DNA of 41,922 bases from Bacteroidota bacterium (lineage in GTDB: Bacteria; Bacteroidota; Ignavibacteria; Kapaibacteriales; UBA2268): positions 256,071 through 297,992 of the forward strand of contig SCSM01000007.1 in assembly GCA_004322215.1 (NCBI GenBank). The letters run 5' to 3'. The notes under the pieces were generated by a model that was not told the origin of the DNA, made no database searches, and saw nothing but the letters and a program-made list of their open reading frames with translations. The translations under genes were made by a program, and so were the position numbers. Shown here one piece after another: positions 1 through 41,922 of the stretch. How positions within the stretch are numbered: position 1 is the first letter of the stretch; every line of letters starts with the position of its first letter.

Positions 1-500
1 CTCCCCTGGTCTAAAGCACCGATGATGGCAACAGATAAACCGTCGAGAGCATGACATTCATTGTATATTGTGTACAAATCAAGCAAACCTTGTGTCGGAT
101 GCTGTCCTCCGGAACCATCACCTGCATTTATTATTGGAACAGGTGAAACGGCTGCAGCTCTTTTTGCTCCACCTTCTTCAGAATGTCTGAGTACTATAGC
201 ATCACTGTAATTTGCTACAATCTGGATTGTGTCTTCAAGCATTTCACCCTTTACTTCCGAAGAAAATTCCTTTGCCTGTTCTGTTGAAAGAACTTTTCCT
301 CCAAGACGGTACATTGCAGCTTCGAAAGAAAATCGCGTTCTTGTTGATGGCTTATAAAATAAAGAAGCTATTACTTTCTTTTCATAGTCTTTTGTACCTC
401 CTCGGGCAACAACTTTCTTCATCAGGTCAGTTCTCTCGAACAATTCGAGTATCAAAGGAACCGTAAACTGCTGTGATTCTACAATATGTTTCAATTTCAT
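1..500 (-). CDS. pyrB: Aspartate carbamoyltransferase, N-terminal part (cut by window edge)
   Basis: The visible 166 residues are the carbamoyl-phosphate-binding half of an aspartate carbamoyltransferase, which joins carbamoyl phosphate and aspartate in the first committed step of pyrimidine synthesis. The signature KPSTRTRFSFE places STRTR at residues 52-56. A Ser80/Lys84-G-E segment matches the mobile 80s loop of ATCases, and QHPTQGLLDLYTI (from residue 133) is the second substrate-binding motif. The start is the ATG at 498-500, with GAAGTGAG just upstream. It follows arcC by about 35 bases on the same strand, so it is probably the third gene of an argF-arcC-pyrB operon. The C-terminal aspartate-binding domain lies outside the window. 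A related carbamoyltransferase with another acceptor cannot be fully excluded, but the 80s-loop residues favour ATCase. Confidence 0.88.
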   Translation of the reverse strand, partial: MKLKHIVESQQFTVPLILELFERTDLMKKVVARGGTKDYEKKVIASLFYKPSTRTRFSFEAAMYRLGGKVLSTEQAKEFSSEVKGEMLEDTIQIVANYSDAIVLRHSEEGGAKRAAAVSPVPIINAGDGSGGQHPTQGLLDLYTIYNECHALDGLSVAIIGALDQG

Positions 501-535
501 AATATGCTCACTTCTAATTAGGTTAATTTTTTTAT

Positions 536-1477
536 TTATGGTACAATATGTGTTCCTGCCTTTTCTTCAAGGGCATCCATTAAAAATTCATAAGAAGTTA
601 TAATGGCTTTCTTACCCCCATTCCTCAGGAATTTAATTACCGATTCAACCTTGGGTCCCATACTACCGGGAGCGAAATGTCCTTCCTGATGATATTTTAC
701 CATTTCATCTGCACTTGCTTTTTTTATACCCTGCTGATTCGGTTTTTTATAATTCAAATAAACCTGGTCTGTATCTGTACTGATAATAAATAAGTCAACA
801 TCCAAACCCTGTGCAAGCAAAGCCGATGACCTGTCCTTATCGATTACTGCTTCCGAACCCAATATTATATTTCCATCTCTTTTAATAACAGGAATTCCTC
901 CGCCTCCAAGAGCAATTGTAATTATTCCTAAATCAAGTACATTCTTAATAATATCAAGCTCAAGAATTTCTATTGGTTCGGGAGAAGCAACAACCCTTCT
1001 GTAACCTCTCGCTGCATCTTCGATAATATCCCAGCCAAGCGTTCTCTGTTTATCTTCTGCAACTTTCTTAGAGTAAAAGGGTCCTATCGGCTTCGTGGGA
1101 TTCTGAAATGCAATGTCGTTTTCATCTACTCTTGCCATGGTCGGAATAGTTATTACAGGATTATGCAACCCGAACTGTTTCATTTCAAACACCATTGCTC
1201 TTTGCAAAATATATCCTATTTCGCTTTGAGTCGTGGCAACGCACATATCGAGTGTATGGGTATAGACTTCTGTTGCAGCCCTTTCCGAACGGAGTAATGC
1301 GGCTCCAACCTGTGGACCGTTCCCATGAGTGATGACTATCTGCCAGCCAAGTTTAACCATCTGAGCAATGCTCCGGGCAGTTGCCCTTGCATTGAACATC
1401 TGTTCGTCCAGAGTACCACGTTCACCTGCACGAATTAATGAATTTCCTCCGACTGCTATTAATGCTTTTAAAGCCAC
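536..1477 (-). CDS. arcC: Carbamate kinase
   Basis: A 313-residue amino-acid-kinase-fold enzyme of normal family length. It interconverts carbamoyl phosphate + ADP with carbamate + ATP. Family motifs are plain: AVGGNSLI near the N-terminus, THGNGPQVG at residues 50-58, IALGGGGIPV, STDTDQVY and GSMGPKVESVIKFL. The start codon is GTG at 1475-1477 with AAGGTGT just upstream; no better ATG exists before the first glycine motif. It lies 8 bases downstream of argF and 35 bases upstream of pyrB on the same strand. Next to a carbamoyltransferase it would normally run in the ATP-making direction, as in the arginine deiminase or related ureido pathways. No arginine deiminase gene is visible here, so the direction is inference. 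Confidence 0.95.
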   Translation of the reverse strand: MALKALIAVGGNSLIRAGERGTLDEQMFNARATARSIAQMVKLGWQIVITHGNGPQVGAALLRSERAATEVYTHTLDMCVATTQSEIGYILQRAMVFEMKQFGLHNPVITIPTMARVDENDIAFQNPTKPIGPFYSKKVAEDKQRTLGWDIIEDAARGYRRVVASPEPIEILELDIIKNVLDLGIITIALGGGGIPVIKRDGNIILGSEAVIDKDRSSALLAQGLDVDLFIISTDTDQVYLNYKKPNQQGIKKASADEMVKYHQEGHFAPGSMGPKVESVIKFLRNGGKKAIITSYEFLMDALEEKAGTHIVP

Positions 1478-1485
1478 GACACACC

Positions 1486-2412
1486 TTATTTCATCAACTT
1501 GTACATAATTGCCTTTTGAGCATGCAATCTGTTTTCAGCTTCCTGGAACACAACCGAATAAGGTGCATCAATTACACTGTCAGTTACCTCATCACCTCGA
1601 TGTGCGGGTAAACAATGCATAAATATCGCATCCTTATTTGCATGAGACATCAACTCGTCATTAACCTGGAACGGCTTAAATATCTTCTTTCTCTCTTCGG
1701 CTTCCTTTTCCTGTCCCATTGAAGCCCAAACGTCTGTGTAAATGACTTCGGCACCTTTAGCACCTTGTATCGGGTCATTTACAACTTCAATTTTTGCACC
1801 TGTAAGTTTTGCATCTTCATTTGATAATTCAATTGCTGTTTTATTCGGTTCAAATCCCTTTGGACATGCAACAGTAACATTCACTCCCAACTTCGCTCCT
1901 GCAAACATTAATGAATGTGCAACGTTATTTCCGTCACCGACATAACACAACTTCAATCCTTTAATATTTTTTTCTTTACCGCCTTTCAATTCAAGAATAG
2001 TCAGGTAATCAGCCATCGCCTGGCACGGATGAGAAAAATCTGTCAATCCGTTTATGATTGGTATTGAAGCATTGTTCGCCATATCCACAACAATTTGATG
2101 TGCATAAGTTCTAATCATAATTCCCTCGACCATTCTCTCGAGGTTCTTAGCTACATCATAAACTGATTCCCTCTTACCAAGGTTTATTTCATTGGGTGAT
2201 AAATAAAGTGAAAAACCGCCTAATTGCTGTATGCCGACATCAAAGCTTGTTCTTGTCCTCAATGACGGCTTCTCAAAAATCAATGCAAGTGTTTTACCTT
2301 TAAGTGAATCAATATATCCAAGCCGGTTTGCTTTCATCTTCAGAGCCAAATCAAAAGTTTCCCAAATTTCATTTGTAGTGAAATCCCTAACACTTAAAAA
2401 ATCTCGTTTCAA
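1486..2412 (-). CDS. argF: Ornithine carbamoyltransferase
   Basis: A cytoplasmic enzyme of about 308 residues that forms (or phosphorolyses) citrulline from ornithine and carbamoyl phosphate. The carbamoyl-phosphate motif appears as KPSLRTRTSF (SLRTR at 50-54), followed by DFSHPCQAMADYLT and the ornithine/catalytic motif MHCLPAHRGDE. The frame can begin at a TTG at 2416-2418, but the Shine-Dalgarno AAGGAG lies only 2 bases from it. A second TTG at 2410-2412 has 8-base spacing and gives M-K-R-D-F-L-S, the usual N-terminus of the family, so I chose it. It is the first gene of the argF-arcC-pyrB set. Whether it is anabolic or catabolic (arcB-like) cannot be settled from sequence alone; coupling to carbamate kinase hints at catabolic use. 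Confidence 0.93.
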   Translation of the reverse strand: MKRDFLSVRDFTTNEIWETFDLALKMKANRLGYIDSLKGKTLALIFEKPSLRTRTSFDVGIQQLGGFSLYLSPNEINLGKRESVYDVAKNLERMVEGIMIRTYAHQIVVDMANNASIPIINGLTDFSHPCQAMADYLTILELKGGKEKNIKGLKLCYVGDGNNVAHSLMFAGAKLGVNVTVACPKGFEPNKTAIELSNEDAKLTGAKIEVVNDPIQGAKGAEVIYTDVWASMGQEKEAEERKKIFKPFQVNDELMSHANKDAIFMHCLPAHRGDEVTDSVIDAPYSVVFQEAENRLHAQKAIMYKLMK

Positions 2413-2418
2413 TATCAA

Positions 2419-2983
2419 GACTCCTTTATTATTTAAAATTTAATTGTAAAAAATATATATTCTTATGAAAATTTCTTCGACTTAATAATTTCTATTTAGA
2501 CAGGTGCGTCGGTTTGGTAATGCTTAAACTGAATTATTTTACTCGCCCGGGTTTTGGGTAAATTAAATGCTCCTTTAACAAGATAATTTTCCATATCCGA
2601 ATCTGTTAAGTAATATTTAATTTTCGTTCTAAACACTTTGCTTTATATAGATTTTTATAATTCAATTTATCAAACATCTAAATTAAGAAAAATATTCTGA
2701 AACAAAAATTTGGTCTCTCAAAGTATAAAAGTTATTATTAGAATTATGTAATAATTATCAACCGGGATTATTTTATATAAATGCAACTAACATATAATAA
2801 ATGTACTTAGGAGATTGTTCCCTATTATTTTTCTGCATTAAAAAGCAAAAACACAAGGTTACAAATTAATCCGAATATAAAAAGTTCATCAAACTATTTC
2901 CGATTTCTTAAAAATGGTACAATATTTATTATTAATTTTATTGTTTGTGTATTTATGAAAATTTGAAAATGGAGTAATTTAAA
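2419..2983. other. Gene-free divergent intergenic region
   Basis: About 565 bases between the divergent argF operon and the glutamine synthetase gene. It is very AT-rich apart from a short GC-richer patch near 2500-2560. I found no open frame of useful length, no tRNA-like fold and no clear palindromic operator. It must hold the promoters for both flanking units, but I could not point to convincing boxes. The GGAG at 2970-2973 is the ribosome binding site of the plus-strand gene. Confidence 0.5.
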
Positions 2984-4531
2984 ATGTTAAAAAAAGTTGA
3001 AAGATTTGCTCTCGAAAGCCCAATTTCACTCATTACAGGGAAAAACAGGGAGGACTTGACAAGAGAAGATTTAATAAAAGTTATTATTGAAAAAGAAATT
3101 CAGAGAATTACTTTCCATTACACTGCAATGGACGGGAAAATAAAAGAACTGAAAATTCCAATCACTAATAAAAGGCAGGCAGAATTAGTTTTGACCGAGG
3201 GCGAAAGAGTTGACGGCTCATCGTTATTCAAGGATATCGTTGATTCCGGTAGTTCCGATTTATACGTCGTTCCCGAATACAAAACCGCATTCCTCAATCC
3301 TTTTTCCAGCAACAGTCTCGACTTTGTATGCAGGTTTTTGGACCCGAACGGCAATCTTGCTGAATTCACTCCCGATAATATTTTGAGACGTGCAAGCAAG
3401 CTTTTAAATAAAAATTCCGGTTACACACTTAATGCAATGGGTGAGCTCGAATTTTATCTCGTCAGCGAATCATCAGACCGGCTCTATCCTTTGCACAAGC
3501 AGCAGGGCTATCACGCAAGCCCGCCCTTTGTGAAATCAGGTGAATTGCTCGATGAAATGCTCCTTCATCTTTCACAGATTACCGGCAACATCAAATATGC
3601 TCACCACGAAGTCGGCTGCCTCGAAAAAATCGAAAGCGATTTCGATGAACTGAACGGAAAAAAAGCCGAACAGGTAGAAATAGAATTTCTTCCTACACCA
3701 GTCGAAGATTGCGGTGACATCATAGTGCTTGCCCGCTGGATTATCCGGAACATTGCATACAAACATGGTAACATCGCAACATTTGTACCGAAGCTCGAAG
3801 TCGGGCATGCCGGCAATGGAATGCACATTCACCTTGCATTAATGAAGAATGGAAAAAATGCAATGGTCGGCAATAAAGGCGAACTCTCCAAACAGGCGAA
3901 AATGCTGATTGGCGGATTATGCCGCTATGCTCCGAGCATGACATCATTCGGCAATATGGTTTCCGCTTCTTACCTACGGCTTGTTCCCAACCAGGAAGCA
4001 CCGACTAAGGTCTGCTGGAGCGAACGAAACCGAAGTGCTTTAATCAGGGTTCCCCTCGGCTGGTCGAATGTCAGCAACCTTACCAAGAAAGTTAATCCGC
4101 AGCAAAAGACAGAACTGGCGAATCATGAAAGCAGGCAGACGGTTGAACTTCGCAGTCCCGACGGCAGTGCATTTGCCCACCTGTTATTAGCCGGCTTGAC
4201 TTTGGCTGCCGATTGGGGACTAACACACGAAAAAGATTCCTTACATAAAGCTAAGCAAAATTATGTTTCCGAAAACATTCACCGTTCTTCCACTTATTCG
4301 ACTTTGAATGAAATCGCAACAAGTTGTGCAGAATCTGCTGAAATTTTATTATCGCATCGCAACGATTATGAGAAGGATGGGATTTTTCCTGCTAAAGTCA
4401 TTACCTACATTGCAAAGCAATTGCAAAATGAAAACGACAGTAGTTTGAACCAGCGGCTGCTTGCTCTCGCCGATGACGAAAAGCTGAAGGAATCCCGAAG
4501 AATAATGCATAAGAAAATTCACACACACTAA
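2984..4531 (+). CDS. glnA: Type I glutamine synthetase-like enzyme
   Basis: A 515-residue protein of the GSI fold, which condenses glutamate and ammonia with ATP to glutamine. A beta-grasp N-terminal domain carries VDGSSL (76-81). The catalytic domain has GELEFYLV, the GNGMHIH glutamate-binding motif (277-283), and the ATP/ammonia-site stretch PNQEAPTKVCWSERNRS, later followed by VELRSPDGSAFAHL. Length is slightly above the usual 440-475 residues; the extra sequence is mostly at both ends. I did not find the classical NLYDLP adenylylation loop, so control by adenylylation is doubtful. The ATG has GGAG 10 bases upstream. The 3' end is partly duplicated downstream (see repeat entry). A gamma-glutamyl-polyamine synthetase-type relative is possible but less likely. 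Confidence 0.85.
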   Translation: MLKKVERFALESPISLITGKNREDLTREDLIKVIIEKEIQRITFHYTAMDGKIKELKIPITNKRQAELVLTEGERVDGSSLFKDIVDSGSSDLYVVPEYKTAFLNPFSSNSLDFVCRFLDPNGNLAEFTPDNILRRASKLLNKNSGYTLNAMGELEFYLVSESSDRLYPLHKQQGYHASPPFVKSGELLDEMLLHLSQITGNIKYAHHEVGCLEKIESDFDELNGKKAEQVEIEFLPTPVEDCGDIIVLARWIIRNIAYKHGNIATFVPKLEVGHAGNGMHIHLALMKNGKNAMVGNKGELSKQAKMLIGGLCRYAPSMTSFGNMVSASYLRLVPNQEAPTKVCWSERNRSALIRVPLGWSNVSNLTKKVNPQQKTELANHESRQTVELRSPDGSAFAHLLLAGLTLAADWGLTHEKDSLHKAKQNYVSENIHRSSTYSTLNEIATSCAESAEILLSHRNDYEKDGIFPAKVITYIAKQLQNENDSSLNQRLLALADDEKLKESRRIMHKKIHTH

Positions 4532-4730
4532 AATAATTTTCAATTTTCAATTTTCAATTTTCAATAAATTTTGAATTTTGAATTTTGAATTGAGGTTATC
4601 CCGTTAGGGATTATATATTAGTAGAAAATGAATCACCCCTACCACATTTTTTCCCGTAGAATAATGCACAAGAGAATTCACACCCACTAAAATAATTTTC
4701 AATTTTCAATTTTCAATAAATTTTTTAAAC
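4494..4730. repeat. Duplicated glnA 3' end around a small palindrome
   Basis: The last codons of the upstream gene plus its trailing TTTTCAATTTTCAA tract (4494 to about 4571) recur almost unchanged at 4653 to about 4726. Copy 1 encodes RRIMHKKIHTH-stop and copy 2 would encode RRIMHKRIHTH-stop. Between them lies an 85-base spacer with the hairpin ATCCC-GTTA-GGGAT at 4598-4611. The second copy abuts the stop codon of the converging aminotransferase gene. The arrangement suggests insertion or duplication of a small dispersed element at the 3' end of the gene. The AT-rich TTTTCAA tracts may also act as weak bidirectional termination signals. Confidence 0.8.
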
Positions 4731-5798
4731 TTCCACATGTATATTCCAGCCGTGCTTGTCTTCTAATTCGCCGTATTGAATACCGGTAATTGTATCATAC
4801 ATTTTTTGTGCTACAGGACCAATCTTCTGCTCATTTATGATGATTGTTTTATCCTTATATGAAAGCAATCCGACAGGAGAAATAATTGCGGCAGTTCCCG
4901 TTCCGAAGATTTCCTGCAATTTACCTTTTTCATTTGCTGCAAAGACTTCATCGATGCCGAGAGCCCGCTCAGAAACCTTCATTCCCCATTCGCGGGCAAG
5001 CACCAAAGCCGTATCGCGGGTAACGCCTGCGAGTATTGTTCCCTGTTCGAGCGGAGGAGTTACCAGTTCGTCATCAATCACAAACATGATATTCATAGCA
5101 CCGACTTCATCGACGAAGCTGCGGGTAACGGCATCTAACCACAGAACCTGGGAGAATCCCAATTCCTTGGCTTTAGCACTCGCAAGCAGCGATGCGGCAT
5201 AATTGGCAGCAGTCTTGGATGAGCCGAGCCCTCCCCTGACTGTCCTGACATACTCGCTCGCAACCATGATTTTAACGGGATTCAAACCCTCGGGATAATA
5301 TGATGAAACAGGTGAAGTCATTATAATTAACAGATAATCCGATGATGAATGTACCCCAAGGAAATTACTCGACCCAAAAACCACAGGCCTTATATATAGA
5401 GACTGTCCTTTCTTTTGAGGCACCCAGTCCTTGTCAACTTTAACCAATTCGATGATTGCTTCGATATTGTTTTTAATATCATAAGCCGGTATGCAAACCC
5501 TGCTTCCTGAATGATTGAGCCGCTTGGCATTCATATCGGGCCTGAAAATATTGATTCCTCCGCTTACACACCTGTAAGCTTTTAAACCTTCGAAAATGGA
5601 TTGTCCGTAATGCAATGTGCATAAGCCCGGTTCCATCAACATGGGACCATAAGGCAGGATTTCTCCTTCATTCCAACGATTATTCTTATACTCAGCAACA
5701 AACATGTGGTCAGAAAAATAAACACCGAATCCGAGATTGTTCCAGTCAACCGAACCAATCCTGGAGTTTTGAGTTCTAGTGATTTTAATATTCGCCAT
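4725..5798 (-). CDS. ilvE: Branched-chain amino acid aminotransferase
   Basis: A 357-residue fold-type IV PLP enzyme that transaminates leucine, isoleucine and valine with 2-oxoglutarate. The PLP lysine is Lys195 in GGLGSSKTAANYAAS. It is preceded by YIRPVVFGSSNFLGV and followed by DEVGAMNIMFV and FGTGTAAIISPVG, all standard for the long (BCAT/ilvE) branch. Length matches the 340-365 residue eukaryote-like bacterial BCATs. The ATG has AGGAAAAG upstream. It converges with the glutamine synthetase gene and stands alone. Both genes handle glutamate, but nothing shows joint control. Confidence 0.93.
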   Translation of the reverse strand: MANIKITRTQNSRIGSVDWNNLGFGVYFSDHMFVAEYKNNRWNEGEILPYGPMLMEPGLCTLHYGQSIFEGLKAYRCVSGGINIFRPDMNAKRLNHSGSRVCIPAYDIKNNIEAIIELVKVDKDWVPQKKGQSLYIRPVVFGSSNFLGVHSSSDYLLIIMTSPVSSYYPEGLNPVKIMVASEYVRTVRGGLGSSKTAANYAASLLASAKAKELGFSQVLWLDAVTRSFVDEVGAMNIMFVIDDELVTPPLEQGTILAGVTRDTALVLAREWGMKVSERALGIDEVFAANEKGKLQEIFGTGTAAIISPVGLLSYKDKTIIINEQKIGPVAQKMYDTITGIQYGELEDKHGWNIHVEV

Positions 5799-5854
5799 AA
5801 AACTTTTCCTAAAATTGTAATTCTATTAAAGCATTTTAATAAATATCAACCGCA

Positions 5855-6058
5855 TTACAAAAATTTTCAATTTATAATTTTTAATTTTCAATCAATTTTT
5901 AATTTTATAATTTAAAATTTTTAAAACAAAACTCAAATAGAAATTATTTATTTATTAGGTTTTACCATAATCATTTCAATTTTATCATTTTTTATTTATT
6001 TATTTCAAATTCATTTTAAATTTTAAATTTCAAATTTCAAATTATCTTAATTACGTTA
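5855..6058. repeat. AT-rich TTTTCAA / TTTTAAA simple-sequence tracts
   Basis: The interval between the aminotransferase start and the M49-like stop is made largely of degenerate short words such as ATTTTCAA, AATTTTTAA and TTTCAAA. They resemble the tracts at 4536-4590 and 4697-4720. No gene is present. These look like locally expanded low-complexity spacers. Confidence 0.5.
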
Positions 6059-7753
6059 TTATTTGCCTTTAGTTCCAATGATTTCATATCTTGTGTCTAA
6101 GTCTCTCGGTATATCCTTTAGAGAGTTTATCGCTTCTTTGATTTCATCGCTCATATTACCGTATTGTTCAATAATTTTGACTGCACCTGCATAGTCCCCT
6201 TCTGCCTCGACTGTTAAAAGCATTTTGGCAAGTTCGGCAACCTTTTCAAAGAATATTTTTTCATCAAAAGCGAATTTCCCGTCTTTGTTTTTAATAATTG
6301 CACCCTTTTCCCTCAGGAAATTAAGCTGGATGAGATTTGCTTTACCGTGTGCTTCCTCTGCACCGAACCTGATTGAACGGTATAGACCGGCAAGATAAGT
6401 AACCATAGTTTTTTTCAGATAATCATTATCATAAATTTTCATATCAACGAGAATTTTGTGATTATATAAACCAAGTATATCCGCCTTTGCCTCTTCGATT
6501 GCACTATATTTCTCCTTCATTGCTTTTCTGACACTCATATCCTTAGTGCCGAAAACAATGTCCCTGCCGAGTGTATGCGACACTTCGTGTAATGTCACAA
6601 AAGTGATAAAAGATTTTTTATCTAAAAATGGAACGAGAGATGGCTCCAATATCTTTTGTCCAATCGGTACAACAATTTTATCGAATTTTGCTTCCATCAT
6701 ATTTTTATACATGGAATTTTTTCCGCCCCCTTTTGCTTCACGAACTTTCGGGTCGTTCGGCAATGAAGCTGCTATAGTCTTGATCCCCTTCTGGCAGTCA
6801 CCGCCGAAGTAAGCAACGTTCACGAAATTAATTTGTGTACCCTGCCCCACTTTTTCGCGTATGTATTTCTTATCATAAGGAAGATTTTTCTCGAAGGCAA
6901 GTACATGCTCATTGAACATAGCAAGGTCTTTAGTAGCTTCAGCATCCTTAATCATCACGACAGCTTCATAAGCAGTTTTATAATTAAACATAGCATCTTC
7001 ATAATTCTCAATTGGACCGATTACTATATCAATATCGCTTCCTTTAATATCCATCCAAGCCATATCGCTTTCAAAATAATCATCCGTTCTGATAGCTTTG
7101 GCTCTGAGCAAGAGGTAATTCTTAAAAGTAGGATTGTCGGCATAATTAGCCGCCTCTTCCAATTTGTCGGCAAGCTTAATTGTAAGCGGATACGCCTCGT
7201 GGAAAGGAACTGCTTTCAGTTTTGCTCCATCCCTCACCACTACTGTATATTGGCTCTCCAACTCAGCTTTTTGTCCGGGATTATCCTTAACGTATTTTTC
7301 AAACTCTTCTTTTGTCATATCCTGGGGATAATATGTTCCTCCATCGAATCTTTTCTGAGGTCCATTGCCGACAAATCTCTGATGTTCATGGATTAGGTCA
7401 TAAGGTCCGTAATTGATTTTCACATATTCCAAAACATCTTTAACATCCGGATTATTCAGTTTCATCAATGAATCTCTAACAGAGATGGCATCGTAAGAAG
7501 TCTGCTGCCAGAAAATTTCATCAGCAATTTTTCCGGCTTCAATCAGCAACTGGACTAATTTTTTCTGATTATCAGTCATCGTGGATATATCAATTTTAAT
7601 ATCTGTAGGAGCGTAAGATTTAACTCTTTCAGCTATTGATGGAAGTTCTGATGTATTCATAATTTCCCCCTCTTTTTTTGCATCACCCTGCTTTGTGCAG
7701 GAAAATGTAGTAAGCAATAACATAAAAATTATAAATGAGAGACCTTTTTTCAT
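6059..7753 (-). CDS. M49-like (dipeptidyl peptidase III-related) zinc peptidase lipoprotein
   Basis: A 564-residue secreted protein. The N-terminus MKKGLSFIIFMLLLTTFSC is a type II signal peptide with lipobox TFSC, so it should be a lipid-anchored envelope protein. The core resembles the dipeptidyl-peptidase III / M49 family. A zinc helix HEVSH lies at 389-393 and a second metal motif EEAKAD at 420-425. Earlier blocks include YYPQDMTKEEFEKYV and a stretch that reads AYFGGDCQKGIKTIA. Classical M49 enzymes have HEXXGH; here the spacing is plain HEXXH. The frame also opens at a TTG at 7766-7768, but the ATG at 7751-7753 follows GAAAGG at good distance and gives a clean signal peptide. Likely role is peptide trimming in the periplasm or at the surface; substrate unknown. 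Transcribed alone. Confidence 0.7.
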   Translation of the reverse strand: MKKGLSFIIFMLLLTTFSCTKQGDAKKEGEIMNTSELPSIAERVKSYAPTDIKIDISTMTDNQKKLVQLLIEAGKIADEIFWQQTSYDAISVRDSLMKLNNPDVKDVLEYVKINYGPYDLIHEHQRFVGNGPQKRFDGGTYYPQDMTKEEFEKYVKDNPGQKAELESQYTVVVRDGAKLKAVPFHEAYPLTIKLADKLEEAANYADNPTFKNYLLLRAKAIRTDDYFESDMAWMDIKGSDIDIVIGPIENYEDAMFNYKTAYEAVVMIKDAEATKDLAMFNEHVLAFEKNLPYDKKYIREKVGQGTQINFVNVAYFGGDCQKGIKTIAASLPNDPKVREAKGGGKNSMYKNMMEAKFDKIVVPIGQKILEPSLVPFLDKKSFITFVTLHEVSHTLGRDIVFGTKDMSVRKAMKEKYSAIEEAKADILGLYNHKILVDMKIYDNDYLKKTMVTYLAGLYRSIRFGAEEAHGKANLIQLNFLREKGAIIKNKDGKFAFDEKIFFEKVAELAKMLLTVEAEGDYAGAVKIIEQYGNMSDEIKEAINSLKDIPRDLDTRYEIIGTKGK

Positions 7754-7969
7754 TGGATTGCCTTTCAATTTGACATTAATAAAAAAATAAAATTACTACC
7801 TTAGATTTGTGTTTCCAAGTACAAATTCAAATAATTTTCCCACATTTTAACAAGAACTCATTAATTCGTAAGTTTACAGTTTTAAAATAGCATTACTATG
7901 AATTTTTGTAATGTCTTAATATGATTGGAATAGAATATATGTTTGTGAAAAGAAGGATTGGTTGCCGTT

Positions 7970-9790
7970 ATGAATGCTATGCCGTTAATCATTATAGCCC
8001 TTGCAATATTTGCTCTTGCATATAGATTTTATTACTCGTTCGTTGCATCAAAAGTCGCAGTTATAAATGACCTGAAACAGACACCTGCACACAGGTTTAA
8101 CGATAATCACAATTATGTTCCTACCAACAAATGGGTATTGTTCGGTCATCACTTTGCAGCAATTGCAGGTGCCGGTCCTTTAGTGGGTCCGGTGTTAGCT
8201 GCACAGTTCGGATATTTCCCCGGTGTTGCATGGATTATACTCGGTGCTGTGATTGCGGGAAGTGCCCACGATTTTGTAATCTTTGTGGCATCTGTCAGAC
8301 ATGACGGAAAATCTCTTGCCGAAATAGCACATAGGGAAATAAGCAAGGTAAGCGGTATAACTGCTTCTATTGCAACACTTATTATTTTGGTAATTGCACT
8401 TGCCGGATTAGGTCTTGTTGTAGTTAATGCTCTTGCGGAAAGTTCATGGGGTACATTCACTATTGCTATGACAATTCCGATTGCACTCTTCATGGGTGTA
8501 TGGATGTTCAAATTCAGAAAAGGGAAAACAGCAGAGGCAACTATTATTGGAGTTATTCTTTTAACTGCATCTGTAATAATAGGCAAGTATATTCCCGATT
8601 CTTTCCTCGCACCTTATTTTTCATTCGACCATCACACATTAACAATAATGATTGCAATCTACGGTGCATTGGCATCAATTTTACCTGTATGGCTCCTGCT
8701 TTCGCCGAGAGATTATTTAAGTTCCATAATGAAAATAGCAGTAGCTTTCTTCCTTGCATTCGGAGTAATAGTAGTTGCTCCAAATATAAAAATGCCTGCT
8801 GTAACATCATTTGTATCGGGTGGAGGTCCCATCATTCCCGGTCCATTATTCCCGTATTTGTTCATAACAATTGCCTGCGGTGCTATTTCCGGATTTCATT
8901 CGCTTGTTTCATCAGGCACATCACCGAAAATGATTTACAGGGAAAAAGATATAAAAATGATTGCAGTCGGCTCTATGCTCATTGAGGGCTTGGTTGCAAT
9001 ACTTGCTTTAATAGCTGCTACAAGTTTGTTCCCGCTCGATTATTTCCAAATCAATGTACCTGTTGATAAATTCCCGTTAGTTGCCGACCAATTAAGGGCA
9101 ATGGGATTCACACAAACCAATCTTGCAGAATTAAGCAGAGAAGTAGGTGAAGAAATTGCAGGCCGTACGGGTGGTGCCGTATCTCTTGCAGTCGGTATGG
9201 CTCAAATCTTTTCTGCCATCCCGGGATTGAAAGGTCTGATGTCCTATTGGTATCACTTTGCAATCATGTTCGAGGCATTATTCATTCTGACTGTAATCGA
9301 TGCAGGAACAAGAATTTCGAGATTCATACTACAGGAATTTGTCGGACAGTTCTGGAAACCGTTTGCAAACACAAACTGGCTGCCGGGCTCAATTATATCT
9401 ACGCTTGTAATTGTCTTTGCATGGGCATACTTTATTTACACCGGCTCTGTCTCGACCATCTGGCCCATGTTCGGTTCAGCAAATCAGTTACTGGCTACTG
9501 CGGCACTCGTTGTAGGAACTTCATATATTTTAAACAGGGGAAAAACTAAATATGTATGGGTTACTTTGGTGCCACTCATATTCGTTGGAATAGTAACCGT
9601 TACTGCCGGCTATATGAATATTACCAATTTGTTTATTCCAATGCTCGACCAGCCGGGTAAAGAAGTGACAGGTGCGATTAATATAATTTTGACATTAATA
9701 ATTATCGGCTCTGTTTTTGTAATATTATTCGATTCCGTTCCCCGCTGGGTGAAAGTATTCAGGGGAAAGGTTGTTTTATTGCCGGAGTAG
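7970..9790 (+). CDS. cstA: Carbon starvation protein A (CstA) family transporter
   Basis: An inner-membrane protein of about 606 residues with well over a dozen hydrophobic segments. CstA-family members take up peptides and/or pyruvate under carbon limitation. The hallmark N-terminal block is present: [20 protein letters not shown] followed by [20 protein letters not shown]. Later blocks such as [16 protein letters not shown] and [14 protein letters not shown] also match the family. The reading frame begins at TTG 7958, but AGAAGGA touches that codon, so I use the ATG at 7970. Next to the secreted peptidase gene (divergent), a joint role in peptide use is an attractive inference. No regulator is adjacent. 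Confidence 0.92.
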
Positions 9791-9929
9791 TATCAAGAAA
9801 AATAATATCACTCAATTCGCGATTATTTAATTTTATTGTATCAGGGAAATAGTAATATAATTTTTTCTATTCTTCAAATTATTATTAAATTATAAAATTA
9901 TATTTTTGAATGTTCTATAAAATAATTGA

Positions 9930-10163
9930 ATGCCAACTTTATTAGTATCAGGTCCGTATCGTTTTTATTTTTATAGTCATGAAACATCAGAACCACCACA
10001 TGTTCATGTTGACAGAGATATGTGTTCAGTAAAATTCTGGTTAGAACCAGTTACATTAGCAAAAAATATTGGATTCAGTGCAATAGAATTAAATAAAATT
10101 TACAGAATAATCGTCAATAATCGTGAATCATTTTTGGAAGAATGGAATGAATACTTTAGTTAA
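9930..10163 (+). CDS. DUF4160 family small protein
   Basis: A 77-residue protein matching the DUF4160 pattern: an early GPYRFYFYSHE, then EPPHVHVDR with two histidines, a K-F-W-L segment, and a C-terminal helix with RIIVNNRESFLEEWNEYF. DUF4160 genes often sit immediately before DUF2442 genes, and the pair has been treated as a possible toxin-antitoxin-like module. The function is not established. The stop codon overlaps the next gene by 17 bases, a sign of translational coupling. Preceding bases (9791-9929) are AT-rich with no clear promoter. Confidence 0.85.
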   Translation: MPTLLVSGPYRFYFYSHETSEPPHVHVDRDMCSVKFWLEPVTLAKNIGFSAIELNKIYRIIVNNRESFLEEWNEYFS

Positions 10164-10422
10164 TAAAACAGACACACGAATAAAGTCAGTTGACTTTAAA
10201 GACGAATCAATAGTCGTCGGTTTGATGGATGGCAGAATTATATCTGTCCCACTTATTTTTTATCCGCGTCTTTTTAATGCGAGTATAAAGCAAAGAAAAA
10301 ATTGGAAAATCTCAGGTGGCGGCTTTGGAATCCATTGGCCCGACATTGACGAAGACTTAAATTCCGAAGGACTATTACTTGGTTCACCGGCTCCAACCGC
10401 TAAACAATTTTCATTGGTTTGA
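10147..10422 (+). CDS. DUF2442 family small protein
   Basis: A protein of about 91 residues of the DUF2442 type: an N-terminal beta-rich part (IKSVDFKDESIVVGLMDGR) with the motif ISVPLIFYPRL. It ends in the usual IHWPDIDEDLNSEGLLLG. The frame is open from an ATG at 10123, but the ATG at 10147 gives a protein of the usual family length and overlaps the upstream stop by 17 bases. Together with the preceding DUF4160 gene it forms a coupled two-gene unit. Proposed roles in the literature (antitoxin or DNA-binding partner) are tentative. Confidence 0.85.
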   Translation: MNTLVNKTDTRIKSVDFKDESIVVGLMDGRIISVPLIFYPRLFNASIKQRKNWKISGGGFGIHWPDIDEDLNSEGLLLGSPAPTAKQFSLV

Positions 10423-10450
10423 ATAAATTCATCATTCAATTTACTTTGTC

Positions 10451-10471
10451 ATTCTGAACTTGGTTCAGAAT
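10451..10471. repeat. Perfect 9-bp palindrome ATTCTGAAC-TTG-GTTCAGAAT
   Basis: A perfect inverted repeat with a 3-base loop just after the DUF2442 gene, inside the phrase TGTCATTCTGAACTTGGTTC. Very similar palindromes are scattered through many Bacteroidota genomes as REP-like elements (general knowledge, not tested here). It has no T-tract and is probably a dispersed repeat, not a terminator. Confidence 0.6.
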
Positions 10472-10586
10472 CCATAGCTGCAATCCAATTCAATTTCATT
10501 CATAATTCGTAATTGATTTACAATACCTGCAATGTTCTGCCGTTTAATTTCTTTATTATTTACTCAAAATAAATTAGATTTATCAA

Positions 10587-11693
10587 ATGAGAAAAATAAT
10601 TTTTATATTTCAATTTATCATATTTTTATTTGTATTCCAGGTTTTAAGTTTAAATGCAAGGGTGCTGATGCAGCCCTATTTGCAGGCACCGGAACAAAAT
10701 AGTATTACGCTTATGGTAGAAACTGATTCAAAAGATGATGTTTATATTAATTATCATAAAAACAGCCCTTCAATTCAATTGTCAGCCAAAACTTCATTTT
10801 TTGTAAAAGTTAAAGAAAAGAAGAATGTTTTTGTTCACCGGGTTCCTTTAAAAAATCTTGAACCGGGAGAAAATTATACTTATAATTTAAATGACGGGAA
10901 AAAATTATTTTCTGGTACATTAACTTTTTCAACCAAGCCCGGTTCTTCTTTCAAATTTGCAGTGATGGGCGATTGCCGTTCAAATCCGGAAATACATTCG
11001 ATAATCTCAAAGGAAATTGCAAAACATTCACCCATCCTTTCTGTCTATACAGGTGATTTGTGCTATGACGGCAAATACAAGTCCTGGAAAAACGAATTTT
11101 TTACAGAAGCAGAATTGGCACTGGATAAAAATGTTCCATTTGTAAATTCACTCGGTAATCACGAAGCATCAGGCAAGACAAGCGAAGCATTCCTGCAGGG
11201 AGCTAATACGAACATTTCCGGTTCCAATGATTATTATTCGTTTGATTATGGGGATATTCATTTTATTATTTTGAATTCAGAAGAATCACTCAAAAAAGGA
11301 AGCTATCAATATAATTTTGTAGAAAATGACCTGAAAAATTCAAATAAAATATGGAAGATTGCTGTTTTGCACGAGCCGGTTTATTGTGCAGGCGGACATG
11401 GCGATAATAAATCCCTTTATGATTTATCCGAGGAAATTTTCGAGAAGAATAATGTATCAGTAGTGCTTGCAGGACATTCGCATTTTTACCAGAGAAACCT
11501 TGTGGGGAAGATTTGTCATTTGGTTATCGGTGGAGGCGGGGCGCCGCTATATTCACCCGGGAGTTCTAATTATGTAAAGAAATCAGCTAAGGAATATCAT
11601 TATGCAATAGTGGATGCTTCACCGAAAACACTCAAATTCAAAGTATATGATATTTACGGAAAAATCCTGGATGAATTTGAAATCAATAAATAA
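10587..11693 (+). CDS. Secreted calcineurin-like metallophosphoesterase (purple acid phosphatase-like)
   Basis: A 368-residue protein with an N-terminal signal peptide of about 24 residues. An Fn3-like domain follows (about 28-118, typified by RVPLKNLEPGENYTYNL). The catalytic domain has the metal ligands in order: GDCRS (128-132), GDLCYDG (156-162), GNHE (190-193), LHEPVYCAGGHG, and GHSHFYQR. This is the layout of bacterial purple-acid-phosphatase-like phosphoesterases, which release phosphate from organic esters outside the cytoplasm. A single gene with weak upstream signals; no T9SS sorting domain at the C-terminus. Exact substrate cannot be told. Confidence 0.88.
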   Translation: MRKIIFIFQFIIFLFVFQVLSLNARVLMQPYLQAPEQNSITLMVETDSKDDVYINYHKNSPSIQLSAKTSFFVKVKEKKNVFVHRVPLKNLEPGENYTYNLNDGKKLFSGTLTFSTKPGSSFKFAVMGDCRSNPEIHSIISKEIAKHSPILSVYTGDLCYDGKYKSWKNEFFTEAELALDKNVPFVNSLGNHEASGKTSEAFLQGANTNISGSNDYYSFDYGDIHFIILNSEESLKKGSYQYNFVENDLKNSNKIWKIAVLHEPVYCAGGHGDNKSLYDLSEEIFEKNNVSVVLAGHSHFYQRNLVGKICHLVIGGGGAPLYSPGSSNYVKKSAKEYHYAIVDASPKTLKFKVYDIYGKILDEFEINK

Positions 11694-11752
11694 AAGATAC
11701 ATAAGAATAGCATCAATCTTTATATTGGTGAAATTTATTTTTGGATAAAAAA

Positions 11753-12172
11753 TCAAGGTCTCTTAATTACTGTTTCCCATGTAACCTTGCAGCCCGAACG
11801 TTGGAACATAGCAGAGGCACCGCAATATGTTTTTTGTGATAATTCGACTGCCCTATCAAGTTCACTTTGTTCAGCATCGGGACTTGTAAGGACAAAAGTC
11901 AAATGAACTTCTGTAAGAACTTTAGGATGTTCTGTTGCCCTGACGGCAACAGCTTTTACTTCGAGGTTTATTACTTCTTTTCTCTTTTTCCTGATGATGC
12001 TTACGACATCCATAAATGAGCAGGCAGCCATCGCCTGAAGGAGAATTTCCATCGGTGTCGGAGCAGTGTCTTCTCCGCCTGCAGATGGATGAGTATCGAA
12101 TATAGTATTGTGGCCAAGTTCGGATGTGCCGATGATTCTCATTTTCCTGTCGAGTTTTAAATTTATTTCCAT
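11753..12172 (-). CDS. OsmC/Ohr family protein
   Basis: A 139-residue protein of the OsmC fold, small thiol-based hydroperoxide reductases of the cytoplasm. The two conserved cysteines are Cys51 in MAACSFMDV and Cys117 in KTYCGASAMF; Cys128 lies beyond. The preceding PTPMEILLQA is typical. It resembles the YhfA-like branch more than Ohr, from its short N-terminus. AAGGTG lies upstream of the ATG. It is divergent from the dehydratase gene with a 114-base shared upstream region. Confidence 0.88.
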   Translation of the reverse strand: MEINLKLDRKMRIIGTSELGHNTIFDTHPSAGGEDTAPTPMEILLQAMAACSFMDVVSIIRKKRKEVINLEVKAVAVRATEHPKVLTEVHLTFVLTSPDAEQSELDRAVELSQKTYCGASAMFQRSGCKVTWETVIKRP

Positions 12173-12286
12173 TTTTTACACCTTAATAATTTTCAATCTT
12201 TTCAATTAAATCAAATATTGTTATAATTGACAAAATAATGAATGCAAATCTAAAAAAGATTAAAGAAATAATTTGGATTAAATAGA

Positions 12287-13255
12287 ATGGCAGGGGATAA
12301 TATAAAATTACCGTCCATAGATGATGTGCGTTTTGCTGCAGAACGGATTAGAAATTATATACATAGGACACCTGTGCTGACAAGTATTAGTATAAACAAA
12401 ATTGTTGGTTCAGATGTTTATTTCAAATGTGAAAACTTTCAGAAAGTCGGGGCGTTCAAATTTCGGGGTGCGACGAATGCTGTCTTTTCCTTATTAGATG
12501 AGGAAATCCGAAAAGGAGTGGCTACTCACTCGTCAGGGAATCATGCACAGGCAATTGCCCTCACAGCAAAAATGAGAGGGACGAAAGCATTTATTGTTAT
12601 GCCTTCTAATTCAACAAAAGTAAAAGTTGAAGCAGTTAAAGGTTATGGAGCCGAAGTTATTTTTTGCGGGCCGACTCTGCAGGCAAGAGAATCAACACTT
12701 GATGAAGTAGTTAGTAAAACAGGAGCAACATTCATACATCCTTATAACAATTTCAATGTTATTTCAGGACAAGGTACAACAGCACTCGAGTTACTTGAAG
12801 ATGTAAAAAATTTAGATTATGTTATTACTCCTGTCGGTGGTGGTGGCTTGCTAAGCGGCAGCTTAACTACAATCTCGGCAATATCACCTTCGACAAGAGT
12901 GATAGCCGCAGAGCCGGAAGGAGCCGACGATGCATACCGCTCAATAATTGAAAACAGAATAGTACCATCTGTCAATCCAAAAACAGTTTGCGACGGTTTA
13001 TTTACTTCACTCGGTGAACTTACTTTTGAAATTATTAAGAAAAATATTTATAAAATTATAACCGTCTCTGATGATTCAGTGATTAAGGCAATGAGATTGA
13101 TTTGGGAAAGAATGAAAATAATTGTCGAGCCGTCATCGGCAATCACACTCGGTATTTTACTCGAAAATAAAATAGATTTGAAAACAAAAAGAATAGGGAT
13201 TATACTGTCCGGTGGGAATGTTGACCTTGAAAATTTACCCTGGATGAGGAAATAA
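12287..13255 (+). CDS. Threonine/serine dehydratase, single-domain (PLP fold type II)
   Basis: A 322-residue PLP enzyme lacking the C-terminal ACT-like regulatory domains of biosynthetic IlvA, so close to catabolic TdcB or serine racemase. The PLP lysine is Lys58 in KVGAFKFRGA. SSGNHAQAIA binds the substrate carboxylate, and VGGGGLLSG is the phosphate-cradle glycine loop. The reaction is deamination of threonine or serine to 2-oxobutyrate or pyruvate, and some relatives racemise serine. The choice cannot be made from sequence alone. The upstream ribosome site is weak. Without an ACT domain, isoleucine feedback is not expected. Confidence 0.88.
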   Translation: MAGDNIKLPSIDDVRFAAERIRNYIHRTPVLTSISINKIVGSDVYFKCENFQKVGAFKFRGATNAVFSLLDEEIRKGVATHSSGNHAQAIALTAKMRGTKAFIVMPSNSTKVKVEAVKGYGAEVIFCGPTLQARESTLDEVVSKTGATFIHPYNNFNVISGQGTTALELLEDVKNLDYVITPVGGGGLLSGSLTTISAISPSTRVIAAEPEGADDAYRSIIENRIVPSVNPKTVCDGLFTSLGELTFEIIKKNIYKIITVSDDSVIKAMRLIWERMKIIVEPSSAITLGILLENKIDLKTKRIGIILSGGNVDLENLPWMRK

Positions 13256-13384
13256 TTTAAAATTAAAAAATGAAAATATATTGCAATAAAAAAAGTAGTA
13301 TTGATTTAATATGAATATTATCTGTTTTTGAATAGAATAGAATAAAAAAAATGTTATGTTTATCAGTTAATATGTGTAAACTCA

Positions 13385-14788
13385 ATGTCAGTAGAAACCA
13401 ATGATAATATAGATATAAATAAAACCGATGAAGGGACAGATAAAATCCCTCCTGTTCACAAATCTGAAGGTTGGCATACCGAAGCGCAGACATTATCGCT
13501 CCCGGAAGTAAATGCCACTATACACGTAAATCCTTCTGCTAAATTCTTGCGTAAACTCTTTGCATTTTCGGGTCCTGGGTTTTTGGTTGCTGTCGGTTAT
13601 ATGGACCCTGGTAACTGGGCTACCGATTTAGCTGGAGGTGCTCAGTTTGGTTATATGCTTCTTTCGGTCATAATGCTCTCCAACTTGATGGCTATTCTTT
13701 TACAGCATCTTTCATTAAAGCTTGGAATTGTATCAGGTCGTGATTTAGCCCAGGCATGCCGTGACAGCTATTCACGAAAATTCTCCATTTTTTTATGGCT
13801 CATTTGTGAAGTAGCAATTGCTGCCTGCGACCTTGCTGAAGTAATAGGTTCGGCGGTGGCTCTAAATCTGCTGTTCAAAATACCTTTGGTAGTAGGTGTT
13901 ATTATTACAGCAGCCGATGTTCTTATTGTTCTTTACCTGCAAAACAAAGGTTTTCGCTATATCGAAGCCCTGGTTGTTGCACTAATTGGAGTTATTGGAG
14001 TTAGTTTTCTTTATGAACTAATTGTATCCAATCCATTAATACAGGGAATATTAGGTGGTTTTATACCAAGTCCGAAAATAATTGTTAATCCAGGCATGCT
14101 TTATATTGCCATAGGAATACTTGGAGCTACAGTGATGCCCCATAATCTTTACTTACATTCCAGTATAGTGCAAACGCGCAAATATGAGCATACAACAGTA
14201 GGTAAAAAAATGGCAATCAAGTTCGCTACAATTGATTCGACTATTGCATTATCGCTCGCACTTTTTATTAACTCTGCAATTTTAATTCTCAGCGCCGCGA
14301 CTTTTCATGGTTCAGGACATCAAAATGTAGCCGACATCAATGATGCCTATATGTTGCTAACCCCACTTCTTGGAGCACCTCTCGCAAGCATTCTTTTTGC
14401 GGTTGCTCTTCTTGCTTCGGGCCAAAATGCAACATTAACCGGCACAATGGCGGGACAGATCGTTATGGAAGGATTTCTGAATATTAGGTTGCGCCCATGG
14501 GTGCGCCGCCTTTTGACCCGTCTGATTGCTATTATTCCTGCTGTTATCGTTGCAGGGTTGTATGGTGAAAGCGGTATTGGCAGTCTTCTTATTCTTTCAC
14601 AAGTGGTACTTTCTCTTCAATTAAGTTTCGCTGTTGTACCTCTTATTATGTTTACAAGTAACAAATTAAAAATGGGACAATTTGTAAACCCGCTTTGGCT
14701 TAAATTAACTGCATGGAGCATTGCCATTATTATCATTGTGCTTAATGCTTATCTCCTGTATCAATTCATTATTGCTTTTTTCAAATAG
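13385..14788 (+). CDS. mntH: Nramp-family divalent metal (Mn2+/Fe2+) transporter
   Basis: A 467-residue inner-membrane proton-coupled metal importer. Two Nramp hallmarks are present: [17 protein letters not shown] in the first membrane helix and [10 protein letters not shown] in the sixth, which together form the metal site. About eleven hydrophobic segments can be traced. The N-terminal ~55 residues are polar (many Asp, Asn, Glu, Thr), an extension longer than in E. coli MntH. It is followed after 27 bases by a universal stress protein gene with its own ribosome site, so the two form an operon. No MntR or Fur box was recognised upstream. Confidence 0.93.
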
Positions 14789-14815
14789 GATGTTAAAAAA
14801 ACGAAAGGAATACAA

Positions 14816-15229
14816 ATGTACAAACATATTCTAATACCTCTTGATAATAGCAAAACCGACGAAGTAATACTAAAACATATACGTCCTCTGGTAAAGCTTA
14901 CAAATGCAAGAATAACTTTTGTGCATGTAGCCGATGGGTTCATGGCAAGAAATCAAAAAGACCTCGGAGAATCAGAGGAGATGCGAGACGATTACCAATA
15001 CCTGAAACGCCGGGAACTGGAATTTCAAAAAGAGGGATTTGATGTAAAAGCAATACTTCTCTATGGTGAACCGGCTAAGCAGATACTGGCATTAGCAGAA
15101 AAAGAAAAATGTGACCTAATCGCCATGGCTACACACGGGCATCGTTACCTGAGTGATATAATACTGGGTTCAGTGGCTTCCGACCTGCGGCACAGTACGA
15201 GGTTACCTGTGTTACAAATAATGGCATGA
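14816..15229 (+). CDS. Universal stress protein, UspA family
   Basis: A 137-residue single Usp domain. The N-terminal strand HILIPLDNSKTDE holds the conserved Asp. The C-terminal ATP-binding signature appears as THGHRYLSDIILGSVASDL followed by LPVLQIMA, so nucleotide binding is likely. The ATG follows GAAAGGA. It sits 27 bases after mntH. In some bacteria Usp domains are fused or linked to Nramp transporters, so a regulatory role on metal uptake is a fair inference. No terminator with a T-tract follows directly. Confidence 0.92.
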   Translation: MYKHILIPLDNSKTDEVILKHIRPLVKLTNARITFVHVADGFMARNQKDLGESEEMRDDYQYLKRRELEFQKEGFDVKAILLYGEPAKQILALAEKEKCDLIAMATHGHRYLSDIILGSVASDLRHSTRLPVLQIMA

Positions 15230-15424
15230 AAATCCAACGAATATAGAGTGAATCACAATTCAGTTTACGGTTTATCCCGGATTTACTTTGCTTCATCCGG
15301 AAAAGTAATGTGAAATTATTCTAATGATTTAAAGGATAATGCTTTGGTATAAAGGTTAGTTTGTATCCGGTTTGAATATATACAAATTCATAAATACTGA
15401 TTAATAAATAAAAAGGATAAAAAT

Positions 15425-15454
15425 GAAAGCCGCGATTAAAAAAATCCGGCTTTC
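15425..15454 (-). terminator. Probable intrinsic terminator after rpsU
   Basis: Perfect 8-bp stem GAAAGCCG / CGGCTTTC with a 14-base loop, about 28 bases beyond the S21 stop codon. Read on the minus strand it is followed by ATTTTTATCCTTTTT, a T-rich tail suited to termination. Confidence 0.7.
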
Positions 15455-15481
15455 AATCAATATATTAAAATAAAAAATTTA

Positions 15482-15676
15482 TTATTCCATTTCCATAATG
15501 GCTTTTTGCTGGCGTCTTGCCGCTTTAAGCCGAGAAAGTCTTTTTTCGACTGATGGTTTCATAAATGCAGTTCTTTTTTTGAAGTCTCTGAGTATTCCGC
15601 TTCTCTCATATTTTTTTTTGAATCTTCTTAAAGCGCGGTCAATGTTTTCATTGCTTTGAATTGTTACGCCAATCAC
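15482..15676 (-). CDS. rpsU: 30S ribosomal protein S21
   Basis: A 64-residue basic protein with the bS21 pattern: VTIQSNENIDRALRRFKKKY then ILRDFKKRTAFMKPS and a basic helix. It joins the 30S platform and helps start translation. The start is GTG at 15674-15676 with AGGAGATAATTT immediately upstream. It is 3 bases downstream of a Tudor-like protein gene on the same strand and is followed by a hairpin terminator. Confidence 0.95.
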   Translation of the reverse strand: MIGVTIQSNENIDRALRRFKKKYERSGILRDFKKRTAFMKPSVEKRLSRLKAARRQQKAIMEME

Positions 15677-15679
15677 AAA

Positions 15680-16096
15680 TTATCTCCTGATTTTAGTTGA
15701 AAAATTTTCTATTAATCTTTTTTCGCTGTTTTTTTCGAATTGGACAAGTATTGCTTTACCACCAGTGCTTGTAACTTCTTTTGCTCTAACAATACCGACA
15801 TCATCCCAAATCGAATGGAAAATGACATCGCCGACCTGATATTCTTCTTTAGGGGAATATTTAAGTGCATCTTCTCTTGAAATATGGACAACTGCCCTTG
15901 ATTTATCAACTTCAGCTTCAATCGCATCGAGATTTACAAGCTGAGAATGTCTGCTTCTTGTACACCGAGCCCATTGATGTCTCCCTTTATCTGTTTCAAT
16001 AGGTTCACCTATTAACTCGTGTTTTGTTTCCTTCATAAGAAAGGGTGAATAAAGAGTTAAATACTTCGCCCTTCTCGATCTCCTTTTAATAGCCAT
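15680..16096 (-). CDS. Small Tudor/SH3-like protein upstream of rpsU
   Basis: A 138-residue protein of no firmly recognised family. The C-terminal half (about 85-130) reads YQVGDVIFHSIWDDVGIV followed by KAILVQFEKNSEKRLIEN. This resembles the small Tudor-like barrel of UvrD/PcrA tails and DUF3553, in which a V-G-D-x-V-x-H start and an F-x-x-x-x-K-x-L end are typical. The N-terminus is strongly basic (AIKRRSRRAKYL), and a middle block WARCTRSRHSQLVNL has one cysteine. The gene abuts rpsU (3 bases), so it is co-transcribed with a ribosomal gene. A role in binding RNA, ribosomes or RNA polymerase is inference only. Confidence 0.6.
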   Translation of the reverse strand: MAIKRRSRRAKYLTLYSPFLMKETKHELIGEPIETDKGRHQWARCTRSRHSQLVNLDAIEAEVDKSRAVVHISREDALKYSPKEEYQVGDVIFHSIWDDVGIVRAKEVTSTGGKAILVQFEKNSEKRLIENFSTKIRR

Positions 16097-16242
16097 ATTT
16101 ACCGCCTATTATAAAAATTAATATTTCAGGAACTACAAAAATAATAATAATAATTGTAACTACCAAATAATTCAATTCATTGTGTGATTAATTAAAATAA
16201 TTTAATTTTTTATTTTTCCTTAAATATCAATGGTTTATTTCA

Positions 16243-17310
16243 TTATTTCTGACTAAGTAAAGTCTTTAATTTTGAAATTAGAGGGATAGGAGTCGGGTCA
16301 ACACTATTAATCAAGGAAAGATAATATGAAACCCAATCGCCGAGGTAAATTACTTCAAACATTCGAGTTAACAAATGTTTACCATTTCCCTCAATTTCCA
16401 TTATATCAATTTTATTCTTCAATAACTCCTTTAATGCATTAAATCTGATTTTAACACGTGGATTATCTTCATTATCCCTCAGAAATAATACAGATGATTT
16501 TCTTACCAAATCAGAGGGATAGCTAAAAGCATTAATTTCATTATGGTTCATTTCCGGCAGATAATTACCGAAAGCAAGATTTTTTGAATTTTCCTGGATT
16601 TGACATCTCCATCGAAGGTTTACAGCATCAAATCTTTCTATTGAAGAATAAATAATCGGAATTTTCCCTTCGATTTTCTCTGCTATCGCTATTGCACTAT
16701 TTAATTTTTCATAGTTAGAAAACTCTGCTGATTTATCTTCTATTACATTAATTAATTCTTCTATCGCATTATCAGTTATTTTAATAGCTTCGGTTTTAAA
16801 TAATCCAAAATTCATCATTACATAAAGCATGACAAAAAAGGAATATCCTAAGGCACATCGGGGCATTAACCCGGATGGGATATTAATTACCTGTATATTA
16901 TTATCTATGCCGAGCTTACCGAGTTCGCCTCCTGTCGTAATAATTACGATATTTTTAGTTTTCATTATTGCTTGTTTAAATGCATTGATGGTTTCTTCGG
17001 TACCACCTGAATATGAACTTGCGATAACAAAAGTATTTTCATCAATCGTTTCAGGAATATCATATTTCCTGTAAACATTGATTGACAAATGGTCAGCTCC
17101 ATTTGTATATTCTGAATATGATTTGAGTAAATCGCCACCGATAGCCGAGCCGCCCATACCGAGTATAATTATTTTATTAGTATTTATTTTAAAATCAGGT
17201 TTTATTTTTTTCCCAATATCAATTGCATCTTTGATTTGTTGAGGGAAGTTTTTCAGAACTTCAAACATGTTTTCTGAGTCAATTTTTAATAGCTCATTAT
17301 AATTTTTCAT
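16243..17310 (-). CDS. Bifunctional phosphoglucose/phosphomannose isomerase
   Basis: A 355-residue protein of the archaeal/bacterial bifunctional PGI/PMI family. It has two SIS sugar-isomerase domains and interconverts glucose-6-P or mannose-6-P with fructose-6-P in the cytoplasm. Supporting motifs are LGMGGSAIGGDLLKSY near residues 50-65, SSYSGGTEETI, the proline-rich turn PSGLMPRCALGYS, and the catalytic Glu/His block GNYLPEMNHNEINAFSYP. The length fits the family (about 320-360). The ATG follows GAAAGGAAAAA. Immediately upstream on the same strand is the terminator of the TonB/DUF4249 unit, so it is transcribed separately. Confidence 0.88.
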   Translation of the reverse strand: MKNYNELLKIDSENMFEVLKNFPQQIKDAIDIGKKIKPDFKINTNKIIILGMGGSAIGGDLLKSYSEYTNGADHLSINVYRKYDIPETIDENTFVIASSYSGGTEETINAFKQAIMKTKNIVIITTGGELGKLGIDNNIQVINIPSGLMPRCALGYSFFVMLYVMMNFGLFKTEAIKITDNAIEELINVIEDKSAEFSNYEKLNSAIAIAEKIEGKIPIIYSSIERFDAVNLRWRCQIQENSKNLAFGNYLPEMNHNEINAFSYPSDLVRKSSVLFLRDNEDNPRVKIRFNALKELLKNKIDIMEIEGNGKHLLTRMFEVIYLGDWVSYYLSLINSVDPTPIPLISKLKTLLSQK

Positions 17311-17323
17311 TTTTTCCTTTCAT

Positions 17324-17356
17324 AAAAAAAAATAAACAAGGGCTGAATCAGCCCTT
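17324..17356 (-). terminator. Intrinsic terminator of the TonB-DUF4249 unit
   Basis: Perfect inverted repeat AAGGGCTGA / TCAGCCCTT (17338-17356), followed on the minus strand by GTTTATTTTTTTTT. This is a textbook rho-independent terminator lying between the DUF4249 stop and the PGI/PMI start. Confidence 0.85.
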
Positions 17357-17369
17357 CAGTTATTTTCTC

Positions 17370-17395
17370 CTCTTTTCAAGGGAGTTAAAAGAGGA
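17370..17395 (-). other. Second hairpin upstream of the terminator
   Basis: A perfect 8-bp stem CCTCTTTT / AAAAGAGG with a 10-base loop lies just before the main terminator when read on the minus strand. It may protect the mRNA 3' end or aid termination. Confidence 0.55.
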
Positions 17396-17472
17396 AAAGA
17401 TAACCGTTACAAAAATACGAAAAGGAAATTTTTATATTTTGATTAATTTTAAATTCCTTGAAAATTCTTACA

Positions 17473-18351
17473 CTAAGGTTGATTTTTCTTAAGGAAAAAT
17501 GTATCTCTTGCGGCAGAGCATGAGCCGAAAACACCGATTGCATTTTTAACACTGCCAAGAAGCGGGTCATATTGATTTTTTATAGTATTCTGAAGAAACC
17601 ATTTCAAATAATTCGAGTCCGGAGCAAAAACCGAAACATCATGTAATCCAAACCATTTGAATGACATCCATACAACCGGTGTTTTTGTATTTGGAATCGG
17701 GGCAGTATTTGATTGTTCTTTAAACATCCAATCCTCATTCCAAGGGCGTTCGATTCTACGGTTCTTTTCATCGGTTTGCGGAATTAAATATTTCCCGTAT
17801 TCAATTGTATCGAGACATTTTAAATTTAATATGAAAAAGGTAATACCAGGCACTTTTTCCCATTCCAACTTGAATGTATCGAGTGGTGGTAAATTAACTG
17901 TATCCTTAGGATATTGTAAGTAATAATCACTTGTTTTGATGTATTTAAACCTTGATGGAGTATTCGTTTCAGCAGTTATCAATTCAGTATAGCCGGGGAT
18001 TCTGATTTCAATCTTATAGAGTGTGTTCGGTTTCACAAGATATGTTGTGTCGGGATAATAATATCCCAATTCGCCGGCTGTGTCAATAGATAAAATAAAT
18101 TCCCTGCCATCGCCGATAATTTTTACATTGGCATCTCTAATCAGACTATGAGCATAATCAAATTTTTGATTGACTGGCTGAGTATTCATTACAATAATAT
18201 TTCTAATCGGCTCATCAACAATGAGATATGCTTCGACAAATTTTTGTTCGATATAATCAGTAGGTATAGCATCTTCGCAAGCATTAATCAAAGAAATAAA
18301 TAATAATGCCGTGAACAAAAATGATATTTTTTTAAAATTTATAAATTTCAT
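17473..18351 (-). CDS. DUF4249-like outer-membrane lipoprotein
   Basis: A 292-residue protein with a type II signal peptide (MKFINFKKISFLFTALLF, then ISLINAC, lipobox Cys25) and a beta-rich body. It matches the DUF4249 style: an N-terminal FVEAYLIVDEPI, NVKIIGDG, LVKPNTLYKIEIRIPGY and a C-terminal ASN/SSCS-type end (GVFGSCSAARDTFFL). DUF4249 lipoproteins travel with TonB-dependent receptors in Bacteroidota and probably work as their surface partner; the ligand is unknown. A TTG lies 12 bases upstream in frame, but the ATG at 18349-18351 fits the signal peptide. It is 24 bases downstream of the receptor stop. Confidence 0.8.
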   Translation of the reverse strand: MKFINFKKISFLFTALLFISLINACEDAIPTDYIEQKFVEAYLIVDEPIRNIIVMNTQPVNQKFDYAHSLIRDANVKIIGDGREFILSIDTAGELGYYYPDTTYLVKPNTLYKIEIRIPGYTELITAETNTPSRFKYIKTSDYYLQYPKDTVNLPPLDTFKLEWEKVPGITFFILNLKCLDTIEYGKYLIPQTDEKNRRIERPWNEDWMFKEQSNTAPIPNTKTPVVWMSFKWFGLHDVSVFAPDSNYLKWFLQNTIKNQYDPLLGSVKNAIGVFGSCSAARDTFFLKKNQP

Positions 18352-18375
18352 AATCAAATCCAATAATAATCATAC

Positions 18376-20649
18376 TTAAAATTTCAGTTCATAAGAAATT
18401 GAAGGAAGTATCGGTAATAATCTAACATCTTCAACATTAGTTTCTTCCTTTTGTGTATTATAATATCTAAACCAAATATCCCTCCTGTTATAAACATTAT
18501 AAACATCGAGAATCAATTTCGAAGGCAAACCAAAAGTCGTAAATGAATAGCTTGCGCTTATATTTAACTGATGAGAAGGGGGAAGTCTTAATCCAAATCT
18601 TTGAGATGGAAAAATTTTTCCCCTGCCATAATTTTGGTCAATAAGCCGCGATTGGAAACGTGATGTTGCACCTGTATATGATTGCCCTGACTGAAATGTG
18701 AATGAACCGCCAAATTCCCATTCATCATTCAGCTTATATTGAAGGACAAGTTTCAGGTCATGTCTCCTGTCGTACTTTGGGCGAAATTCGTTTCCATTGT
18801 TGATTTGAGGAAATTTTGCATAAATATAACCGAGTGAGTAACCGAACCAACCGGTAAAGTTCCCGAATTTTTTCTGCAGAAATACTTCAACACCATAAGA
18901 TTCGGCATTCCCAATATAGAAAACATCGGAGACTGTACTACCTTCAAGGGAATTCATATTAATTTCATTTATATTATTCATAGTCTTGTAATACACATCA
19001 AAGTTCAGGTCGTAACCTTCCACAGGATTAGTTTCAATACTGAAAATATAGTGATTGGATTTACTTGCAGGAACAGTTGAATCTGTCGGGAGCCAGGTAT
19101 CGAAAAAGGAAAAATCTGGCATAGTAGCAAGTCGCAGATTCTGATGATATATCCCCCAAGCAGCTTTTAAAGCAATATTTTCCTGGAATTGATATCTGAG
19201 AGCTATTCTTGGTTCCAAAGTAACAAGATTTCTTTGCATCCAATAATTAACTCTCAGTCCACCCTGCAATGACAGCAAGTCGAACACTCTATAATTTAAT
19301 TGTCCGAACAAGCTGTGATTCCAGTCATCAACAAGCAAATTCAAAGTTCCACCATTACTTCCGGGACTCGTAGAATCTGCATCACCTGTGAAATTCTGAA
19401 GATAACCGAAAGTGTATTTTGTAGATTCAAAACCGAATTTTGTTGTTAAAACGTCAGAAGTAAACCATTCAACGGAACCTTTAACAGTATAATCTGTAAT
19501 ATTGTTATCAATTAAAAATTCATAACCGGATTGGTCGCCAAAAAATCTGTTTTTATATTTACTATAACTAAAATTCAGTACTGTAAATAAATTATCTCCG
19601 AAAATGTGAGTCCATTTAGTTGAAAGTAATTGATTACCAATATCCAGTGACATATTCATACCATATCCATCCATGGCTAATGCATCAGCACTCATAAAAC
19701 CACTAATGAAAAGTTTATCATTACTTCCGAAATTTTGAGAAATTTTGACATTCAAATCATAAAAATGAAAATCAGGAAGAGGGCTTGTCGGGTCGTCGGG
19801 AATAAATGCTTTGATAATTTCGAGATAAGTTCTTCTTCCACTTATAAACCATGAACCATTAAATAATGGACCTTCGAGTGATGCTTTTGATGACAATGCC
19901 CCTAATGAAACAGTACCGTCAATATTATTTTGATTACCATCCTTTTGTGTAAGATTAAGAACAGAAGAAAGGCGACCTCCGTATTCAGCAGGAAAACCAC
20001 CTTTTATTAATTCAACATCTTTAATAGCATCAGAATTAAATGTGGAAATAAATCCAAATAAGTGAGTTGGATTATATACAACCGAGCCATCAACAAGAAT
20101 AAGATTTTGGTCAGGTGAACCACCCCTGATATATAATCCGCTAGATATTTGGGATGATGTTAAAACACCCGGCAGAAATTGCAAAGACCTGAATACATCA
20201 GATTCTCCGCCGATTCTGATTTCTTTAAGTTGCTCAATAGGAACATTGACTTTACTTATTGTTATTTCTCTTTTTTCGACTTCCCTTTCAGCTTCGACTG
20301 AAATTTCCTGTGTTTTAATTCCATCGTGTTTTAATTTAATTTCACGTCTAACCGATTCTCTTTCGCCAAATTTGATTTTAAGAATTTTCTTTTCATATCC
20401 GAGATATGAAACGATTATCGTATAATCTCCGGGTATAATATTAGTGATGGAAAAATACCCGCTTTTATTAGTATAAGTTCCCAGCTTTGTCCCTTTGAAA
20501 GCAACGGTGGCGCCTACAAGAGTTTCATTCGTTGCACTATCGAGAACATACCCGTTAAATGTAGCATTTATTGCCATCGGCTCGGGTTCTAATGCTTTCA
20601 ATTGAGAAACAGAAAATATTATTATAATTATCAGAAAAAAAAATTTCAT
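18376..20649 (-). CDS. TonB-dependent outer-membrane receptor
   Basis: A 757-residue outer-membrane receptor. A signal peptide (about 1-19) precedes a carboxypeptidase-regulatory-like domain (about 27-115; NGYVLDSATNETLVGATVAF, GTYTNKSGYFSI). The plug domain runs about 145-250 with LYIRGGSPDQNLILVDGSVV and AEYGGRLSSVLNL. The rest is a beta-barrel rich in aromatic-ended strands, ending in the typical aromatic residue (ISYELKF). It imports an unknown ligand with energy from TonB/ExbBD. It is the first gene of a two-gene unit with the DUF4249 lipoprotein, the usual arrangement in Bacteroidota. No sigma/anti-sigma pair is present, so it is probably not controlled by trans-envelope signalling here. 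Confidence 0.92.
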   Translation of the reverse strand: MKFFFLIIIIIFSVSQLKALEPEPMAINATFNGYVLDSATNETLVGATVAFKGTKLGTYTNKSGYFSITNIIPGDYTIIVSYLGYEKKILKIKFGERESVRREIKLKHDGIKTQEISVEAEREVEKREITISKVNVPIEQLKEIRIGGESDVFRSLQFLPGVLTSSQISSGLYIRGGSPDQNLILVDGSVVYNPTHLFGFISTFNSDAIKDVELIKGGFPAEYGGRLSSVLNLTQKDGNQNNIDGTVSLGALSSKASLEGPLFNGSWFISGRRTYLEIIKAFIPDDPTSPLPDFHFYDLNVKISQNFGSNDKLFISGFMSADALAMDGYGMNMSLDIGNQLLSTKWTHIFGDNLFTVLNFSYSKYKNRFFGDQSGYEFLIDNNITDYTVKGSVEWFTSDVLTTKFGFESTKYTFGYLQNFTGDADSTSPGSNGGTLNLLVDDWNHSLFGQLNYRVFDLLSLQGGLRVNYWMQRNLVTLEPRIALRYQFQENIALKAAWGIYHQNLRLATMPDFSFFDTWLPTDSTVPASKSNHYIFSIETNPVEGYDLNFDVYYKTMNNINEINMNSLEGSTVSDVFYIGNAESYGVEVFLQKKFGNFTGWFGYSLGYIYAKFPQINNGNEFRPKYDRRHDLKLVLQYKLNDEWEFGGSFTFQSGQSYTGATSRFQSRLIDQNYGRGKIFPSQRFGLRLPPSHQLNISASYSFTTFGLPSKLILDVYNVYNRRDIWFRYYNTQKEETNVEDVRLLPILPSISYELKF

Positions 20650-20791
20650 TTTGAATTTTAAATTTTACATTCTACATTATTCATTCTGCAAAAACTACTT
20701 CTGTGCTAAAACGAAAAATTTTTCGATTTGTTTCAAAATAAAATGAATTGTAAAATTTATGTGAGTACAAATGAAATAAATGTTAATTGAA

Positions 20792-22498
20792 TTAATACTG
20801 TATTTCATCTTCAACGAATTTGAAATTTCTTATTGTCTTTTCAACTTCTATAATTACTGAATTTTCGGATTTATTTTCAGTATATATAAAGTTTCCTTTA
20901 CCGTTAAGCCGGTTTAACCATGAAGAAACAATTTTGATTTCATCAATGTCATTCAAAGAGTAATCGAGTATGTTTCTTTTAGTGGGAATGAAAAAGGTTT
21001 CACGAACAATATTGATTAAATTATCGAGCGGTGCTTTCCTTCCGATTATTTCCTGGTGAATCAATTTTCCCCTGTCGATAATAATGATTTCAATAGTTTT
21101 ATCTCTCGATGAAACAGGAATTACAACAATCAGGTTATTTTTATTTATTGATGTTGGAACTCTTTGTCTTCTTAAAAACAATCTGTTCAATTGAGTGATT
21201 TGATTTTTCACAAGTGATGCTTTTTCAAACTCCAGTTCATCTGCAAATTTTATCATTTTCTCTTCAAGCTGAGCAATAATCCCCTCTGAAAAACCACTAA
21301 GGAATGCTTTCACTTTTTCCAATTCCTCGAGGTATTCTTCTCTTGATACAAGTAAGGAACAGGGAGCGTTGCATCTCGAAATCTGATGATAAAAGCAGGG
21401 CTGATTTTCTTTATTCGGTTTGATTGCCCCGTCACACTCCCTCAATTTAAATTGTTTGTTAATTAACTCGAGAATATTTTGAGTCAAACCGTTACTTCTG
21501 AAAGGACCGAAGTATTCTGTACCATCCGGCTCGATAGTATCGGCAATCTCGAATTTTGGAAAATCATCCTTGCTTAATTTCAAAAACATATATTTCTGAT
21601 AAGATTTATCCGCACTATTAAAATACGGCTTGATGCGTTTTATTTCTTTTGATTCGAGCAACAATGCAGCTAACTCGGTTTCAGTGGTTGACCATTTAAT
21701 ATCGTAAATTCTTCTTGTCATATCTGCAATTTTCCTTGATGAAAGTGCGCCTTCATTAAAGTAAGACCTAACCCTATCTTTAAGTGATTTCGCTTTTCCG
21801 ACATAAAGGATGTTTTTATTTCTGCCGAGAAAATAATACACACCGGGTTCTTTTGGAATTTGATTAAGCTTCTCTTCAACTCTTTTAAATGTCTTATACG
21901 AAGCTCTGAAATGCCTTGCCGGTTTATTATGGAATGAAATTAATTCTTCGATAGTCGAAATACCATGTTCTGTTTCAGCTTTTTCGAGAAGCAGAGCTAA
22001 AATCTGAGCTGTAGCCAGAGCATCTCCCAATGCCCTGTGGCGATTGTTAACATGAATACCGAGATATTGAGCAAGGTCTCCGACATTTTTTTTCTGACTT
22101 GTTGCAATTAATCTTCTTGAAAGTTTAAGAGTGCATAATGTAGGCATTTCCAAAGGAGCAAAACTATTCCTAATTACAAGATTATTTACAAATGAGAAAT
22201 CAAATGGAACACTATGTGCTGAAAAAACCGCTTCTGGCTGATGGAGTATTTCCATAATATCTGTCATTACTTCCCATTCCTCAGGAGCCCTTGCAGCCAT
22301 TTCATTAGAAATGCCCGTCATGTTGGCTATATAAAACGGAATAAACTGGTGTGGATTTATCAGCGTGTCATATTGGTTGATTACCTGCCCCCCAAGAAGA
22401 GTAACACATCCGATATCTATGATTCTATTTTTCTGTCCACTCGAGCCGGTTGTTTCAACATCAGTAACAATAAATGGTATATCCCATATCGAAGCCAT
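20792..22498 (-). CDS. DEDDh exonuclease fused to UvrC-like GIY-YIG nuclease
   Basis: A 568-residue fusion. Residues ~8-180 are a DEDDh 3'-5' exonuclease of the DnaQ/epsilon type (TDVETTG with Asp13/Glu15; SAHSVPFDFSFV; HRALGDALAT). Residues ~210-300 are a GIY-YIG domain (GVYYFLGRNKNILYVGKAKS from 219), followed by the UvrC cysteine block PCFYHQISRCNAPC and a UVR-like helix (LEFEKASLVKNQITQLNRL). The last ~120 residues resemble the linker part of UvrC, but the RNase-H-like 5'-incision domain and HhH motifs are absent. Such fusions are known (Cho-like or polymerase III epsilon-like repair nucleases). It probably makes the 3' incision in UvrAB-dependent repair. It stands alone on the minus strand. 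Confidence 0.88.
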   Translation of the reverse strand: MASIWDIPFIVTDVETTGSSGQKNRIIDIGCVTLLGGQVINQYDTLINPHQFIPFYIANMTGISNEMAARAPEEWEVMTDIMEILHQPEAVFSAHSVPFDFSFVNNLVIRNSFAPLEMPTLCTLKLSRRLIATSQKKNVGDLAQYLGIHVNNRHRALGDALATAQILALLLEKAETEHGISTIEELISFHNKPARHFRASYKTFKRVEEKLNQIPKEPGVYYFLGRNKNILYVGKAKSLKDRVRSYFNEGALSSRKIADMTRRIYDIKWSTTETELAALLLESKEIKRIKPYFNSADKSYQKYMFLKLSKDDFPKFEIADTIEPDGTEYFGPFRSNGLTQNILELINKQFKLRECDGAIKPNKENQPCFYHQISRCNAPCSLLVSREEYLEELEKVKAFLSGFSEGIIAQLEEKMIKFADELEFEKASLVKNQITQLNRLFLRRQRVPTSINKNNLIVVIPVSSRDKTIEIIIIDRGKLIHQEIIGRKAPLDNLINIVRETFFIPTKRNILDYSLNDIDEIKIVSSWLNRLNGKGNFIYTENKSENSVIIEVEKTIRNFKFVEDEIQY

Positions 22499-22584
22499 AT
22501 ATTAATATCTTTCTTTCAATACCTTTTTTAAGAATTCAAATTAAGAATTGTTTTTGAAATTGTCAGATTGTTTTATGTAATTAT

Positions 22585-23205
22585 TTAAACATTGTGGATT
22601 AAATCTGACAGAAAATTTGTATTATCAACAAGATATGTTTGAAATCCAAAATTTAATGCAGCATCAACATTTTCAGCAGAATCATCAATAAATAAAGAAA
22701 CTTGCGGTAGGATTCCGGTATTTTTGGATAAATAATTAAAAATCTCGGGTTCAGGTTTCCTTGCTCCAATTAAGTGAGAAAAGAATAATCCATCAAATAA
22801 ATCAAATAATTCCTTACATTCATTTTTAAAATGATTGAAATGTATTTTATTGGTATTACTCAACAGATAAACTTTCCCTTTATTCTTTAAATAACTCACA
22901 TTTCTTATAGCATCAGATTTAATACCCAAGAGTGTGGTATTGAATGCATCATCGAATTTCGTATCATCAGCATCAATCGTAAACTTTTTCTTTACCAAAT
23001 ACCTAAATTCTTCAGGTGATATTAATCCTTTTTCAAACCGGAATATAAATTCATCATTCAAATACTCTTTCATTTTATATGAATTGAATTTTTCTTTATC
23101 TTTTGATAATGAAAAAAATGCTTTATATGTTGATTGATGACTAATGTTATAAAGCACACCACCGAAATCAAGTACAAAACACGCGATGTTATTATATGAA
23201 TTCAT
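22585..23205 (-). CDS. HAD-superfamily hydrolase (subfamily IA)
   Basis: A 206-residue HAD phosphatase. Motif I is LDFGGVL, with the nucleophile Asp but Phe-Gly in place of the usual x-D of DxDGT. Motif II is LLSNTNK, the motif III lysine is in GARKPEPEIF, and motif IV is LFIDDSAENVDAA. The DFGGV form is typical of the epoxide-hydrolase/haloacid-like IA group and of many sugar-phosphate phosphatases. The general-acid Asp two residues after the nucleophile is replaced by Gly, so activity needs proof. It begins exactly one base before the stop codon of the rsmB gene, so the two genes are translationally coupled. Substrate unknown. Confidence 0.82.
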   Translation of the reverse strand: MNSYNNIACFVLDFGGVLYNISHQSTYKAFFSLSKDKEKFNSYKMKEYLNDEFIFRFEKGLISPEEFRYLVKKKFTIDADDTKFDDAFNTTLLGIKSDAIRNVSYLKNKGKVYLLSNTNKIHFNHFKNECKELFDLFDGLFFSHLIGARKPEPEIFNYLSKNTGILPQVSLFIDDSAENVDAALNFGFQTYLVDNTNFLSDLIHNV

Positions 23206-24675
23206 TTAATTTTCTCTAATAAATTTCGCAATAAAAAATCCGTCACAACCATGTTTATGAGGCATAAGCCGCAGAGTAAAATCATGAACATTCAAACCGT
23301 CAATCTTAATATCAAATTTATCAAATGCAGGTTTTAAAGGATATGGTTGAAAATCCTTATTCTGAGAAAGAAATTTATTTATAACTTCTTCATTTTCTTC
23401 CGCCATTAACGAGCAAGTAGAATAAACAAGTACACCACCATCGCATACAAACCGGGAATACTCCTCTAAAATTTTTAATTGTCTGTTAGAATGTTTTTTT
23501 AACAATTCCGGTGTAAGCCTCCATTTTTGCATGGGCATTCTTCTTACCGTTCCCATGCCGGAACAAGGAACATCAACAAGAACCTTGTCAAATAATTTAT
23601 ATTTTAATTCATTCTTATTTTGATTCGAAGTTCTTTTTATTTTGCTCATATTTTCAACTTTAATTGAATCGAATCCACTTCGTTTTGCTCTCTTAGAAAG
23701 TTCATTCAATTTTCTGAAATCAATATCATTTGAAGTAATTTTACCTGAATTCGAAATTAAATCAGCAATATGCAGGGACTTCCCTCCGGCACCGGCACAA
23801 GCATCGAGAATCCTATCATCTCTTTCGGGAGCTAATGCATAACTAATTAGCTGGCTGCCTTCATCCTGAACTTCGATTAATCCCTTTTTGAAAATATCAA
23901 GGGTAGTCAGTTGAGTTCTCTTGCCAAGTGTTATACCGGAAGGACTTATTGAACATTCTTTACAGTCAAGATTATTTCTATTAAGAAATAGCAAAACTTC
24001 ATTACGCGAAATTTGTGAAAGTTTAATTCTAATCGTAAGCGGTGCCGGGGACAATAGTGATTCGGACAACTCGCAAACCTCATTTATGCTCATTTTGAAA
24101 TTTTCATTTTTTAACCAATTTTCGACTATCCATTCAGCCATTGCATATCTTAAAGATAATATCTTTATTTGATTATCAACCAACGGTTTATTTTTATGCA
24201 ACAATTGACGAGCAACCGAATCTAATTCATTAAATTTTATTTCAACATTTTTAAAAAATTCTTCTGATATTTTAATATCAATTTCAAATTTTTCAATCAC
24301 AGCATTTTTCAGGTTTTGGAATAATTCAGTATCATCAGTTTCATAAAATTTGCATGCCAATGATGAAGGGTGAAAAATCGAATGATACTTTTCATAATAT
24401 TCAAATATATAAAGTGAAGTTACCAAAATAAGAAATTCATTATCGGAATATAATATGCTACGAATATTTTTCACTGAATTGTTCATGCAATATTCAAACA
24501 AGCGAAATCCCCTCAATGTTGAAAAAACAAGTTCCGAAATGAATCTCCTTTCCGAGCTGCCGATATATTTCTTTTTACGGAAAAAATCTGAAGCAATCAA
24601 ATCCGATGGCTGATATGATTTCCTGATAATTCTCAACAACTCTGAACTATGGCCTAAAATTGAAGTTAATTTCAT
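23206..24675 (-). CDS. rsmB: 16S rRNA m5C methyltransferase RsmB-like (NOL1/NOP2/Sun)
   Basis: A 489-residue RNA:m5C methyltransferase. The N-terminal NusB-like helical part covers roughly residues 1-150. The SAM-binding motif is LDACAGAGGKSLHIADL. The two catalytic cysteines are in VDVPCSGMGTVRR (motif IV) and VYSTCSLMAEENEE (motif VI). RsmB methylates C967 of 16S rRNA in E. coli. It abuts the HAD gene directly (stop 23206, next start 23205). The promoter must lie in the 375-base gap upstream, which it shares with the divergent T9SS cargo gene. Confidence 0.9.
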   Translation of the reverse strand: MKLTSILGHSSELLRIIRKSYQPSDLIASDFFRKKKYIGSSERRFISELVFSTLRGFRLFEYCMNNSVKNIRSILYSDNEFLILVTSLYIFEYYEKYHSIFHPSSLACKFYETDDTELFQNLKNAVIEKFEIDIKISEEFFKNVEIKFNELDSVARQLLHKNKPLVDNQIKILSLRYAMAEWIVENWLKNENFKMSINEVCELSESLLSPAPLTIRIKLSQISRNEVLLFLNRNNLDCKECSISPSGITLGKRTQLTTLDIFKKGLIEVQDEGSQLISYALAPERDDRILDACAGAGGKSLHIADLISNSGKITSNDIDFRKLNELSKRAKRSGFDSIKVENMSKIKRTSNQNKNELKYKLFDKVLVDVPCSGMGTVRRMPMQKWRLTPELLKKHSNRQLKILEEYSRFVCDGGVLVYSTCSLMAEENEEVINKFLSQNKDFQPYPLKPAFDKFDIKIDGLNVHDFTLRLMPHKHGCDGFFIAKFIREN

Positions 24676-25050
24676 CTTTTATATCAATAAAATTTTATAG
24701 TATTACATAAAAAAAATGATGTTTAATTCTTTGATTCCACAATAATTTATATTATATTTGCCATGCAGCAATGATAATTCAAAAAATTAATATAAAAATT
24801 GTAAGTCAAAATTTGAATTAATGTATTGTAACAATATAGGATTTTTCAAAAACTTTTTTGACAATTATATTTAAAAATCGTATTTTCGTTAATGATAAAT
24901 TTAAATATTGCAATAAAATGCAGTAAAAGTTAGGTTATTGTTTGGCATAAATATTGTCTTTATACCTGTTTTAGAGTATTGTATTGTAATGGAACTGAGA
25001 TTTAAAATAGAAAATAACAATTAATTATATAATAACTTAAGGAGTCCGAA
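24676..25050. other. Gene-free divergent intergenic region before the fibre locus
   Basis: About 375 bases of AT-rich DNA between rsmB and the T9SS cargo gene. No gene or RNA fold was recognised. It contains the best Bacteroidota-type promoter candidate of the window (see separate entry) and a long 5' leader before the ATG at 25051. Confidence 0.55.
24857..24888 (+). promoter_or_regulatory. Candidate Bacteroidota-type promoter for the fibre locus
   Basis: TTTG at 24857-24860, a 20-base spacer, then TATTTTCG at 24881-24888. This is close to the known Bacteroidetes pattern TTTG / TAnnTTTG. It would leave a leader of about 155 bases before the T9SS-cargo gene. The sequence is AT-rich, so chance matches are possible. 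Confidence 0.4.
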
Positions 25051-25632
25051 ATGAAGAGAATTATATGCTGTCTCTTAGCCGCAGGGATATTAGTCTTAGC
25101 ATCAATAAAATCGAATGCACAGGAAGTCAAACTGGACAGATTTGTAATTGGTACAGGTGGCATGGTTGCTAATGTAAATGATGCCAATATCAAAATGTCA
25201 GGAATTACCGGCCAAATCGCAATCGAAAAAATAGCCGGGACCGAACCGGTATATAACAATATGACAGTAGATATTTATCAGGGCTTTTGGGTGCCAGTCG
25301 GAGACTTCTTCTCAGGAGTAGAAGAAACAACAAGCTCAGAATATGGAAAAATTGTAAACTTTCCGAATCCATTCAGTAATTCAACAGTTGTAAAATACAA
25401 TTTGCCTACAAGCGGGTATGTTACAGTTAAAATTTATGACATGGCAGGGAATGTAATAAAGACATTATATAATGGATACCAAAATATGGGGGAACAGGAA
25501 TTGCCATGGAATGGCAAAGATGAATTGGGAGGAGTATTATCCTCAGGTTCGTATTTATATGAACTGAATTTCAGCCCCACATCTAATACCAAATCATATT
25601 CATTAAGAAATATAATGGTAATTCTTAAATAA
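25051..25632 (+). CDS. Secreted protein with FlgD-like T9SS C-terminal sorting domain
   Basis: A 193-residue protein. The signal peptide is residues 1-24 (ending SIKSNAQ), followed by a short region of about 80 residues with no recognised family. The C-terminal domain (about 100-193) reads VNFPNPFSNSTVVKYNLP, VTVKIYDMAGNVIKTLY, then LPWNGKDELGGVLSSGSYLY. This is the FlgD-Ig-like / T9SS type A sorting fold used for export and surface attachment in Bacteroidota and Ignavibacteria. A strong AAGGAG precedes the ATG. It ends 80 bases before the giant repeat protein with no terminator between, so the two are probably one transcript. A tiny T9SS cargo beside a giant fibre suggests an anchor or chaperone role, which is inference. 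Confidence 0.8.
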   Translation: MKRIICCLLAAGILVLASIKSNAQEVKLDRFVIGTGGMVANVNDANIKMSGITGQIAIEKIAGTEPVYNNMTVDIYQGFWVPVGDFFSGVEETTSSEYGKIVNFPNPFSNSTVVKYNLPTSGYVTVKIYDMAGNVIKTLYNGYQNMGEQELPWNGKDELGGVLSSGSYLYELNFSPTSNTKSYSLRNIMVILK

Positions 25633-25712
25633 ATCTAATAGTATATTCAGAGCATTATGATAAAGAAAATAAATAATATTTATTGTTTAATTTAATAAAG
25701 GAGAACTACATA

Positions 25713-28700
25713 ATGAGGAAGATTTTTCTTCGTAGTATCATTACAGTTTTGTTAACAATATTTTTATTGGTTAACAATTCTGTAGCTCAGATTCCAAGAA
25801 TCATGAATTATCAGGCAAGCCTGATTGGAGCAGACGCAAAACCAGTAAATGGTAAAGTAGTAGTAACATTTTCAATATTTGATGATGAAACATCGGGAGT
25901 GATACCTCTTTGGACAGAAGTTCAGAATGTTGATGTCAGCAATGGTTTTATGAATACCTATCTCGGACACACAGTTCCACTCAATTTACCTTTTGACAAA
26001 CAGTACTGGCTTGAAGTAAAGGTAAATGACGGTACACCATATCCAAGGACACAACTAACATCGTCACCATACACGATACATTCGTTACTTGCAACAAAAG
26101 CAGATACTGCCGACATTGCATTGACAGTTGTAGATGGGGCAATCACACAGTCAAAGTTAGATCCCGGTGTTAAGGCATTTCCATGGGGACCTGCAGGCGG
26201 TGTTTTAGCCGGAGAATATCCGAATCCGCAATTGAATCAGGATTCTCTTAGCAAATATGTTAGCGAAAATTTTATCAGACGCGATGAAGCATTACTCGGT
26301 GACCTTTCAGGAATTGCTGGTTTGCCTACTGTAGCTAAAATCAGAGGTATTCCTGTTTCACCTACTATTCCAAAGATTTATGAAACATTTATTTATAATG
26401 GTGATTTATGGAAGCCATCGCTTATACCTCCCCAAAGCTTGTTTGCAGATTCAGCTGTTGACGGTGATGTTCTGTTTTACAGAAATGGGCAATTTTCGTG
26501 GGAAATTCCTGTTCCTGCAGGACCAGCCGGAGGAGATTTGACAGGAACATATCCTAACCCAACATTATTTTCAATCCATGGAATCCCAATAACATCCACA
26601 CCACCTTTGAATAACTATATTTTCTATTATGATAGTTTGAATGGTCAACTTGCATGGAAAAATCAAGGTTCAGGTATTCCATGGATTACAGTAATGGATG
26701 TTTATCCTTTCAATACTTTTATTGGCTATCAAGTAGGACTAAACAATACGACAGGACAAAATAACGTTGGAATCGGATACAATGCATTTGTAAATAACAC
26801 GACCGGTAGTTATAATTCAACAACCGGTTCTTATTCTATGTTCAGTAACACAACATCGAATTACAATACGGCGGATGGTTTTTACGCAATGTACTCCAAT
26901 ACAACAGGAACAGATAATACAGCAATAGGAGCTAATTCACTCGAGTTAAACACTACAGGCGGACAAAATACAGCAGTAGGCCGTTTTGCATTAAACCAAA
27001 ATACAACCGGTAATTTAAATACGGCTACAGGATATAATGCTCTTTATAACAATACTACAGGAACAAACAACGCTGCCTTCGGCGATAATGCATTATATTC
27101 AAATACTACTGCAAATAATAATAGTGCATTTGGCTCACAGGCACTTAATTTAAATACAACAGGTGCCAACAATTCGGCTGTAGGCGCTAACGCCCTTTTG
27201 AATAATGCGACCGGTATTAATAATGTGGCAATTGGTTATAATTCCCTACAAAATAACACAACAGGGAATAACAATACAGCTAATGGAACTCAAGCATTAT
27301 ATTTTAACACTTTAGGAAGCTTTAATACTGCAACCGGTTCATCGGCACTTTATAACAATACATTAGGAAGCGGAAACTCAGCATACGGTAACTTTGCACT
27401 TTTCTCCAATACAACAGGAGGTAATAATACCGGGGTTGGAATTTCATCACTTCGTGCAAATTCAACCGGCAGTAATAATACAGGAATTGGTTCGAACACT
27501 TTATTTTCAAATACAGGTGGAAGTTTTAATACGGCTGCCGGAGACGGCGCTCTCTATTCCAACACAATTGGAAACGGGGGTACTGCTTACGGATATAATG
27601 CACTTTATAGTAATACAACCGGAGCTTTCAATACAGCTTCAGGTACAAATTCACTTTATAGTAACGTAACCTCTTCAAATAATTCTGCATTTGGTTATGC
27701 TGCTCTTTATACAAATACAGCAGGTAATAACAATACTGCAAACGGTTACCAGGCATTATACGGCACAACAACAGGCGGTGATAATACCGCAATTGGTGCC
27801 AATGCACAGGGTAATAACACTACCGGAGCCAATAATGTTGCGATCGGCAGCCAGGCATTACAAAGCCAATCCACCATATCCGGAAGTACTGCAATAGGAT
27901 TCCAGGCACTGCAAAGCAACACCGGTTCACCGAATACAGCAGTCGGTTATCGTGCATTAATGGTGAATACCACAGGAAGCAACAACACAGCAGTCGGTTA
28001 TTCGGTTTTAGGAAATAATACAACTGGAAGTGGAAATAACGCTTTCGGTTGGAATGCACTTTTGTTTAATACAACCGGTAATTTCAACAATGCATACGGT
28101 TATGCAGCACTTCAGAATAACACGACAGGAGCTGATAACGTTGCAGTAGGTTATAACGCTTTATTATCAAATACAACTGGTACTTTGAATACTGCTACAG
28201 GTAATTATTCATTGAGTGCTAATACAACAGGAACAGGTAACTCCGGGTTCGGCGTTAATGCACTTTTATCAAACACTGTTGGTACATATAATACTGCAGC
28301 AGGATATCAATCTTTAGCAGCAAACACAACAGGTAATGATAACACTGCAACAGGCTGGGGTGCTCTACAATCAAATACCACAGCTTCATTTAATACTGCT
28401 TCAGGTGTTTATGCTTTGAATTCAAATTCTACCGGTAGTCAGAATGTGAGTTATGGCGCTCAATCAATGCAGTTTAATACAATCGGAAATTTTAACGTAG
28501 CAATAGGTTTTGATGCTCTTCGTGCAAATACAACCGGGAATGGCAATACAGCAGGAGGTTATGGAGCACTTACTTCTAACACTACAGCAAATGATAATGT
28601 CGCTTTCGGTAATAATGCATTGTTATCAAATACAACAGGACCGCGGAATACCGGTGTCGGTTTCCATGCAATATATTCAAACTCAACCGGTTCAGACAAC

Positions 28701-31700
28701 ACAGCTATAGGTTACAATTCCTTAAGCATGGCACTAACAACCAGCAACAATACAGCTCTTGGTTCACAGGTACTCGTCTCGAATACCGGTAATGATAACA
28801 CTGCTGGTGGTTTCAGAGCTTTATTTGCAAATACTACCGGTAATTTCAATACAGCATTTGGTTCTTTATCTTTAAATGCAAATACAACCGGATTAAATAA
28901 TATCGCAGTCGGATATCAGTCGTTAACAGCAAATACAACCGGTGGTTCAAACTCAGCTTTAGGTAACCAGGCTTTATTTTCAAATACAGTAGGTATTCAA
29001 AATACAGCAACAGGTGCAGTTGCCTTATATTCAAATACAACCGGTCAGTTTAATACGGCAAATGGTTACAGTGCTTTATATTCAAATACAACAGGAAATA
29101 ATAATACAGCAACCGGTTTAGCAGCACTATATTGGAATTCAACAGCAAGCGATAATACTGCAAACGGTGCTTATGCTTTGGCTGCAACCACCACAGGTAT
29201 TAATAATACTGCAGTCGGTTCCATTGCATTACAATCGAACACTACAGGTGCTGATAACACTGCTATCGGATATGGAACTTTGAACAGTAACACAACCGGA
29301 TTGAGAAATACAGCTACTGGCGGACAGGCATCGCAATTCAATGCAGTCGGTAATAACAACGTAGCAACAGGTTATAGGGCTTTAAGAAATAATTCGGTCA
29401 GTGATAATACAGCATTAGGTTATTTAGCATTAACTGCAAATACAACAGGAACACCAAATACGGCAGTCGGCAACAGTGCAATGTTATCGAATACCACCGG
29501 AATTCAAAATACTGCTCTTGGTTATTTTGCACTCAGTGCTAATTTGGTTGGCAATCAAAATACTGCATTAGGTAATAGTGCGTTACAGTCTAACACTGCA
29601 AGTGGAAATACTGCAATTGGTAATTCTACACTATTGAATAATACTACAGGATTTTCAAACACAGCAGTTGGCAATGTTGCACTAAATGCCAATTCAACCG
29701 GATTTAGCAACGTGGCAGTCGGCGCTTCATCTCTATTCAATAATACAACCGGTGGAAATAATGTTGCCATTGGTAATTCAGCTTTATTTGCCAATACGAC
29801 TGTTAGCGGGCTTACAGCAATCGGTTACCAGGCTCTTACCGCAAATACAACCGGTTCCGGAAGTGTTGCAGTCGGGTTTAATTCCCAATTAGCCAATACA
29901 ACAGGTAATGACAATACATCAGTTGGTTATACTACTTTGTCTGCAAATACTACAGGTAGCCAAAATGTAGCTGTCGGTCGCAATGCACTTGCAGCCAATA
30001 CAACACCAAGTGGTGGTGTAGCGGTTGGCTACAATGCCTTAACGGCAAATACAACCGGAGCTAATAATACTGCAACGGGCTTTAATTCATTGGCAGCAAA
30101 TACAACCGGAGCTAATAATACTGCAAACGGTTATCAATCACTGTTGGTTAATACAACAGGTGGTTCGAATGTTGGACTTGGTTATCAGACATTAGCTGCA
30201 AATACAACTGCAAGTTTCAATACTGCAGTAGGTACAATTGCTTTACAGGCAAATACATCAGGTGCTGATAACACAGCATTAGGTTATGGTGCAATGAACA
30301 GCAATACAACCGGATTAAGGAATACAGCAACCGGCGAACAGGCATTGCAGTTTAATTTGACAGGTAATAACAACGTAGCAAACGGTTACCAGGCACTTAG
30401 AAATAATACAGTGAGTGATAATACCGCAGTCGGTTATTTAGCCCTCACTACTAATACAACCGGAACAAGCAATGTAGCAGTCGGTTACAATGCATTAACA
30501 GCAAACTCAACAGCTAATAACAATACAGCAGTCGGTTATTCTTCACTTGCGGCTAACACTACAGGTACAGGAAACTCGGCATTCGGGTATAATTCATTGT
30601 TGTCAAACACAATAGCAAATAATAATAGTGCATTCGGTAACCAAGCATTACAGAACAATACATTAGGTGGTTCAAATACAGCTGTGGGTTTCAGGGCACT
30701 TACTGCTAACGTAAGCGGTTCAAATAATACAGCAGTCGGTAATCAATCTCAGTTGGTTAACAGTACCGGAAGTGGTAATACATCTTTGGGTTCATTAACA
30801 CTTCAAGCAAATACAACAGGTGCAGACAATACAGCATCAGGTTATTCTTCTTTGTACAGTAACACAACTGGTAACCAAAACTCAGCTTACGGTGAATTTT
30901 CAATGTCAATGAATACAACCGGTAGTTTCAACGTTGCTTTCGGTTATAATGCACTGGCTACCAACACAACCGGGAATGGCAATACAGCAGGCGGTTATGG
31001 AGCATTGTTTTCTAATACTACTGCGATTGATAATGTAGCTTATGGTAATAATGCAATGTATTCAAATACAACAGGTGTACGTAACACAGGTATCGGTTTC
31101 CATGCTATATATTCAAATTCTACAGGTAATGACAATACTGTTTTGGGTTATAACTCATTAAGTACAATTGCAACCACTAGTAATAACACTGCTCTCGGTT
31201 CAAGGGTACTCGTTACAAGCACAGGGAATGATAATACAGGTGGTGGTGCTGCATCATTGTTTACAAATACCACAGGTAATTTCAATACATCTTACGGTTC
31301 ACAATCTATGTTTGCCAACACAACCGGAAGTAATAATGTGGCTGTAGGTAATAATTCCTTACTGACTAACAGTACAGGCGGCAATAATACCGCAGTTGGT
31401 TATAATGCACTTCAGGCAAATACTGTTAGCGGATTGACTGCTGTAGGTTACTTATCATTATTTGCAAATACAATCGGAACAAATAATACTGCAGTCGGTT
31501 TTTCAGCACTTACTGCTAACACAATCGGAAGCGGTAACTCGGCTTTCGGTTATAATGCTTTGACAACAAACTTAACAGGTGTTGATAATACTGCCGTTGG
31601 ACAATCTGCACTATTTTCAAACACAACAGGTGCTGATAACGTTGCTTTAGGCGTTAATGCACTCATATCAAATACAACCGGCAACTACAATGTCGCACTT

Positions 31701-33572
31701 GGTTCCGACGCTTTGTTTACAAATACAACAAATCATTATAATATCGCAATAGGATTCCAGTCGCTATTCTCTTCAAATAGCACTGCAAATACTGCTATCG
31801 GTTATGTTGCAATGCAACAAACGACAACAGGTTCGGGGAATACATCGCTGGGTTATTCGACTCTTCTTGCCAACACAACAGGCAGCCAAAATGTAGCAAT
31901 AGGTTACAATGCACTTGCTGCCACAACAACAGTTAACGGTTTAACTGGTGTCGGTTACCTTGCATTGAGTGCCAATACAACAGGTACAAATAATGCAGCG
32001 GTTGGTTTCCAGGCACTTGGTGTAAACACTACAGGCAGCTTTAATACTGTTTTGGGTTATAGTGCGTTAGATGCAAATACAATAGGAAATGACAACACTG
32101 CCGTTGGTTCGGATGTATTGACAGCCAATACAACAGGAAGTGACAACTCGGGATTGGGTTCGAATGTTCTCGCTGCCAACACGAGCGGATTTGAAAACAC
32201 TGCATTTGGTTCGCATGCACTTAACACCAACTCAACTGGTGATAACAATACTGCGACAGGTAATGATGCTTTGTTCTCAAATACAACAGGTTATTACAAT
32301 ACGGCAACAGGTTCTAATTCACTTCGTGCTAACACGACAGGATATGAAAACACAGCGACAGGATATAATAGTCTTCGTAACAACAATACGGGATATCATA
32401 ATACCGCAAATGGGTTTAGCTCGCTCCTGAACAACACAACAGGTTATCACAACACTGCATACGGGCATAGTTCACTATATTCAAACACAACAGGTATTAA
32501 TAACCTTGGTTTAGGATATACTGCTCTCTATCTCAATTCAACAGGTTCGAATAACATTGCTGCCGGAACGGACGTCCTTTACAATAACTCGACCGGTAAT
32601 AATAATTCGGCTTTCGGAGCTGAAGCTATCTTCTCTAACACAACAGGTGACGATAATACAGGAATGGGATTCTTTGTTCTTCATTCAAATACGACAGGTG
32701 ATAATAACACTGCTTTTGGAAGGGATGCTCTCTACTCTAATACAACCGGATTATATAATACCGGTGTTGGCCACTCGGCAGGTTATAGTAACTCAGTTGG
32801 AGGCGGTAATGTCTTTTTAGGTTATAATGCGGGATATTTTGAAACAGGAAGCAATAAGCTTTATATTGATAACAGCAATACTGCTACGCCACTTATTTAT
32901 GGTGACTTCTCGACTGATAACGTCACAATCAATGGTGCGTTGACAGTAACTAATGGTATTACCGGAAACATTAATAACTTAACAGGTGGTGCTGCAGGTA
33001 GTGTTCCTTACCAGACTGCAGTAAATACTACAACTTTCCTTGCTATCGGGGCAGTTAATACGATTATGACTTCGACAGGTTCTGCACCCCAGTGGGTTGC
33101 TTCATTGACCGACGCACAGGTTGATAACAATTTAACAATCAACGGCGGAACAATTGAAAACACTACGATAGGTGCCGTAACCCCAAGTACAGGTTCATTT
33201 GCAAGTGCTTCCGGAACAGCGGCTGTTACAGCAAACAATACCTCGACTGGTCCCGCACTTTCAGTAACAGATGGCGGCGGTTATATAAAGACATCATATA
33301 CAGGTGGCGCAGTTGCCGCTAATGTTTATACCATACCCGATGATGTAACGGTCGTTAATATAACATCAGATAATAATGCAACGACTGATGTAATTACAAA
33401 TCCGGCTGGAGTAGATGGTAAAATTCTTTATGTAACTTATACATGTCCTGCAAGCGATGATGATATAACAATCAATGGATTTACTTATGTTCTGACTACA
33501 GGACAAAAATTGGGTGTTACAATGGTCTATTCAGGAGCTACATGGTTTATAACAGGAGTTTATATACAATAA
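25713..33572 (+). CDS. Giant secreted fibre-like protein 1, ~119 x 17-residue repeats
   Basis: About 2,619 residues. The start is ATG 25713, with AAGGAG 8-10 bases upstream; an in-frame TTG at 25683 is less likely. The signal peptide is 1-26 (ending NNSVAQ). The N-terminal module (~27-140) is shared with the three downstream genes (IPRIMNYQASL, GVIPLW, NLPFDKQYWLEVKV, YPRTQLTSSPY). A linker follows with FIRRDEALLGDLSG and GPAGGDLTGTYPNPTL. Residues ~343-2374 are tandem 17-mers of the type NTTGxxNTAxGYxALxx. A closing module (SNKLYIDNSNT, LIYGDFST) and a ~230-residue C-terminal cap end with a GATWFITGVYIQ tail. Cysteine and charge are nearly absent from the repeats, and an Asn-ladder beta-solenoid is predicted. 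There is no T9SS domain or S74 chaperone. Likely an extracellular stalk; function unknown. Confidence 0.85.
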   Translation: MRKIFLRSIITVLLTIFLLVNNSVAQIPRIMNYQASLIGADAKPVNGKVVVTFSIFDDETSGVIPLWTEVQNVDVSNGFMNTYLGHTVPLNLPFDKQYWLEVKVNDGTPYPRTQLTSSPYTIHSLLATKADTADIALTVVDGAITQSKLDPGVKAFPWGPAGGVLAGEYPNPQLNQDSLSKYVSENFIRRDEALLGDLSGIAGLPTVAKIRGIPVSPTIPKIYETFIYNGDLWKPSLIPPQSLFADSAVDGDVLFYRNGQFSWEIPVPAGPAGGDLTGTYPNPTLFSIHGIPITSTPPLNNYIFYYDSLNGQLAWKNQGSGIPWITVMDVYPFNTFIGYQVGLNNTTGQNNVGIGYNAFVNNTTGSYNSTTGSYSMFSNTTSNYNTADGFYAMYSNTTGTDNTAIGANSLELNTTGGQNTAVGRFALNQNTTGNLNTATGYNALYNNTTGTNNAAFGDNALYSNTTANNNSAFGSQALNLNTTGANNSAVGANALLNNATGINNVAIGYNSLQNNTTGNNNTANGTQALYFNTLGSFNTATGSSALYNNTLGSGNSAYGNFALFSNTTGGNNTGVGISSLRANSTGSNNTGIGSNTLFSNTGGSFNTAAGDGALYSNTIGNGGTAYGYNALYSNTTGAFNTASGTNSLYSNVTSSNNSAFGYAALYTNTAGNNNTANGYQALYGTTTGGDNTAIGANAQGNNTTGANNVAIGSQALQSQSTISGSTAIGFQALQSNTGSPNTAVGYRALMVNTTGSNNTAVGYSVLGNNTTGSGNNAFGWNALLFNTTGNFNNAYGYAALQNNTTGADNVAVGYNALLSNTTGTLNTATGNYSLSANTTGTGNSGFGVNALLSNTVGTYNTAAGYQSLAANTTGNDNTATGWGALQSNTTASFNTASGVYALNSNSTGSQNVSYGAQSMQFNTIGNFNVAIGFDALRANTTGNGNTAGGYGALTSNTTANDNVAFGNNALLSNTTGPRNTGVGFHAIYSNSTGSDNTAIGYNSLSMALTTSNNTALGSQVLVSNTGNDNTAGGFRALFANTTGNFNTAFGSLSLNANTTGLNNIAVGYQSLTANTTGGSNSALGNQALFSNTVGIQNTATGAVALYSNTTGQFNTANGYSALYSNTTGNNNTATGLAALYWNSTASDNTANGAYALAATTTGINNTAVGSIALQSNTTGADNTAIGYGTLNSNTTGLRNTATGGQASQFNAVGNNNVATGYRALRNNSVSDNTALGYLALTANTTGTPNTAVGNSAMLSNTTGIQNTALGYFALSANLVGNQNTALGNSALQSNTASGNTAIGNSTLLNNTTGFSNTAVGNVALNANSTGFSNVAVGASSLFNNTTGGNNVAIGNSALFANTTVSGLTAIGYQALTANTTGSGSVAVGFNSQLANTTGNDNTSVGYTTLSANTTGSQNVAVGRNALAANTTPSGGVAVGYNALTANTTGANNTATGFNSLAANTTGANNTANGYQSLLVNTTGGSNVGLGYQTLAANTTASFNTAVGTIALQANTSGADNTALGYGAMNSNTTGLRNTATGEQALQFNLTGNNNVANGYQALRNNTVSDNTAVGYLALTTNTTGTSNVAVGYNALTANSTANNNTAVGYSSLAANTTGTGNSAFGYNSLLSNTIANNNSAFGNQALQNNTLGGSNTAVGFRALTANVSGSNNTAVGNQSQLVNSTGSGNTSLGSLTLQANTTGADNTASGYSSLYSNTTGNQNSAYGEFSMSMNTTGSFNVAFGYNALATNTTGNGNTAGGYGALFSNTTAIDNVAYGNNAMYSNTTGVRNTGIGFHAIYSNSTGNDNTVLGYNSLSTIATTSNNTALGSRVLVTSTGNDNTGGGAASLFTNTTGNFNTSYGSQSMFANTTGSNNVAVGNNSLLTNSTGGNNTAVGYNALQANTVSGLTAVGYLSLFANTIGTNNTAVGFSALTANTIGSGNSAFGYNALTTNLTGVDNTAVGQSALFSNTTGADNVALGVNALISNTTGNYNVALGSDALFTNTTNHYNIAIGFQSLFSSNSTANTAIGYVAMQQTTTGSGNTSLGYSTLLANTTGSQNVAIGYNALAATTTVNGLTGVGYLALSANTTGTNNAAVGFQALGVNTTGSFNTVLGYSALDANTIGNDNTAVGSDVLTANTTGSDNSGLGSNVLAANTSGFENTAFGSHALNTNSTGDNNTATGNDALFSNTTGYYNTATGSNSLRANTTGYENTATGYNSLRNNNTGYHNTANGFSSLLNNTTGYHNTAYGHSSLYSNTTGINNLGLGYTALYLNSTGSNNIAAGTDVLYNNSTGNNNSAFGAEAIFSNTTGDDNTGMGFFVLHSNTTGDNNTAFGRDALYSNTTGLYNTGVGHSAGYSNSVGGGNVFLGYNAGYFETGSNKLYIDNSNTATPLIYGDFSTDNVTINGALTVTNGITGNINNLTGGAAGSVPYQTAVNTTTFLAIGAVNTIMTSTGSAPQWVASLTDAQVDNNLTINGGTIENTTIGAVTPSTGSFASASGTAAVTANNTSTGPALSVTDGGGYIKTSYTGGAVAANVYTIPDDVTVVNITSDNNATTDVITNPAGVDGKILYVTYTCPASDDDITINGFTYVLTTGQKLGVTMVYSGATWFITGVYIQ
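28425..28945 (+). repeat. Higher-order repeat block A (copy 1)
   Basis: A run of about ten units whose order, including the irregular segment TTSNNTALGS(Q/R)VLV, recurs at 30861-31381 with a constant 2,436-base offset. It keeps landmark phrases NGNTAGGYGAL, GFHAIYSNSTG and STGNDNT / NTGNDNT. Confidence 0.8.
29201..29470 (+). repeat. Higher-order repeat block X (copy 1)
   Basis: Five units recurring at 30215-30484 with a constant 1,014-base offset. Both copies share GLRNTATG, GNNNVA and the one-residue-short unit (V-S-D-N-T-A), which argues for segmental duplication instead of convergence. Confidence 0.8.
30215..30484 (+). repeat. Higher-order repeat block X (copy 2)
   Basis: Partner of 29201-29470. 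Corresponding phrases are GADNTALGYGAMNSNTTG, GLRNTATGEQAL and NNTVSDNTAVGYLAL. A diverged relative lies in fibre gene 2 near 36215-36350. Confidence 0.8.
30861..31381 (+). repeat. Higher-order repeat block A (copy 2)
   Basis: Partner of 28425-28945 at a fixed offset and equal length (521 bases), with the same irregular units in the same order. Confidence 0.8.
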
Positions 33573-33595
33573 ACCATCTGTAAGTAAAATGATTT

Positions 33596-33625
33596 AAAGG
33601 GCGAAGCGATTCGCCCTTTTTTTTT
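33596..33625 (+). terminator. Intrinsic terminator after fibre gene 1
   Basis: Stem AAGGGCGAA / TTCGCCCTT with loop GCGA, followed by a run of nine T residues. It lies about 25 bases after the stop codon. Confidence 0.92.
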
Positions 33626-33860
33626 ACCGCTGCCCCATCCTGATAATATGAAAATCAAAACTCTTACAATAAATATTTTTTCTTGATTACATTTCAATTA
33701 TTTAATAATTTAGTAAGTTAATAGTTGCTAAATATTAATTTAGTAAATCAAAATAAACTTTTTAATCAAAAAAATATATTTCTATTAATTATAGCTAATT
33801 TATTGCGTGAAAACAAAAACAAATAAAAATGATTTTTTAAATTTTTTGAGGGAGAATTTT

Positions 33861-36800
33861 ATGAAGATGTCGAATAAAGCATTATTGATTGTATTGATTA
33901 TGACGATACTTTCAATCAATGGAGCATTTTCTCAGGTGCCTAAGTTAATAAATTACCAGGCAAGCTTGCTGGACGAGCAAAATAAACCCATTAACGGGAA
34001 TGTAGTACTGACTTTTTCAATATTTACAGACGAAACATCCGGAGTCATACCGTTGTGGTCAGAGGTACAGAATGTCGAGGTAAAAAACGGTTTTGTGAAT
34101 ACCTATATGGGACAAATCGTACCAATCAATCTGCCGTTTGACAAACAATACTGGCTTGAAATAAAAGTAGGAGACGGGTCACCATACCCAAGGACCAGAC
34201 TTTCATCATCACCATATACGATACATGCCATTTCTGCAATAAAAGCAGATACGGCAGATATTGCATTCACAGTCGTAGACGGAGCAATCACCCAGGCGAA
34301 GTTAGACCCGGGAGTAAAAGCTATTCCCTGGGGTAATGCAGGTGGAATACTAACAGGACAGTACCCCAATCCGTCATTAAATAAAGATACATTATTTAAT
34401 TTAGTTGATGATAATTTCATCAGACGCGATGAGGCATTATTAGGAGATTTATCAGGTACGTTGTTATCGCCGATAGTTGCAAAGATTCGGGGTATTGTTG
34501 TATCGCCGACTTCGCCTTTGTTATGGCAAACTTTTGTATATGACGGCACGAAATGGAAGCCGTCATTCCTGACTCCTAACAGCTTGAGTTCTGACGTCCC
34601 TTTTGAAAACGATGTATTATTTTACAGAAGCGGAAACTTTGAATGGGATATAGCATCACCAGCCGGACCTGCCGGAGGCGACCTGACGGGAACATACCCG
34701 AATCCTACTCTGAAGTCAATTATGGGAATACCAATTACAACAACTCCTCCGACCAACGGATACCTTGCATATTATGATGGCATAAACAATGAAATCAGTT
34801 GGAAAAATCCTGCATTTGCAATTCCATGGTTGACTATTCAGACTGCAACTCCATATGGAACCTTTGTGGGGTATCAGGCAGGAAATTTTAATTCAGGTAC
34901 ACTTAATACTTTTGTAGGTTATAATTCTGGTGCTCAGAATACTTCCGGTTCATTCAATACAGGTATAGGAGAAGGAACACTTTACTCAAACATTGCAGCT
35001 AATCACAATACTGCACTCGGCACAGCCGCATTGCAGAATAATATATCAGGTGAATACAACACTGCATTAGGTTCATCCTCACTATTTTATAATACTACAG
35101 GTAACCATAATACAGCAGCAGGATTTCGGTCTTTAGTTAATAATACAACCGGAAGTTACAATACAGCAAACGGTTCATTGTCATTACAGGCAAATACAAC
35201 CGGTGCAAATAATACAGCTTTGGGTAATCAATCATTACAAAATAATACTACCGGGAATGAAAACACAGGATTAGGTGATAATACACTGAAATCAAATACA
35301 ACCGGGAATGATAACACAGCTTCAGGAGCTTCAGCACTTTATTACAACACATCAGGAAGCAACAACACAGCTAATGGAACATTTGCATTGCAATCCAATA
35401 CAACGGGTAATAATAATACAGCAATCGGTAATACGGCATTATATACAAATACCACAGGTAGTAATAATTCTGCTGTCGGTTCACAAGCTCTTTTGTTTAA
35501 TACTTCCGGAAGCCAAAACACTGCCGTCGGTAATAATGCTCTCGAGAATAATACAACAGGTGATTGGAATACTTCAGTTGGTTTTAATGCATTATGGTAT
35601 AATTCAACAGGTACAGGCAATGTAGCCACCGGTTCACAATCCTTATATAATAATACCAATGGAAGTAATAATACAGCTTTGGGCTGGAATTCACTTTTCA
35701 ATAATTCTACAGGAAATAATAATTCCGGATTCGGATCACAGTCATTATATTCGAATACAACAGGAAATTCAAATACAGCAGCAGGTGTGAATTCTCTATA
35801 CTCAAATACAACAGGAAATTTTAACACGGCAATGGGCTTGGATGCATTATATACGAATACGGCAGGCGGGAGTAATTCTGCATTCGGATATCAATCGCTT
35901 TACTCAAACACAGCAGGTAATTGGAATACTGCTACAGGCAATTTGGCGTTATATTCAAATACAACCGGTTCAAATAATACAGCAAACGGTGATGAATCGC
36001 TATATTCAAATACAACCGGTTCATATAATACTGCCGGAGGTGTGGCAGCACTATATCTAAATACAGGTGGAAATTATAACACAAGTTATGGTGCGAATAC
36101 TTTATTTGCAAATTCCACAGGAAATGATAATACAGCGGTTGGATATTATGCATTGTATTCTAATACAACCGGTTCGTACAATACAGCTTTAGGTAATGGG
36201 GCTCTATATTCAAATGGAGCAAGCAATAACACTGCTGTGGGTTATTCGGCACTCAATTCGAATACAACAGGAGACCGGAACACGGCTACGGGTATACAGG
36301 CGATGCAGTATAACATAACCGGTTTCAATAATACTGCAACAGGAGCCGGGGCTTTAGGTAATAACACAACAGGTTCTTATAACACTTCGACCGGTTCATC
36401 TTCATTATATAATAATATCTCAGGTTCTAATAATGTTGCTTACGGTTCATTTTCACTGTTTTCGACAAGTACCGGAGATGATAATACAGCATACGGATAT
36501 TTTTCCTTAGGATATAACACAACCGGTACGAGTAATACATCAATAGGTTTTATGACATTAAATGCAAATATTACCGGTGTTAATAATACAGTCTTAGGAG
36601 CAACGGCAGGTTATAATAGTACCGGCGACGGAAATGTATTTATTGGTTACCAGGCAGGTTATAATGAATTAGGAAGTAATAAATTATATATTGCTAATAG
36701 CAGTACTAATCCACCTCTTATATACGGAGATTTCAGTACGGCAAGAGTAGCAGTAGGAACAATAACTCCAAGTGCAACACCTTTCACAGTAGTCGGATTG

Positions 36801-36902
36801 CCAATATATGCAAATAATGCTGCGGCAGTTGCAGGTGGTTTGACAGTAGGTGCATTTTACCGAACCGGCGGCGACCCGGACGTTGTTTGTGTCGTTCACT
36901 AA
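33861..36902 (+). CDS. Secreted fibre-like protein 2, ~35 x 17-residue repeats
   Basis: About 1,013 residues. The start is ATG 33861 with GAGGGAGA upstream; an in-frame GTG at 33807 would add 18 polar residues before the signal peptide and is rejected. The signal peptide ends INGAFSQ. The N-terminal module and linker closely follow fibre 1: VPKLINYQASLLDEQNKPIN, NLPFDKQYWLEIKV, then FIRRDEALLGDLSG and GPAGGDLTGTYPNPTL. Repeats span residues ~343-935, with the same 17-residue consensus. The closing module is SNKLYIANSSTNPPLIYGDF. The C-terminal cap is different: AVAGGLTVGAFYRTGGDPD then VVCVVH-end, a small tail also seen at the ends of phage-tail-like and collagen-like proteins. Same putative role as fibre 1 with a shorter stalk. 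Confidence 0.85.
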   Translation: MKMSNKALLIVLIMTILSINGAFSQVPKLINYQASLLDEQNKPINGNVVLTFSIFTDETSGVIPLWSEVQNVEVKNGFVNTYMGQIVPINLPFDKQYWLEIKVGDGSPYPRTRLSSSPYTIHAISAIKADTADIAFTVVDGAITQAKLDPGVKAIPWGNAGGILTGQYPNPSLNKDTLFNLVDDNFIRRDEALLGDLSGTLLSPIVAKIRGIVVSPTSPLLWQTFVYDGTKWKPSFLTPNSLSSDVPFENDVLFYRSGNFEWDIASPAGPAGGDLTGTYPNPTLKSIMGIPITTTPPTNGYLAYYDGINNEISWKNPAFAIPWLTIQTATPYGTFVGYQAGNFNSGTLNTFVGYNSGAQNTSGSFNTGIGEGTLYSNIAANHNTALGTAALQNNISGEYNTALGSSSLFYNTTGNHNTAAGFRSLVNNTTGSYNTANGSLSLQANTTGANNTALGNQSLQNNTTGNENTGLGDNTLKSNTTGNDNTASGASALYYNTSGSNNTANGTFALQSNTTGNNNTAIGNTALYTNTTGSNNSAVGSQALLFNTSGSQNTAVGNNALENNTTGDWNTSVGFNALWYNSTGTGNVATGSQSLYNNTNGSNNTALGWNSLFNNSTGNNNSGFGSQSLYSNTTGNSNTAAGVNSLYSNTTGNFNTAMGLDALYTNTAGGSNSAFGYQSLYSNTAGNWNTATGNLALYSNTTGSNNTANGDESLYSNTTGSYNTAGGVAALYLNTGGNYNTSYGANTLFANSTGNDNTAVGYYALYSNTTGSYNTALGNGALYSNGASNNTAVGYSALNSNTTGDRNTATGIQAMQYNITGFNNTATGAGALGNNTTGSYNTSTGSSSLYNNISGSNNVAYGSFSLFSTSTGDDNTAYGYFSLGYNTTGTSNTSIGFMTLNANITGVNNTVLGATAGYNSTGDGNVFIGYQAGYNELGSNKLYIANSSTNPPLIYGDFSTARVAVGTITPSATPFTVVGLPIYANNAAAVAGGLTVGAFYRTGGDPDVVCVVH
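34891..36665 (+). repeat. 51-bp coding tandem repeat, about 35 units
   Basis: The same 17-residue pattern as in fibre gene 1. Units 36215-36350 (NNTAVGYSALNSNTTGDRNT, then ATGIQAMQYNITG) resemble block X of gene 1. Confidence 0.88.
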
Positions 36903-36932
36903 TAAATAGTCAATAATATTTTTTATTAAATA

Positions 36933-36965
36933 AACACCTGCTCAATTCGAGCGGGTGTTTTTTTT
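36933..36965 (+). terminator. Intrinsic terminator after fibre gene 2
   Basis: Stem AACACCTGCTC / GAGCGGGTGTT (11 bp with one G-T pair), then a T-tract of about nine, 30 bases after the stop codon. Confidence 0.9.
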
Positions 36966-37151
36966 ATCATTTAGAACAGATAAATTTTTGTCAAATTATA
37001 TTTATTTAATAAATTAAAAATATTATAGCAGCATATTTTATTATTTTATTCTGATTATGAATATCGAGGAATTTTAAACGCGAAAATATAATACATATAA
37101 ATTCACTTTATAGAAAAATTATTATTATTCATTTTTATTTTTGGAGGTAAA

Positions 37152-39641
37152 ATGAAAAGATTTATCTTCTGCATGATGACAAGTCTTATTATAATGCTTT
37201 TATCAATCGTCTCGAGCAATTCACAGGTACCGAAGATAATCAACTACCAGGCAAGTTTAATGGATGAAACGAACAAGCCGATTAACGGCACCGTAACAAT
37301 CACTTTTGCAATATTCTCAGATGAAGTTACGGGAGTAATACCATTATGGGCAGAAAACCGGAGTGTAGATGCAGTAAACGGTTTTGTCAATATCTATTTG
37401 GGGGAAGTGGTGCCTATCAATCTCCCATTTGACAGACCTTACTGGCTGGAAGTAAAGTTGGGAGACGCACCAGCTTATCCGAGAACAAGATTATCAACAG
37501 TACCATACGCTTATATGTCGCTCAGAACATACAGAGCAGATACGGCAATAATTGCCGAATCCGTAATCGAGAACGGAATTAAACAAAATATGCTGGACCC
37601 AAATATAAAGACATTACCCTGGGGACCTGCCGGAGGATATCTGGATGGAAATTATCCGAATCCAACATTAAATCCTGACTCTTTAAACAAATTAATATCA
37701 GGGGGATTCATTGAAATTAATCAAAATGCCGGCGGTGATTTAAACGGTCAATACCCAAATCCCTCTATTCGTGATTCAGCCGTAACAGCAATAAAACTTC
37801 GGTCAAGTGCAGTTACAACAGTTAAAATAGCAGACTCTGCAGTCACACAAAGAAAGATTGCTTTTGATGCAGTTAATGTAGATAACATAGATGTGAGGAA
37901 TCATATCGGAGGAGCATTGGCACCATCGGCATCGGCAATAACGTTTGACGGCTCAAATGTTGTATGGGGTTATCCAAGTCCCGGCGGCAGTGCGGGAGGA
38001 GACCTTGGAGGCACATATCCATCACCACAGGTAAGGGGATTGAGAGGTGTACCGATTTCATCAATACCTGCACCAAGCGATAATGAGGTTTATGTTTTCA
38101 GAGATTACGGTACTCCTTCAACTTTGGATGATAAATTTGTTTCTCAGAAAATAATACCGGATAATTTATGGTCATATAATACTACTCCACTCGGTGCGGC
38201 AGAAGACAATTATTTATTATCATGGGATTGGAATGGTGGAGCCGACCCGAGAATGAGATGGATATCTCCGACTTCACTTTCAATAAATTCTGCAATTCCA
38301 ATTATTGGAGATGGGACACCTGGAAATCCGATAACTTTGAATAGAGCCGGTATCGCTTCTTATGAAGTTTACTATATGAGTCCGACAACAAGTTCATGGA
38401 CCCATGGTAAACTGATTCCACAGAACTTTGTAGCAACTCCATCGAGTCCGGGTGCGGGTGAAGACGGATACGTGCTCTCATGGAACAATTCGAATACCAT
38501 GATGCAATGGAGCGGAGTAACAAGTGCAATGATAGTTGACGGTTCGATTGTCGATGCTGACGTAAATTCGGCAGCAGCTATAGCAGGAACAAAAATCAAT
38601 CCTGATTTCGGTACACAAAATATCGTAACACTTGGAAATATTTCGGCAGCGAGTGGAAGCTTCACTGGAATATTAGGTTCGTCATCTGCAACAATAACCG
38701 GCGATATGATTGGTATCGGAACTACTACACCGAACAATGACATCCAGGTTGTTGGCTTGATTAATTTCGATAATTCATTGAATGGAACATTTCTTGGATA
38801 TCAAGCCGGTAACGTGAATGCTTCGAGTGACAACACATTTGTCGGTTTTCTAACAGGACAATCCAACACAAGTGGAACAGCAAATACAGGCCTGGGCTCT
38901 GTATCATTACAAAATAATACAACCGGAAACGAAAATACTGCTGTTGGTGTTCAGGCACTTTGGTACAATATAAGCGGGTATAATAATTCAGCATTTGGTT
39001 ATCAATCACTTGCTTCAAATACTGTCGGCTATAATAATTCTGCTTATGGAATGTTTTCACTTGTATTCAATGAATCAGGTAATAATAATACATCAATAGG
39101 TGAAGCATCCGGATTTAATTCAATAGGAAGCGGCAATGTATTTCTGGGTTACCAGGCAGGTTATAACGAAACAGGTAGCAATAAACTTTATATTGCAAAT
39201 TCGAGTACAAATCCACCTTTGATATATGGCGATTTTTCAACCGGTGCTATTGCACTTGGAACTATTACACCTACTGTGGGGGCTATATTAACTGTGTCAA
39301 ACACAGCAACCGGTTCAGGTATATCCGTTGATAATGGTGCAGGAACCGGTAGTGCTATTGCTGTTACAGACGGCGGAGGTGATTTGAAATTATCATTCGG
39401 TACACTTGCCGGTACCGATGCGGGAATAACGATTCCCGGCGATATTTCGGTTTTTGAAATTACAGCAGGAACTGAAACAGGTGCTTTTGCAGTTACTATG
39501 CCTACTGCCGTATCAGGGAAGATTTTATTTATAAGAAATAATTCCGGACAGCAGGCAAATTTATCTGCTGGTGGGAATATAGCATCAGGAGCAGGTTCTA
39601 CATTAATATCAAACGGAACGACCTGGTTCAAGGCACAATAA
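37152..39641 (+). CDS. Secreted fibre-like protein 3, ~7 x 17-residue repeats
   Basis: 829 residues; the ATG is preceded by GGAGG. The signal peptide ends VSSNSQ. The shared N-terminal module follows (VPKIINYQASLMDETNKPIN, NLPFDRPYWLEVKL, YPRTRLSTVPY). The middle (~190-540) is long and differs from fibres 1-2 but matches fibre 4: GGDLNGQYPNPSIRDSAV, a run of D-S-A-V-T-x-x-K-I units, GSAGGDLGGTYPSPQV, IPIIGDGTPGNPITLN and EDGYVLSWNNSNTMMQW. A short repeat tract of about seven units (38811-39175) comes before SNKLYIANSSTNPPLIYGDF. The cap ends in GAGSTLISNGTTWFKAQ and is related to the cap of fibre 1. The A-V-T-x-x-K-I units recall phage tail-fibre stems. Confidence 0.83.
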   Translation: MKRFIFCMMTSLIIMLLSIVSSNSQVPKIINYQASLMDETNKPINGTVTITFAIFSDEVTGVIPLWAENRSVDAVNGFVNIYLGEVVPINLPFDRPYWLEVKLGDAPAYPRTRLSTVPYAYMSLRTYRADTAIIAESVIENGIKQNMLDPNIKTLPWGPAGGYLDGNYPNPTLNPDSLNKLISGGFIEINQNAGGDLNGQYPNPSIRDSAVTAIKLRSSAVTTVKIADSAVTQRKIAFDAVNVDNIDVRNHIGGALAPSASAITFDGSNVVWGYPSPGGSAGGDLGGTYPSPQVRGLRGVPISSIPAPSDNEVYVFRDYGTPSTLDDKFVSQKIIPDNLWSYNTTPLGAAEDNYLLSWDWNGGADPRMRWISPTSLSINSAIPIIGDGTPGNPITLNRAGIASYEVYYMSPTTSSWTHGKLIPQNFVATPSSPGAGEDGYVLSWNNSNTMMQWSGVTSAMIVDGSIVDADVNSAAAIAGTKINPDFGTQNIVTLGNISAASGSFTGILGSSSATITGDMIGIGTTTPNNDIQVVGLINFDNSLNGTFLGYQAGNVNASSDNTFVGFLTGQSNTSGTANTGLGSVSLQNNTTGNENTAVGVQALWYNISGYNNSAFGYQSLASNTVGYNNSAYGMFSLVFNESGNNNTSIGEASGFNSIGSGNVFLGYQAGYNETGSNKLYIANSSTNPPLIYGDFSTGAIALGTITPTVGAILTVSNTATGSGISVDNGAGTGSAIAVTDGGGDLKLSFGTLAGTDAGITIPGDISVFEITAGTETGAFAVTMPTAVSGKILFIRNNSGQQANLSAGGNIASGAGSTLISNGTTWFKAQ
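38811..39175 (+). repeat. 51-bp coding tandem repeat, about 7 units
   Basis: A short tract of the same 17-residue pattern (NTTGNENTAVGVQALWY and neighbours) in fibre gene 3. Confidence 0.85.
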
Positions 39642-39667
39642 AAAATAATAATAAATACTATTTAGAA

Positions 39668-39698
39668 AAGCACAGTTTTCGAACTGTGCTTTTTTTTT
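39668..39698 (+). terminator. Intrinsic terminator after fibre gene 3 (UUCG loop)
   Basis: Perfect 10-bp stem AAGCACAGTT / AACTGTGCTT closed by a TTCG loop and followed by nine T residues. A very strong rho-independent terminator. Confidence 0.95.
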
Positions 39699-39933
39699 GG
39701 TGTATGATGAATTATGAAAATCAAATTCAGGTAAAATTAAGTTTTTGATTAACTCACTATAATTAATTTCAAAAATAAACATTTCCAACTCTATAAGACA
39801 TATATAATAAAGTAGTTAGAGCTTCAATAACTTTTAGAAAATAAAAGGGCATATTTTTTGATATTGGATAGTTGTGTGCTTTATTTTATTGAAAATATAA
39901 GCTAATAAGTAATATTTTTTTAGTGGAAAAAAT

Positions 39934-41922
39934 ATGAAAAAAAATAAATATATATTGTTAGCTGTAATGCTAATTGCTTTATCTGTGAATATAATCTATT
40001 CACAGGTTCCCCGGATAATTAATTATCAGGCGAGTGTTATGGATAATGATAATAAACCGATGAATGGTTATGTGACCATGACATTTGCAATATTCCAGGA
40101 TGAATATGCGGGAGTAATACCCCTCTGGGCGGAAAACCGGGGTGTTGAAATAATAAATGGTTTTATAAATGTATATATAGGTGAAGTCAATCCGATTAAT
40201 CTTCCATTTGATAGAACATATTGGCTTGAAGTAAAGATTGGAGACACACATCCTTACCCGAGGACACGGCTTTCTACTGTTCCTTATTCTTTCATGTCAT
40301 TAAGAACATTAAGAGCAGATACTGCTGTAATTGCAGAATCAATTATTGAGAACGGAATAAAACAATCAATGCTGGACCCGACCATCAAAGCCATACCATG
40401 GGGAAAAGCATCTGGGTTCTTATCCGGCTATTACCCAAGTCCATCGTTAAACCTCGATTCATTGAATAAATTAATCTCACTTGGTTTCATCAGATTAAAT
40501 CAGGATGCCGGAGGTGATTTAACAGGTCAATATCCTAATCCTATTATAAAGGATAATGCAATAAATTCTGAAAAAATAGAAAGTAATGCAGTAACAAATT
40601 CAAAAATAGATGCTGGTGCGATTACACAGGATAAAATATCGTTGAATGCTGTAAATGTAGATAACATAGATGCACACCAGCATATCGGCGGAACTTTTGC
40701 TCCAATTGCTTCATCAATTATGTACGATGGCAGCAAAGTTTATTGGGGTAATCCAAGCCCGGGCGGTGGAGCAGGAGGCGATTTAAGCGGTCTATTCCCT
40801 TCCCCTCAAGTTATTGGCTTACGTGGAATTCCAATTGCAGATTTCCCAACTTTAGAAGATAACCAGGTATATGTTTTTAGAAATTATGGTACACCAAGTA
40901 ATGACGATGACAAATGGATAGCTCAAAAAATCAAACCGGAAAACTTATATACGTTTAGTGATACTGCACTTGGAATGACTGAGAACGGATATGTCCTTTC
41001 CTGGGATTGGAATGGAGGAGCAAATCCCAAAATGAGATGGATTAACTTCAATTCACAATTGCTGAATACAGCATTACCGATTGTTGGCAATGGAGAGCCA
41101 GCAAATCCGATAACATTGAACAGAAGCGGTGTTTCAGCTTTTGAGATGTATTATCTAAGTCCGACAACTGGTTCCTGGACTTATGGTAAATTGACCCCTG
41201 AACATTTCATTGCATCCCCTTCAAGTCCCGGACTTGCAGAGAATGGATATGTACTTTCATGGAATAATTCGAATACAATGATGCAATGGGTACAACCAAT
41301 AGTCAGAACAGCAATGCCGATAATAGGTGATGGTTCACTTGGCAACGAAATTACACTTAATACTTCAGGTGTACTTGCTAATGATGTGCTTGTATATAAT
41401 GGAGCAAATTGGTCATACAGCAAGGTTCAGACACCGATGTTAGCAGACTTTGCAGTAACAACTGCAAAAATAGCCGATAAAAATATAACTGTCGGAAAAA
41501 TAAATAATGGAGCTGATGATAATATTTTAGTAACAGTTGCCGGAAATACTGTCTGGCAAAACATGAATTTATCTACAACTTTTACAGGAAATGGGGTTAG
41601 TATCCCGTTAGGTATAGCAGCCGGAGCAATCACAGCTACAGAACTTGCAGATGCTTCGGTAAACAATTCAAAACTCGGATTATTATCCGTAGCTACATCA
41701 AATATTCAGGATAATGCTATTACAATTTCAAAAATTAATCCTGGTATTGCAAATTCTGTTTTAATAACAAATGCATCAGCTACATCAACCACTTGGAGCC
41801 AGATCTCTGCCTCTAACATGTCGGCAGGTGATTACTCGAGTGTAGTCAACTCAGGAACTTATACAATTGATATTACTGGCAATGCAGGAACAGTAACGAA
41901 TGGTGTTTACACAACCGGTTCT
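39934..41922 (+). CDS. Secreted fibre-like protein 4 (runs off the window end)
   Basis: An open frame of 663 codons from ATG 39934 to the window edge with no stop. The signal peptide is about 1-24 (ending NIIYSQ). The shared N-terminal module follows (VPRIINYQASVMDNDNKPMN, NLPFDRTYWLEVKI, YPRTRLSTVPY). Up to about residue 450 it parallels fibre 3: GGDLTGQYPNPIIKDNAI, AVNVDNIDAHQHIGG, GAGGDLSGLFPSPQV and NGYVLSWNNSNTMMQW. Beyond that it has more K-I stem units (AVTTAKIADKNITVGKI, GAITATELADASVNNSKL, DNAITISKINPG) and a TGNAGTVTNGVYTTGS end. No 17-residue repeats are visible yet; they may lie beyond the edge. The start has TAGTGGAAAAAAT upstream, a weak ribosome site. Confidence 0.85.
   Translation, partial: MKKNKYILLAVMLIALSVNIIYSQVPRIINYQASVMDNDNKPMNGYVTMTFAIFQDEYAGVIPLWAENRGVEIINGFINVYIGEVNPINLPFDRTYWLEVKIGDTHPYPRTRLSTVPYSFMSLRTLRADTAVIAESIIENGIKQSMLDPTIKAIPWGKASGFLSGYYPSPSLNLDSLNKLISLGFIRLNQDAGGDLTGQYPNPIIKDNAINSEKIESNAVTNSKIDAGAITQDKISLNAVNVDNIDAHQHIGGTFAPIASSIMYDGSKVYWGNPSPGGGAGGDLSGLFPSPQVIGLRGIPIADFPTLEDNQVYVFRNYGTPSNDDDKWIAQKIKPENLYTFSDTALGMTENGYVLSWDWNGGANPKMRWINFNSQLLNTALPIVGNGEPANPITLNRSGVSAFEMYYLSPTTGSWTYGKLTPEHFIASPSSPGLAENGYVLSWNNSNTMMQWVQPIVRTAMPIIGDGSLGNEITLNTSGVLANDVLVYNGANWSYSKVQTPMLADFAVTTAKIADKNITVGKINNGADDNILVTVAGNTVWQNMNLSTTFTGNGVSIPLGIAAGAITATELADASVNNSKLGLLSVATSNIQDNAITISKINPGIANSVLITNASATSTTWSQISASNMSAGDYSSVVNSGTYTIDITGNAGTVTNGVYTTGS

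What the first reader, a model, noticed from the sequence alone, without database searches (positions are those of the whole stretch)
25713..41922. Tandem array of four paralogous secreted fibres with graded repeat length
Four adjacent plus-strand genes share a signal peptide plus an N-terminal module (P-(K/R)-(I/L)-(I/M)-N-Y-Q-A-S, GVIPLW, NLPFD-x-x-YWLE, YPRT). Their repeat tracts are about 119, 35, 7 and (so far) 0 units. Repeat-rich proteins of this style occur in FCB genomes, but a tandem set of graded length looks like a dedicated surface-stalk locus. Function (adhesion, cell spacing, prey or surface contact) is inference.
Basis: partly seen in the sequence, partly recalled or inferred. 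Interest (0 to 1): 0.78.

Follow-up and report, generated by a model that had tools for sequence, protein, structure and literature searches.

The report
Anchored phage-like fibre gene array
Four neighbouring genes probably make long phage-like surface fibres related at their base to the fibres of predatory Bdellovibrio, and the small gene in front of them belongs to a family that in many bacteria sits beside such fibre genes and may be the missing part that holds the fibres on the cell.

Summary
Four plus-strand paralogues share a ~120-residue N-module and carry about 120, 36, 7 and 0 NTTG-type 17-residue units. The contig ends inside gene 4; its likely end is on contig C25, followed by unrelated genes. 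Graded length is not conserved: in congener G051 gene 2 has no such units and another end, though its N-module is 81% identical. The N-module is a remote homologue of the N-terminal domain of Bdellovibrio MAT fibres (96 of 100 modules match NF053851, below its cut-off). The larger result is the small gene upstream (25051-25632): a ~52-residue "GF" domain without a Pfam match and a T9SS type A tail. Of 90 GF genes in 54 family genomes, 77 adjoin an N-module gene, all on the same strand (0.22 expected); in 21 genomes taken from other phyla 25 of 32. Conversely 74 of 122 N-module runs have a GF gene. GF proteins carry different tails (58 of 77 T9SS-like), and GF stays beside N-modules placed on RCC1 repeats. 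Best reading: GF proteins anchor MAT-like fibres. Binding is inferred.

The parts
25051..25632 (+). GF-domain protein (193 aa): signal peptide by eye, GF domain at residues 24-84, T9SS type A sorting domain at residues ~104-175; candidate surface anchor of the fibres
   Evidence: TIGR04183 27.5 bits, cut-off 23; Pfam Por_Secre_tail 20.2, under its cut-off 27, FlgD_ig 37.8, over 27; GF profile A4; about 80 bp upstream of gene 1
25713..33572 (+). Fibre gene 1 (2619 aa): signal peptide by eye, MAT-like N-module, linker, long repeat tract, end of the type shared with genes 3 and 4
26745..32840 (+). Gene 1 tract of about 120 17-residue NTTG units (about residues 345-2376; coordinates worked out by hand)
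33596..33619 (+). Terminator-like hairpin after gene 1
   Evidence: 20 terminator-like sites in the region, 10.6 expected
33861..36902 (+). Fibre gene 2 (1013 aa), 36 units; last 53 residues unlike the ends of genes 1, 3 and 4
36932..36960 (+). Terminator-like hairpin after gene 2
37152..39641 (+). Fibre gene 3 (829 aa), about 7 units; end like that of gene 1 (41 of 121 aligned residues identical, z 14 against shuffles)
39664..39695 (+). Terminator-like hairpin after gene 3
39934..41922 (+). Fibre gene 4, cut by the contig end; its 3' part probably lies at the start of contig C25

Best explanation
The locus makes a family of fibres homologous at their base to Bdellovibrio MAT fibres, together with a small surface-anchored protein that holds them. 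Each fibre has a signal peptide; its N-module sits at the cell end, a phage-like repeat stalk projects outward, and an exchangeable C-terminal end does the binding. The GF protein carries a short conserved domain near its N-terminus and a T9SS type A tail. By what is known of such tails it should cross the outer membrane and be joined to anionic LPS, and there its GF domain would dock the fibre N-module. One GF protein may serve several fibres: gene 1 follows GF with no terminator-like site between, and genes 2 to 4 look separately transcribed. Shown by calls: remote homology to the MAT N-domain, near-exclusive placing of GF genes beside N-module genes in many phyla, joint inheritance of pairs, different tails on GF, different stalks and ends on the fibres. 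Inferred: physical binding, trimer formation, LPS attachment, the fibres' export route and an adhesive role.
For: MAT homology: the Bdello_MAT_N model gives 7 matches at E<=1 in the own genome, all on N-module genes (six genes; array gene 1 not among them); 96 of 100 N-modules match it at E<=0.01, best 4.3e-13, and two other models match one module each. [quoted passage not shown] AlphaFold gives a confident five-strand domain here. Pairing: 77 of 90 GF genes adjoin an N-module gene, 77 of 77 on the same strand, 0.22 expected; leaving out the 21 places used to build the GF profile, 58 of 69. Of the other 13, 6 lie 0.7-1.7 kb away on the same strand and 7 have none on their contig; 5 of these 7 were read: 4 follow an ORF cut by the contig end that looks fibre-like by eye, 1 lies ~140 bp from a contig end. 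Genomes taken from other phyla: 25 of 32, 0.13 expected; without 9 at the loci by which the genomes were chosen, 16 of 23 (my count). Genome presence goes together: 45 both, 4 neither, 4 N-module only, 1 GF only, Fisher p 0.001. Pairs: N and GF distances correlate at 0.796 over 48 pairs in 15 genomes; reshuffling partners within genomes gives mean 0.134, max 0.498 of 5000. In three proteins the N-module is C-terminal (RCC1 repeats by Pfam in one, by eye in another) and a GF gene is next door. Tails: 58 of 77 GF proteins match the T9SS type A domain at E<=0.001, 6 IPTL-CTERM, 2 choice-of-anchor U. SprA of the T9SS is present.
Against: No binding data. In the family 48 of 122 N-module runs have no GF gene found next to them; in 64 complete neighbourhoods 32 have none within 700 bp (that sample is biased, part of it was fetched because GF was missing). 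In the 21 genomes taken from other phyla, 8 have no GF match and only 12 have an adjoining pair. So many fibres would have to share a GF protein, use one too divergent to find, or do without. Distance correlation is also expected from linkage alone. NF053851 scores lie under its cut-off of 60 bits. The GF domain is of low confidence in the model (22 rows). No ORF fuses GF and N-module. Three of the four array ends are of one type, which is less variety than in MATs. Bdellovibrio genomes could not be searched.
Confidence: 0.62

Rival explanations
1. GF protein is an export escort: it binds the fibre N-module in the periplasm and carries the tail-less fibre through the T9SS with it, rather than being only an anchor.
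For: No T9SS sorting domain was found in the array fibres (gene 4 only in part) or in 7 other N-module proteins (Pfam); most GF proteins carry one.
Against: Some GF proteins carry IPTL-CTERM or other tails instead; the pair also occurs in genomes taken from other phyla, where T9SS was not checked.
Confidence: 0.2
2. GF protein is an independent surface protein or a cap made at the same time; the genes are together because they are expressed together, with no contact between GF and N-module.
For: Adjacency alone cannot show contact; two of 77 GF proteins match Kelch motifs, so some carry other parts; many fibres have no GF gene beside them.
Against: GF stays when stalk and end are replaced by RCC1 or other sequence and only the N-module remains (three cases); the pairing recurs in genomes of many phyla.
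Confidence: 0.15
3. Ordinary trimeric autotransporter-like or phage-derived genes with no dedicated partner; the array is a chance tandem duplication.
For: Repeats match phage tail-spike families; relatives carry S74, YadA-head and tail-collar domains; most runs in the family are single genes; one viral model resembles the N-module weakly (Foldseek E 9e-4, TM below 0.5).
Against: No YadA membrane anchor was found in Pfam; N-module not found in phage or plasmid records by tblastn; GF pairing far above chance.
Confidence: 0.08

Closest known systems
Bdellovibrio mosaic adhesive trimer (MAT) superfamily, PMC10769870 (abstract, sections 10 and 16 and passages seen)
   Same: Signal peptide, homologous beta-rich N-domain at the same place, long stalk, differing ends including S74 (own contig C6); several copies per genome
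   Different: Scores under the Bdellovibrio model's cut-off; NTTG-type stalk repeats; a small GF or T9SS-tailed protein beside all four N-module loci of the own genome (two by the GF profile, two divergent ones, partly by eye). The MAT paper says the surface element bound by the N-domain awaits identification
Phage tail spikes and tail fibres with S74 chaperone or Collar domain
   Same: NTTG repeats match PHROGs tail spike 4636 and virion structural 23837 and 6002; own-genome relatives end in S74 or Collar
   Different: Signal peptide and N-module; no N-module in phage records by tblastn
T9SS type A substrates (TIGR04183)
   Same: GF protein has a signal peptide (by eye) and a type A sorting domain over the NCBIfam cut-off
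   Different: Small, with the GF domain as its only other recognised part, tied to fibre genes
CPR-type pilus protein PamT, NCBIfam NF058579
   Same: Its N-terminal part matches GF domains: all 5 matches at E<=0.01 in 54 genomes fall on GF genes
   Different: Far below cut-off (23 against 240 bits), no match in the own genome; no paper with the word PamT found in the library

Membership tests
[quoted passage not shown]
   96 of 100 N-modules match NF053851 at E<=0.01; five-strand confident model; remote homology only
NCBIfam NF053851 Bdello_MAT_N as curated | Score at or above 60 bits | tested here: not met
   21.5 bits for gene 2's module; no match over cut-off in the own genome; so described as MAT-like homologue, not filed in that subfamily
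Bdellovibrio MAT superfamily | Diversified C-terminal ends, S74 or other | tested here: met
   Own genome: S74 (C6), Collar (C26), two end types in the array (genes 1, 3 and 4 alike, gene 2 apart) and a third in gene 2 of congener G051
Bdellovibrio MAT superfamily | Trimeric fibre displayed on the surface | not testable with these tools
   Only single-chain models; no microscopy
Trimeric autotransporters (type Vc, YadA) | C-terminal YadA membrane anchor domain | tested here: not met
   No Pfam match at E<=0.1 in genes 1 and 2, only unrelated sub-cut-off ones in genes 3 and 4 (gene 4 scanned without its end)
YadA head repeat (PF05658) | Pfam match of the stalk repeats | tested here: not met
   None in array genes; met in relative L114
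T9SS type A substrates | C-terminal sorting domain over cut-off | tested here: met
   GF protein: TIGR04183 27.5 bits, cut-off 23; Pfam's own model is under its cut-off (20.2 of 27); not found in the fibres
CPR pilus protein PamT (NF058579) | Score at or above 240 bits | tested here: not met
   Best 23 bits in 54 genomes
Known solved fold for the N-module | Clear structural match in the PDB | tested here: inconclusive
   Best Foldseek E 0.011, best VIA Z 6.8

The most novel reading that the evidence does not exclude
The MAT N-domain and the GF domain are a general, cross-phylum docking pair on bacterial surfaces: any projecting module (phage-like fibre, RCC1 repeats) carrying the N-domain is caught by a GF protein whose tail selects the local anchoring route (T9SS, IPTL-CTERM, membrane helix). 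This would name the missing surface element of Bdellovibrio MAT fibres and tie it to the pilus protein PamT of CPR bacteria.
Probability: 0.4. Interest if true: 0.85.

Novelty: new variant of a known kind. Interest (0 to 1): 0.68.

Why it matters
MAT fibres are thought to let predatory Bdellovibrio recognise prey, but what holds them on the cell was left open in the paper that named them. A near-exclusive, same-strand gene partner with varying surface tails gives a concrete candidate and a simple binding test. It also places MAT-like fibres in genomes of many phyla as a possible general surface-binding kit.

Tried and rejected
Graded repeat length as a design: rejected, not conserved in gene 2 of congener G051. 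A solved homologue of the N-module or GF domain: none by sequence for gene 2 and the GF profile, one chance-level row for the N-module (E 1.1); fold searches gave generic Ig-like sandwiches and one viral model at E 9e-4 with TM below 0.5, inconclusive. Phage or plasmid origin of the N-module: no tblastn match with gene 2's module. RNA elements: no Rfam match in the window. A second GF-like type with a GVQQP ending beside other fibres: profile comparison with the main type was inconclusive (E 0.0036, probability 9), so it was counted apart; the C26 neighbour (175 aa) was likened to GF by eye only. PamT in print: two searches, no paper with the word. Earlier notice of such a partner in print: searches listed none by title and abstract start (the GF domain has no name to search for). 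Seen beyond listings: PMC10769870 (abstract, two sections, passages) and PMC12618676 (passages). Bdellovibrio genomes could not be reached. A read-through model of GF plus N-module was considered and not made: GF and fibre share a frame in 1 of 13 loci checked.
Full report
OBSERVATION. The window is the last 41,922 bases of contig C16 of a 4.2 Mb genome. Four plus-strand genes at 25713-33572, 33861-36902, 37152-39641 and 39934-41922 share a signal peptide (by eye) and an N-module; identities to gene 1 are 51-65%. A profile of the four finds them and three other genes in the genome, on contigs C42, C26 and C6. A position-specific scan gives 121, 36, 8 and 0 repeat units, mostly 17 residues apart; one shuffled copy of each gives 9, 0, 1 and 0 hits. 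Gene 4 is cut by the contig end. A search with its congener orthologue finds a continuation at the start of contig C25, where the frame ends after 410 codons and is followed by unrelated minus-strand genes. Its end resembles that of gene 1 (47 of 123 aligned residues identical, z 15 against shuffles) and it has no NTTG. No exact contig overlap was found, so the link rests on homology. On that reading the array has four members.

ARE THE LENGTHS GRADED BY DESIGN? Two congeners have the same array behind a GF gene; the third, G053, shows a single N-module. Units are 120, 0, 8, 0 in G051 and 81+37 (frame broken), 28, 9, 0 in G052; gene 4 is incomplete in all three. Gene 2 of G051 keeps an N-module 81% identical to ours but has another stalk and an end unlike all others compared. 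In our array genes 1, 3 and 4 share one end type and gene 2 has another behind a common cap. Array copies of three genomes form one clade with 95/96 support; genes 1, 3 and 4 group by position, gene 2 less clearly, on few columns. So the array is an old duplication in the genus, and stalk and end can be swapped. In 54 genomes of the family, 49 have the module; 105 of 122 runs are single genes and 17 are tandem runs in 12 genomes, 6 genomes with three or more.

WHAT THE FIBRES ARE. NCBIfam's Bdello_MAT_N model gives seven matches at E<=1 in the genome, all on N-module genes (six genes; array gene 1 is not among them). Scanned one by one, 96 of 100 modules match it at E<=0.01, best 4.3e-13; two other models match one module each; the own genome's scores are under the curated cut-off of 60 bits. 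[quoted passage not shown] AlphaFold gives a confident five-strand domain here (mean pLDDT 83.7, pTM 0.71) with no clear solved homologue and one weak viral look-alike. The repeats of genes 1-3 match phage tail-spike and virion-structural families. Own-genome relatives end in an S74 chaperone (C6, with the same style of repeats by eye) or a phage tail Collar domain (C26); a family relative combines YadA-head repeats with S74. Gene 2's N-module has no tblastn match in phage or plasmid records.

THE MISSED GENE. Directly upstream lies a 193-residue protein with a T9SS type A sorting domain (TIGR04183 27.5 bits, cut-off 23; Pfam's model scores 20.2, cut-off 27). An iterated profile of its first domain picks out proteins next to fibre genes in many loci. 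The domain, here named GF after its Gly-Phe-Trp end, is about 52 residues and begins at residue 16-38 in 76 of 82 ORFs. Pfam matched nothing there in 10 proteins, and the list for 77 proteins names no family that could be it, though positions are shown for the first protein only. The PamT model of CPR pili has five matches at E<=0.01 in 54 genomes, none in ours, and all five are GF genes.

PAIRING. In the 54 genomes, 77 of 90 GF places lie within about 600 bp of an N-module gene, all 77 on the same strand, 48 upstream and 29 downstream; 0.22 are expected (gene ends estimated from open-frame length). Without the 21 places used in training it is 58 of 69. Of the other 13, six are 0.7-1.7 kb away on the same strand and seven have no N-module on their contig; of the five of these read, four follow an ORF cut by the contig end that looks fibre-like by eye and one lies about 140 bp from a contig end; the last two start within 600 bp of a contig's first base. 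In 21 genomes behind loci of other phyla (two of the records unnamed) it is 25 of 32, 24 on the same strand, 0.13 expected, in 12 of 21 genomes; 8 of 21 have no GF match. Nine of the 25 are the loci by which the genomes were chosen, leaving 16 of 23. The reverse is weaker: 74 of 122 N-module runs in the family have a GF gene beside them. In 64 complete neighbourhoods held as loci, 29 have a GF gene, 3 a GVQQP-type gene and 32 neither within 700 bp; 41 more lie at edges (11, 3 and 27); 11 redundant loci were dropped, and part of the loci were fetched because GF was missing or present. One chromosome has 23 modules and six GF places. Sharing of one GF by several fibres, as in this array, would explain that, but is not shown.

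SPECIFICITY AND SWAPPING. N-module and GF distances correlate at 0.734 over 50 pairs (2000 permutations reach 0.165). Reshuffling partners only inside the 15 genomes that hold several pairs drops 0.796 to a mean of 0.134, at most 0.498 of 5000. This shows the pair travels as a unit; linkage alone could give it. In three proteins the N-module sits at the C-terminus; one carries RCC1 repeats by Pfam and a second looks alike by eye, and the GF gene is directly downstream. So GF goes with the N-module, not with stalk or end. GF proteins carry different tails: of 77 non-redundant ones, 58 match the T9SS type A domain at E<=0.001, 6 IPTL-CTERM and 2 choice-of-anchor U; the rest match none of these.

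MECHANISM. Type A tails are known to be recognised by PorV, and the PorU sortase complex cuts them and links the protein to anionic LPS (PMC12618676, passages). The translocon SprA is in this genome. I therefore infer that the GF protein is displayed on LPS and docks the N-module, with stalk and end projecting. Modelled alone, GF is of low confidence outside its tail, which fits folding on a partner or a thin alignment. Terminator-like hairpins follow genes 1, 2 and 3 but none lies between GF and gene 1, so GF and gene 1 are probably one transcript and genes 2-4 separate ones. If each repeat is one turn of a YadA-like roll (about 0.5 nm, recalled), the stalks would span roughly 60, 17 and 3 nm; that is a guess.

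VERDICT. Array real; lengths not graded by design; fibres are MAT-like homologues; the GF gene family is a strong candidate for their surface anchor. Binding, trimer state and function remain to be tested.

Noticed in passing
L138 (own genome C26) 5643-6179 and L150 2-433: A small protein that looks like an Hcp tube protein of type VI secretion, with a signal peptide in L138, lies directly upstream of a tail-collar-like fibre gene in two genomes (by eye only).
   Followed up: no
L129, L130, L131: N-module at the C-terminus of RCC1-repeat or other proteins, GF gene directly downstream.
   Followed up: yes
L064 12466-18618: A 2050-residue Omnitrophota protein right after two tandem N-module genes begins with a GF-like stretch (by eye), not found by the profile.
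   Followed up: no
Window 23206-24675; L050, L051, L054, L055, L133: The same rRNA-methyltransferase-like gene lies divergently upstream of the GF gene in several genomes, so the locus looks ancestral (by eye).
   Followed up: partly
L096 5998-7560 and 12075-13544: GF-domain proteins of about 500 residues with extra sequence between GF and the T9SS tail; two of 77 GF proteins match Kelch motifs, probably these.
   Followed up: partly
G054 (Gemmatimonadota chromosome behind L059): 23 N-module genes on one chromosome with only 6 GF places.
   Followed up: partly
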